A DNA stretch of 64,000 nucleotides from Scleroderma bovista (lineage: Eukaryota > Basidiomycota > Agaricomycetes > Boletales > Sclerodermataceae), in the NCBI GenBank assembly GCA_037178675.1, contig JAYMGJ010000265.1, forward strand, positions 1 through 64,000, given 5' to 3'. The translations under genes were made by a program, and so were the position numbers. The number at the start of each line of letters is the position of its first letter. Position 1 is the first letter of the stretch. Shown one piece after another: positions 1-64,000 of this stretch. The notes beneath the pieces were generated by a model. It had not been told where the DNA came from and made no database searches. It worked only from the letters and a program-made list of their open reading frames with translations.

Positions 1-1837
1 GACAGAGAGGGAGAGTGAATGTGGTCGCTTTATTGAGGGGGAAGCAGACACTTCCTTGCAGCCTTTGGCTGCTGGTTTATATACAGGAGGGGCTGTGGCC
101 CTGTAAGCACAAATGACTAAGTGCTTGGTAAGAGATTGGTAAGAAATTGGTAAGCGATTGATAAGCAGTGTAATCAGGCTGAGTCATCGATGGGGAGAGC
201 CTGAACAAGATGCTGAGCCAAGGGAAAGAGCAAAAACATAGGTAAAAAGGGGTGTATAACCAAGAATATGGAAAAATCATTGCATGGGGCCCAAAAGAGA
301 GGGGGGGAAAGCAGGGGATGAGTAGATCGAAGCTAAATGAGCATATGCGATGACATAATGCATATGAATCATAGGGGCATGAGTCATGAATTGATAAGCA
401 GCATGATAAGCATGATTTGAAGGATGATTGGTAAGTGATTGGTAAGGGGAGTAATGGGGATTAGTAATGCCAAGAGGGGATGAATAATGCGCAGCAGAGT
501 GAGTCAGAGTGAGCCAGAGTGACTCTGTGTGACTCAGAAAGAAGGGAAGCACAACCTATGATTTATTGAACTTTAGATCTGGAGATGAGCTTCTGAAGCA
601 GTGCCACTGATGGGAGTGGCTGGGGGATAATAAAAGAATTGATCCGACCAGAAGAGCAGTGTCAGGGGGCCTGGAATGACAAGTAGAGTCACAGCTGGTC
701 ACAGAGTGTCACAAATCCCTTGGATTGAGCTTCTGTAGAGCAAAAACGTGAAATTTGGTGCTCCCGAAGTGCAGTCTTCCCTTGAGCAGTAAGGGGAAGG
801 TTCTGTACTCTATTAGGGCTCCTAAGAAGGGTTCTAGAGCACTGTTTCATTCATGTTTGTTGCGGGATAGCAGGGAAGAGAAACGCAAGTAGCGGATTCG
901 ACGTGTCCAGGGAAGCGAGATGAATGATAGAGGGAGATGGATGTGACAGGACTCTGGGATGAAAGGACCATATGCAGAGGACTCAGGAGACACAGAGACG
1001 ACCAGGTATGAATTTTCAAGTCTAACGATAGACTTGAGACGACCAAAGTATGTGCGCGACGCAGGACTGACGAGGAGAACGCGCTGACCGAGAATGAGAG
1101 GGACTGAGGGAGAAGGCTGGGAAGATATGTACCAGACAGTACACAGGAGCTCAGGGAGAGGCTGTCCCAAGAGCAGGACATAGTTGAGGTCTGCTGCAAT
1201 AGCGGAGAAACGTTCCAGAGAAAATGTGGACTCCATAGTGAGTGATGAAGCGGGTGTCTGGATTGTGGGTGGAATATCTCCGTGGGAAATGAACAGATTT
1301 ACGTCGGAACTTGACAGGCAGATAGACCACGGTCTAGGCTCCATGATGGTATAGTCACATGATTGATAGCTTCAAAAATGGCGGAGCTATTCAAAATATC
1401 GGAATGCCGGCACTGGGCGCTAAAAATGATTCTTCCTTTTCTCCTTTGTTTCTCTATCGTTTCTTCTGCTTCTTTGGTTGTTCTGGTATGGGAGTTGGAC
1501 TGCAGTAGGTTGCATTCCTCTCTCATACTGAAATGATCATCAATCCTTGGATTCTTCTGCTTCTTGGCGGTTCTTGTGCGAGGGATGACTGCCAGACGAT
1601 GGCATTCATCTCTTGCTCCAGGATAGTCATTCTTGTGCGATAGATGGCTATGACAAGCTTGTATTCATCCTTCGCATAAGGATAGTCATGACTTTGCGTG
1701 ATATGGATAGCGAGGGCTGTCTGTATCCCTCAAGTCGGGACAATCTTTCAACAGATCTTGGGTGTGCGTTCTTCGCATTAGTTTCATCGGCTAACTTTCT
1801 CCATGTCCACAGTACCAAACACGTTTGGTGTGTGACA
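1..1837. repeat. Long dispersed repeat, copy A (cut off by window start)
   Basis: This stretch recurs in the same orientation at 17816-19672. The copies appear identical through about position 1410. Copy A then lacks about 21 bases that copy B has between two GGGCGC motifs (near 1419 versus 19234-19254), and scattered substitutions follow up to the shared right end at ...GTGACA. Read on the minus strand the repeat starts TGTCACACACC, the kind of start expected of an LTR, so this may be a very long LTR or a non-autonomous element. The ORFs inside (antisense, 77-1344) are repeated exactly in copy B but look like low-quality serine/leucine-rich translations, and I do not call genes from them. 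The right end cuts into the C-terminal coding part of a Harbinger transposase. The true left end lies outside the window. Confidence 0.85.
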
Positions 1838-2375
1838 CCGCCTGTTTTCCCTCACTGTTGTCTGGCTCATCCTCATCATCCTCGTCATCTTCTGGACCAA
1901 CCCCACTGCCAGCCTCCTGTTCCACCACTGGATCCCATTGCTCTACTCCATCATTGTTTGGATTGTAGGACAAGACAATATTGTGGATGACACAGAGTGT
2001 GACTGGGATGCGGGATTGAATGTCAATGGAATATTCTGCAGCAAGAAGAAGGATTTGAAAACAACGCTTGATGACACCAAAGATCCATTCAATAATGTTC
2101 TGTGCTGATGAGTGATGCAAATTGAAGAGTTCTTCTTTGTTCGCTGGCCTTTAAGAACGAGAATGAGTAAATAAACTATGTTTCAGTCAGTGCTCACCTT
2201 AGGGATGCCTGGCACCATTCAGCCAGGTGATAATGTGTGCTGCAATACGGTACAAGAAGGTTTGGTGATGAAGCTGGGAACCCAGCGTCCCCAAGAAAAT
2301 ACTTCCCCTGTGGAATCACCAGGCTCAACACACAGGCATCTTGGAACACACGAGTGTCCATTGCTGATCCCTCCC

Positions 2376-5300
2376 TAGAGATCTGCACAGGTACACCCAC
2401 GGGTACCAGAAGGCTTACCCACACCTGCACCCATGGTCAACCCATACCCAAGTATGTGGGTACATACCCGCGCCAAGGGTACCACGGGTACATACCCATG
2501 GGTACGTGCATAGGGATGATCAACTTGGTATATAATATTCATCGTAAGTAAGGAAGAATGACTGTACTACACATCACAAGTGTGAATGATTCTGAATGGA
2601 TGACATGCAGTAAGGAAAACAGGTGGAATGTGAGGCAAATGACGACAAGGCGAGAGAGATAGTATACGCACGAAAGATTGTAGCTACTCTGTGTTAATTG
2701 CATCCCAACCCACAGCCAATTCAATATCATCATCACCTTCAATCTCCTCCAAACCAGCAATGACCTGAATGTCAGTATTTTTCACGAACCCCTCAGCACT
2801 CCAAGAGCTGAGACAAGGAAGGGCACAGATGGATTGGGCAGAGAGGCGGTTCCGAGTATGCAATAAGAGAGTACGACCACGGCTGAAAAGGTGTTCAACA
2901 TCTACAGAAGTTGCTATGCATGAGAATTAGATACAATTAAATTTCATTCATATTGACAGCACATACCGGGGATAGTTAAATAATCTGAGGCCATTCGGGA
3001 GAGGCGGGGATAGGTAGATCTGTGGTCGTACCACCACTTAAGTGCGTCACTCACATTCTCAATGTCCGCAGTGAGATAGGTATCAAGTTCATCCTTGGCT
3101 TGCGACACCTTTGCTAGGGATGGCAGACAGTGGAAAATATTTGCAGGATTGTCATCCTAATGCATGCCATTAGGAATGATTGAGTAGTTTGTAAGAAAAA
3201 AATACAGACCTGAATGTCCAAGCTGGCCTCATTGTCCGACTCGCCAGGAACATAGTGTGTAGCATAGGATTCATCAAATGTGTTTTGAACAAGCTGGCGA
3301 GCAGTTGTGATCCACTCTATTTCCCATCCAGCTAGCTTGAAATATTCAAGCTTATGGCGGGGATGCAATACTGTTGAAGGGTCAAGTGAGCAGTCAAAAT
3401 CTGTTAGATACAAAGGAAATAGTTACTCATGGCAATGCAATACACAGGAGAGGAATCAGTAAGTGAGTAGTATCTGTTGAGGGTTCTCTTTGCAAGCCCA
3501 ATTGCAGCTCGGATTGCCGGATCTAGTGTTTCCTTTGAAAGCATGCAAGTGGTAAAGGTTTCATCAATGTAGTCGATAGCTGGGATGACCATCGCGAGGT
3601 TTGGTGCACCACGCGAGAAAAACAACATTGCATCCTTGAGGATTTGTAATGTGTCACAATGTCACATCAACTTCACCAAAACAAAGACACACCTTCAGCA
3701 TGTCTCGCAACTGTCCCAACAACATCCACTCATGGTCGTCGAGGGCATAGGCGGTGAGCCCAAACTTCCGCTTATCAGTAATGTCTTCAATGGGTGCACA
3801 GTAATTGATAACAAAGTGCAACATGTCGAACGTCAAATTCCACCTAGTCGACACATCGCATGGGATCATTTTGACAGGCATGTCAAAATCTTTGACGGTT
3901 GCGATCCAGGCAGGAAGAAGAATAGTGGTCGAGTTGATGATTTTGAACGAAATCTTCTGGACCTGTGTGGATTGCCGTTAATCGTACGTCCATCCTTTTC
4001 TTTTTGAACCTACTTTGAAAAGAACTCTCTGCAGAGGGCGGACATCTTCCTCCAGTTCGGCTTGCTCATCATCCGACAACAATTCCATCTCATTAATCCA
4101 TCCCTCAGCATTGTCATCCTCAGTGTCCCCAATCCTCTGCTCTCCCATGGTATGAATGTCCTCACCAAGTTTGTCATCAGTGGCCCACTTGCACGCTCTC
4201 TCCATCTCTCCCTCTGTGCTCTCCCAGGACCCTTTTTTTGGTACGTCAAATGATTTCATCAAACTTTTTGCAACTAAGTTCGTGATGTGCAGCACACATC
4301 TCACTCGACCTGCTGTACCACCAAAGTGCGCAACCAGTTCCCCCATGTGCTCTGCCATCGTATCATTTGATGATGCATTGTCTGCCATCACTCCCAATAT
4401 CTTTGCAAGTGTATCAGGTTAGTTTTCACATCAAATCTCATCACACACCATGTCTGATATCCCAAACTCATTCAGAACGTTTGCAAAGGCCTCTGCAAGA
4501 TTTTGACCAGTGTGAGACTGGAAATGACTTGATTTCAGTAATGTACTTACTCTTACTATGTAGTACACACCTTCGCAACCTCAACCACATCCAGGGTAAA
4601 TGTTTGCACCTTCCCTTCATTCGCCAGGTGGACCGAAAAGGCTACAACTGCCTTATGGTTGGGAGACGTCCATGCATCTGTCATGAAATTTAATTCACCT
4701 TGGTATTCCTAGTGAGTAGCTCAGCAACTGCAAGTTGTAAAGGACAGAGTGACTGATGTGAAGCATTCTAGCAACCTGATTCCGTACGTTCTTAAAAACA
4801 ACTTTAAGGTCTTGCGAAATGGTACTCAGATGTGGTAAGTAATATCCTGGCCGACCTGTCTTCATGAGACATTGAAAGCCGCGATCACTGATGATCTCAT
4901 ATGGGCGCAGGTTTTCTGCTACCCAACGAACAAGCTTGACTCTGCAATGCCTTGTCATCGCTCAGCCAACCCATGAGGTGTTAAGTACATACCGTGTTTC
5001 TGCCCTGGTATGCAGCCTTGTCGAGTACATTCCCCCTCCCTTCCTCTGAAAGGCAGATGTAATTGAGCCGTTTACAGTGTACTGCTTGGCAACATCACGT
5101 GCAACATCAAGGCTTGCTGTGTCATTGATTGTATTGATAAAGTCCTCGCCCCAGCATCTCTTCATGTGCTTTCACATATTGCTTGTGGATCCTTTATCGC
5201 CGGTGTCAAGAAAACGTTGCACACTGTACCTGCAACTCTTCCCAAGGCACTTGAAGACATGACAACGCCTCCCATCAATGTGGGCAATCTCAGGGACAGG

Positions 5301-6004
5301 TGAGAAACACACATAGATGGGGGATTTCCAATCCTTCATCAAGCGTGCTATTTCATCATAAGTAATAGCATGATGCTAACGAGAAACACAGATATGTACT
5401 TAGCTCTTCATCTGGAGACTCTTCCAGCCTCGCTGTAGCTTGGGAATTTGTTGCACCTCTGCCTGCTCTCTTGTCAGGCTCTGTGTCTGCCTGCCTTCCA
5501 CCTCCATTGCAATTGGCAGTGCCTATTTCTGCTTGCTTGTTGTCAGTCAAGTCACTGGTTGCTCCATTTGCTGTCATGTTGAAGGTTTGGCTGTTATCTG
5601 TCCTTCTCTTTTTTGCTGTGCTTCCAGTATCTGGGTCAACTCGTGTGGCCTTACGTTTTCCCTTGCTGACCTCTCCAGTCATTGCCAGAGCTTTTTCTGT
5701 GGGTCAGGAGACATGTTTGGCACTCATCATGACAATGTAGGAGGTGAAGAAATGTTGAGTGTCATTGGTTCATTTCCTGTCAAATCATAGTGTGTTTGGC
5801 ATTACAAATAAAGTCGGATTAACCATGAATGGAGTAGTGTGTGTGGACATGACATCGGGCACTATTGTCTGAGCTAGTAAGGCACCATGGGTACTGTGCA
5901 CATCGCCATGGGTGTGCGGGTATACAAATGCTGACCCGGACCCAGACCCACATGTACCCCTACCCGTGACCCCTCACGGGTACCCTGACCCATGCATTTC
6001 ACTA
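2376..6004 (-). mobile_element. hAT DNA transposon, full length, nested in Harbinger
   Basis: The element is bounded by the perfect 8-bp target duplication TCCCTCCC, the size expected for hAT. Its ends are TAGAGATCTG and, on the other strand, TAGTGAAATG, a short imperfect terminal inverted repeat with the usual TAG start. Both subterminal regions (about 2390-2510 and 5885-5995) are packed with short GGGTA/TACCC motifs in both orientations, which look like transposase binding sites. The only gene is the minus-strand hAT transposase. Removing the element restores the Harbinger reading frame exactly. Confidence 0.88.
2684..5682 (-). pseudogene. hAT-family transposase with a premature stop in the BED finger
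   Basis: The multi-exon gene starts near MTGEVSKGKRK and has, in order: a basic/acidic N-terminal tail; a BED-type zinc finger (Cys-x4-Cys in FKCLGKSC, then the HMKRCW His/Cys part); the RNase H-like catalytic core with MTDAWTSPN (first Asp) and ADNASSN (second Asp); the CDVSTRWN block; and the C-terminal hATC dimerisation region with WWYDHRSTYPRLS and TSVDVEHLFSRG. The stop follows GWDAINTE. An in-frame TGA at 5172-5174 replaces a codon between SNM and KHMK inside the finger, where many relatives have another residue. Unless this base lies in an intron I missed, the protein is cut short. The rest of the frame is well preserved, which suggests a recent loss. Confidence 0.8.
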
Positions 6005-6571
6005 TCCCTCCCAGCCAGTCAATGTGTAAGTGAATTGCATGCCAAAGTCACATGCAAATAGGCAGTTTTGAGACAGGAACCCCTTGCGATTCTGATATGT
6101 GGTATGTTCATGGCGTGGGGGAGCTGCAGGGATGTGGCTGCCATCAATGGCACCAATAGCATCCTTGAAATATGGCATGAATTGATAGTTATTGATCACT
6201 GGATGGATGGCAGTGGATGATGAAAGTGAAATATATTGGGAGTAGAATGGTTGAGATGAGAATATCGCTACCATCTTGCGGAAGTATCTATGCAAAGAGT
6301 GGTCAGATATTGAATGCAAAGACGATTGTACCACACACCTGGATATCATGTCATTGGATCTTTGGAACTGCTCCCCAACATGTCTGATAGAAAGGCTGGT
6401 AACACACATATACAAGAATATTGCCAGTTGCTCCTCGATGGTGACATGATCCAAAGCTTTGTGGCCATGTCTTTGGAGCCCCATAGTGATATCTCTGAAT
6501 GTATAAGCACTCATACCACCCAACTCACACCGAATGTGATCTGGGTGACCCAGTATAGCTCGATGATCCAT

Positions 6572-7310
6572 CCTTCACCAGAAAGTACAGATGTATGGTA
6601 TGGCTGTGGGCTCCTTGGGTAGAGTTTAAAAGTCCAGTCCATAGGACTCATCAGCAAACCAGCCCTTCCCTATACAGTGCCACACAGACTTGTACAGAGT
6701 CACAGAGCCCACAGAAAGGTTCCCACTAATACAGGGCTTCACAGAGTGCACAGAGTCTGTACTGCTCTGTACAGACCTATGCAAACACCTCCCATTTGTA
6801 CAGGTCTAGTGTTTCCGTGACTAGCACAAGGGCTATATACTAGGATTGACACTAATGCCATTACCATACTCTTTCAAACTCTTATAGCACTCCAAATACT
6901 AGCATATAAAGCAACAAATATATTAGCAATTACTAACTACTACATACATGGTGTAGTTAGAGACACTACATAATATAATCCTAATCACAACTACCCACAC
7001 AAAGCAATTAACCTATATGAAAGTTGAGTTAGTGACAAGCTAGATCAAGTGAGTCAAACTACTTACAGAGTTGAAAGTGATTGTCAATTTCTGGCAGCCT
7101 AATAGCCTCTAGTGGGTTTCACCATAGTCAAATAACCTATTAGTACCATTATTAGACAGGGTAACATGTAAAACTTACCTTTAGTTCCGGCACTAACATT
7201 TGTTGTGTAGTCAAATAACCTATTAGTAGCATTGTTAGATAAGTTAATATGTAGTGGTAGTGGGAAACTTACCATTAGCTCTGGCACTAACTTTTGTTGT
7301 GTTGAGCCCA
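6572..7310. other. Non-coding AT-rich stretch with an 83-bp tandem duplication
   Basis: I see no gene here. 6660-6800 is rich in TGTACAG/CACAGAG short motifs. At 7126 and 7209 the string AGTCAAATAACCTATTAGTA begins two diverged copies of an approximately 83-bp unit. The stretch probably includes the 5' part of the broken Harbinger element, but I could not define its terminal repeat. Confidence 0.5.
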
Positions 7311-7315
7311 CTCCT

Positions 7316-7947
7316 TGTTACGACCATGTCCAACTCCGGATCATATCCAGTTACTCCAGTCACATTGCAGCCCTACAGCTCAACTCCGGTCGTTCTCACT
7401 TACTCCGGTCACGGTCACGCAGATATGCTTCCGCTAACTACAACCTTTGGTCTAGTCTGCTTCCAGCCCTTACCACACTTCCCCGTCTACCCTGCCTGTT
7501 CGTGAGTTCTCCGTGAACTCAATATATACTAGACCTTGTAGTATTTTCACCAGACCTGACTTTATTTTCACCAGACCTGACTTTATTTTCACCAGACCTG
7601 ACCTAGTCCTAACTCTGGTCATCCCTTGTCCGCTATTAGGTTGTTTACTTGTCACCGTATGTACTCAACCCTAGTTTCTACTTAGTATAAGTACCCTCTA
7701 GTTTACCTTGTACACCTCAGTCTGAAATCATCTAAGTCACTACTCCTGTTCTGCTGTCTGTCTCTGTCTCCATCTCTGTCTGACTGGAACCTACACAAGG
7801 GATCAACGCTCGCCGTCCTTGTTGTTGAATCCAAATGGTTGCAACTCCGGCCCGGGCTAACCTCTGCCCAAACCTCTGACCTCCCCTCTTGTCCGCTTTC
7901 GTCCAGACTTGACCGGACCCCCTACCGGAGTAGACCCGGACTTGACA
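7316..7947 (+). mobile_element. Solo LTR, family 1 (TGTTACGACC...GACTTGACA), copy 1
   Basis: The 632-bp sequence starts TGTTACG and ends CTTGACA, and is flanked on both sides by the 5-bp duplication CTCCT (7311-7315 and 7948-7952). The same LTR occurs inverted at 46385-47026 and again at 63524 to the window end. Inside is a short tandem array of TTTTCACCAGACCTGACTTTA units whose number differs among copies. There is no internal retrotransposon sequence, so it is a solo LTR left by LTR-LTR recombination. TSD size and ends fit Ty3/Gypsy or Ty1/Copia. Confidence 0.9.
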
Positions 7948-8124
7948 CTCCTACATAGTAGGAAAAGGCATCTGTTTGGTCAAGTTTGCCATGTTGCGCA
8001 AGAGGCGTGACAAACAGTGTCCACAATATCGCATTTTTGGCATTTTTGGGCACTGAGTCAAATTTTGGACACACAGTGGCAGTACCAACTACCAAGTGGT
8101 ACTACACTTTTGCTACAAACAATT

Positions 8125-8760
8125 ATACTACACATTTTTGGTAATCAGCACTACATCACAAACACTACACAACACTTCCTACTTGACACTACACATTTTT
8201 GGTAATCAGAACTACAACACAAACACTACACAACTACTGCGCATTTTTGGTAATCAGAACTACAACACAAACACTACACAACTACTCCGCATTTTTGGTA
8301 ATCAACACTACAACACAAACACAACACAATTACTACGCATTTTTGGTAATCAACACTACACTACAAACACTACACAACACATCCTAATTGATACTACACA
8401 TTTTGGTAATCAGCACTACAACACAAACACTACACAACTACTCCGCATTTTTGGTAATTAACACTACAACACAAACACAACACAACTACTACGCATTTTT
8501 GGTAATCAAAACTACAACACAAATACTACACAACATTTCCTAATTGATGCTACACATTTTTGGCAATCAACACTACAACACAAACACAGCAGAACTACTA
8601 CGCATTTTTGGTAATCAACACTACATCACAAACACAACACAACACATCCTAAGTGACACTACACATTTTTGGTAATCAACACTACCACACAAACACAACA
8701 CAACATTTCTTAATTGTTATTACGCATTTTTGGTAATCAACACTACAATACAAACACTAC
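8125..8760. repeat. Minisatellite, 48-61 bp units with CATTTTTGGTAATCA core
   Basis: At least ten units share the core CATTTTTGGTAATCA followed by ACTACAACACAAACACTACAC. Spacing between cores is 48 bp for several consecutive units and about 61 bp for others, so two unit lengths are interleaved. The ORF that runs through it is a product of the repeat and is not a gene. Confidence 0.85.
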
Positions 8761-10345
8761 ACATTTTTTGTACACATTTTACTACACTTTGACAACACTT
8801 TTACTACGCTTTTTTGTACACTTTTACTACACTTTTTACTACACTTTTACTACGCTTTTTTGTACACTTTCACTACACTTTTGACTACACTTTTACTACG
8901 CTTTTTTGTACACTTTACTACACTTTTTGTACACTTTTACTACACTTTTTTGTACACTTTACTACACTTTTTGTACACTTTTACTACACTTTTTTGTACA
9001 CTTTCACTACACTTTTGACTACACTTTTACTATGCTTTTACTATGCTTTTTTGTACACTTTCACTACGCTTTTTTGTATGCTTTTACTACACTTTTGACT
9101 ACACTTTTACTACACTTTTACTACGCTTTTTTGTACGCTTTCACTACACTTTTTTGTACACTTTTACTACACTTTTTGTACACTTTTACTACATTTTTTG
9201 TACACTTTCACTACACTTTTGACTACACTTTTACTACACTTTTTGTACACTACACTTTTACTACACTTTTGACTATGCTTTTACTATGCTTTTTTGTACA
9301 CTTTTACTACACTTTTGACTACACTTTTACCACACTTTTGATTACGCTTTTACTACGCCTTTTTGCACACTTTTTTGTACACTTTTGACTAAACTTTGAC
9401 TACACTTTTAATGCACTTCTTACTACACTTGTACTACACTTTTGGTACACTTTTACTACACTTCTACTACACTTTTTGTAAATTGATTAGGTTGAGTAGT
9501 GTAGTCATGGTTATGTTATGATTAAGTTAAGAAGTGTAGTCATGATTAGGTTAAGTAGCATAGCTGTGACTGGGTTAACAAGTGCACCCCAAAGTGTAGT
9601 AAAACATGTAGTCAAAAGTGTAGTCAAAGTGTAATTAGAAGTGTACAGAAAGTGTAGTAAAAGGGTAGTAAAAGTGTAGTAAAAAGTGTAGTAAAAGTGT
9701 AATTAGAAGTGTACAGAAAGTGTAGTAAAAGTGTAGTAAAAGTGTAGTCAAAAGTGTAGTCACAAGTGTACAGAAAAGGGTAGTAAAAGTGTACAAAAAA
9801 GGGTAGTAAAAGTGTAGTCAAAAGTGTAGTAAAGGTGTACAAAAAAGTGTAATAAAAGTGTAGTCAAAAGTGTAGTCACAAGTGTACAGAAAAGTGTAGT
9901 AAAAGTGTACAAAAGAGTGTAGTAAAAGTGTAGTAAAAAGTGTAGTAAAAGTGTACAAAAAAGCGTAGTAAAAGTGTACAAAAAAGCGTAGTAAAGTGTA
10001 GTCAAAGGTGTAGTAAAGGTGTACAAAAAAGTGTAGTAAAAGTGTAGTCAAAATTGTACAAAAGAGTGTAGTAAAAGTGTAATCAAAAGTGTAGTCAAAA
10101 GTGTCGTAAAAGTGTACAAAAAAGCGTAGTAAAAGTGTAGTCAAAAGTGTAGTCAATGTGTACAAAAAAGTGTAGTAAAAAGTGTAGTAAAAGTGTACAA
10201 AAAAGCGTAGTAAAAGTGTAGTCAAAGTGTATAAAGAAGTGTAGTCAAAAGTGTAGTAAAAATGTACAAAAAAAGCGTAGTAAAAGTGTAGTAAAAAAGT
10301 GTAGTTAAAGTGTACAAAAAAGTGTAGTCAAAAGTGTAGTAAAGG
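8760..10345. repeat. Giant low-complexity inverted repeat of ACTACAC/TGTACAC motifs
   Basis: 8760-9480 consists of TTTTACTACACTTTT and TTTTTGTACACTTT units. 9595-10345 consists of the reverse complements, AAAAGTGTAGTAAAA and AAAGTGTACAAAAAA. The arms are separated by about 110 bp (9485-9595) with GTAGTCATG/GATTAGGTTAAG motifs. The two arms could fold into a very long imperfect hairpin. Long ORFs rich in Tyr, Thr, Leu and Phe on both strands are artefacts of the repeat. Confidence 0.85.
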
Positions 10346-10398
10346 TGTAGCAATAGTGTCAGTAGTTAGGAATTTACAGAGTTGTACAGAGTTGATGG

Positions 10399-10684
10399 TG
10401 TTGGAGTTATAAACAGATTGTTGTGGTATATTTACCTACTTACATAAGCATACATCGCACTAGAGTAGAGTTCTATTACCATAGTCCCTCAGTAGCTTGC
10501 CAGCATACTGAGGGTGAGTACCATCTACTAACCACCACACATACACTTACTGATACCTTGTAGTTACCTACAGGTATATACTAATATATCAGTAGCTTGC
10601 CAGCATACTGAGGTTACCTACAGGTCTCCTCCTTTTCCCTTCCTTAGGCTAGACCTTCCCTGTGCAGACCACCACCTTTCTATA
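10399..10684 (+). mobile_element. Solo LTR, family 2 (TGTTGGAG...TTTCTATA)
   Basis: The 286-bp sequence is flanked by the 5-bp duplication GATGG (10394-10398 and 10685-10689). It matches the LTRs at 35275-35555 and 43260-43546, which lie in the opposite orientation. It carries two copies of CAGTAGCTTGCCAGCATACTGAGG. The duplication fixes the ends as TG...TA, not the usual TG...CA. In the other copies the half-tRNA-like primer site GGTTATGAGCCC follows directly after this TA. Confidence 0.85.
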
Positions 10685-10689
10685 GATGG

Positions 10690-11212
10690 GTCTGTACAGC
10701 CTGTACAGACCTGTACACAAGTCATGTGGTCTGTAGTGTCTGTAGCCCAAAAGTGCTGTTTTGCTGATGCTGCAAAAAGACCGGAAACTGGACTGGACCG
10801 GACTGTTTGCAACTGGACTGCAGTTGCCAGTTGCCTACTTTTGAGAATGATGAAAAAGACTGGTTGCAACCGGTTGCAACCGCATTATGTAAGCAATACA
10901 TATATGGTATAAAAACCCCTATATTACAGGCTAACTTTGGCCCGCAGTGGGTCTTAAGGGGTGTAAAATTGATCTTTTTGGATGAAATATGGCACAAATA
11001 AATATGTAATGACTTGTATATAATTACTACAGTCCATAAATAGTATTTAGATGCTATCTGACACACCTTTGATGTGAAAAACATCAATAAAATGCAAAAA
11101 AAACTGGTTTGGACCGGTCTTTAAGCGGTCCATGAACCATTCCCAGGCTTCCAAAAGTGGTCCAGTCCAGTCCTCTGCCAAAAAAGGCAAAAAAACCGGA
11201 CTGGACCGGACT
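10690..11212. other. Non-coding stretch bounded by GACTGGACCGGACT motifs
   Basis: No gene is visible. The near-palindromic motif GACTGGACCGGACT occurs at about 10790 and again at about 11195, with related GGTCCAGTCCAGTCC text near 11160. It could be the ends of a small non-autonomous element, but I could not find a target duplication. Confidence 0.35.
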
Positions 11213-12642
11213 TTTAAACTCTACTATGAACTATTTATCTTTTAGGTAGAACCACTAATATATCAAAACTAATAACTGTAATTAGTCTTGTAAGTTTGCC
11301 ACATAGGAGCCATATATTCTGACACTCTCCCGCAAACAAAACAAGACAGTAAGTACGAAAGAAACAGGGAGACACGAGAACAAAAGGAGAAAATATCCTG
11401 CGACTTCACCAAGACTGTTCATCTTCTTTGAAGATGGCGGCAGCAGTGCCCTTCTCTTCCACTTTCCATTTTGGGCAATTGATCTGGTAGTGACCTTTTT
11501 CTCCACAGTGGAAACAGGTGATCTGCTTGAGCAGGCGGTGCGGCTTTGAAGCGATAGTGGTGACAGCAAGGGCGACAGGGTCAGGGCCCATTACCAGTTG
11601 GGCGGCATGCTGACGTGATTCTTCATTTAGTAAGCGTGCCTTGACTACCTCAAGTGAGATGGATGCATTATCAGCAGCAGTACCATTAGCAATGGCGGTG
11701 TCGAGGGAGATAATGAATGGATCATAGGACGGGGGGAGGCCTTGAGTAAGGACAAGTATTGTGTCCTCATCCGTAGCAATATATCCGACTTCTTTCAGGT
11801 GGAACACAGCTTGCTGGACATCAGCTATCCAACTGCCCATTGATTGGTCAGCACGCTTAGTCATCGTGTTAAACCTTCAACGAAAGGTCATGTGCATGGC
11901 GAAGCCCTGGGCACGGTGCATGCACTGGACCTCTTTCCAGAGAACATGGGGGTCAGTGGAGTGTGCGTGCAGTAGCTGCGATGGTTCGAGGTGGAGGATG
12001 ATCTCAGCATGAGCCTCAGCTTGGCGGTGCTCAAATGCTTTGACAGCTTTGGAATTGGGTGAGCCGAGTGGGCAAGTCTCTGAACCCTCAACAACTTTCC
12101 ATAATCCTTTCTTAATCAAGGTAGATCGCATATACAACGACCATTCAGCATAGTTCAATTCATTTAAGTTCGCGAAGTGCAGCGATGAGTTTGGCATGGC
12201 ACGAGATCTGTGGCTGTGACGTGTGACACATGACAATAGTGGTGATTTGGCTGCAACAGATAACAGTGGGGGTTCAACAGGGGAAACGGTACAGCAGAGA
12301 CGACAACAACGATTTGGCTTTGGCCCCAAATGGCGGTTACGACGGCAAGAGAACAATGGTACAACGATGATACGACGGCGAGAACGGACAACAACAGGAG
12401 GTCAACAGCTGCAAGACAACATGCACAACAACGAAGGATATCGCGTTTGTGTTAGAATTCACACACTGAGTTGATCAGGGTGACCACGATGGGTGGGTGG
12501 GTGTGAACCAGGTCCAAATGCAATGAATATACAGGGTACAACTACGAACTATTTATCTTTTAGGTAGAACAGCTAATATATCAAAACTAATAACTGTAAT
12601 TAGTCTTGTAAGTTTGCCACATAGCAGCCATATATTCTGACA
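11213..12642 (-). mobile_element. Gag-only Copia-like LTR element (family 3), LTRs partly preserved
   Basis: On the minus strand, near-identical sequences start TGTCAGAATATATGG at 12642 (5' LTR) and at 11324 (3' LTR). They share about 105 bp, after which the outer 3' LTR is lost near 11213. Just before the 3' LTR lies a purine tract, GCGGGAGAG, at 11325-11333, as expected of a polypurine tract. The interior carries one gag ORF and nothing resembling protease, integrase or reverse transcriptase; only about 80 bp separate the gag stop from the 3' LTR. This is the layout of a terminal-repeat gag-only (TR-GAG-like) element or an internally deleted Copia copy. No target duplication can be recognised. 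Confidence 0.75.
11406..12197 (-). pseudogene. Copia-type Gag with zinc knuckle, one in-frame stop
   Basis: Gag packages the retrotransposon RNA. The frame starts MPNSSLHFANLNELNYAEW, the usual N-terminal block of Copia Gag (UBN2-like), and ends after a CCHC zinc knuckle, CFHCGEKGHYQINCP, and an acidic tail. A single TGA at 11877-11879 interrupts the frame between MTFR and RFNTM; otherwise both halves are continuous. Total length is about 263 codons, normal for a Gag domain alone. Because no pol follows, any copy of this element would need enzymes from elsewhere. Confidence 0.82.
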
Positions 12643-13912
12643 GTTCCATGAGGGGTACTAGCTGGTATTCAAACATCTAACTCCAACCCTTGCATGCCAA
12701 ATTGCACAAAATATTACAAGCAGGAAGTGACAGTAAGCGAAGACTACCGTACAGGCTCTAAGGATACAGACCTCAGAAAGATGGGAATGAGGGCAGACTG
12801 GACATATTCTACAGAAAAATGACAGGGGTAAGAAACCACTCGGAGTAGGAAATTCAGTGGTACCTGCAGATTTTTGATCTCCTTGACACCATCACATGAC
12901 ATTGGAGGGCGCCACAATGGATAACAAGCAAGCTCATCTATGTACCAAGCGGGAGCAGGTATCCTCGAGGCTGGAGCGCTCACCCTCTTCACATGAAATG
13001 TAAAACTTTATCGTCACAAAGCACTCGAGAAGAATCAGTAAGGAGCACTGCCATCAGAGAACAAAATGTTCGACTGTTATTAGGTTTGTTCAATCAAACA
13101 TCTGCCTGAGCAGAAACAAGTACACTCATGCCTTTGATGTCTCCTTGTATAATAGAACCCTACTCGAACGTGTGGAGATGATGCAGTGCATTTGCAACAA
13201 GACGTCCCCGATACGTGCAACAAATGCGAGACCGTCATGCAGCATGCCGATCGGAATCGGTATTTTTCACCTAATCAAACACATTCCCTTTGGACATCAG
13301 TGGAGACACTATGGATATCGAATGATCGAGAACAGTTGTGATCCCAAACAATACGACCATGTTTTCATAGACCAGATAGAGACTTCTCTGAGTACTCACT
13401 GTTACGCAATCATGAGACGGCTGTATATGTTACGGGATGTATGAGGTGAGGCTTCAGGGTTACCGCGTGTCTGTAGTCCCCACTTGGGCGTTGGAGTTGG
13501 TTGTGCCACTCAATTGTCCAGCATGTGACAAATGTCGGGACTAGGATTTCTCGTGGGAGAGGGAGTCATCTGTGTACACACTGTCGCTGTTTTGCTAGGG
13601 CGTCCGCTCGTTCGTTTCCGATGATATCGTGTAAATGTTACTAGTACATATGTCCAGGCGCCCATGCAATTTCGATGTTCGAGGATTGAAGGAAGGAGAT
13701 GATGGGAGAGTAGGTGTGGAGGTTGGTTTCCTGGGGTGATCCCACACCCTTGGCAGCACTTTTTTGAGGCTCCCACGGTCATTCAGACCTATTACCACTA
13801 CAACGAAAATATATCCGAAAGACCTGACCTCTCCTCCAGCTCATCCTTTGCAGCCTATTGTGGATGCTATGCCCTCAAGTCAACATCTCAAGAGCATCGA
13901 GTTCCTAGGTGA
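12643..13912. other. Mostly unassigned; possible minus-strand gene fragment at 12773-12992
   Basis: On the minus strand a frame reading RIPAPAWYIDELACYPLW, then CDGVKEIKNLQ, is followed by a well-formed 54-nt intron (GTACCA...TGTAG) and a short terminal exon ending SLPSFPSF and stop at 12773. This could be the 3' end of a gene, but I do not recognise it and cannot follow it upstream. From 13145 to 13900 I see only short, unconvincing ORFs. Confidence 0.3.
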
Positions 13913-15000
13913 GTGATTTATAGCGACAAGGAGGTAGTTATCGCTATCTACCCGTTGACCTCTCATATACTCCATAGGAGCATCATCATGTGTCTGCCAG
14001 CGCTATCCGCAGGCGTCCGCACCTCCACCCTTCCTTCGTCACCAAGTGTTGTCCTCGCGCGCTCGCCATCGTCATCATCGTGGCACCTGGACATGCTCAT
14101 CACACCGTTTTCTTCATGTGTCATCGTCTCACCATCAGCATTGCTCAAACATTCTCGTCATCACCATCGCCCACCTCCACCACCTCGTGCCATCGCCAGT
14201 GTCCGCATGTGCTCGTCGTCGTGGCATCGTGGCACCCCGCCACGCCTTGCTCTCGTGGTATCCGCCAGTTCAACTCCCACTTTTTCGTCTGCCCCCAGCT
14301 ATCCCCGTCGTACCTCCGGGTCTACCATAAAGCTCCCATATTTTATCGCATACGCCCTCCACCGCACCAAGTTACACCTTCCTATGGCCCTTGTCCTCCA
14401 GTGATTAAAGGTACGTGGTATGCGACAATCACTTCGCGGCGGTTCGCTCATACCCGACTTACATTCCTCCGTTGATGAGGAAGTCGTCTCCGCTGCCCTC
14501 TGCGATCCCCTTCTCCCCTTCCTGCGGCATCAGTCCCCAGAGACCCCGTCGCCTTCGTATTCAACATCGTTGTTGGTTTCCTCTGCATCACACCTCACCC
14601 CGCTGGCATTGAGGATCTTTCGCCCAAGATTGTCTTGGTGTCAACACTCGAAGAAATAGTACGTAAAGACTTCGCGGCCGTTGGCCCTCGCCCAATTACG
14701 TTCTCCCATAGACAAGGAAGTCGACCCTGCCACCCTTTGCAATCCCTTTCTCCCCCACCTGCGGTATTGAACCCTCCCCGTCAAACGGACAATGCTATAT
14801 GTCCCCCGCCCAAAGTCCCCTACGCAGCATCTCTGCCATCTTTTTTTTTTTTGGTGACGACAAATAAGAAGGGGGCCCATCCTCTGCATCCTCTGCATCA
14901 CCGCCACTGCTAACAATGTCGGATGCATTGAAGTGAGTTGCTTTCTGGTCGCACGTGCAAAGATCCAAATAGCATCAAGACAAGCGCTAACATTTGTTTC

Positions 15001-15388
15001 ATGCAGGTAATCCAAGGATGGCCCTGTACGAATGCATCACAGTCGCCACCTCCCCCTAGTTCTCCATTAGGTGGGCCATACGCTCAAGCAATCCCTTCGT
15101 CAGGTGCCCCCTGCAGAGGCTCCCGGCCCATACGTTCATTCCACACCACCTCCTGGCCATACTGTGTCGCCCTCCATGACGCCCTCACCTGGGCCATATA
15201 TACCTCCACCCAGCCAAGCAGTACCTACCGGACTTTCCCAGCCTAGGCTGTATTCACCATCCAAAGCAATGCAAGCACCTTCCTTGGTGGACCTTTTGTC
15301 CCGCTTATGGGACAAGCACATCCAATATGAGGGCCACTGCATGAGGGACCGGTGTCATATCCTCGAGTCGGACATTTATTTTTGTTGA
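15001..15388 (+). pseudogene. Proline-rich protein fragment, frame-shifted
   Basis: Two overlapping frames look protein-like: one runs VIQGWPCTNASQSPPPPSS, and after a shift near 15095 the other runs through PPGHTVSPSMTPSPGPYIPP and ends with SLVDLLSRLWDKHIQYEGHC. An upstream MSDALK exon with a GTGAGT donor (about 14915) may belong to it. The family is not recognised. The shift between frames suggests a decayed gene, although a missed intron is possible. The flanking 13913-15000 stretch is proline/serine/histidine-rich in every frame and I assign nothing there. Confidence 0.3.
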
Positions 15389-15620
15389 TCTATAATGGCT
15401 TCCTTAATTGCTCCATGATTTGTCTTCAACTGCCTGCAATGCAATTTCTGTTCTACAGTCCAATATGGTGGTGATGCGCTGCTCAAGACTATTTGTATTT
15501 CAGCTTGTCACAACTACAACAACAGAACATGCATGGTATGCAAGATGATAACACAAGGACAACAAACGCGTGCAATAGATGTAAGACAAATGAGCAAGGA
15601 GATACCACGATAAGAGAACC

Positions 15621-17307
15621 TCACTTGGCACCATTGGTGGATGAAGATGGTGCAGATGGTTCATCAGAAGGATGTGGCACATAAGGTGGGTGTACCTGAT
15701 GGGGTTCACACGTTGGACTCCGACTGGTGCGAGGCTGGAACTGATGATAAGCATGGTCAACGTGGTTTTGAAAGAAAGGACTGCTCCCTCTTATATCTTG
15801 ATGCGCACCAGGCGGTATAAAGCCGGGAAAGAATCCTCCATAGCCGTGGGGATGACCCCGATACACCTCCTTGTGATATACATTGGGAGAATCGCGATAT
15901 GGCATTGCTCTTTGGGGATCCGGCATTCCATGAGGTGGCAGCCCGTGGTCACCGCCTTGGTAAGGGAAGTATTGCTCCGGCCGATGAAAGGGATGGAGAT
16001 ATCCCCCACCAATTTGACAGGACACGTCCATCCAGTCGCCATGGTTCTGTTGTCCACCGACTAATCCGTTGTACGGGGCGGCTTCCTCCCGATTATCAAT
16101 AATTGGCTTTGGGGGAAGTGGAGGTGGAGGGGGGAATGGACCAACGGACGTAGGAGAGGCGGATGCTGGGGGTATGGCATCAGGCTTGTCTGATTGCCCT
16201 TGTGGTAGAGAGCCTGTGAGAGGCCTCAAGGGCTCGCGGCGCTTGGGAGATGGAGAAGACGGATCTTTCCCAACCTGAGGGCCATCGGAAATTAAGTTGT
16301 GAGCACCTTCGTTCGAAAAGAGTGTCCGATCACCGGCTATGGTCGAATCCAAGAACGGGTCTGAATCCACATTCTCTGTAAGGACGGATATCAGTATATG
16401 TTGAATAAACCAAAGAGACCAACTTACTTGCACTACCACAACGATCGGGCTCTGAGGACGGCGCTCCATCACCAAGTCTGGCTGGCACTGAAGTATTATT
16501 AGTGATTACAGTGTCATGAGTTGAATATAAATACATACCCTGTGTCATTAGCCTGTCAGGAAAATCACTATCAGAACTTGATTCTTCCTCATTGAGAGCG
16601 CAGCTTGAAGCACGTTGCTTGCCCTTCTTTGCTGCCGTCATTGCAGGCTTCTTTGTGGGACGTGTGGTTAGGAGCTCATTAGCCTTGTGCTTCAGTGTTG
16701 GCCCAGGTTCTTGGTACGGGGCAACATCAGCCTCTTCTGTAGGGTTAATCGTAGCTACCGCCTCATCACCGCTTGAGTCCGAGAGAAGAATGTACTTCAA
16801 TTTTTTCTTCAGCGCCACCTTGATTTTGGTAGAACGAGAGGAATTGTCACTACTAATGACAATAGGAACATCTTTTGTAGCCTTAGAAAAGGCAGTGTGT
16901 CGGATGGCAATCACATCGCGTCCCATAGCCTTGGGCTTGTCAACTACACCTACACCTCTCTTGATCCTTGTAGCCGCTTTGCTAGGTAGGAGGCGGGGAG
17001 GTCCCTCGTAATCAATGGTACCGTCGACATACATCTGTTGGGCTTTTGCGTGGCCACTGTCCGCCAGGGGAGGGGCGCCGATAATTACTGGCAGCTCGGA
17101 GTTGCCAAGAGCTTCTGAAAGAAGACCGCATGTTAGAACAGAGTTATGAACATATTTTAGACACTTACTTCGTTCACGCTTACTCTGGACTTTTGTCACA
17201 GAAATCTCCCCATCTGTAAGTGCAGTATGGAGGCGGCGTCGATCAGCGTGACTCAAATCAGCAATTCCCTTTGTTTTCGCGTTGGATTTGCGCGGTTGGC
17301 CGGGCAT
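15621..17307 (-). CDS. Disordered protein with SUMO-interaction-like motifs and a proline-rich tail
   Basis: The start is MPGQPRKSNAKTKG. At least three introns have clear sites: GTAAGTGTC...TTTCAG near 17115-17168, GTATGTATTT...TTCAG near 16490-16540, and GTAAGTTGG...TTACAG near 16378-16425. The N-terminal part is basic. The middle holds two hydrophobic-then-acidic/serine patches, VPIVISSDNSS and YILLSDSSGDE, that look like SUMO-interacting motifs. The C-terminal half is Pro/Gly/Tyr/His-rich (GPFPPPPPLPPKP, HPHGYGGFFPG). No enzymatic domain is visible. It is on the same strand as the KDZ1-Ulp1 gene and its other neighbours, so it may be a KDZ1 companion. That is inference, because repeat copy B lies between. 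Confidence 0.6.
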
Positions 17308-17815
17308 TAATACTGGATATGGCCACCCGCTGTGCGCCTAAGTGAGGGAAGAGGTCAGAACAACCAACAACCAACACCAAATGACAGCAATATGTGAGTG
17401 GTGGTCTTCCTTTGCGTTTCTGGTATTTAATCTCCTCAGGAGGATGTGCTGCACGCCTTCAGGCAGGATGCAGGAGGGAAGGGAAGGGCTTCTGATGGGG
17501 AATAGATGCGACTGGGGATGGTATTGACTCCTCTTCAGCCTACCACAGTGGTTAGGAAGAGTCCTGGGATAGAAAAGTGATGATAGATTGATGACAGGGG
17601 TGTAACAGCAGTGATGGAGCAGAGGGGAAGCAAGGGGACAGTTCCTGCTTCAAGAATGCGATGGACAGTGATGGGATAGAGTGGACAGTGATGCTAGACT
17701 GCGCTTCAGCCTAGAGAAATGATCAGATACAAGATATATCTGATAAACAGCAATATAGGAGCTTTAGGCCAGCACTGGGTGACCTACAAGTCCAAAGACA
17801 AAGAGGGAGCTTATA

Positions 17816-19672
17816 GACAGAGAGGGAGAGTGAATGTGGTCGCTTTATTGAGGGGGAAGCAGACACTTCCTTGCAGCCTTTGGCTGCTGGTTTATATACA
17901 GGAGGGGCTGTGGCCCTGTAAGCACAAATGACTAAGTGCTTGGTAAGAGATTGGTAAGAAATTGGTAAGCGATTGATAAGCAGTGTAATCAGGCTGAGTC
18001 ATCGATGGGGAGAGCCTGAACAAGATGCTGAGCCAAGGGAAAGAGCAAAAACATAGGTAAAAAGGGGTGTATAACCAAGAATATGGAAAAATCATTGCAT
18101 GGGGCCCAAAAGAGAGGGGGGGAAAGCAGGGGATGAGTAGATCGAAGCTAAATGAGCATATGCGATGACATAATGCATATGAATCATAGGGGCATGAGTC
18201 ATGAATTGATAAGCAGCATGATAAGCATGATTTGAAGGATGATTGGTAAGTGATTGGTAAGGGGAGTAATGGGGATTAGTAATGCCAAGAGGGGATGAAT
18301 AATGCGCAGCAGAGTGAGTCAGAGTGAGCCAGAGTGACTCTGTGTGACTCAGAAAGAAGGGAAGCACAACCTATGATTTATTGAACTTTAGATCTGGAGA
18401 TGAGCTTCTGAAGCAGTGCCACTGATGGGAGTGGCTGGGGGATAATAAAAGAATTGATCCGACCAGAAGAGCAGTGTCAGGGGGCCTGGAATGACAAGTA
18501 GAGTCACAGCTGGTCACAGAGTGTCACAAATCCCTTGGATTGAGCTTCTGTAGAGCAAAAACGTGAAATTTGGTGCTCCCGAAGTGCAGTCTTCCCTTGA
18601 GCAGTAAGGGGAAGGTTCTGTACTCTATTAGGGCTCCTAAGAAGGGTTCTAGAGCACTGTTTCATTCATGTTTGTTGCGGGATAGCAGGGAAGAGAAACG
18701 CAAGTAGCGGATTCGACGTGTCCAGGGAAGCGAGATGAATGATAGAGGGAGATGGATGTGACAGGACTCTGGGATGAAAGGACCATATGCAGAGGACTCA
18801 GGAGACACAGAGACGACCAGGTATGAATTTTCAAGTCTAACGATAGACTTGAGACGACCAAAGTATGTGCGCGACGCAGGACTGACGAGGAGAACGCGCT
18901 GACCGAGAATGAGAGGGACTGAGGGAGAAGGCTGGGAAGATATGTACCAGACAGTACACAGGAGCTCAGGGAGAGGCTGTCCCAAGAGCAGGACATAGTT
19001 GAGGTCTGCTGCAATAGCGGAGAAACGTTCCAGAGAAAATGTGGACTCCATAGTGAGTGATGAAGCGGGTGTCTGGATTGTGGGTGGAATATCTCCGTGG
19101 GAAATGAACAGATTTACGTCGGAACTTGACAGGCAGATAGACCACGGTCTAGGCTCCATGATGGTATAGTCACATGATTGATAGCTTCAAAAATGGCGGA
19201 GCTATTCAAAATATCGGAATGCCGGCACTGGGCGCCTAAATTTGACATTTGGGCGCTAAAAATGATTCTTCCTTTTCTCCTTCATTTCTCTATCGTTTCT
19301 TCTGCTTCCTTGGTTGTTCTGGTATGGGAGTTGGACTGCAGTAGGTTGCATTCCTCTCTCATACTGAAATGATCATCAATCCTTGGATTCTTCTGCTTCT
19401 TGGCGGTTCTCGTGCGATAGATGACTGTCCATGTTGGCATTCATCTCTCGCATCAGGATAGTCATTCTTGTGCGATAGATGGCTATAACGAGCTTGTATT
19501 CATTCTTCGCATAAGGATAGTCTTGACTTTGTGTGATATGGATAGCGAGGGCTGTCTGTATCCCTCAAGTCGGGACAATCTTTCAACAGATCTTGGGTGT
19601 GCGTTCTTCGCATTAGTTTCATCGGCTAACTTTCTCCATGTCCACAGTACCAAACACGTTTGGTGCGTGACA
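17816..19672. repeat. Long dispersed repeat, copy B
   Basis: This is the same sequence and orientation as 1-1837. It carries the fuller version of the CTAAATTTGACATTTGGGCG segment that copy A has lost. The right end, GTGACA, abuts a minus-strand gene reading frame at 19673. A CCACA occurs directly after the right end (19673-19677) and also at 17543-17547, so the complete unit may be about 2.1 kb; however, the left junction would not end in TG, so I treat this as a weak hint. 17342-17815 holds no gene that I recognise. Confidence 0.85.
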
Positions 19673-21425
19673 CCACATACTACCAGGCCCTGGCACCCCA
19701 AGATGTTCAAGAGAGTCGTCCATGGAAACGAGCCACGCTTGAACTTCGATACATCAGCACCAGCTCCCTCTGCTACAATCAATCACAAAGCCACACTGTT
19801 CAAAAGTACCCACTTACGAATGAGACTTGTGATGCGGTCCTTGATGACATTCATCACGTCATCGTTTGAGCCTTCCAGCTGCCCATCACAACCATTCAAA
19901 TCCTCATCCGACCGACCCACTGATATCGCACGGGGCGGTGAGGGTTGACCTTCCTTCGTGTGGTACGCGTCACTGTCAAATGCATCGCTCACTATTTCGA
20001 GTGATACATGATTGCTGAAGTCGTGTTAGAATCTCTTCAGTGAGAAAGAGGTTGATTACTTACTATACGTGCGCTTTATGGTGACTGATCATGGCATGTT
20101 CGTCAGACCGGCAGCGAGTCTCAAAAAACTGCAAACAATTTAGTATAAGTACTGTCCAAGAATTGGATCTTACCTTTTTTGCCCCAGCAGTCGTATGAGC
20201 AAATCCTAGTGACACATCTTCGTTTACGACTTTGCCACACATGACCAGCGCTGCCTCGAAGCCATATTTTGCGGCTGCACCTTCGACCTGCGACAAATGA
20301 GTATCAGTTCCAGATAAAAATTATGTACTTACTAAATTGATCAACTGCCTCTTTATTTTCCCAAATGATTGCATACAATGGGTGATATTTTGCGGCGATG
20401 CTCCAGAGTTCTCGAGTAAATCGTGGAGTTCAAGGATTTCTTGCCAAGCTTCCTTATTTTCTTCTTTGAATTTGGTGTATAGCTGCCCACGGATCGTCGC
20501 AGATACTTTGGTGGATGAGTTAGGACAGTGAATGGAAGATGAGATTGATCAACTTACTAAAAACGTCGGCAGGAAGACTCAACCTCCGCCGTTCTTGGTC
20601 TTCGTGCTTTGCAATGTATTTTGTATACAGGTTCCAGTGGTTGATCCCATTAATGACACGTCCTTTGCTTTTGTGCCACCCGTCCATTTGTTGCGGAGAG
20701 AGAGCTGTTTTGTCAACAAGCTGCATCAAGATGTCCTCGAGATCATTGTAACCTTCATCGAGGATGCTGTTGATTGCGGCAGTCCTACAACCAGCGGTTG
20801 GCGTCGATGGCTTGCTTTGATCCAGAGACGATGTAGCCACATCAGCATGATCTTTTTCACCTACTGAAAATGAGGTAGCATCGATGGGAGTCGGGGGAAT
20901 GACACGCGTAATAGGAATATTTGATTGTACAGCTGGAGAGGGTTCCCTGACCTCCGGGACATGCTCTGTCATAACATTCCCACTGGGAATTCGTGGAGGT
21001 GTTGAAAAATTGGGTGTAATATTGGGAAGAGAGTGGGCAGGCATCTGAGACTCGGTGAGGAGGACGGGGTTGATGTTGGAGTCCACGTTGCTGAATGGCG
21101 GCCCATGCTGAGCACTTAGCAAAGCGTTGGTGTCTGAAGGAGGCTGAAGGTTGGACTCCAAGGACAGATTATCAGCCAAACGAGCCCTACGATGCTCGGC
21201 TTGTTGTACCAGCCCAGTATCGTGGACCGTTGGCTTAATGCGGGCACGAAGACGGGTGGGAGTCTCTGCAGGCGGAGGAGAAGGCTGATGACGACCGCCG
21301 CCGACTTGGCCTTGAATGATTATATCTGCCGAATCATCGGGCGCTGGGGGTGGGGGTGGGGGTGGGAGAGGTGTTTTGGACTTGCAGCGAGTTTGACGCA
21401 TTCCTCCGGACCACAAACGAGTCAA
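19673..21425 (-). pseudogene. Uncharacterised ORF of the KDZ1 block, truncated by repeat copy B
   Basis: The protein begins with a Pro-rich, disordered N-terminus (KTPLPPPPPPPAPDDSAD) with long Ser/Pro/Thr stretches. It then has a more structured part with GWHKSKGRVINGINHWNLY, EDQERRRLSLP, an LVEGAAAKYGFEAALVMCG block, FAHTTAGAKKFFETRC, and near the end KFKRGSFPWTTLLNILG. Introns split it at about 20525-20540, 20300-20340, 20125-20175 and 20000-20065. I have no function for it. The frame runs off into repeat copy B after GLVVCG, so the original C-terminus is missing or displaced. It lies co-oriented with the viroplasmin-like genes and the KDZ1 transposase. Confidence 0.55.
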
Positions 21426-21781
21426 TAAACACTTTCCGTGACCAATCGATGAACTTACTTGTCAAAAGAGGGTTTTCTCTTGTGTGCAGGAGGAGCAGGC
21501 TGGACAGCTGAGGTGAGGAAATCCTAAAGACTACCGACGAGGGCAACGGTGAGGCCTCACTGGAGCGTCTTATGAGGTGTCCATAAATCGAAAATGTTGT
21601 AAACCCCATCGGCATCACCGACAAGGACGGAAAGGAGGTTGAGAGCATCTGCAGTATTAGCATTAAAGTTGTGGAAGATGGAAGACATGACAGAGTGAGC
21701 GCCGATCTACCCATGCCAGTGATCGCAATACAATGACTCACCTGTGTCATCCCACCAGTCCCTCGGGACATCCGTACGGGA

Positions 21782-22894
21782 ATGTCAGATGTCGATGCCG
21801 ACACAGAAGACTTGAGTAGTCAAGCACTACAGAGAGGACGCACTTGGGCGACGAGCGGTCAACAAACAAGTGAGAAGAGCTCACCAAATCAGGAAACTCG
21901 CTTAGGTCACAGCCATCCAGACTTTGCGACAAACTTCCACTCTAGCAGAGATTGTGTGACGATTGCCGCTCATCCTTCTGTCGAAGGATCATTGAAGGTA
22001 GGTGTGTGGTTATAGCGGGGTGATTGATACCCCCCCTTCTAAGTACTGAAGCTCTATCAATTGTAGACTTGGCGAACGAGCTGAACGCGGACGAGCGCGA
22101 GCAGGACAACAATGTGGTTTGACGAAGCCTACGATGGTTCGTTTCTGTCCCTCCTCATGCACTCGTGCACATCATGGCCCACAGGGAGCCTATGACGTGA
22201 ATATTGAAGAATTAACTCCGCATCCGTGTCGAAGCTGCATCCCAAGATCAAACTAAAGTTATGTCAGATACTCAGTCTGAATGAGCCGCCCAGCAGGGCT
22301 GCGTTGATCCTGGGTGAGTGCCAGCCACCCTCTTGCCGTGACAGTAATTGTCTTAATGTCTATCGCTCACTATGGTTTTAAACGAATACATCAAATCAGA
22401 GGGTGACGGCAAGGTGGCTGGGATTTCCATGCGTCCAATGACTTCTGGCCCAGCTGTACTCGCAAGTGTGGCTGGCTCTCACGTCTCACCAGGTATGACA
22501 TATGTGTCCAAGAAAGAAAGAGCAGCTAACAGAAAAAGAAATTGCCCCTCGGCGAGAAGAGATCACCTGCAAGGACAAAATGTTTCTGAAAAGAAACTAG
22601 AAGATGGAAAGGTTCGTGTTCTCCGAACTATTTAGCATTTACAGACGACCACTGACACATCACCCGCATGCATACATGGACATACACAAGCAGACTCAAA
22701 AACAGTCAACTGCCTGCCGAAGCAGTCCAAGTCAAAGAACACGTAACGTTGTGTCAACCGCGGATGTTCGGACTCCAGTGTCAGTCATGCCTGCCGTGGT
22801 CTCGTCAACACGTGATGGGTCGCAGCCGCCAGAAGGGGAAGTGCAAAAGCTTGACTGTGTACTGGAGGATTCCACTGATCAAGCCACCTGACTC
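21782..22894 (+). CDS. Hypothetical small plus-strand gene, exon structure uncertain
   Basis: A plausible first exon starts MSDVDADTEDLSSQ at 21782 and ends at a GTAGGT near 21995. Further protein-like pieces follow: LANELNADEREQDNNVV near 22070-22125, a Ser/Ala-rich piece around 22372-22500, and TADVRTPVSVMPAVVSS near 22765, ending in LEDSTDQAT and stop at 22891. I could not join them in one frame with confidence. It diverges from the minus-strand gene at 21425. No family is recognised. Confidence 0.3.
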
Positions 22895-22947
22895 GGCCGC
22901 GGTGGCGACAGAGGGTGGAGCACTAGACAGGGATGGATATGAATGAA

Positions 22948-24370
22948 TCACGGGCGTTGGTGATGAAACCAATTTGTGACGTGAGTCGGTGGGGCCAGGA
23001 GTATCGGCTCGTACAAGACTGGTACAAAGGCTGGATCGCTTGAAGCCTCTCGAAAGTTGGACAGCATAGCCGTGTTTAATGCATCCTTTTTGTGTTCACC
23101 GACTTGGGTCACTGCGGAAGTTGAGGATAGTGCATGTAGAATATACAGGATAGATGTCATGTTGATATAAAAAAGTTACACAAGTAATCAGTACCTATTG
23201 ATCGTGTTGCACTATCAAAACCAATAAAAATTTTGCCTCTGCAATGCTCATACCACATCTCGCCAAGTCCAAGATGAATTGGTCGTTGTTGCGTGCTCGT
23301 CGGTAAATTTGAACAATCGTAGTGATGTCTGAGGTACCATACCCATGTGAAGCGAGATATTGTGCGGCGAGGGCACCGAGGGATTGCGCCAGATCTTCCA
23401 CCTGCGAGGTTGGCGTCCGGTAGTAATTGCTGGAAATGATGCCATGTAAGTTGCGAACGTGAGTGTAGACGAGCGGAGAAACGTCCGTTCATCTACTAGA
23501 TGGAGGGGGAGAAGAAGTAGAGGAACTAGCAGGTGCTAGGGAAGGGGAAGAACTGCAAGAGCAGGGAGATGTAATATTGAGTCCGTGCAGCATATCTTCG
23601 AGTGTATCTGTCGATGTAATGGTACATGAGGGCAATGGCAGGGAATTGGAGTCGAGATTTCCCGCAGTCAATAACGGTGGCATATGGTCAGCGATACCCT
23701 TGACGATGATAAAGGCGAGTGCCTCCCAAAATATCTTCGTGACTCTGGTGTTGGTCCATCAGAATGTCCCCTCGGCAGTCCTTGCGCTCTCGCTGGACAA
23801 ATGTCAACATGTGCAAATCAAATTCCGAGAAATTGCATACATACTCTGTGTGATGAACTCCGGGAGGTCCACCAATGACAATGGCGTGAAAATCAGCCTT
23901 ATCATCGAGTAGAGTGTGTACACAGGGCTTGTTCAAAGCAGCGAGAACTTGCTTATGCTCAGGGCTGGCTGGCAATGCAACGACAATCCTCTGAAGTGTA
24001 TCCGTGACATGCTTAGCCTCGTTTAAGGATAGGCACTGGATTGCAAACGGAAGAGGCGGGGCAAGACAACCGCATCGTATAAATGGACTAGTGTACTAGT
24101 ATGCGATTAAATCATCACAGTTTTAAGCAAACAAAACGTACCATGTGCGATATACACCAGGCTTGTCGCCTCCAATGATAGCCCAATAAAACTCAGTCTT
24201 AACCATGCCACATGGTATACGTGGTCTGATTCTCACCTCGCCCGATCCTTTATACACGACGACTGCATTGCCAGTCAACAAGTTAGGACAAGTATATACC
24301 AAACACGTGGTTCTAAGGAGATAAGTGTTACAAGATTAGATCGGGGATGTCCGATGTGCTGACGTGTGAA
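22948..24370 (-). CDS. Hypothetical protein with a viroplasmin-like module
   Basis: The 5' part reads NLLTGNAVVVYKGSGEVRIR, then FYWAIIGGDKPGVYRTW. The latter resembles the start of the viroplasmin/RNase H1 N-terminal fold (aromatic-x-V-x-x-G-x-x-x-G-hydrophobic-x-x-x-W), which binds RNA-DNA hybrids or double-stranded RNA in RNase H1. After an intron come LPFAIQCLSLNEAKHVTDTL and VLAALNKPCVHTLLDD. The 3' exons are Ser-rich, then helical (QSLGALAAQYLASHGYGTSD; LARCGMSIAEAKFLLVLIV), and end LLAPPTHVTNWFHHQRP before the stop at 22948. The start codon is uncertain. It sits directly downstream of a second viroplasmin-like gene on the same strand. Confidence 0.45.
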
Positions 24371-24499
24371 TGAAGTGTGGAGTTAATTAGCATCGAAGAT
24401 TGTCACTCGGCTTCACTGGGGCAATGTGCAATGGAAGTAGAGATGGGGTAAAATCAACTGTATATGGATTTACATCGTAAAAGGGACACAAGTTGTAAT

Positions 24500-25343
24500 C
24501 TATGGTACCCAACGTGCCACCTTTTGGTCAATTGCACGTAACATTGCCATCACACCTTTGCCAAAAGAGTGCACCTTGCAGCACGTTGCATGACTGACCC
24601 CGACGACACACGGTGCAGTGGCTGTCCTAATATTATGGTGAGCAAAGACGCACGAGGTAAAAGGGGACAAAACTCACCATCCAGCAATGATACCGACTCG
24701 ATGGCCAACGGTAACCAAATATAGCTGGCCCGTTTCGCCAGGAAGAGGAACGTTGTATACAAACCCATTATGAATACGCTGAGCGTGCCTGTCGAGGCTT
24801 AACTCGCCTGGAGTAAAAGAGCCAAATGGGCCATTTGGGTTGACGAGACGATTGGGGTTGATGGGATGAGGGCTTGTTGCCAAGCTAGGGGTGAGCTGAC
24901 GAGAAGCAAAAAATTGGGCCTGCGCAGGCGAGGAAGTGTATGATAAATCTGGTCTTTGGAAGACCGGAGACGGAGGAGCATTGGATGCGGGGGTCCATAC
25001 GTTAGAGAAAGCTGAGACTGAAGAAAACGGGGAGGAGGGGAAATGTTTGCTCAAGGGAGTGTAACACACGAGGTCGAGGAGTTGTGAGGCTGTTTGGGTG
25101 CATTCACCCAATTCCCTCAATAGTTGATTGACGACGTCTACTCAGAAATATTAACGACATGTCAGGACCCCACACAAAAAGGGACCTACCTAATTGTTTC
25201 CTTAGATCGACGGGGAAAGTCGACAACGCTGGAGAGGGTGGTGGTGCAGGGAATATTGGGGATGCGGGGAACATGGTGAGGTGAGCCAGAGGAAGAAGAA
25301 CGACAGGCATCCTTGATATATGCTGGGGCTTGTGTTGAACCAT
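24500..25343 (-). CDS. Viroplasmin-like (RNase H1 N-terminal fold) small protein
   Basis: Three exons join in frame through introns with good sites (near 25148-25195 and 24617-24676). The N-terminal half is Pro/Ser/Ala-rich and disordered, with a short predicted helix, VDVVNQLLRELGECTQTASQ. The C-terminus carries LYLVTVGHRVGIIAGW, then after the intron VVGVSHATCCKVHSFGKGVM. This is the order and spacing of the viroplasmin domain (G-x-x-x-G-I-x-x-x-W, then a V-x-G-V-S-x-A strand and an A/G-x-x-A helix). It is not followed by an RNase H domain. Predicted role: nucleic-acid binding. It belongs to the run of minus-strand genes leading from the KDZ1 transposase. Confidence 0.6.
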
Positions 25344-25691
25344 GTTTACTAGGATCCGCAGCGATTATAATTAGGGTTTCAGAGTGACCAAGCCCCAAGT
25401 TGGAGGTCCCTGAGAGGTCTGGATGCAGTTGCTGGTAGCCAATCATATCATGAATAACGGTGGTACTGAATATCACAAAACATATCATTTGTATGAATAT
25501 ACGAGGGGCACCGGCTTAGTAGATTTCATTTGGGCTGGAACTGTATATCTTGAAGTGTTTCAGATGGAAAAAATAGTATAATTAGTACCTCAATACTCTA
25601 ATAACACCAATTCGTGATAAATCACATAGCTAGTATCTGACACGAGTTAGTATTGAAAGCGGTTGTGATACAACTCCTATCTACCCCCCTG

Positions 25692-26382
25692 ATGGGTCGC
25701 CGAGCAAAATATCTTAGTCTCGTAGAGAAACGAAGTGCTCGTCAAGCTCAACACAAACATTACATTCAGACACCTCGGTAAGTGAATCCCATGGCACCAT
25801 ATATTTCAACTGCTTTACTTGAGTTCAAATTTCAGAGGTCAGGAACAGCGCAGCATTCACAACCGAGCTGCATACATGAAGCGCTGCACTCAAACCACAC
25901 TGGATATATCCTGTTGCCTCCCCCCTGAACTAATTACACTCGCTACTGTCCCGCTACCCGCTTCATATCTCTTTCATGAAGCATTGTCAAGTGAAGATGC
26001 ACTAGATGAGTCGGAATTGCAATACTGGGAGTCAGGTCCACCCTTTTCGCAACCCAAGCCTGCAGACACCACGCAAGAGTCACAGTTCACAACCAACCTC
26101 ACGCATGTTTTTTTTGGTCAGAAATCGCGCCTTGAAAATCAGGCAAAGGCTCGTCGGAAGTACCGATATGCGGCTGGGGATGCAGAGGAAGTCATAACGG
26201 AGCTTCAGACCACCGCTGCTCAAACATTTAGAGAGTGGGTGCAAGTCAAAAGTTGCATGGCGGCGTGCACAGTGAGGAGGCACAGAGAAATGGCCAAGAC
26301 TATATTACAATGGCATGCTCGGATCGTGTACTCATACTATCAGGAAGTAGGCGCGTTAGAGCGAGGAGAAAATCCTTACTAG
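25692..26382 (+). CDS. Basic helical protein, convergent with KDZ1 transposase
   Basis: Exon 1 starts MGRRAKYLSLVEKRSARQAQ at 25692. A 58-nt intron (25778-25835, GTAAGT...TTTCAG) joins it to GQEQRSIHNRAAYMKRC, so the N-terminus is a strongly basic helix with R-x-x-R and Q/N-x-R-x-x-Y spacing reminiscent of a bZIP basic region, though I see no leucine zipper. The rest is unremarkable, with helical segments (ENQAKARRKYRYAAGDAEEV; ILQWHARIVYSYYQEVGALE). The stop codon TAG overlaps the stop codon of the convergent KDZ1 gene in a shared CTAG. I recognise it only as a likely KDZ companion; DNA binding is inference. Confidence 0.6.
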
Positions 26383-29300
26383 GCTATTGGGATCGAGAGT
26401 ACACGAAATTGTAGGTAGTATCGAAATGCTAGCATGTCACCCTCCGTCAATCCTGTTGCATCATGTCCTCGAAGTACGGCTGCAGCATTGGCTAATACCC
26501 AAAGTCCACAGTTGTAATCATTTGTCTGCAGACGTTCAGTCTGTAAGAATAAGTATATTATGTCACACAGGTAACAATCAGACCTACTGTCGTTGGGCGG
26601 GCAATCCATGGACGATTATGTACCTGAATTCCAGGATATTTCTTGCTGGCAATGTTCAAAAGACGTGTGATTAGGGTCATAACACCCTATTGCTTGCATA
26701 GTTAGCGTTGTTACGTGCACAAGTAAGTATACATACCTGTACATCAGCTTGCCATGGTTTCTCCTCGGCCAAGCTATCAAAAAGGCGCAGTTCGTGATGG
26801 GAAATAAGGGCAACACACAAGACCCAATGACCAACCGGGGATGGCCTATGGATAGGGATGATCCATATGTCTTTAGTCCAGAACGTGGTGTGCCGTGTCC
26901 CTTTCCATAGGGATTCGTCAGATGCGTTGTAACGAACACGGAGAAGGTCGTACGTCGAGAATACTGCAAAGCGCCGGGAATCGGGTGGCTTGATCAAAGA
27001 AAATAGAAGTGCAATGCATCCATTTATGCACACGTCATTGAGACAACTGGTAGGATTTGCTAATATGCCGACATCTTCTGGTTGGAATAAAAGACGACGG
27101 AACCCATCGACCTCACATCGTCGTCTCGAGGCCTCCTTGCTGGGCACGACCAGATGCTGGCTTGGCAGCAGTGGACAAATTGTGTCCAGCGACACGTTCT
27201 GGATTTGATTAGTTTTGAAAATAGGGCAAGATAACACGCACCTCTGGAGGTTCCCAAATGACGACGGCGGTTATTGTCGGCTGGTCCTCGATGGCATCCT
27301 CATGGCATCCATTATCATCGGCGAGGAAATCAGCGAGGACTGCATGCTCCGGTTCGCACGGTGCTTCCTGCGAGCCGATGATAGAGTTTAGATTCACATT
27401 TTCTTCTTCGGGAGATTCTTCGGGAGCTTCGACAGCTGTAGGATTAAGCCAGAAAAGTGAGATACGAGGGTGATCTCCCGATAAACTTTCAGCAAGCGCA
27501 GAAGCCTCCCTGATTTGGCTGTTGAATCGAGAAATCGAGGCAAGTGGATTTGACCAACGCGAGCGCAAGGACAGCATATCATGATGACGCTCACAGAGGG
27601 CGAAATAGAAGATTTCATCTGGCAAGGTATCAATTGAATATGAGACACAGGAATGAGGGGCACTCACTTTCAGGAGTACGGAGCACGAGTTCTATTGCTG
27701 CAAGTTCATTACCGTACCACCGGCAAAGGTTGTCTGCTTCAACACCTAATTGCCGCTGTTCTTCTAAGCACCGATCTTGTTTGAGCATGGCGCGGATCCT
27801 GTCTCGAACATCTTGATCTTCTACCCAATGTGGTATTTTTCCGATTGCCGGCGAGATCCAAATGTCTTCCATCAGCAATTGATGATTTCGGAGGTCGTCG
27901 AGCTTGGTAGGCAGAGGCGTAGGGAGAGGTATTGACCACGCTGGATCGTGCAAAGCTTCCAGTTGTTCACAGTAAGCATTGAACTTGTGGATGGCACTCA
28001 TGAGGGTGGGTTGCCGTTTTGCAATGGCCTTTCGTGTTTGTTGATGGAGTTTCGTTCCTGTCTCAAATCAGAATGCATCTTTTGAAGAAAGTTGAAGGAT
28101 TACCTAGCGCCTTCTGGGCTCCACCGACGGCTCGGTCCAACTTGTCCCACTCAAAGAAACTACCAATTGCTCGCTTGCGTATGTTGATCTTCAGATCACG
28201 CGCCAAAAGGAGGGTTCGAATGAAGTCAAGACTGATACCATCAAGCTCAGGAAATTTGGCTTGAACATTGAGGGATCCATACAGTGCATCGACCTTGGTG
28301 ATCAAACGGTCGTGAGTATGCTCTAAGCTGCCCAAAGCAGCCAAAGTATTATCAGAAAGACTCTCCTTCTTTATGGTGCTTTTCGCAGTTTGGATGGTCT
28401 TTTCAATCACGTCTACGTTGGCCTGAAGTGCCAGCACGGTATCAAGCTCTTTTTTCAGTCGCGCTGGGGCATCTATTGCATTGGAGCATGAGCTAATCAA
28501 CCTAGCGCTTTATTAGAGGACTTACGAGATTGAATGGATAGCTGTGATTCTTTTTGAGACGCCCACTGCCTTTCCAACTCCTTCACCTCGATGCCAATTT
28601 CCTCGATCTGGTCTTGTGTGAACTTTCCTTGCTCCTGCACTCCACGGCGAAGCCTCCGCTTGATCCAATCACCGAGGTCCATACACATCTCAATGCCGAT
28701 CGCCGCCGCTTGGCGATCAATTAACCAAATACGGTGTTGTCGCTGCCCCCGAAGTGAACAGGTCAGTTGTCAGCTAAGAATAGGATAAGCCTTACCGAAG
28801 AGGAGCGTTCTATACCAATTAGCTTGATCAGGCGGGACCAAAGCCATTCAGTGCCTTCGCCATCAGAAAGGCCCAGACCGGGCACCAAGCGTGGGTTGTA
28901 AACAAGTTGGCACGCCCACTCATGACCGTAAGCGTGCATCGCCATGGTGGCGAATCGGAGTTGTGCAGCAACTTGCTCTGGAAGAATATTGTACTTAAGA
29001 TATCAATTGTCAGAAATGGGTCAGAGCACTTCTGAAACACTCACCAGCGAGATTGACCTCTCTAGGACACAGCCCACATCGTACAAGCCAACAACTGTGG
29101 CCTGCGAAGGCAACAGCATGAAGAAATGGGTGAGGAGTGCCACAGCGTACTTCTGTTGTTGGCCAGGGGTGTCGATATTAGCAAAGAAGAGTGGAATGTC
29201 GTGACAGCAAATGAGTGCCATGAAACCCATGTCATCAAAGTTGTCCAAGGAGGCCTTCTGCTTTTTTCCATCAGCGGCTTCATAAGATGATTTGCAAGAG

Positions 29301-30738
29301 TCGATAGCTTCGTCAGGTACAAGGCCCTTGCGTGCCTTCAGTGGTGTCTTCCGTTGTTTCTCGATATAGGTGCCGATCGCGTCCACTTGATGTTTTGAGA
29401 GGAAGTACGCTGGGTCATAGAAAGAAGGACTGGTGCCGGCAGATCGGCGATGGCGATGATGGAAGTTACCGTCCATGGCAACGTGGATGTCACCACCATC
29501 AGAAAGAGGCTTACCAAAACTTGTGCCTGCAAAGCACGCGGGACAACGCCGGACCAGAATAGACGCACAGAATCCGGAGGACAATGGTGGCTTGCTGGGG
29601 GAAGCGACGAGGTTGGAGGTAGAGGTAGGCATGGACAAGGCATATTTTGAGGGGGTTGTCGGAAATGAGGACTTTGGTGTACGAGGTACTGGAGTACTGG
29701 GACTAACTTGAGGAACCTTGGAGGCCTTGACCCATTCGCGACACAATTGAAGAGAGTCCTCGATCCTCCATTCGACTTCCACATAGAGTACATCAAACCA
29801 CTGCACAGAAAAGCCGAGACCACGTCGGAATGGCTCCTGTACAGCTTCGTTCTGTGATGCAGTTAGTTGGTAGAATAATAAACGTGTAGATGTAAAGCGT
29901 ACATATTTATTAATCATGCGGAAACCTCGCCGAACGTAGTGATTATGTAGTGCTGATGCGAGGGCATTGATGGCATCACAAGACCGCTCAAAAAGTGAAC
30001 GATAGAACACGAGTAGGTCAATAGAAACGGCCATGCGGGGTTGAGAGGGCGCAGTAGGGAACAGTCCTGCATGGACAAGAACTTGGGCGACTGTAGAGCA
30101 CTTGCAGCTCACCACTTCAGTGGTGACAAAATCTGCATATGGTTAGATTCTGTGTATGACGTGAGTAATCACTCACAGTCGAATAGCAGACATAGAATTT
30201 TTGTTACCTTCCGTTCACAGTCGTTTTGTTTGCAAAGCGAGATGTATGGGGAGAATGGTGGGAGCGGTTTCCCTCGTGTTCTAGACGTGTAGTTCAAGAA
30301 TGGTAAAACGAGGGTCAGGATAAGGGATTTCCAGCTGCTGTACAAACACTCAGCAGGTGGGTCAGGAATGATATGTTGGTTTGATGTGGTTGGTTGAGTT
30401 TCACCGCTATCTGGCTCTCCATCCTGCATGTTATGATCAGTGTCGCTCAGTGCATATTCTTCATCCATCATAAAATCGTCCACAGCGTCGTTTTCCCATG
30501 GAATACCAGTAGAGGAAGACTTGTGCTCGCATGACTCGGAGGTATCAGCAGCGGTCGTGGATTGCAGTTGTGCGAGTCTCGCAAGGGCGTAACGACGCTT
30601 GGAAGCCTGGCCGGGGACATTGACGATCCTATTTGTTCTGGTCTTGTCCCTGGAACGCCTAGGGCTCTCAAAATGTTTCCCGAGGCCGTGCGTCACTGGC
30701 TGAGCTCGATGGGTGCCTGGTTTGGGACGCATAAGCAT
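26379..30738 (-). CDS. KDZ-superfamily transposase (CxC1 type) fused to Ulp1-like SUMO protease
   Basis: This is a multi-exon gene with introns at 30133-30176, 29852-29902, about 28998-29044 and several more downstream. The N-terminal CxC1-type cysteine cluster includes LCKQNDCERK and VSCKCSTVAQ, followed by the typical block GLFPTAPSQPRMAVSIDLL. The transposase core has CPACFAG, HVAMDGNFHHRHR (first Asp), the YDVGC block (second Asp), MHAYGHEWACQLVYNPRL and GEGTEWLWSRL (Glu), so the acidic residues expected of an active KDZ enzyme are present. A coiled-coil linker follows. The last about 330 residues form a C48/Ulp1-type cysteine protease: GHWVL (His), LRLFDSLAEE (Asp) and QTNDYNCGLWVLAN (Gln and Cys). 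No stop or frameshift was found. A DNA-integrating enzyme with its own deSUMOylating domain could counter SUMO-based silencing; that is inference. Confidence 0.85.
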
Positions 30739-31304
30739 CACGGTGAAGAGTAAGATTAGTACATGTTTACTTACCTACAGTTTGCCCATGTGTATCGCGT
30801 GAGCCAGATCAAAGGAACAGATGAGCTGCAAATGAGGCCGATATGAAGTGCCCAAGGAGGATTGAAGTCGTCCGAGTATAAGTCAGATCAGAGGATAGTA
30901 TGAACTGCAAACGAGGCTGAAATGAAGTGCCCAAGGAGAGCTGAAGTCATCGAAGTACTGGAAGGCTACAAGTGAAGTGCCCAAGAGGCGACAAGGAGGG
31001 CTGATCAGAGGATAGTATGAACTGCAAACGAGGCTGAAATGACGTGCCCAAGGAGAGCTGAAGTCATCGAAGTACTGGAAGGCTACAAGTGAAGTGCCCA
31101 AGAGGCGAAAAGGAGGGCTGAAGTTGCGCAAGGGCAATGTCCCGATTAGGACATCGCAAGATGTCGGGTCTGAGAGACATATTCCTGCCTACAACGGAAA
31201 TTGGTCTGTAAGACCTCTATTGATCCCGAAAAGAGGTGCCTGAGGTGTGATCCCAATATGTACGACATCGAATGGCATCGGTCTGAAGGGCAGCTTGATC
31301 AACA
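30739..31304. repeat. 115-bp tandem duplication beyond the 5' end of KDZ1
   Basis: GGATAGTATGAACTGCAAAC starts at 30893 and again at 31008, giving two near-identical units of about 115 bp with internal GAAGTGCCCAAG motifs; a third, diverged partial unit begins near 30810. No gene is visible here. Confidence 0.7.
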
Positions 31305-31862
31305 GTGATTGTCGGCGAAAGTGTGTGGCATTGTGCTCAGCTGGAGACACTCCGGGCACTTGTGGAAGCTATGCACGAAGACCAGTTCCCCACTGCTCCT
31401 GCACTCCATGACCCTGCAGTACCTTCTCCGGTCGAATGTCCTCCACCTGGTATGCATGGATCTCTGCCTTCTGAACATTCTCAATGTCCCAACATTTCCC
31501 CATCCATCCGGGCATTGTTTGATCTACCTGCAGGTTTGTGCTTTTGTTTTCCGATCTCTCAAATTCATGTTTTGAATGGTGCAGGTGACACTCCAGGTCC
31601 CAGTGCTGGTACCGACCACCAGGTATCTGCAATTCCGGCCTGTGTCCCTCTGGAGACCTCGGACATGGATATTTCAACAGCCTCCACCGACAGACCGTCA
31701 CAGGTGGACCCGACACCTGCTATTACCATGGGGATTCAGCCATCCCCCATCATTACCGTCAGTCCCCCTGCACCAGAACCTCAAGATGTTGGTACTCCAG
31801 CATCAGAGCAACCAGATGTTGCAATGGGTGAAGGAGGCGGGGACTCCTCACATAAGGACTAA
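31305..31862 (+). CDS. Hypothetical proline-rich C-terminal fragment
   Basis: The frame is open through a likely intron (about 31532-31583, GTTTGTGC...GGTGCAG) that joins SIRALFDLPA to GDTPGPSAGTD. The second exon is rich in Pro, Ser and acidic residues (PTPAITMGIQPSPIITVSPP; DVAMGEGGGDSSHKD) and ends at 31862. I do not recognise it. It may be the 3' part of a decayed gene, because nothing convincing precedes it. 31863-32250 holds no recognisable feature. Confidence 0.3.
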   Translation: MIVGESVWHCAQLETLRALVEAMHEDQFPTAPALHDPAVPSPVECPPPGMHGSLPSEHSQCPNISPSIRALFDLPAGLCFCFPISQIHVLNGAGDTPGPSAGTDHQVSAIPACVPLETSDMDISTASTDRPSQVDPTPAITMGIQPSPIITVSPPAPEPQDVGTPASEQPDVAMGEGGGDSSHKD

Positions 31863-32259
31863 TTTTGTTTCATTGCCACAAACTTTGTATTTGTAGTACA
31901 ATTAGTATCCTTTGTTTGTGTAAGAATATATTCCTGTGCATGGCTATGATTAAATGTGTAAGTGATCTACTTGTATGCTTAGCACCGGTCAGTCAGGCCA
32001 ATGGCTCATTTCTTTACTTATAATTATTGTTGTACCATTGCCAATATTATCATGTGATGAATTACTAGTTCATATTTGTCACCCAACATTGGATACTACT
32101 GGATGATGAATCCCGGTCAGCACACTACTGGCATAATCATGACCGGTCAGTGCACACCAAGTATGATCTTCCCATGGTGGTTTGCTTACCATAGTATACT
32201 AACAATGTACTCATGCCTTTGATTAGCTTGAGTGGGCTTGTCTTATAGCACAGCCAGTA

Positions 32260-32935
32260 TGATTATGACCGGTATGTACACTGGTGTATTCATGACCGGC
32301 AAGTGCAATACTAGCATGTCCATCATCTGCCAGTACTCGGTCTGTTGTTACAATATAATTTTGGTATTGTTATTACTTGTCAGTGCTGTCCTTGTGAAAG
32401 TATCACTGGGCAGCATTCTGCCAGCATGGTGTTGTTTACCACCAAACAAAACAATACCGGTATCCATATCATCAGCCGGTACCAAACTACTGGTCGGTCA
32501 GTATGCTACCGGTATGACAGTGACCGGTTGGTATGCCACTGGTATGTACCGGTATGATAGTGACCGGTTGGTATGCCACCGGTATGACAGTTACCGGTTG
32601 GTATGCTACAGTGATTGGTCGGTATGCCACCAGTATGCTACTGGTATGATAGTGATTGGTCGGTATGCCACCAGTATGACAGTTACCGGTCAGTATGCTA
32701 CCGGTATGATAGTGACTGGTCGGTATGCTACCGGTATGACAGTGACCGGTTGGTATGCCACCGGTATGCTACCAGTATGACAGTTACCGGTCAGTATGCT
32801 ACCGGTATGATAGTGACTGGTCGGTATGCCGCTGATATGACACTGACCAGTTGGTATGCTACCGGTATGACACTGACCAGTTGGTATGCTACTGGTATGA
32901 CACTGACCGGTTGGTATGACCAATTAATCATTACT
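32260..32935. repeat. 30-bp minisatellite built on ACCGGT
   Basis: Units of about 30 bp of the form GGTATGCTACCGGTATGATA plus GTGACTGGTC repeat from about 32500 to 32930, with sparser relatives from 32110. The hexamer ACCGGT or its one-base variants (ACTGGT, ACCAGT) occurs twice per unit. ORFs here are repeat artefacts. Confidence 0.85.
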
Positions 32936-33084
32936 GACCAGTACACCACCTGAATGCTTATCATTAACTTGTACTACTTGTATAATCATTTCCATTCAGT
33001 ACAGTACCAGTCTTGTCTTTGCTAATACGTACAATCCTGACATGGCTATCATCAGCCTGGACTTGTTTCAAATATTTTTTCCTC

Positions 33085-34030
33085 TCTGGCCCGACCATAC
33101 ACTATGGTGATGCCCACACCCAGGCCGGACTGTACAATATGGTGACACCCCTACCCTGGCCTGTCCATACACTATGGTGACACCCAGACCCAGGCCAGAC
33201 TGTATATTATGATGCCACCCCTACCCTGGCCTGACCATACACTATGGTGATGCCCACCCCCAGGCCGGACTGTATATTATGGTGACACCCACACCCAGGC
33301 CGGACTGTACATTATGGTGACACACCTACCCTGGCCCGACCATACACTATGGTGATGCCCACACCCAGGCCGGACTGTACAATATGGTGACACCCCTACC
33401 CTGGCCTGACCATACACTATGGTGATTCCCACACCCAGGCCGGACTATCCATTATGGTGACACCCCTACCCTGGCCCGACCATACACTATGGTGATGCCC
33501 ACACCCAGGCCGGACTGTACAATATGATGACACACCTATCCTGGCCCGACCATACACTATGGTGACACCCACACCCAGGCTGGACTGTACAATATGGTGA
33601 CACACCTACTCTGGCCGGACCATACACTATGGTGACACCCACACCCAGGCCGGACTGTTCAATATGCACCCATACCCTGGCCTGACCATACACTATGGTA
33701 TCACCCACACCCAGGCCGGACTGTATATTATGGTTAAACTACACACTCTGGCCGGACCATACACTATGGTGATGCCCACACCCAGGCCGGACTGTATAAT
33801 ATGATGACACACCTATCCTGGCCCGACCATACACTATGGTGACACCCACACCCAGGCTGGACTGTACAATATGGTGACACACCTACCCTGGCCCGACCAT
33901 ACACTATGGTGACACCCACACCCAGGCTGCACTGTATATTATGGTTAAATTACACACCCTGGCCAGACCATACACTATGGTGATACCTGCATCCTGGCCC
34001 AACCTCATATTATGGTGACAACCCCCAGGC
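33085..34030. repeat. 70-bp dimeric minisatellite (CCATACACTATGGTGA / ACTGTACAATATGGTGA)
   Basis: About thirteen units of 70 bp repeat, each made of two related halves of about 35 bp: GACCATACACTATGGTGA with CCCACACCCAGGCC, and GGACTGTACAATATGGTGA with CACCCCTACCCTGGCC. It abuts the truncated 3' side of the partial gag element at 34160. ORFs here are repeat artefacts. Confidence 0.85.
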
Positions 34031-34166
34031 TGGACCATGTATTATGGCGACAATTCCACACACAGGCCGGATCATATATCATGGCAACACCCTGTAGTCC
34101 AGCCTGACCCCCGCTGGCCCATAACATACGGCCGATTGTCAACCCCCGCTGGCCGTAAAACATGGC

Positions 34167-35195
34167 CTAACCAGGTACATGGGCTCCATCCGTCTCGTCA
34201 ACGCACACTCCCTTGTTTGTACCTCTCTCGCAGCACTCTGACTCCACTCCTGCAGTGTCCTCGGCCTCCTTCAACTCACTTGGATGATCCGCTCTCGAGT
34301 TCTGGTCTTCGCCGCTCGCACATCCTGTCCACTCCCCCACGAGTGGTACTCTATGTGTGCTAGGTACGTTTCTGTTTGCGTTTTCGTTGTGCTGATGACT
34401 TTCTTCACAGTATAATTCTGCTTGTTGGAGTCGCGACTTGCTGTCGCGCTCCGTCTCGTTGCCCTCGTCAACTCTACAAGCCCTCTCTGCCAGGTCTCCG
34501 CCTAGCAGGGCCATTCTGACGACGTCCGCATCCATTTTGGGTGGGTTGGCCGACTGGACCATTCCGATCGTGTGCTCTGCCATCACAACACCGTCCGCCG
34601 CCTCCTGCTTGCACTCGCCTGGTGTCAGAAGCAGTGGGTTTTGCGGTACATTTTGTGTTTTGTGCGGCTCGCCTGTGAGTAGGACTAATGTCCCTGCGCT
34701 CTTCGTGCTATTGCCCTTCGCCGAGGCTTTAAAGCTCATGCATGGGTCTTGAGTGCGTCCAACAATTTTGTCGTCGACGTCTTTGGTGCCTCGGGTGAGG
34801 TCTTTTGTAGGTGGGTCATCCCGTTCTGCGCCAGTGGCTGCATTCTCGCTGGTAGGACTTTCTGCTGACGGATAACATTTGTCATCGTTTGCGCAGGTTG
34901 CAAGTTTCTTCGCGCGGGGGTCCGCAATGGGTTCGCGGTCGCGGAAATGTTTCGCGAGGTATTTAAAAACTTGATGCGCGGTGTTGCGACGAAGTCGGAT
35001 GTAAATAGAGATAGGGACTGTGTCATGGAGTAGCTCGTGTAATAGAGCATTGTACCCTTCCCAATCATATGTTCCGTCGTCCGATGCGCCAGCTAATACA
35101 TCTAGCCAATTTCGCGTGGCTGCATACTCAAGTAACTTCGCGCGGTAAATTTTCCAATTTTGTCCATCAAGTTCAAGTGCGGGAATTTTGACCAT
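34167..35195 (-). CDS. Gag-like protein of family-2 LTR element, copy 1 (truncated)
   Basis: The ATG at 35195 opens MVKIPALELDGQNWKIYRAK, the hydrophobic-Gly-x-N-x-W N-terminus of Copia-type Gag, followed by YIRLRRNTAHQVFKYLAKHF and RAKKLATCANDDKCYPS. The remaining about 230 residues are hydrophilic and acidic, without a zinc knuckle. It is a close paralogue of the 36228-38365 gag, including the same N-terminal motif, but shorter. It stops at 34167 where the sequence passes into the 70-bp minisatellite. It lies directly downstream of the LTR at 35275-35555, whose 3' side carries the primer-site-like GGTTATGAGCCC. Confidence 0.7.
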   Translation of the reverse strand: MVKIPALELDGQNWKIYRAKLLEYAATRNWLDVLAGASDDGTYDWEGYNALLHELLHDTVPISIYIRLRRNTAHQVFKYLAKHFRDREPIADPRAKKLATCANDDKCYPSAESPTSENAATGAERDDPPTKDLTRGTKDVDDKIVGRTQDPCMSFKASAKGNSTKSAGTLVLLTGEPHKTQNVPQNPLLLTPGECKQEAADGVVMAEHTIGMVQSANPPKMDADVVRMALLGGDLAERACRVDEGNETERDSKSRLQQAELYCEESHQHNENANRNVPSTHRVPLVGEWTGCASGEDQNSRADHPSELKEAEDTAGVESECCERGTNKGVCVDETDGAHVPG

Positions 35196-35274
35196 TTCAC
35201 TTGATTTATCCAGTGGGTTCCTTTTCTCCTGGTATTCCTTTCCTTCTGGCTAGGCAGAGCCGGGGCTCATAACC

Positions 35275-35555
35275 TATAGAAAGGTGGTGGTCTGCACAGG
35301 GAAGGTCTAGCCCTGAAGGAAGGGAGAAGGAGAGCTGTAGGTAACCTCAGGCTGGCAAGCTACTGTTATATTAGTATATACCTGTAGGGTAACTACAAGG
35401 TATCAGTAAGTGTATGTGGTGGTTAGTAGATGGTACTCACCCTCAGTATGCTGGCAAGCTACTGAGGGAACTATAGTAATAGTAACTCTACTCTAGTGCG
35501 ATGAAAGCTTATGTAAGTATATAAACAAACCATAACAGTCTGTTTATCTCCAACA
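35275..35555 (-). repeat. Family-2 LTR shared by two gag units
   Basis: This 281-bp LTR is bounded by a polypurine tract on one side (plus 35556-35564) and a primer-binding-like GGTTATGAGCCC on the other (plus 35263-35274). It therefore serves both as 3' LTR of the upstream unit and as 5' LTR of the downstream unit. Two copies of the GCTGGCAAGCTACTG motif lie inside. Confidence 0.8.
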
Positions 35556-36227
35556 CTCCCCCATAAACAGAGTGGGGTAATGGATAGAAAGGATAGTAAA
35601 AGTTGTTCAATGAATGTGTCCGATTCGAATAGAATTTGAGACTTGATAATGCGAAGGTTTTGTTGAGTGCGTGACTTCCGCGTCGTTACCTGATTTGGTA
35701 AGTCGTGTCGCGCCTAATATCTCTGCTGATTGCAGCGCGCGGAGGACTCATCCGTAGTCTCCGTCTTCGCGCCAATGCTCCCCCTGCATCCTGGACTCGA
35801 AGGTAAGTTTACTTAACCTTCTGATTTGCCTTTTAGGTCTCTGATTCGACCGTAACGCAATATCGCGTCCCAGGTATGTGTTCTCGACCTCTGGCGTTCG
35901 ACTGACGTTTGTAGGTTCGATCTTGATCCTTCCGCGTAGACGCCTGGGTCTATAGACTCCATAGGCACAGTTCGGGTCATTCCCGAGTGGCTGCGTCGCG
36001 TGTGCGCGTCTCAGGTAGGTGGTTTCGCGTTGTTGCGCTTGGCTGACTCGATTGTCGTTTATTCGCTCGATCTTGAGCCTGCCGCGTCGCCGTCGACGCC
36101 TGACGAGTCCGTACGGACGTCTTTCGGATAGGATGGGTGGCCTTGACGACACTGGTAAGTCGTTTCGTCGCGATATTTGGCTTTGACGCGTATGCTGACT
36201 TTCTGCAGTCAGCTGCGTTGCTTCGAC

Positions 36228-38365
36228 TCACGTTGAGTCGATGCTGCCGCCGCTGATTGTGCCGTCTCCGTCTCTGTCACCTCCGTTTCCATCGCCGTCA
36301 CCTTCGCCAGCCCTCTCGCTCTCGACGCTTGGCGCAATCGCCTCGTCTCCGCTCTCAGGTCGTCCAAAGACGATTTTCCGCCTTGGTATCGCGATCGGCG
36401 CGTTCCATGGTACGTACACATCTCCGTCGTCGATGCTAACCTTTCTCCAGCATTTGGCAAGCTTGGCCGTCGCGATCTTGATCGCATTAGGTGAGTTTCG
36501 CGTTTTTGGCTCGTTTCGACGCGTTCTGATGCGTTCCGCTTCGTCTGCAGCTGTTTCCGTCGCGTTCCCAATGCAGTGCGTGTCCGTATGCACGCTCGAC
36601 CCATCCGCACGGCTCCCACAGCCATCTGGCCCGTCTGAGTGCCGTTTTGCGGTCTCCATAGGTGAGCTTTGCATTTTCGACTCGTTTCGGCTCGTTCTGA
36701 TGATTTCCGTTTCATCTGCAGTCGTTTCCGTGCCGTTTCCACCGCAGTGCGCGTCTGCTCGTGCGTTCGACGCATCCGCATGGCTCCCGCAGCCATCTGG
36801 CTCGTCTGGGGCCCTTGTTGCCCTTCGACTAGGTGAGTCTGGCGGTTTTGGTCGCTTTTGGGGTGTACTGACGGTTTCCGTCGCGTTTGCAGTGGTTACC
36901 GCGTCCGTATCGATGCTTGGTACGTCCGTGGGCCCAGTCGACGCGTCCGACTGGCTCCCAACGCCATCCGTCGCGCCTCCAGTGCCCAGGTATGTTCCTG
37001 CACTGTCACCACAGCTGATCACAGCCGTTTCAGCTCCGTTTGACGCGTTCAGAGCGCCCGTCAACCCTCTCAACTCATCCGTCTGGCCCGTCGACCCATC
37101 CGCTCGGTTTCCGACGCCATTCGCGTCACCTGTGCGCGATCTCGGGCCTCCAAAGTGCACGCGCGGTATCCCACCGCTATCTGGGCTCTCCGACTCGATT
37201 GACTGGGTTACAAGCCCCTTCGACTCGTTCTGCGTGTCCGCTGGCTCGACCTCTCGATCTCCGTCGCCAGTTGCCATGCATAATTGCTGGCAGCATTCAA
37301 CGAGCGTTTCCGCCTCGTCAGCGCTCACTTGCTCACTCGTACCCGCTTCGCAGCCCTCCGACTCGATCTCCATGGCGTCCTCGGTCTCTCCCGACTCGCT
37401 TGGACCATACGCAAGCACAACAGCTGCGTTTGACACATTAGCGTCACCTTTCGGGTCGATCGCCTCGCCGCTCGCACATGCTGTCCACTCCCCCTCGAGC
37501 GGCAGTCCGTGTGCTTCAGGTACGTATTCGTTTGCGTTTTCGTTGCGCTGACGACTTTCTTCACAGTAAAGATTTGTTTGTTGGAATCGCGACTTGCATT
37601 CGCGCTCCTCGTCGCCCTCGTCAACTCCACAGGCCCTCTCCGCCGGTTTTATGCCCAGCGAGGCCGTCCTGTCGACGTCCGCAACCGTTTCGGGTGGGTT
37701 GGCCGACTGGGCCTTCCCGTTCGTGCGCTCTGCCATCACGATGCTATCCACCACCTCCTGCATGCACTCGCTTGGCTTGCCCTCAGTTGGCAGCCTCGGT
37801 GTCATCTGCAGTGAGTTCTGCGATTGGTCTTGCATCTCGTGCGGCGCGCTTTCGAGTAGGACAATTGTCCCTGCGCTCTTGGCGCTAGTGCCCTTCGCCG
37901 AAGCTTCTGCGCTCGTGCGTGGGTCTTTGCGTCCGACATTTTCGTCGTCGACGTCTTCAGTGCCTCGAGTGAGGGCTTTCGTTGGTAGGTCTTCCCGTTC
38001 TGCGCCAATGGCTGCATTCTTGCTCATAGGGCTTTTTGCTGACGGATAACGTTTGTCCTCGTTTGCGCAGGTCGCGAGTTTCTTCGCGCGGGGGTCCGCA
38101 ATAGGTTCGTGGTCGCGGAAACGTTTTGCGAGGTACTTGAAGTTTTTGTGTGCGGTGTAGCGAAGTCGTCGGAAGTAGATAGATGGTGGGACTGTCTTCA
38201 TGAATAGATCATGCAATAGAGCATTGTTGAGGTCCCATTCTCTTGTTCCATCGTCTGAGTCACCAGCTAGCACACTTAGACAATCATATTTTGCTGCGGC
38301 CTCAAGATACTTCGCGCGGTAAAATTTCCAATTTTGTCCGTCGAGTTCGAGTTCGGGAATTTTGA
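36228..38365 (-). pseudogene. Gag-like protein of family-2 element, copy 2, start codon displaced
   Basis: The N-terminal block VKIPELELDGQNWKFYRAKY and the YFRRLRYTAHKNFKYLAKRF block match the copy at 34167-35195. About 500 residues of Thr/Asp/Glu/Gly-rich low-complexity sequence follow, with repeated CGSHADAS/CGSRADGS-type motifs, and the frame ends at 36228. There is no zinc knuckle. The foldback element inserted one base after the start codon: ATGG remains at plus 43177-43180 on its far side, and TCAAAATTCCC continues at 38365. The open frame runs on into the inserted end up to 38450 but contains no ATG there. The long open frame with low-complexity content may in part be a GC-skew effect; the antisense 436-residue frame is its shadow. 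Confidence 0.7.
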
Positions 38366-38672
38366 CAGGCTCCTTCACGCCTCCGCTGGGAGTGAGAGGG
38401 GCGCGAGACTTAGTGAAATTCTGAGTGGATGGATGATTATATAATCGCACGTGGACAATTCAAACCCAGCATAACCTTAATCCCCTCACACTCCCAGCGG
38501 GGGCTGCAAGAAAACATTTGTAAACAACGTCAGCCACACGTCGGACTATGAAATAAAATGGGTTGCAAGACAATAAATCTGGCGCGGTTATATAATAAAC
38601 CACATGAGGCAGGTGCAGAGCATTATCTAATAATGGTGTTCAAGTTGGCTCTGGAGTGGCTGTGGAATAGCT

Positions 38673-40413
38673 ATGCTCCGCTCTGGATGGCCCAGGCTCC
38701 AGCGGAGCTTGAAAATAATGCCTGCCCTTAGACTGTCATCCCCTCGACGTTCAGCAAGGCTTCAAGTCCTCATCAATAAGCCCATATTCATGGCTGCCAA
38801 AGCTCGACAGGCTGCAAAGACTCCAACTGTTATGGCACCAGTTGATCCAGTCCCCCAGGCCCCCTTTGAGGTACCAGTGAGGGGCCGTTCCAAAAAACGA
38901 GGCGGAAGAGCTGCAGGGAAGGCTACGGCTACACCAGCACTAATGCCTACCACAAAAGGCCCATCTGTCTCGTGGGACACGGATCCCACTCGTACTGATA
39001 AGCTTGTATCTTGGATTGTCAATCACCCTGCTGATCGTAACATTTTATTCCATGATCGTCTGTCAAGTGTCCCCCCTCCTGCTCTTTCCCCCGATGACAA
39101 GCCATCTGGGAAGAATAAGAAGGAGGTTGCAGCTGCGATCGCCAAGCACATCTTTGAACACGATCAAGCATATGCGTCCCTATATGCATCAGATCCAGGA
39201 AAATTCGCCACATCAGTGACAAATCGGTTGGCCACGTAAGTAGTAACTTGCCCATGTAGAGTTCCTTAGGTGCTTATCTCCTTCGAGGCTGAAGACTAAA
39301 TATCGTGAACAGCGTGCACGGTTCAGCAGTACTGGAAGCGGTGTTATCCCTGACGGTGAATCCGCACCAAATTTATTAGGTGCGATTTGACTGATCTCAA
39401 TGTCATTGTGTGAGCTAACTTTTATTCAGCTGAAGTTCTCCGTGTCTTCCCCTATTATTCCGAGCTCGACTCAATCTGGCGTGGGATCCCTTCTTTTGAC
39501 AGCGAGTTGATTTCATCTCAACCTAATGTTAATCACGCTGAGAACTTCCTGGCCCTCCTGAATGCAAGATCCAGGAAAGAGGACAACAGTGCTGGCCAGC
39601 AGGATTGTGCTGGGGAGGGTGACATTGGACCAGCTGATGAAGATGGAGCTGCTCATGCCGCTACTTTCCCCCCTGATGAAAATAATGCTGACATGGACTA
39701 TGACATGATGGACGACTCCGGGATGGGTGGGTTTGATGGTGACGGCGGTGATGGCGGTGACGGTGGTGATATGAATGAGGATAGGGATGGAATGATTGCA
39801 CCTGTGGTGGATGAAGTACGTTCAATTTGATTTGATGGCATGACTTACTGACCCGTTTTGGAAGGCAAGCGCTGCTCATACAAATATGGGTCCATCTCGT
39901 GGGAAGGCTGCAGCACCTACATCATTCGCACTCAAGGATAAGCCCAAGACACCTGCCTGGGATGCACGGAGTTCATTTTCCCGATATGCCCCCTACCCAC
40001 GTCCACCCTCTTCGGCTATAAGCTCAAAGTCGAACCGCAGCCGCATCAGCAGTCCATCTTCCACGAAGAAGCCAGTATCGGACATTATTTCCAAGAGGCT
40101 TGAGGAGCTTGACAAGGAAAGTGTCCTTTATCGTGAGGAGTTGGAGGATTCACAGACACGTCGTGCCGCAATGCGGTACAACTATGCGATACGAGACAAG
40201 GAGCTAGAGTTGCAGCGCGAGGAATTCAATTCTCAGCGTACCAATGCAGAGCTTTCATTTCGTCGGGAACACGATCTCAAGAAGCTTGATATTGAGCTCA
40301 AGAAAGCAGAAGAAACTGCCATTGCCCGGCAGATCGAGCTTGTGCGCCTCCAAATTGCACTCAAGGGGATGGACTCGTCCTCTGCTTCATCCGTTCCACC
40401 CCCCAGTGGATAG
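38673..40413 (+). CDS. Myb/SANT-like DNA-binding partner of the Harbinger transposase
   Basis: The gene has several exons. A basic N-terminal tail (SPRRSARLQVL; RGRSKKRGGRAAGK) leads to a trihelix-like domain with regularly spaced tryptophans and aromatics (SWDTDPTRTDKLVSWIVNHP; NRLATLKTKYREQRARFSS; YYSELDSIWRGIPSFDSE). An acidic Gly/Asp tract (39680-39790) follows, and finally a long coiled coil (about 40080-40370; KRLEELDKESVLYREELEDS). In the superfamily this protein binds the terminal repeats, helps the transposase enter the nucleus and is needed for transposition. A second possible start is ATG 38718. Intron sites are visible near 39238-39285, 39378-39430 and 39818-39865. Confidence 0.75.
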
Positions 40414-40606
40414 ACCCTGCAAGTTGCATCTCACTTTAATTCTGTACTCATTTCGTGACCTGCTCATCCTCATCCCCATATATCATTTGTTGTAGCAAGA
40501 TTCAGGTGTTGCCAGTGTGTCTCTTCGTTGTTGGCACGTTTCATGTTCACGTCTCGTTGGTGTGTTCAATTTTGGTACACTTATCAAGTGTATCTACTAT
40601 TCTACA

Positions 40607-42309
40607 TCAAGCAATTTGTTCGTTTATGCCGCATTCTGTGAATAATCGCTGCACCAACTCTCCCCGAAAACGCTGTCCAGGTGTCCCTTGCACAACTTCG
40701 ACCGCAACTTGATCTTCAGTGTCACCATTCTCCTCGCCCTCTTGGATCACCCAGTTTGTCGTTGAAATATTGAGCCTGTCCTCGAACCGAATTATCATGT
40801 TATGCAAGATGATGCAGCATTGTACCCAGTGGGTGGAAATCCGAATATCTTTCAAGGAATTCATCCGCAAGCGTAGTTCGCGAAGTGACTGAAACCGGCC
40901 CTTCAGAGCAGCAAAGGCATGCTCCACGCGGACACGGACCTGATTCAGGAAGGATTACACACGGCCAACTTTTTTAATAAGGTTCGTACCTTTGAAAGGT
41001 GCCTATTGTATATCTTTTGACCTCTTGAGAGTGGAGATGTCCTCGTCGCTTTGAATGGGACGACACACCAGGTTTGCGTTGGGTAAGCACTGTCCGCCCA
41101 CATCCAATGACCCTGTGGGAGTAGTTGCTCCGCATTTTGTGCTATCTCTGTCCCTTGGAACGCATATGCGTCATGGACACTTCCAGGATGTCCCAAACCA
41201 TAGTCAGCCACAAGCAAGTTATGTGGCATTACAATAAGCTATCTGTAGCCTCAGCAACAGTAAAGATTGATGGTATGTTATTTTACCTGACAGTTTAATG
41301 AATATCTTGATTTCCTGTCGTAGAACGTTTCACCATATACTGACGGCTTTTGAAACAGATTGATCGTTGACCCATCGGCCGCCAAAACTCCATTCCGCCA
41401 TCCTCTACAAGACCGATCTTCCACCCACTGACGTGATCTCTCCATATCCTCTGAATCTCCAGCAGGAATCGCAACAAAATCATCGTGTTGTTCTAGGATG
41501 GCTGCCATAACGCGGTTTGTGCAATTTATCACCGAGCCGACACTAACGCCCGCCCATTCAGATACATATTCGGGCATACAACCATTCCCATAGTGTCCAA
41601 TGCGATTGAGGAAGATCGCGAGTTGGATAGCAACCGGGAGCTGTGGGTTATTTGACCTTGATTGAAAGATAGGGTGATCACTAATTTGATCGAGGATGCG
41701 GTCGAAAATTTCAGGGTCAACACGTAGCCGCTTGCGAAACAAATGTGGACGGTGATTTGCATGATGCTCAAGCAGATGGAGCTGTGGGGAGCGAAGGAGT
41801 GGTGCACCTACTGGGTGCAAAATACGAGCCTTTTCCACCTCATATCGCAGTGCCTGGATCGCTGCGAGAAAGCGGTAATATTGCAACTCCTTTAGCTCCA
41901 ATGGCATCAACAAGTTGTTGTCTGGCTCGGATTCCAGATTGGATGGTAGGAGTGGGGTTATAGGCGTGGGGGGGGTAATGATCATCGACTCAAGATCCCC
42001 ATCCGACAAGTTGTCATCTGGATGATCGAGTTGTTCCCGTAAGTACAGGTTTCTTGCCTCCGATACTTTCAATGTTAATTCATCAATCTTTTCTAGTATT
42101 TTGGTCCTTTCTGATGTTCGAGGCATTGGAATGATGATAGCGGGAGGGTAGATGGAATCCACATAGTTTTTATTACCATTCAGTCTATATTTTACTTTGT
42201 CGGTGATCCCCCTTCGCCCAATCGAAGCATTCAAACAGGTTCTAACTTTGAGCGCTGCATGCTTCGGTCGGAGTCTCAATTTCCAATAGTTCGTCCAAGC
42301 CATAGCCAT
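40607..42309 (-). CDS. PIF/Harbinger DDE transposase, apparently intact
   Basis: The ATG at 42309 lies inside the right terminal repeat region. Landmarks include RLRVDPEIFDRILDQI (helical N-terminal domain), LPVAIQLAIFLNRIGHYG, VLAADGST (first Asp), after an intron LVADYGLGHPGSVHDAYAF, then WADSAYP (second Asp), WCVVPFKATR and, in the last exon, VRVEHAFAALKGRF (Glu) with CCIILHNMIIRFED. The stop is at 40607. Introns lie near 41230-41287 and 40940-40990. All three catalytic residues are present with no internal stop, in contrast to the broken Harbinger copy at the window start. Confidence 0.85.
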
Positions 42310-42344
42310 TCCACAGCCACTCCAGAGCCAACTTGAACACCATT

Positions 42345-42889
42345 AATGTCGGAGCACAAATATTCACTAGGAAAACTTTCGAGTAGTATTGACTAGCAAA
42401 TAATGCTAATGGGGTGTGCACAAAAAAAGTACAAAGTACAAAGAGAGGACACATGTGTGTATATGATTGAAATGGGGCAAATGAGAAGGCAAGATGGGGC
42501 CTAAAAAGATTGCACACAAGGGGACTTGAACTGGCACCTTAGGTAAAAAGAAGAGGGACATCAACCATTAAGCCATAAAGGCATTGTTATCTTTGTCATC
42601 AACGCAAATATGACTAAATGTAGTCGATTTGGTCATATTTGCGTTGTTGACAATAACATTATTGGACTTTTAGTTCAATGGTTGACATCCTTCTTCTTTT
42701 TACCTAAGGTGCCAGTTCAAGTCCCCTTGTGTGCACTTTTTTTCGGGCCCCATCTTGCCTTCTCATTTGCCCCATTTCAATCATATACACACATGTGTCC
42801 TCTCTTTGTACTTTGTACTTTTTTTTTGTGCACACCCCATTAGCATTATTTGCTAGTCAATACTACTCGAAAGTTTTCCTAGTGAATAT
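42345..42889. repeat. Centre of the foldback palindrome with tRNA-like box A/box B sequences
   Basis: The two half-arms differ mostly near the loop. Each half, read outward from the centre, contains TGGCTTAATGG (left half) or TAGTTCAATGG (right half), followed about 40 nt later by AGTTCAAGTCCCC. These resemble the box A and box B of RNA polymerase III promoters. The predicted T-arm does not pair well, so this is at best a tRNA-derived fragment. The region also holds the strings GTACAAAGTACAAAGAG and GACACATGTGTGTATATG. Confidence 0.5.
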
Positions 42890-43259
42890 TTGTGCTCCGA
42901 CATTAGATAATGCTCTGCACCTGCCTCATGTGGTTTATTATATAACCGCGCCAGATTTATTGTCTTGCAACCCATTTTATTTCATAGTCCGACGTGTGGC
43001 TGACGTTGTTTACAAATGTTTTCTTGCAGCCCCCGCTGGGAGTGTGAGGGGATTAAGGTTATGCTGGGTTTGAATTGTCCACGTGCGATTATATAATCAT
43101 CCATCCACTCAGAATTTCACTAAGTCTCGCGCCCCTCTCACTCCCAGTGGAGGCGTGAAGGAGCCTGGAATTTTGACCATTTCACTTGTTTTTCCAGTGG
43201 GTTCCTTTTCTCCTGGTACTTCCTTTCCTTCTGGCTAGGCAGAGCCAGGGCTCATAACC

Positions 43260-43546
43260 TATAGAAAGGTGGTGGTCTGCACAGGGAAGGTCTAGCCTGT
43301 AGAAGAAGGGAGAAGGAGAAGCTGTAGGGTAACCTCAGTATGCTGGCAAGCTACTGATATATTAGTATATACCTGTAGGGTAACTACAAGGTATCAGTAA
43401 GTATGTGTGGTGGTTAGTAGATGGTACTCACCCTCAGTATGCTGGCAAGCTACTGAGGGAACTATAGTAATAGTAACTCTACTCTAGTGCGATGAAAGCT
43501 TATGTAAGTATATAAACAAACCATAACAGTCTGTTTATCTCCAACA
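43260..43546 (-). repeat. Family-2 5' LTR
   Basis: This 287-bp LTR starts TGTTGGAGATAAACAG on the minus strand at 43546 and ends CTATA at 43260, followed by GGTTATGAGCCC. It differs from the 3' LTR at 35275-35555 at a handful of positions, including small indels near 43300 and 35320. This suggests some age or gene-conversion history. Confidence 0.8.
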
Positions 43547-45944
43547 TACCTTTGGTCTTCTGAGTGACAGGTGGGTTGTCAGCTGCGGTTGTGGAAGCAC
43601 CTGCAGTTGCAATCGGATGTGCTGGATTATTCTTATCTGCAACTGCTTTTTTCTTGTCTGCATATCAAAATTATCCACATACATTTAGTTGTATGTGGGG
43701 GTCCATAAGAACACTCTCACCTGTTGTCTTTACCCGTGGCTTGGGTTTGACACCCACTGCAGTACCCGCGGTCGGAGGATGCTTACGGTCTGCTATTTTT
43801 TGTTCATTTCATCGCCATTGATAATAAATATCCCACCTGTATCTTTCCTTTGCTGCATTGCCTGTTGCTGATGGGACCCAGCATGCATGGAATATGATGC
43901 ATTTGGTGGGCCCACTTTAATATTGTGACCGGCTGAGGAGTCACCATCGGTCTGATCCGAACTGGAATCTGTGAAAATATATCAGTGTATGTTCATACAG
44001 TAATCATACTTACCCTCTGTATCTTTTCTGGCATGCGTCTGTTTCAACCTTTTATTGTGGCTCTTCTCAGCATCCACTGCAAGACATCAACAATATACCA
44101 ATGAATGAATAGATGTAATTACCTTGGAAATTGTGTCGACCGCGGGTGTGCCTTGATTCTGCTCCATCCCTAGAAGGACCCATGGCATTTCCATGCGGAC
44201 GCACAGGGGGCTGAATGTCCTCTATGTCCTCCTCATTATATGATACATCTATCAATGCCTCTCAGTGGTTGCCAATTTAATAGAATGATATTTACCTTGC
44301 ATGGGCTTCATCAGCAAACCCAGGATTTTGCCATAGTGACCATAGTAGTCATATACATTATAGGGACATCATAGCTCAGTCATAGTAAGTATACTAGCTG
44401 TAGTTTCTGTAGTTCTGACAGGCTGGAAACAGGCTGGCAACAGGCTGCTGCCAGTCTCTCAATTTTGCCATTGTGATCATAGTAGATATACTAGTTGTAG
44501 TTTCTCTCTGCCGTACTCTTGTGGTTGGCACTCGAAACCGCGGCTTGTAGCGACCCATTGGACTCTAACCACCTCTTGACCTTGAATGTATTTGCCAGAT
44601 CACTCACTTGCCTGTCACGCCACCACTCCAATATTTCTGTGGCCTCTTTGTTGGTAAGCCTGGAGGGTTCCTTGAATGCGACATTGGCAGGCCAATACCT
44701 GCCCGATATATATGTGCCGCGGTCAAGCACAATTGCTGCCCATGGGACAGCAACATTGGACCGACCACAAGCCTTTCCTGTTATGACATGGTTAGCATTT
44801 GATTCATAGAATATTTTTACATACCATAATGAAAACTAATGAATGTGCGTACTATGTCCTTTTTGTCCTGGGTGTTCATATTCAGGATGACCGGAATGTA
44901 GGGCACGTCATCTGCATCTGTTGGGAGTTTAAACTGCGGTCATCTTTTACCTTTGACAGGCTTTCTTGGAACCGTGCCCTCATCCTCCGTATCTTCACCA
45001 CTTTCCTCCTCCATACCAAATACCTGATGGGCATACTGCTCCCACTTGTTCTCCACCCAGTCCCTGCCATCAAAGAGCTTGCCATCACCCAATTCGTCAT
45101 TGAAGTCATGCCTATGTGTTTCAGTAGTAATATATACACCAAACAACCACACTCACAGGCCATACATGATGTCACCCGCGGCACCTTTCCAAGCCGCCAT
45201 CACCACCACTCTGGCACCACACTGCTTCCACATCGCCTTGGAAAACTCACGGGCAAACTTCTGACCTTTTCCTTCCACAGCTCTACCTGTAGTTTCAGTA
45301 CCATGCTGCCATGGGATAAGAGTCTCACCTTGCTTGGATCTCTGGGGGGGGTGGGTATCATTCCATTCTTTGGCTGTCTTTTCTGCCTGCTCCATGTTCT
45401 CTGCGGTCAGTCTCTTTATCACTTTGCCCACCGCCCTCTGATAATTTTTAATGTACCTGCTGGAACCAGGTGCATGTCCTGCTCTGGCAAGCACATCATC
45501 TATTTTTCCCTTCTCTTGGTCTGCTATTACCATGCGGGCAGTCCACCTGCGGCCATATTTGATGAGCTGTTTTTTTTTCTGAGTGCGAGAGTGATTATAC
45601 AGCCAATTTTGAATGGCCTATGAAAATACGAATTAAGGCAAGCTCTTCATAAGTGAGGGAGCACTCACCTTCTTCTTTATCACCCATTGGTGACTCTTGA
45701 GTGTCCTGTTGGCCTCCAGCCTTTGGACATGGCTTGCAATGTCCTTAAAAATAGACTTCCTTTTCGTTGCGTCCGCTGCCATCCACTGTTCCAGTTTCTC
45801 CTGGACAATGAGGAGCTCATCTTTGCAAAGGGGGGTCTTGCCTTGCCTGGTGGCATCAGACCTCTCACCGCTATCGCTCTCACTGTACTCAGATTTGGAC
45901 ATGGGTGAGGTGGAATCTTTGCAGCGAGTTCCCAATTCTGGCAC
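43547..45944 (-). pseudogene. KDZ2 companion ORF 1, C-terminus cut by Copia insertion
   Basis: It is transcribed away from the KDZ2 transposase, with about 385 bp between starts (a likely shared promoter). The protein begins MPELGTRCKDSTSPMSKSEY. It has KDELLIVQEKLEQWMAADAT, a helical KRLTAENMEQAEKTAKEWND block followed by THPP, FAREFSKAMWKQCGARVVVM and DWVENKWEQYAHQVFG, then STARTs of a further domain (RYWPANVAFKEPSRLTNKEA; WWRDRQVSDLANTF). The tail is basic and Pro-rich (GTAVGVKPKPRVKTTDKKKA). Introns of about 50 nt separate the exons. Related ORFs accompany KDZ-type elements in basidiomycetes as far as I can recall, but I know no function. The frame ends at the family-2 LTR after TQKTKG, and a roughly 200-bp insert sits in one exon. 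Confidence 0.6.
44306..44512. other. Small insertion inside KDZ2 companion ORF 1
   Basis: It interrupts the coding exon between AAVSSANHKS and PMQ. It contains two copies of ATTTTGCCATAGTGACCATA-type sequence (44324 and about 44460, diverged), each followed later by TACTAGCTGTAGTTTCT or TACTAGTTGTAGTTTCT. No clear target duplication is visible. A related string, CATCAGCAAACC, occurs near 6648. Confidence 0.45.
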
Positions 45945-46328
45945 ACATACCGGCCTGTTGATTGAAGTTCACGTGGTCACTTTCTTCACATGTCACAAGG
46001 ACCCTTGATCTTACTTTACCATGTATGGGCAGATGCAATACAGCACCCAAGGAATATTTGGTAAGATTCCATGGGTATTTGCAAAGATCTTACCATAGAT
46101 GGAAAGGTCCATGTTGCTCAGGGTCCACTTTGACAATGCTTATGTGCCAATCTCAAGATCTCAGTCCATAGTTGGTAGGGTTCCATTTGTGCCTGATCGC
46201 AGTCCCGACCGAGTGGATTGACACCGGAGGATCCCAATCCGATGCAGTTGGTCAAGTTCAAGGTATTGCAATGAGGCATTTCAAGGTCAAAAGTGGTCGT
46301 GTTGTGAGCTTTGCATCCAGAGACAGTC

Positions 46329-49300
46329 ATGGGGAAGTCCAAGGTAGTAAAAGTGGGCCCCTCTACACCTGTAATGCAGGTGACTGTCAAGTCCGGGTCT
46401 ACTCCGGTAGGGGGTCCGGTCAAGTCCGGACGAGCGCGGACGAAGGAAGAGGGCAGAGGGCTGGACGAGAGATTAGTCCGGCCGGGGTTGGTGACCGCTT
46501 GGATTCAACGACTAAGGACAACGAGCGTTGATCCCTTGCGTAGGTTCCGGTCAAGAAGGGGAGACGGAGACAGAGACGGAGACGGGCAAGATCAGGAGTA
46601 GAGACTATGGTTGATTTCAGACTGAGGTATACAGGACGGAGTACAGGGTACTTATACTACGGAGAACTAGGGTCGAGTATTTACGGTGACAAGTAAACAG
46701 CCCAAAGGGCGGACAAGGGATAACCGGAGAAAGTACTAGGTCAGGTCCGATGAAAATAAAGTCAGGTCCGGGTAAAATAAATCAGGTCCGGTGAAAATAA
46801 CACAAGGCAGGAGATATAACAAGTACACGGAGAACTCACGACCAAGCAGGGTTGACGGCGAGGTGTGGTAACGAACAAATAGAGCATAGACCAAGGGTCG
46901 TGCTTAACGGAAGGTTATCTGTGTGAGTGCGACCGGAGTAACTGGTGGGCGACCGGAGTTGAGCTGTAGAGCTGCGATGCGACCGGAGTGATCGGATAAG
47001 ACCCGGAGTTGGGCATGGTCGTAACAGTGACATGGAAGACAGTAAGATCTGGTAGACAATCCAAGGACAAGATTGTCAAGGCTCCACCCCGGAAAAAGGC
47101 ACGCATTGAAAGAGCTGATGATCAGTCTCCTACTCGAGCTGGTTCATCGGCATTGGAGCACACCAGTTTCTTTCCAGATGAGCCTGTAGAGGCATATTCT
47201 ATGACAGATGATCCACCCCTGTGAGCATGTAGATTGCCAAGGAACCAGGTCTGATGCACCTTCCACACTCTAAATATATATCTCATCCAATCATAGGACC
47301 ACTATCTGCAAGACTGGCTGCCCTGGAAAGGCAAATATTTGTCAGTGCTCCTGGAAATGGAGGCACCCCCTGCATCCAGGATCTGTATGTGGTGTGGAAA
47401 GGGTGGGGCAATTAGGTGCACTGACTGTGCTCATAGGCCACTCTTCTGCACCAACTGTTGCCTTGATACACACCAGCTCGGTCCCTTCCATCGGATTCAG
47501 AGGTGGACTGGAACCTTCTTTGAGGATTTCTCTCTTTGCCTGGTGGGTCAGTTCTTTCACCATATCCACATGGTAATTAATAAAGCAGATTGGATTTTTG
47601 ATGCACTTGGGCCACGGTGGAAAACCATGTCCTAGCGGAGGATATAGCTGCAGTCATCATGCAAGTGATGATGAAGACGCTTGGGAAGATGTGGAGGACG
47701 ATGGGAGCCCACCTCATCTAGCTAGACCATGGGACAGAAGTTGCCTAACTGTGGTGCACACTAATGGGGTGCACTTTTGCAACATTCGATACTGCAGCTG
47801 CGATGGTTCAGAGGACTCACATCTACAACTTATGATGGCTGGCCTTTTCCCTGTGACAACAAAAAGTCCGAGGACTGCATTTACCTTCCAGGTGCTGGAT
47901 GATTTTATCCGGGACAATGTGGAATGCAGCACCACTGCAATGAACTACTATAGTAAGTTGCAGAGACTGACATCCAATGCATTCCCACATGCAGTGCCGG
48001 TAAGTGAAGTAACCTTTTGTTGACCGCGGCATTGACACCGTGGATGAGATAGAATAGGTACAGGGAGCTTCTGAGATTGTCCAGGGCATGGAGACTTTTG
48101 AAGCTTCTCAAGTGGAAAGGATTCTATGGAATGTTGGAAGAACCAGGGCCAGGGGAACTGGTCCTCTTTTTCCTGGCATGTCCCCAACCCAGGGTCAATA
48201 TGCCACCCATGGGAGAGGTGGATCTCACACAGTGAGTATGGGTTGTAATTATTCCATAATTTACATATATGACTGATCTGGACAGTTGGAAGTATTTGAG
48301 GGTCATTGCCATGGATGGAAATTTCAAAGCCAAACATATGTTGCTCAAACAAGCTCCAAACGAGGTCTGGTTGATGGATGGAAAAGGATTCATGGTAACA
48401 TCGGAGCCTTATAAATCCTATTTAGCAGGAAGTGCAAATAGAGTGGAGGTATGATATCCTTGACACATGCCACGGTAATTTCTGATGCCGCAGTTAGAAA
48501 TCGGACTGTAGCAATCACTGTGTGGTCAATCAGGTGAATACTAGTAGAAGTCAGTTGGCATCAACTGGAATCGGTGGTTGTGCCTGTGCCAGACATGGGT
48601 GCTTTGTTCCTCATGCAATGGTTGATTTCCAAAAGGGAGAGCAGTGTGTCCGCGGCTCCAAAATAAAGAGCTTTATTGACCTGCGGGTAGGCAAGTCAAC
48701 ATGGATTACTCCTTAGTGCATGCAGTGCATCACAGAATGGACCACCAACAGCGGGTGGTAAACTTCTATGACATCAATTGTCAATACAGCAAAAACCTGT
48801 ATCAGCGTATAGAAGGGAACCGGTTTGTGTCTCTCCCACCCGGACTAAAGATTCAACCGGGCATTGGTATATGGCATGTCCATGGACATCAATTGGAATG
48901 TTTTGTCAGGTATTCCCCTAATTTCATTCCAGGAGTAGGCAATGTGGACAGGAAAATAATGGAGACTCTCTGGTCGTCCTTGAATATTATTTCCCCCTCC
49001 ACCCGGGGAATGGCTGCACCTCATCGGCAGGAAATGCTGGACTTCCAAATGAATGAGAGTAATTTCTTGAAGATGGTCCGCATGCGTGAGTGATGCTAAA
49101 TAGGGGATATTGCGACCGCATTCACGCATTCCAGCTCTGTCTTTGAAGAGGAAACTGATTGCTGCACAACAAAACCTGGCATCCTCTCGTGATACCTTTG
49201 CAAATTTAGATGAAACTGTGCCTGAAGACATTTGTAATATTTGGAAGGCCCAAGAGAGGAATGCACTTGTGGAGAGATTAACCAATGCAAAGGCCATGGA

Positions 49301-50460
49301 TATATTCAAAGTCCAGTTGGAAAAGGGTAGGTCCTATGGCAACAAGTACAGAAAAAGGCTGAAATGACACGGAAAGCACTGAGCATTAAATCCATCGAGA
49401 TTAGCCTCATAGGAATGCAATCCGTGGTAGGGGCACTGTGAGGATCTGCCACATGGATGGCAAGGGCCCTGAAGGTGGAGGAGTCTCAGATAGTGCTCTT
49501 ATTGGATGCACACAGGATCGATTCAAGAACTACTGAAGCCAAAGGCTTGACATTTCCTGCCATTGTGACAGGCTACAGTCTCAAATCAATGGCTTGGTGC
49601 AGACCGCGGCAACATTTGTGGGAGCTGACTGGGACAGTGGACTTGATGCCTGCGCACATGGTGACTCAGGGAGTGATGAAGATGGTACCTTCATTACTGT
49701 ATCCCCTGGGAATGCAGAATACGCCATACTGCCACTGCCTTCCTATATAGGTTTGCCGCAGTGTGGTGCATTGGAGCTGAATGGCCTTGTAGAGGAAGAA
49801 CTCCAGCTCAGACAAGGTCAGGCCAATGATGCTTTGCATGAAATATGACTTGCTCTTGCAAACAAGGCAGTTTTATTTCTCACCAAGGTCCGACATGGCA
49901 GAAACTATGCTGTGACAACCCACGCTTGGAAAAAGGTATCGGACCTGGACACATTGGTCAAAAGATATTCCGCAATTTATAATCTGTGCCAAAAGCAAAT
50001 GGTTGCATTGGGAGCCGACCAAAGCATTCTTGACTGGTATCAAATACTGAACAAGAAGGATCTCACAGTGAGTACTGTGGTGTCCGATCCCAATGCAAGG
50101 GGCCATTGCCATGACTCCTTGGCATGGTTCTGGACTATGGACATTCCAAAGGACACAAATAAAAATGATTGGATATCAGAGTGTAAGCTTTGCAATCTTT
50201 GGTCATATATACCTACTTAATGATTCTAAATAGTTTACCGGGTTCATTGGTTATGGGTGAAGGCAAAACAAGATCGATGGACTGAAGAGGTGGACCTCAT
50301 AATTTCAGAACAGGGTTGGACACACAACTTCTTCAGGAACCAGGCAAATTTCTGGGAGGAAAAAGCTGTGAAATTTGGATTGGACTTTGACTGCGGGATG
50401 GCATGCTATGCAGCAAGGCAATATGACATGTACAACAAATTGAGCAAACTCTGTCAATGA
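46329..50460 (+). pseudogene. KDZ-superfamily transposase (CxC2 type), broken by a solo LTR
   Basis: The ATG at 46329 opens MGKSKVVKVGPSTPVMQVT. The frame is interrupted at 46385 by a 642-bp LTR and resumes at 47032 in register after one GTGAC copy. The CxC2 zinc region has CMWCGKGG, RCTDC, FCTNC and PFHRIQRWTG, then CSCDG and AGLFP. The core carries CPQPRVNMP, IAMDGNF (first Asp), VNFYDINCQYSKN (second Asp), GIGIWHVHGHQLECFVRYSP, and VDRKIMETLWSSLN, where the usual Gly-Glu before I-M-E-T-L-W is Arg-Lys here. The C-terminus ends with AARQYDMYNKLSKLCQ. Several introns are clean, for example GTGTGTCCGC...GGGTAG near 48643-48690, which removes apparent stops. The LTR makes the gene non-functional unless it is spliced out; otherwise it is well preserved. 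Confidence 0.85.
46385..47026 (-). mobile_element. Solo LTR, family 1, copy 2, inside KDZ2 exon 1
   Basis: The 642-bp LTR (plus strand TGTCAAGTCC...GTCGTAACA) is flanked by the perfect 5-bp duplication GTGAC at 46380-46384 and 47027-47031. It is the inverted counterpart of 7316-7947. Removing it with one GTGAC copy restores the codons Gln-Val-Thr-Trp-Lys of the transposase. Confidence 0.92.
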
Positions 50461-50539
50461 TTATTTGTGTTAAAATATCACCTGAGGCACAAACAATGCA
50501 TACTAGTTCTACAATTTACATGCAATTATGGAATGCCAT

Positions 50540-51338
50540 TCAATTGTCCTTTCCCCTCCAAAGTTTATCTGTGGACACTGCCCACTTCTCTTCCAGCTCA
50601 TTGGGAGAATCAGTTAGATATTCCACCATGGTCATGCGGTCGACGAGATGATGTAATAGTGTATTTTGATGGAAGATCTTCTCATCGACTTCTTTCAAGA
50701 GATGCTGCATGTGTAATTTGATATCTTCAATCCCCATGCCTGGGGTTTCCCGGACATTGAATAGGGTCGGAATTCCATAATCCCTGGGCTGAAAAGAATG
50801 CTGATTAGAAATTTGTTTGCATAACCCTGTGAACTCACCTGGGTCTGCAGAAAGAATTGCTGTGCCTCTGTGACCAGCTGGTGGAGTGTTGTCCACGGTA
50901 CAACATTGCAGGGGACACCCCATACCCACCATGCCCCAGGTGTGGCCCGTGTACTTTGGACTCTGGCTTCCGCAGGATAAACTTTGAAGACGTCAATGGT
51001 TTTGATCTGGCCCATCAAAGTTGGTGCATCCGGATCCTCAACAGAAACCCATTCCATCACTTGGGCTGCAACCGTGGGAACCTGCATCACCAGCCCGTGC
51101 TTGTTACATGTGCCAAGTAATCGCTCCAGAATTGCCTGCAAGATTGGTCAGCCTATTTGATGTGATGGGTAATCCAGGATTGCACCACTTCTGCCAGTAC
51201 ATGGCTATGCCAATTGATCTTCTCCCATAGTGAATCTTCCCCTGTCTGCTGCAAAGCATGGACAAACCGACGGAATCTGATACCCGCATATTGCAAAGTC
51301 GCGGATAGTGTGCGTGCCTCAATAATGGAGGAATCCAT
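50540..51338 (-). CDS. KDZ2 companion ORF 2
   Basis: This is a three-exon gene convergent with the KDZ2 transposase. It starts MDSSIIEARTLSATLQYAGI. Introns near 51125-51178 (GTGCAATCC...TTGCAG) and near 50790-50838 join AILERLLGTCNKHGLVMQVP and TPGAWWVWGVPCNVVPWTTL to a last exon with RDYGIPTLFNVRETPGMGIE and a helical LVDRMTMVEYLTDSPNELEE. Its stop at 50540 is 80 bp from the transposase stop. I see no known catalytic motif and cannot assign a function. Its position suggests it is part of the KDZ2 element. Confidence 0.55.
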
Positions 51339-51519
51339 GGGTGTAGGATGGTGAATAAAGCTGGATATTATAAAGGTGGATATTTATAATTTATCCACCA
51401 ACATTCCCACGTATGGCCTACCATTGTTTATGAAACAATGACCACCCACCCAGGTGGCATTGTTGAATATCACCAGGTGGTCCCACAGATATATAATTGC
51501 TACATCCCTTTTGTTCCAT

Positions 51520-51763
51520 GTATATTTGATTAGCATATCAGTGGATGATTGGATTTCAATTAGATGTCTATTCTCACCACGGTGAAATACAACCGTGGTT
51601 GCTATATATGTAGTCCGCTATGATAGCCAAATATAAAACACAGAATTTGTCAGGACATTGACACCTTATTGTTCCCTTGTTATCAGCATATCAGTGAATG
51701 ATTGGATTTCAATTAGATGTCTAATCTCACCGCAGTGGAATACAACTGCGGTTGCTATATATG
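51520..51763. repeat. Duplicated ~75-bp unit with compensated hairpin (ACCACGGT / ACCGCAGT arms)
   Basis: ATTGGATTTCAATTAGATGT begins near 51549 and again near 51700 in two similar units. Unit 1 contains ACCACGGT and, a few bases later, ACCGTGGT. Unit 2 contains ACCGCAGT and ACTGCGGT. In each unit the two octamers are exact reverse complements, yet they differ between the units, so base pairing has been kept. The chromovirus inserted at the end of unit 2. Confidence 0.6.
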
Positions 51764-52145
51764 TGAGATGACCCTAGGCAGAACACCTAAGACCCAACTA
51801 CACGCGAGGCTCTGAGGAGAAATAGGACGCGAGGATCTAGAGCAATAACCCAAGATGAGCTCGAATGGGGAGCCTCTGGGTGCTGGATTGCACGGCATAT
51901 ATACTACTATACACGAGGGCTACGCGAGGCTATCCATGAGGCTACGTGCAGGTAGAAGGCTATGTAATGACATCACTGTGGAGCTAAGGCTATGCGTAAT
52001 GATGTCAAGGGTAACAGCGTGTACAGCACGAGGTACAGGTCTAGACTAGGTAGATAAGATAGAGGCTGTACACTAAGATAAGATAAACACTATCTAATCG
52101 CAGATTAGATAAGATAAAAAGTCGGACCGTAACACTACTCCCCCC

Positions 52146-55100
52146 TCAGGTGCAGGATTCCAGACTGCAGAACTGAGCGTCGCAAACCGTGAGGTTTTCG
52201 GGAACACGACTAAATAACGAGTCAAAGTCTGCTTGGGTCATACGAAGTTTCCGAGGGGCAGAGGGGTTTTCTCGGTAAAAGCGCTCAACTACCAGAGGAG
52301 AATTCTTTAAGTTTGATGAGGGTTCCCATGTTCTCTCGTGTTCTTCGTATCCTCTCCAGTGTACTAGATACTGAAGTTGTCTTTTATAAATACGAGAGGC
52401 TACAATATAGTCCACTTCGTACTCCTCATCGCGTTCTTCAGAGACATGTACCGGACCGGGCCGAGACACGGGCTGTCCGGGAAGAGGACCTAAATAAGGT
52501 TTAACTCGAGAAACATTCACAACCGGGTGAATCCGAAGAGTTTTCGGGAGCTTAAGCTCAACCGCATTCGGGGTTACACGAGTGACCTCATAGGGACCAA
52601 TCCACTTCTCCGTAAGCTTCTTAGAAGCACGATTTAGCATACGAAGGTTGTCCGTAGAAAGCCAAACTTGTTGTCCTACAACATAGCCCGGGGCAGGATT
52701 TCTATGCTTATCCGCCTGAAGCTTCATATTTCGTTTTGCCTTCTCAGAAGACTCCATGACTTTATTAAATATGGCGGCAAAGTCCTTAGCCGCTGGGGCT
52801 ACTGTGTCGACCGGCTCAACACCCATACGTGGGGAATAACTCCGGGTAATTCCAAACAGTGAATCAGTGGTTACTTCCGAAACCGTGTTGTTCCAAACGA
52901 ACTGGGCAATCTTGATCCATTTGGCCCATTCGTTCTGTCGATCGTTTACGTAGGTTCGGAGATACTGATTAATTTCACGGTTCAACCGTTCCGTTTGACC
53001 ATCAGTTTGAGGGTGAAATGCCGTAGACATTTTCCTTTTAACGCCTAAAAGTCTATACAACTCCCCCAGGAAGTTGCTCGCAAAGACCGATCCGCGGTCT
53101 GACACGACGGAAGACGGGAGTCCATGCTGACACCAGACATGATCCCTAAATAACTCAGCGGTTGACAAGGCAGTTTCCTCCTTAGTGCAAGGTACAAACA
53201 CGACCTCCTTGGAGAACCGATCAACCACGACTAATATATAATTGTAACCGAGGGATTCCGGCATTTCGGTAAAGTCCACAGTGATGTCAAGCCACGGGCC
53301 GCTAGGGGTAGGGAGAGGAATAAGACTTCCAGAAGTCTTTTGATTCGACACCTTGGACTGTTGGCACTTTTGACAGTGCTTTACGTAGGTTTGAATCTGC
53401 TCTTTCATCCCTCTCCAAGAATAATGCTTCCTGAGCGCGTTATACGTAGCTTTTACTCCTTTATGACCAGCAACCGGAGTATCGTGAAAATTCGTAATGA
53501 GCGACTGTCGCTCTTCGTAAGACTGATCAGTGACGTCGATCAGTTTAATAGATACCGGGTTCAACAGGACCTGGTCCTTGTTATCGTCGGAACTAGACAC
53601 GTAATGGTCCGATCGTCTGCTAAGCGGATCTGCAACGTGCATCTGGGTTCCCTTTTTATAGATAAGTGAATAGTTAAATCGCGTCATCCACATCTGCCAG
53701 CGCGCTTGGCGCTTAGACAAGTTCTGTGACTTGGTGAAGTACGTTAAATTATGATGGTCCGTGTAGATCTCAAAGGCATAAGGAGTGGCCTCGAGATAAT
53801 GGCGCCAGGCCTCAGTTGCTTTTATAATGGCCAGCATCTCTTTATCGTGAATAGGATAATTTCGTTCTGGAGGTGTCATGGAATGTGACATGTACGTGAC
53901 GGGTCTGAATTCGCTGTCTTCGCACTTCACGGATATCACTCCCCCGACGGCGAATTCAGACGCATCGGTTTCGAGGCGGAATTCGCGGTCCTGGTCGGGG
54001 TACTGAAGTACCGGAGCACGAGTAAAGGCGGCTTTCAAAGCTTCAAACGCAGCGCATTCCTTTTCTCCAAAGTTAAATGCCATATCTTTACACGTAAGGT
54101 CCGTCATGGGCCTGGCCATGATCGCATAATTTTTAATGAAACGTCTATAGAAATTGCCGAGACCTAGGAACGCGCGAACCTGCTTTACGTTCGTTGGCTC
54201 AGGCCATTTCAAAATAGCATTAACTTTCTCAGGGTCCATTTTGATACCATCACGTGACACGATCATACCGAGGAAGTCGACTTCGGTGACTCTGAAGCGA
54301 CACTTCTCAGGTTTGACAAACAAATCGTTATCACATAAACGTTTCAAAACTTCCAGCACGATTCTATCATGCTTTTCCTGATCGTCCGTATCCATAAATA
54401 TCATCAGGTCGTCAATATATACCACACAGACATCTGACATATCGTGGAAGATTTCATTCATCATCTTCTGGAATGTCGCGGGTGAATTACAGAGACCGAA
54501 ATACATAACTAATGGCTCGAAAGCCCCTTTGTGCGTTACAAACGCAGCTTTCCACTCATCGCCTTCACGAATCCTCACATTGTTGTAACCCCAACGAAGA
54601 TCCATTTTCGTGAAGAGTTTACAACCCTTAAGCTTGTCAACAAGCTGAGAGATAAGTGGTAGCGGATAGTTATTTTTAATTGTCCAGTCGTTTACATAGC
54701 GGTAATCCTGTACCATGCGCTTCTTGCCGTCCTTTTTCGGGATAAAGAAGACCGGTGACGTCTGCTGACTAATAGAAGGCCGAATGTATCCTTTAGCGAG
54801 TTGATCATCAAGGAACGATTCAACTTCTTTTTGTTCGTCAACAGAGAGCGGGATAAGTCTTCCTTTTTTAGGCGGGAAGTCTTCTTTTAGATCAATTCCA
54901 TGATCCCAAGGTTTTCTTAGCGGCATGCGCTCCGACGACTTTTTACTAAATACGTCTAAGAACTCCCAGTACTCTTTAGGTACCTGCTTCTGAGCTTCTT
55001 CTAGGGTCGACTCATAGATAGTGACCTTCGATTCATGAGCTTTCAAAGCTTGCACCCAAGTTTTCTGAGACTCATTCTCTCGTAATAACTTAGCAAAGCG

Positions 55101-55877
55101 CGTTTCCAAAAGTGACTTGCACTCTGGAGGACACCTAGTTAAATTAACTTTGCCTGTTACCCAATCTATATCGGGGTTGTGCTTCTGAAGCCAGGTGTGG
55201 CCAAGGATAAGCGGCACTTTTCCAAGGCATGTGACAGCACACCACAGCTTTTCGGCATGTTTCCCAATGCCGACTGTCAACAATACATAATGTGTGATAT
55301 CACCCTCCTGATTCCTAGTGCCATCTACGTTAAGCACAGGGACGGGCTTTACCAGCTTAGATAACTGAAGTCGTCGACCAAGAGCCCAGCTCTTGTCAAC
55401 GAAACAACCAGTAGCGCCACTGTCTAGCAGAGCGTCTACTTTAATAGTATTAAGTGGTCCGCGGATGCAGACCGGTACCGTCACTTCACGTTCCATTGTG
55501 AAGGACCTTCGTAAGTCCATGAGAACTTCCAAGTTGCCGGCGGGACTTTCCGGTTCCTTAGATGCCAAAGAGGGAGAAGAAACAGTTTTATTCGACTGGG
55601 AATTAAGCACGCTCGATTTTACTTCCGGCACCGAGCCCTTTGCAGGGACCCCCTTAGAAGGTACAGTACAGTCCGAGTCACAGTCCATAGCATCAACAGA
55701 TAACACAGAGTAGCGAGAAGGAGAGACAGAGACAGGAGAAACTACTGAAGATACTTTTTTATGGGTTTTCGCTATTTTTGTACGTAACAAAGCAATGCGG
55801 TATTTAAATATTTCCTGCACTGCAGGAGTAGTAGCACGAGAAAGTCTATAGTCCAGAATTTGTACAGCTAAGTCCAA
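52146..55877 (-). CDS. pol: Pol polyprotein: protease, reverse transcriptase, RNase H, integrase, chromodomain
   Basis: The frame has about 1243 codons from the first alternative start to the stop, and it is open upstream to the gag stop region. In order: aspartic protease with VDALLDSGATGCFVDKSW (about residues 150-170); reverse transcriptase with YPLPLISQLVDKLKGCKLFT, FGLCNSPATFQ and VVYIDDLMIF; RNase H with RLETDASEFAVGGV and IYTDHHNLTYF; the integrase zinc finger (AGHKGVKATY through HCQKCQQSK) and its DDE core (DITVDFTEMP, VSDRGSVFASNF, QTDGQTERLNREINQYLR); and a C-terminal chromodomain (YEVDYIVASRIYKRQLQYLV plus HWRGYEEHERTWEP). All catalytic motifs are present. The chromodomain marks it as a chromovirus and would direct integration towards particular chromatin. 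There is no ATG near the 5' end, which fits expression by -1 frameshifting from gag. Confidence 0.93.
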   Translation of the reverse strand: MDLAVQILDYRLSRATTPAVQEIFKYRIALLRTKIAKTHKKVSSVVSPVSVSPSRYSVLSVDAMDCDSDCTVPSKGVPAKGSVPEVKSSVLNSQSNKTVSSPSLASKEPESPAGNLEVLMDLRRSFTMEREVTVPVCIRGPLNTIKVDALLDSGATGCFVDKSWALGRRLQLSKLVKPVPVLNVDGTRNQEGDITHYVLLTVGIGKHAEKLWCAVTCLGKVPLILGHTWLQKHNPDIDWVTGKVNLTRCPPECKSLLETRFAKLLRENESQKTWVQALKAHESKVTIYESTLEEAQKQVPKEYWEFLDVFSKKSSERMPLRKPWDHGIDLKEDFPPKKGRLIPLSVDEQKEVESFLDDQLAKGYIRPSISQQTSPVFFIPKKDGKKRMVQDYRYVNDWTIKNNYPLPLISQLVDKLKGCKLFTKMDLRWGYNNVRIREGDEWKAAFVTHKGAFEPLVMYFGLCNSPATFQKMMNEIFHDMSDVCVVYIDDLMIFMDTDDQEKHDRIVLEVLKRLCDNDLFVKPEKCRFRVTEVDFLGMIVSRDGIKMDPEKVNAILKWPEPTNVKQVRAFLGLGNFYRRFIKNYAIMARPMTDLTCKDMAFNFGEKECAAFEALKAAFTRAPVLQYPDQDREFRLETDASEFAVGGVISVKCEDSEFRPVTYMSHSMTPPERNYPIHDKEMLAIIKATEAWRHYLEATPYAFEIYTDHHNLTYFTKSQNLSKRQARWQMWMTRFNYSLIYKKGTQMHVADPLSRRSDHYVSSSDDNKDQVLLNPVSIKLIDVTDQSYEERQSLITNFHDTPVAGHKGVKATYNALRKHYSWRGMKEQIQTYVKHCQKCQQSKVSNQKTSGSLIPLPTPSGPWLDITVDFTEMPESLGYNYILVVVDRFSKEVVFVPCTKEETALSTAELFRDHVWCQHGLPSSVVSDRGSVFASNFLGELYRLLGVKRKMSTAFHPQTDGQTERLNREINQYLRTYVNDRQNEWAKWIKIAQFVWNNTVSEVTTDSLFGITRSYSPRMGVEPVDTVAPAAKDFAAIFNKVMESSEKAKRNMKLQADKHRNPAPGYVVGQQVWLSTDNLRMLNRASKKLTEKWIGPYEVTRVTPNAVELKLPKTLRIHPVVNVSRVKPYLGPLPGQPVSRPGPVHVSEERDEEYEVDYIVASRIYKRQLQYLVHWRGYEEHERTWEPSSNLKNSPLVVERFYRENPSAPRKLRMTQADFDSLFSRVPENLTVCDAQFCSLESCT

Positions 55878-55918
55878 CGAAGACTCGAGAGCGAGGATGC
55901 CCGTTTTATCCTCACTCT

Positions 55919-55931
55919 CTAATCTTTTAAA
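55919..55931 (-). promoter_or_regulatory. Canonical -1 ribosomal frameshift heptamer between gag and pol
   Basis: On the minus strand the gag codons read ...GAT TTA AAA GAT TAG. The heptamer T TTA AAA (plus 55925-55931) is the standard X XXY YYZ slip site. Slipping back one base gives TTT AAA AGA TTA GAG, which is exactly the pol frame and is open from there into the 1243-codon ORF. The gag stop lies one codon after the slip site. I did not evaluate a downstream pseudoknot. Confidence 0.82.
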
Positions 55932-56347
55932 TCTTTGAAGAACGCCTGCATTTCTGCAAACATCATTCCTCTTATTGCATTTAGCCGGTCATCCTCCGGC
56001 TGGGCTTGCGTTGCCCGTGCTTGCGGTTGCCCACGACGAGGGCGGCGCGGCTTTGTGCACTCTCGTGCAATGTGGCCAAATAATTGGCAATTGTAGCATT
56101 GGGGCCCTTTACCCCTTTGCTGACTTGCTTCAATGGCACCTATATCCATTGGGACACCACTCCCAGATGCGGCTGAAGACGAATAAGATTGGCCCTGGTA
56201 ATATCGGGCTGAGCCTTGCCCTTGGAGGTTGATGAGGAAGAGTTCCTGGGCTCTTCCCATCGCGCGAGCAGAGTTTGCGAGTCGTTCGTACGTGTCTCGT
56301 CGCATTCCCTGTATATAAATCTGCTCCAGGAGTTTCCTCTGGAGCGC

Positions 56348-56627
56348 TGAAAAGATAACAATGTGTTTGGGTGGCTGCTCCCTCAGATGAGGTGCATTCG
56401 ACCCAGGGACTTCTGGAGGTCTGGCAAGGCTCCCAAGGACTAAGGAGACTAAGAAACTAGAGAGTGGAAGGGTGGTTCAGTCACTCCAAGACTGAGCTCA
56501 AAGATATACACTGAAGAGAAGGATATTTTTTTTTTAGTAAGCTAAGTACAAGCCTACATAGCTAAGGTAAGAGTCCAGTATCAGTACTACCAATCTACAC
56601 ACCCAGAGACAGGACTGTCTCTACAGC
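56348..56627 (-). mobile_element. Solo LTR, family 4, inside chromovirus gag
   Basis: The 280-bp sequence has TG...CA ends on either strand (plus TGAAAAGATA...GTCTCTACA), flanked by GCGC at 56344-56347 and 56628-56631. It is an inverted copy of 57385-57653. Deleting it joins the Gag codons for ERAL to QRKLLEQIY, the order expected in Gypsy Gag proteins. Confidence 0.82.
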
Positions 56628-57384
56628 GCGCGTTCGAGCAAGTCGCGGGCGTACTCATCTACACAGCCCCCTTGGTTCTTGAGCGCCTCGAACTGCGCTA
56701 AGAAGTCGTCGATTCTCTGCCTCGGGCCCTGCCTAAGGTGGAGTAGTTGGGCACGTGCCCACTCGGCGTTGTTTCCGGGGAGAAAGAACCTCTCTATCTC
56801 CTCCGCGAAGTCATCCCAAGCGGGCCAGGCCGGCGGGGGCGGGGGCTCTCCGGCCAGGACGGGCGGGGCGTTGGCAAGGGCCTGGGCTGCCGCCATGCAG
56901 CCGTCCAGACGGACCTGAGCCCACCGACCAGCTTTCGGGCCAGTGAGCCGGGAGAGAACTGCGGCGGTAACCTGGGCGTCGTTTGCCCCCTCCATCGAGA
57001 TTTGTATCCAGATCTTGATCTTGGACCACCACTCGTGGAACTTCTGAGGGGAGCCATCGTAACTCCCGGGATCTGCGACCACCTTCTTGCGCGATGGCGG
57101 TGCAGGGCGAGGCTGTGCAGCCGTAAGGGCCGCGATATGTGCCTGTAGGGCGATTTGTCCCTGGACAAGCTGTGCGAGGAGTTGGTCAAGGTCTGCCATG
57201 ACGACCTAGTAGGGGTGGAGGCGGGAATAGGGGGTAGGTCTTTGTTTAACCGGTCGGAGACGGGAAGACCGGAACGTGCGGCGGCGAGCGAGCGGGAGGT
57301 CTGGCAGGGGCGGAACAGGAAGGGAACGGTGGAGGCCGAGGAGGACTTGGATTTCGAAGTCGCTGACAAGGCAACTGTAGGCGG

Positions 57385-57653
57385 TGTAGAGACAGTCCTG
57401 TCTCTAGGTGTGTAGATTGGTAGTACTGATACTGGACTCTTACCTTAGCTATGTAGGCTTGTACTTAGCTTACTAAGCAACTTCCCTCTTTCCTCTGTAT
57501 ATGTTTGATCTCAGTCCTGGAGTGACTGAACACCTCTACTCTCCCTACTTCCTCTAGTCTCCCCAGTCCCTGGGAGCTCTGCCAGACCTCCAGAAGCCCC
57601 TGGGTCGAGCATGCCTTACCTGAGGCAGCAGCAACACCCAACCCCCCCCTACA
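57385..57653 (+). mobile_element. Solo LTR, family 4, second copy
   Basis: The 269-bp sequence TGTAGAGACAG...CCCTACA is flanked by GCGG at 57381-57384 and 57654-57657. It is inverted with respect to 56348-56627 and similar over its whole length, with more divergence near the outer end. It separates the 57199 gag start from upstream gag-like sequence. Confidence 0.8.
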
Positions 57654-58654
57654 GCGGCAACGGCGTTGGTAAACTGGAACTCTTCTTCGATCGCCGACTC
57701 CCTTTCCTGTACTTTGACGAGGGTGTCAGGGCGGGGACCGTAAATGACCGCCAAGCGCTCCTGTTGCGCTTCGACGAGGTGACGAGGGAACTGGTAAGGT
57801 ATGGTGACTATCGTAAGGGGTGACGTAGGAGTAAGGTTACTTTGGGACTAGATCCCCACAGTTGTTCCGCTAACTAAGCGTAAGACTTTGTTCGCCTGTC
57901 GCGCTCGCTGGGTCAGGGCAGTGGCACAGCTATGCAAAGAACAAACGGCTAGCGGCTGCAGATCACAAGGTCTACCTCTGCACGGACGCAGGAACTACCG
58001 AGTATGTATGTCTCAATCGCCTTGAGGCTGCGAACCTCTCTTGAACGGGCGCCGACCTTCAGACACCAGGCACGACCCTGGGCTGGTGTACAGTACGTAA
58101 AGGTAACGGTGCTAGAAACTCCCAATGCCGAAGCACTACGGGAACGGCACTAAAGGCTGGCCGTGAACGAAACGGAAAGGTATGAAGGTGAAGCTCCTTA
58201 ACCCTGGAGTCCGGGTATAGTTTCCTTATAAGGCTAGGAGAGCGCGTAGTAGAGCGAGTAAGATGTATAGATTCGAGCTCAGGTGAGATGACCCTAGGCA
58301 GAACACCTAAGACCCAACTACACGCGAGGCTCTGAGGAGAAATAGGACGCGAGGATCTAGAGCAATAACCCAAGATGAGCTCGAATGGGGAGCCTCTGGG
58401 TGCTGGATTGCACGGCATATATACTACTATACACGAGGGCTATGCGAGGCTATCCATGAGGCTACGTGCAGGTAGAAGGCTATGTAATGACATCACTGTG
58501 GAGCTAAGGCTGTGCGTAATGATGTCAAGGGTAACAGCGTGTACAGCACGAGGTACAGGTCTAGACTAGGTAGATAAGATAGAGGCTGTACACTAAGATA
58601 AGATAAACACTATCTAATCGCAGATTAGATAAGATAAAAAGTCGGACCGTAACA

Positions 58655-59082
58655 ATATGTGGAATTGATGTATACTGATGCATCACCATTTTCCGATCTG
58701 TCACCGCAGCTGGGCAACACCCGGTGCAGAAAACCTCTCCCGCTGACTTCATACCAACAGGGTAATTCTGGTAACATGTGAAATTCTATTGATTCGTCGA
58801 ATTTCTCCTTTTGGAGTAATGGGGAGTTTTACCACTCAATGCCCACTGATGTGGGTTCCACCCACGGCTGATCTCCAACTTGATGTGAATGTATTCATGT
58901 TGCCACCGTCCCAACATTGTAAATTCTATTCCTTGTCTTTATTTTTCCTATATAATTTATTTTATTGGTTTGAACTTTGTTGATTATGCATAGCCACCAC
59001 CCCGCCACCACCTATCCGCGGTCTCAATATAAGTATTCCTCAGTATCCCGGCTTTGTTTGGGTCTCATTTCTCTCCCCTTCA
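58655..59082. other. Upstream region of the TET/JBP gene, no gene seen
   Basis: This AT-moderate sequence holds only short ORFs. It is the continuation of the sequence interrupted by the chromovirus at 51763. TATATAATTTATTTTATTGG near 58950 could be part of the TET/JBP promoter, but I have no firm evidence. Confidence 0.4.
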
Positions 59083-60348
59083 TGGCTGCTCCTGTGTCCT
59101 ACCAAACCAACTACCAGCTATCTCATCAAGTTTCTGCTTATATGCGATGCCGCTTCTGTTCCTTGGCTTTCCCCAACTCGGGGACCACGACACCTCAAAT
59201 TTCCCTTAACCTCCCAGTCGACCTTTCAGTTGGGATGCACCAGATGGTAGCCACTTTGGTTACCACGTATAATTATCGCAGTATGCCTCCTTCATGCCCC
59301 TTTCCTCCAGTACTCATCTTTGTCCAGTTGACTCTGGTGTTGACCTCATCCGGCTTGCTGAATCATTGGCATCCATGGAGCCTGGGACCACCGCGGATAG
59401 GGAGCAAACCTTCCTTAACAAGTTCCCTGCTACTATTTCAGGTCTTATTGATGAACCAGCGGTGATTTTGGGGGAGGGGGGAACTGTAGCTTTGTGGTAT
59501 CTCCCTGGTGCCTTGGCACGGCCAACACAGGTATGATTTAATACCTCTTCTGTTCATAATCTTCTATAATTCCTGTAGACAAATATAAATATTCTGCAGG
59601 CATTAGGTCCACTCCATACACAACTGTCCACCAGTATCACTGGCCAGACATGGCGCAATGACCCATGGTACTTTCATCCGGAACAGACCCGTGTGACTGG
59701 TTGTTTGGAGCTTTCTCCTGCAAGACATCAAATGGGTCATTACGTGTGTGCTTACCATTCCTGCCATGAATTAATTGATAATATCATATTCAGCATGAGA
59801 ATGCTTCCATTTCCGTGGACCTCAATACAGCCACAGGTTTCCAGTGGTTGCAAGATATGGTGCAGCCGACCTCCATTATATCGGGTGCATTATCAATCAT
59901 GCATCCACAGCTGTATGAGGATGGTATGCGAGGAATTAGTTTATTGGAAGATTGGTCTTCCGCAAATGACCTCGGCATGAACCGGGCCTTATCCCTCTGG
60001 CCCACCACATTTACCAATATTTCAGTTATTGCGAACCGGTGCACCCCCCTCCACCGTGATCCCCAATCCCGTGCCAGTTGGTATGATATTATAGTAAATG
60101 TGGGTGAATACACTGACTGTATCATGGCCATCCCTACCCTTGGCATCGAGCTGGTGTACAAACCCGGTACCGCAGTCGCATTCTCCGGGAGGCTTCTTAG
60201 GCACGGGGTAAATGCTGTAGAAGGAAACCAGTACTGTTTGACCTACTATATGAGGGATAACATTCACCATTGGGCAAATGTTCCAAGGTGTGCAGATTGG
60301 ATGAGGATTGATAGTGTGGAGAGGTTGCTGAGGCCTACCATACTGTAA
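59083..60348 (+). CDS. TET/JBP-family 2-oxoglutarate/Fe(II) dioxygenase (DNA base hydroxylase)
   Basis: TET/JBP enzymes oxidise 5-methylcytosine (or thymine) in DNA. The C-terminal exon carries the double-stranded beta-helix signature: CTPLHRDPQSRASWYD (Fe-binding His-x-Asp), IIVNVGEYTDCIMAIPTLGI, the strand VYKPGTAVAFSGRLLRHGVN (second Fe-binding His), and CLTYYMRDNIHHW with a conserved Arg. Earlier exons have GLIDEPAVILGEGGTVALWY followed by LPGAL, the G-x-x-x-W-Y-L-P motif typical of the family, then WRNDPWYF and LELSPARHQMGHY. Introns near 59531-59599 and 59741-59788 have good sites. The start is uncertain: 59083 (MAAPVSYQTNYQL, with a Cys-x2-Cys) is plausible but needs a join I could not verify; 59294 is the fallback. 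Apart from that, the frame looks intact. It lies about 1.3 kb from KDZ2 companion ORF 2 once the chromovirus is removed. Confidence 0.82.
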
Positions 60349-60829
60349 AGTGCAGAGGAGTTTATAGAACAGATGTATTTCACTATTGACATCTCTTCCT
60401 AACTGAATTAATAAATACATATGGAGTGGAATTTTAGAAATGATAATGCTTATCATGTTGCCGCGGCTGCGTGGTCGCTTATTATGTTTCTGGACATGTC
60501 TAACCTAATTGATATTTTGGTGATCCATATTTCTCCATATCATTATTCGCCTGCCACTGAACACAGGCCCTATAAACTCCCATGGGCTTTCGGAGGGAAA
60601 TCATTATTGTCTTGATTGTGCTTCAGGCTCATTTTTCCGGTATCCTACTTTGTATTTACTGTAACACCGCGGCTTCTGTCAGCTGCATTCTCCTGCCGCG
60701 GCCATCTTTGGCTCACCTTATACCCATGTACCAGACTCCGTAAGCCCATCCATCACTCTCGGCCAGTTATATATGGGCCAATCCACATTAGAGGGAAACA
60801 CCATATGTCAGCCTAACCATGTTAATGGG

Positions 60830-61770
60830 GCTAGATATTATAGGCCTTGCTTTGATTTACATTCCAGTGGTATTTTGGCTCACCCGTATTCCAGGTCACA
60901 ACTGATTCATAGCCCACCCTTGACTCACGGGATGATGCAATTTTACATGGGCTCACCCATATTCCATTGGACAGATCAAATCTTAGCCCACCCATGCTAC
61001 TCAGTATGATGAAACATGGGCTCACCTATACCCTAGTGACTGTTCTACCTGGGCTGACCCATATCACATGGAACCATGTAATAATAGCCCATCCATATCA
61101 CATCAGAACATCATAATGTAAGCTCACTCATGCTACACGACCTTAATGTATATGGGCCCCCCACAGTTCAGGGGACATTGTTATTTTGGCTGACATACAT
61201 GATAAGGGACAGGTTATTCAAAGCCCACCCGTGCTACACGGGATGGTGGCATCATATATGGGCTCACCCATATCACATTGGAACCATCCACTCTCAGCCC
61301 ACTCTTGCTACTCGTGATGATGGAATATGGGCTCCTCTATACCTTAGGGACTTTGTTCTCACTCATACTACACAGGACTATGTAATAGCAGCCTGCCCAT
61401 GTCAGATGTGATGATATAATAGGGGCCCATCCATATCCCATGACAACATCCATGTGTCAGCCCACTCATGCTACTCGGGATAATGGAATATGGGCTCACC
61501 TATACCTTAGGTGAATGTGATTTCGGCTCACTCATATTACATGGGACCATGTAATAGCAGCCTGCCTACATAACATGGGATGGTATAATAGGGGCCCATT
61601 CACATCCTATTGGCATATCAAAGTTTCGGCCCACTCGTGCTACTTGGGATGATGGAATATGGGCTCACTGCTACCTTTGGGGAAGGTTATTTCGGCTCAC
61701 TTGTATCACATGGGATCATGTGGTAGCAGCCTGTCAATGTGACATGTCTGTCAGCCCACTCGTGCTACAT
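60830..61770. repeat. Minisatellite with GGGCTCACCCATAT / AGCCCACCCATGCTAC units
   Basis: Irregular units of about 60-75 bp alternate ATATGGGCTCACCCATA-type and AGCCCACTCATGCTAC-type halves, with ACATGGGA motifs. The organisation into two related halves recalls the 70-bp dimeric array at 33085-34030, although the sequences differ. ORFs in it are artefacts. Confidence 0.75.
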
Positions 61771-61959
61771 CTAGCTGTTGCGCACTGGATAGTTATAACA
61801 ACCCACAGTGTGAACTTTACCTGTGGTCAAAAACCAAGGTTCCACTCTAACCAATACCAATGTCAGAGAAAATATTCCCTGTCAACTACTGTGCATAAAT
61901 GCTGAGTAGGTTTTCCATCTCTGGTGTTGATAGTACACTCTCCCCTTAATGTTAAGGGC

Positions 61960-63260
61960 AGAGTTTAGTCCACTGGTTATAAAAGATTGTCCCTGGATGA
62001 TGCATGGTGGTAACCCTTACCATCACTCTGCGGTGGGTACTCACTCCACTGTAGTCAAACTGTGCTGTATAATCAACTGCAGTGGATAGCTAACCTGTGG
62101 TATCATATGCAGTGGGTGGTCAACCCTGGGTAGGTAGTGGTTGCAACTGGGACCAAGGTTGATGACCAACCCTGCAGTGGGTACTCATTCCACTGGGTAG
62201 TCAACCTGTGCTGTGTAGTCAACAGCAGTGGCTAGCTAATCCTGGGTAGGTAGCTAACCCACCGTATGTGTGAACCCACGGTATCACCTACAGTGAGCAA
62301 AGCCACAATGGATGGTCACCCCTCAGTAGATAGTTGTTTGTAGTGTAACCGTGGTTACTATTCAAACTGCGGTTGAGAGTCACTCCACAAGGTAATCAAC
62401 CCCTGATATGTATTCAACAGCAGTGGGTAGATAACCTGTGTTGGGTAGCTACCCCGTGGTATGTATTGAACCCGCAGTGTAACATGCAGCAGGTGGCCAA
62501 CCTGCAGTGGGTACTCCACTGTGTACTCTATCTGTGCTGTACTGTCAACAGCAGTAGCTGGCTAATCTGTATCGAACCCGCGGTTTCATTTGGAGTGGGT
62601 AGTCAACCCACAATGGTTGGTCACCCCTCAGTACTAGAGAGTCACACCACTTGGTAGTTAACCCCCGCTGTGTAGTAAACAGTGGGTGGATAACCCGCGT
62701 TGGGTACATAACCCACGGTATGTATTGAATCCACAGTGTAACTTGCAGCAGGTGGCCACCCCGAGGTGGGTACTCCACTGTGTAGTTGACCAGTGCTGTA
62801 CAGTAGCTAGCTAATCCATGGTGGGCAGCTAACCCACGGTAAGTATTGAACCCGCAGTTTCTGCAGTGGGAGTCAACCCACAATGGGCAGTCACCCCTGG
62901 GTTGGTAGTGCGACCGCAGTGTAGTCAACCCGCGGTGGAGAGTTACTCCACTGGGTAGTTAACCCCCGCTGTGTAGTCAACAGTAGTGGGTGGATAACCC
63001 TTGTTGGGCAGCTAACACACAGTGTGACATGCAGTGGATGGTCAACCCTGGGTAGTTACATGGTTGGAAATAGTTCCTGGCTGACCTAACCTGCATGGGT
63101 AGTTAACCCATGGTTAGTAGTGGGCCCGTAGTGGGACTGTGGTTTGTAGTAATCCCATGGTGTGTGATGCCTGTGTATGTATAGTCAGCTGTAGCAGTCC
63201 ATCAATGGTAAGTAGTCAACCCGCAGTAGTCAACCCCAGTAGTTCACCCGCGGTAATGAA
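61960..63260. repeat. Degenerate minisatellite of AACCCGCGGTGG-type units
   Basis: Short units of about 20-40 bp of the form GTAGTCAACCCGCAGTGG repeat, with many variants of one palindromic core: CCGCGG, CCGCAG, CTGCGG, CCACGG, CTGCAG. Most variants differ by C-to-T or G-to-A at the CpG positions. No gene is visible. 63261-63523 is similar but sparser and holds nothing else. Confidence 0.75.
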
Positions 63261-63523
63261 GCCAGTTCTGCTGGTAGGTTGATTAGATTAGTTCCTACTG
63301 TATGCAGTAGTATCTATTTTTGCTAGCCCACCCCATACCTTTGCATTCCAGTAAATATGGGCTCATCCATTAATGTGCACCCAGTAAGATTGTGGCCCAC
63401 CAACATGACATGATGACAATTCCTATATCCCTACCATAACCCCTCCTTGACTACTACCATAGCCCACCCATATCACATGGTAACAAAATCATAGTGTGTA
63501 GCCCACCTGTATTACTCGGTGAT

Positions 63524-64000
63524 TGTTACGACCATGTCCAACTCCGGATCATATCCGGTTACTCCGGTCACATCGCAGGCCTACAGCTCAACTCCGGTCG
63601 TTCTCAGTTACTCCAGTCAACGGTCGCGCAGATAACCTTCCGCTAACTACGACCCTTGGTCTATACTCCATTCGCTCTTACTACACCTCGCCGTCTACCC
63701 TGCCTTGACGTGAGTTCTCCGTGAACTCGATATATCCTATACCTTGTAGCATTTTCACCGGACCTGATTTATTTTACACGGACCTGACTTTATTTTCACC
63801 GGACCTGACCTAGTCCTAACTCCGGTCATCCCTTGTCCGCTATTAGGTTGTTTACTTGTCACCGTATATACTCAACCCTAGTTCTTACTTAGTATAAGTA
63901 CTCTGTAAGTTTATCCTGTACTCCTCAGTCTGAAATCAACTTAGTCACTACTCCAGTCTCTGTCTGTCTCTGTCTCTGTCTCTGTCTCTATCACCTTGAC
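63524..64000 (+). mobile_element. Family-1 LTR, copy 3, cut off by window end
   Basis: The sequence from TGTTACGACCATGTCC onwards matches 7316-7947 over the available 477 bp, with scattered differences and a shorter internal array. Because the window ends, it cannot be told whether it is a solo LTR or the 5' LTR of a complete element. GTGAT (63519-63523) would be the left target duplication. Confidence 0.85.

Follow-up and report, generated by a model that had tools for sequence, protein, structure and literature searches.

A TET/JBP dioxygenase gene most probably carried within a large KDZ-superfamily DNA transposon of Scleroderma bovista

Introduction

Does a TET/JBP dioxygenase gene that lies beside a KDZ transposase belong to the transposon, and what would it do there? 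This question is raised by a 64,000-nucleotide stretch of the genome of Scleroderma bovista (Boletales; GenBank: JAYMGJ010000265.1, positions 1–64,000; assembly GCA_037178675.1, 51.8 Mb in 850 contigs), hereinafter the window. In 2014, Iyer et al. reportedly linked fungal TET/JBP expansions to KDZ transposases (in PNAS). At that point, according to the main text of a more recent study (Kojima 2025; PMC12730594), the location of TET within complete transposon ends was still not known; the same text describes complete TET-bearing Kyakuja transposons with 7-bp target duplications in mushrooms, Boletales included, and proposes escape from silencing as a role of TET in such transposons, a function not experimentally validated. 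The family described here addresses whether a transposon-borne TET shields its carriers from silencing; TET-bearing elements themselves have been described before, and in this genome a family of them can be followed, with ends that can be placed exactly and a gene order that changes. Below, copies are labeled by contig (C145, C202, C210, etc.; the window is C265:1–64000), and companion genes 1 and 2 are abbreviated C1 and C2.

The dioxygenase gene and its neighbors in the window

The TET/JBP gene occupies 59082–60348 on the plus strand. Our model has its start codon at 59082, introns at 59267–59310, 59531–59599 and 59744–59793 (splice sites being our reading, guided by reading frames common to other copies), and four exons coding for an intact protein of 367 aa with no stop. 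A Pfam profile search with the last exon recovered the Tet_JBP family (67.5 bits, cut-off 34.9, E=1.1e-18), which confirms the identity that the earlier note had proposed for a gene at 59083–60348, with the start moved to 59082. CcTET of Coprinopsis cinerea (PDB: 7vpn and 8jkk; E=3e-22 and 3.5e-22 over the catalytic half) provided the best and only solved-structure matches; its chains have 430 or 415 aa as against the 367 aa of our model, and the alignment covers 152 residues of the last exon. The HxD, downstream H and R residues are kept in all 30 copies examined, the position of CcTET Asp337 is D in 29 of the 30, and the 331 position is invariably S, one of the two residues (Gly or Ser) that mark the AG type, with residues numbered by motif spacing as given in the main text of PMC12730594. 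Protein relatives from Scleroderma and Pisolithus show 35–54% identity, and the two closest relatives 84% and 56%.

The KDZ transposase gene (47032–50459, plus strand, start codon read from the sequence) encodes CxC2 (Pfam E=2.4e-26) and KDZ (9.1e-29) domains on separate exons; in this copy the frame shifts near 49.53 kb, and near 49.85 kb a TGA stands in place of what is an Arg codon in C145, so that the gene is broken. On its left lies C1 (43547–46384, minus strand), which has an in-frame TGA near 44.94 kb and matches C145 at 90.6% DNA identity over 44502–46384. Homologs of C1 were found in Pisolithus, Scleroderma, Hydnomerulius and Suillus, and its predicted structure is of poor quality (mean pLDDT 50.3, pTM 0.29). 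On the right of KDZ is C2 (50540–51338, minus strand, start at 51338), with six short homologs, none of them with Pfam domains, and itself with no Pfam family above the cut-off; a sub-threshold PI-PLC-Y hit to its exon (20.6 bits, cut-off 28.8) was disregarded. Beyond TET, a subterminal region forming the right arm of the element (60349–63523) carries tandem repeats at 61294–61733 and 62083–63058, and its DNA matches to C145 and C210 extend up to 63523. The order read in the earlier note, that is, companion 1 (minus), KDZ (plus), companion 2 (minus), TET (plus) and minisatellite, is thus borne out.

Three retroelements have inserted into this copy. A minus-strand solo LTR at 46385–47026, flanked by the 5-bp duplication GTGAC, sits between C1 and the KDZ start; it is missing at the same place in C145 and present within the TET region of C210. 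Between C2 and TET lies a minus-strand chromovirus (gypsy LTR retrotransposon; 51764–58654) with reverse transcriptase, RNase H, integrase and chromodomain matches in Pfam, LTRs at 51764–52134 and 58284–58654 and the duplication ATATG. With its length subtracted, TET start and C2 start are 848 bp apart, which corrects the gap of about 1.3 kb calculated earlier. The plus-strand LTR of another retroelement (63524–64000) joins where, by comparison with C145, 98 bp of the right end of the element would remain; these last 98 bp were not found in C265:64001–65000 or 68000–69367 (65001–67999 not being covered). On the left, the 3′ end of C1 adjoins another repeat at 43546/43547. We rejected 43547 as an element end: relatives run about 8 kb further left, and this edge is the junction with that repeat. 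The inverted pair 46702–46871/63678–63847 was likewise rejected as the element ends, both being LTRs of one retroelement family. Within the window, the leftward C145-based search matched only the C1 region, and among the matches listed for the left end and for the two genes designated L1 and L2 below, none falls in the window, so that these three parts are missing from it. The window copy is accordingly a relic: its left part is lost, its transposase and C1 are broken, and its TET is still open.

Element ends and target duplications

Using DNA queries from C145, we found both edges of the element to be sharp: on the right, 28 of the 29 other matching copies stop at query positions 709–714 and one at 722, and on the left 13 match rows begin at 984–985. 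Aligned with each other, these edges form an imperfect inverted repeat (180 columns, 75.6%); in window orientation the ends read GACCCCATG...CATTATGTG. A 35-base core of this repeat, the end core, occurs 46 times in forward and 40 times in reverse orientation in the genome (control: 0). Taking neighboring cores that face inward within 30 kb as end pairs, we obtained 20, of which 11 enclose TET, KDZ and C2 (C145, C178, C20, C202, C21, C210, C227, C258, C380, C488 and C86), one only KDZ (C59), and eight none of the three, among the matches listed. The common termini around companion-KDZ-companion-TET copies, which the earlier note had proposed as a check, are present.

Six of the 11 pairs read at base level are directly flanked by a 7-bp target duplication, perfect in five (C202, C380, C21, C488 and C816) and 6/7 in C227, with no match in C145, C178, C258, C86 and C572; in a shifted-position control, none of the 11 reaches 6/7 at any of 24 shifts. 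All but C816 of the six belong to the nine TET-, KDZ- and C2-enclosing pairs that were read (C210 and C20 being left out), such that five of these nine carry the duplication. The 8-bp duplication characteristic of Zisupton/Dileera was not found, as the eighth base matches only via the first base of the element. The best full example, C202, has 19,441 bp between its ends, the perfect duplication CTATCTG and all six recurring genes. A full copy is about 19.4 kb long and bears six recurring genes: L2, L1, C1, the KDZ transposase, C2 and TET. Its terminal inverted repeats, of some 180 bp, are imperfect, and 7 bp of the target are duplicated. L1 and L2 are two further genes left of C1 in full copies, and no Pfam family above the cut-off was detected in the pieces of them that were scanned. 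The boundaries drawn in the earlier note were hence too narrow by about 8 kb and two genes on the left. C816 has 3,050 bp between its ends, no TET, KDZ or C2 rows and a perfect duplication; therefore, short derivatives have also moved.

Because relatives of the window copy have common sharp ends beyond TET, the gene lies inside the element and does not merely adjoin it. Copies ending before the dioxygenase, which the earlier note had named as counter-evidence, were looked for and not seen, and its suggestion that TET is cargo gains support from the location of the ends beyond TET; the 7-bp duplications fix the ends in six of the 11 pairs.

Gene orders across the genome

Own-genome searches gave at least 150 match rows for C1 and at least 147 for C2, with TET, KDZ, C2 and C1 having about 150 each among the matches listed. 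For TET and KDZ we took the best 150 candidates each and merged neighboring rows, obtaining at least 145 TET loci and at least 142 KDZ loci. Among the matches listed, 89 of the 145 merged TET loci have a KDZ within 6 kb (a Poisson formula gives an expectation of about 3.5%) and 96 within 10 kb, and 108 have a C2 within 3 kb (143 of the 147 C2 rows being used and four second fragments left out of this co-location count). From the side of the transposase, 113 of the 142 merged KDZ loci have two or more of the remaining five genes alongside and 45 have the whole set, again among the matches listed. With one fragment of C1, L1 and L2 per locus chosen by hand, the complete six-gene order was L2− L1+ C1− KDZ+ C2− TET+ at 18 loci and L2+ L1+ C1− KDZ+ TET− C2+ at 21; the six remaining complete loci show six different orders.

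Considering only KDZ, C2 and TET, 40 of the 145 TET loci listed have the arrangement of the window, 38 the second arrangement, 13 the arrangement KDZ+ C2− TET−, and two have others. The other 52 were not classed, including that of the window itself, because the chromovirus widens its spacing. The C2-TET pair flips between lineages. The further a locus has diverged from the window copy in TET, the further it has also diverged in KDZ (Spearman 0.91; 78 hand-picked loci, those with both identities).

The two main arrangements also differ in their ends. At loci with the window's arrangement, a first end core lies beyond TET within 12 kb in 18 of 42 (median 3,134.5 bp), and in the other 24 no core match was found in that interval, these being mostly divergent subfamilies plus the window copy. 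In the second arrangement, where the end evidence concerns only the side beyond the C2-TET pair, the matches of two copies break off at one common point past this pair. The end found there is related to the first, and its core occurs 45 times forward and 42 times reverse in the genome (control: 0); at 29 of 38 loci this core lies beyond C2, at a median distance of 2,060 bp. The end-core count used its own sorting rule, by which these 38 loci include C212, filed apart in the arrangement count.

Selection and CpG decay

For the TET last exon, dN/dS stays under 1 for every one of the 401 pairs with dS >0.03 (L041 and L054, loci cut by contig ends, being left out of the selection analysis), with medians of 0.345, 0.289 and 0.292 at dS 0–0.1, 0.1–0.2 and 0.2–0.3, respectively, and 0.088 at dS ≥0.9, where dS is saturated. 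The corresponding values for KDZ, C1 and C2 are 0.256 (23 pairs), 0.305 (18 pairs) and 0.495 (10 pairs). These ratios indicate that TET evolves under purifying selection, with constraint among close copies that appears moderate (0.29–0.35).

Stops interrupt five of the 30 TET exons, and in four of these the stop is a TGA where 23 of the other copies have CGA. By a hand count of the best 150 TET rows, 113 lack a stop and 37 have one, the stops comprising 35 TGA, five TAG and two TAA. The ten closest TET exons vary in 61 columns: 55 of these show transitions, and 44 lie in a CpG-type context, to which 129 of the 562 sites belong. CpG observed/expected is 0.27–0.45 in the element parts of the window, as against higher values in the inserted retroelements (chromovirus interior, 0.97; chromovirus LTR, 0.68; solo LTR, 1.11); it is 0.64 in the C145 element and 0.43 both in window positions 1–7000 and in the left flank of C145. 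Since these last two regions are equally poor, CpG depletion is not special to the element. As its copies decay at CpG sites, the element is likely to be methylated. C5-methyltransferase family matches were found on three contigs, one with stops; together with the CpG-decay signature, they make it plausible that TET edits the methylation of the element.

Function of the transposon-borne TET

Taken together, we regard it as likely that the TET/JBP gene is internal to a large KDZ-superfamily DNA transposon in which TET most likely loosens methylation-based silencing. The transposase would cut and join at the element ends, and the TET made from the element would most likely oxidize 5-methylcytosine on element DNA, loosening this silencing such that the transposase could be expressed. 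Because short copies that lack both TET and KDZ carry the duplication, the two enzymes could act in trans. Several observations count against this explanation: five of the 11 base-level end pairs, C145 included, lack a duplication; eight of the 20 end pairs enclose no TET, KDZ or C2, and one only KDZ, among the matches listed; at 24 of the 42 loci that share the gene order of the window, no end core was matched beyond TET; the CpG depletion is not element-specific, and TET did not prevent the decay; and the constraint among close copies is the moderate one noted above. An extended version is more tentative, namely that the six genes together form a vehicle for escape from silencing, assembled from movable, block-inverting modules. 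It would have a fixed core of L1, C1 and KDZ, with L2 as the outer module on one side and the divergent C2-TET pair on the other; C2, which remains next to TET however this pair is turned, might be a partner of TET, for example a DNA-targeting subunit. This constant pairing points to an unstudied partner protein.

Of the alternatives, we see some chance, though well short of an even one, that TET is internal to the element but has a job other than demethylation, making a lasting oxidized mark (5hmC or oxidized 6mA) that tags element DNA or serves transposition itself. CcTET, its nearest solved relative, oxidizes both 5mC and 6mA, and transposons of C. cinerea and L. bicolor are sites where oxidized methylcytosine builds up, as described in PMC12730594 and PMC8889193; moreover, the CpG decay means that methylation damage reached the copies despite TET, although this decay may postdate their silencing. 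It is rather improbable that a single capture made TET a passenger, propagated by copy number with no benefit to the element. The movement of C816 implies that TET is not needed in cis, and stops in 37 of the best 150 TET rows point the same way; set against this are the purifying selection across deep lineages (the median of 0.088 at saturated dS), the catalytic residues, intact in every one of the 30 copies examined, and the retention of TET beside C2 in three arrangements. That TET is a host gene family merely clustering with KDZ elements in repeat-rich regions is hardly credible: 49 of the 145 merged TET loci do lack a KDZ within 10 kb among the matches listed, but the fixed order and spacing and the common ends beyond TET speak against it, and target duplications flanking TET-containing blocks already contradict it. 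For the preferred explanation of a TET that loosens silencing, protection can be tested copy by copy in this genome, because it offers at least 145 TET loci, exact ends and target duplications, with short enzyme-less derivatives and a CpG-decay record in the same DNA.

Relationship to known elements

The element shares with Kyakuja, as described in the main text of PMC12730594, a KDZ transposase, an AG-type TET with the HxD...H triad, Asp at the CcTET 337 position and Ser or Gly at 331, 7-bp target duplications and a mushroom host. The same text states that Boletales hold TET-bearing Kyakuja only. By its 7-bp duplication and these published features, the element probably belongs to the Kyakuja lineage of the KDZ superfamily. 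Two Laccaria Kyakuja families are described there as 5′-CA..TG-3′ without terminal inverted repeats, which is not given as a definition of the lineage; unlike these, the present element has CA at one end and GA at the other (5′-GA..TG-3′ in window orientation), as well as the inverted repeats of about 180 bp at 75.6%. In the sections of that text consulted, we found no companion genes or flipped gene orders for Kyakuja. Among the papers listed in a literature search, no other treated complete TET-bearing KDZ elements. As a kind, such elements are hence already known, the inverted repeats and flipping modules being possible variations, and the present family may itself have been reported before. 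Terminal inverted repeats are also described for KDZ elements of Marasmius oreades (PMC8290104), a likeness by description and not by sequence.

An end pair without listed TET matches and other features of the window

In addition to copies carrying the TET/JBP dioxygenase gene, we recovered a 20.0-kb pair of inward-facing terminal cores of the element (C201:24657-44652) that encloses the genes L1 and L2; no TET, KDZ transposase or companion gene C2 lies in it among the matches listed for the genome. Judged by the listed TET matches, this might be a TET-free copy, or the absence of all three genes might reflect which matches were listed.

Within the window, the truncated TET-carrying element adjoins, at 43547, a segment (35351-43546) that is flanked on both sides by 205-bp direct repeats (99% identity) and contains a 266-bp perfect inverted repeat as well as a DDE_Tnp_4 fragment (40607-40954, minus strand; 2.8e-7). 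A second KDZ transposase, distinct from that beside TET and probably the one termed KDZ1 in the earlier note, is encoded at 29021-30142 (minus strand; KDZ, 1.4e-24; CxC1, 3.2e-6), near a weak Ulp1-protease-like frame (26677-27270; E 0.0028, under the cut-off).

Two pairs of direct repeats, the members of each pair identical or near-identical and ~17.8 kb apart (1-300 and 17816-18115; 847-1371 and 18662-19186), have an open frame in common with the left flank of the comparison copy C145. At 8126-10364, a unit of 11-12 bp forms two tandem arrays that face each other and are mutual reverse complements (ACTACACTTTT / AAAGTGTAGTA).

Separately, in a Pisolithus marmoratus protein (P0018), a TET domain that has HxG at the position of the catalytic HxD motif is fused with DUF6532 (PF20149).
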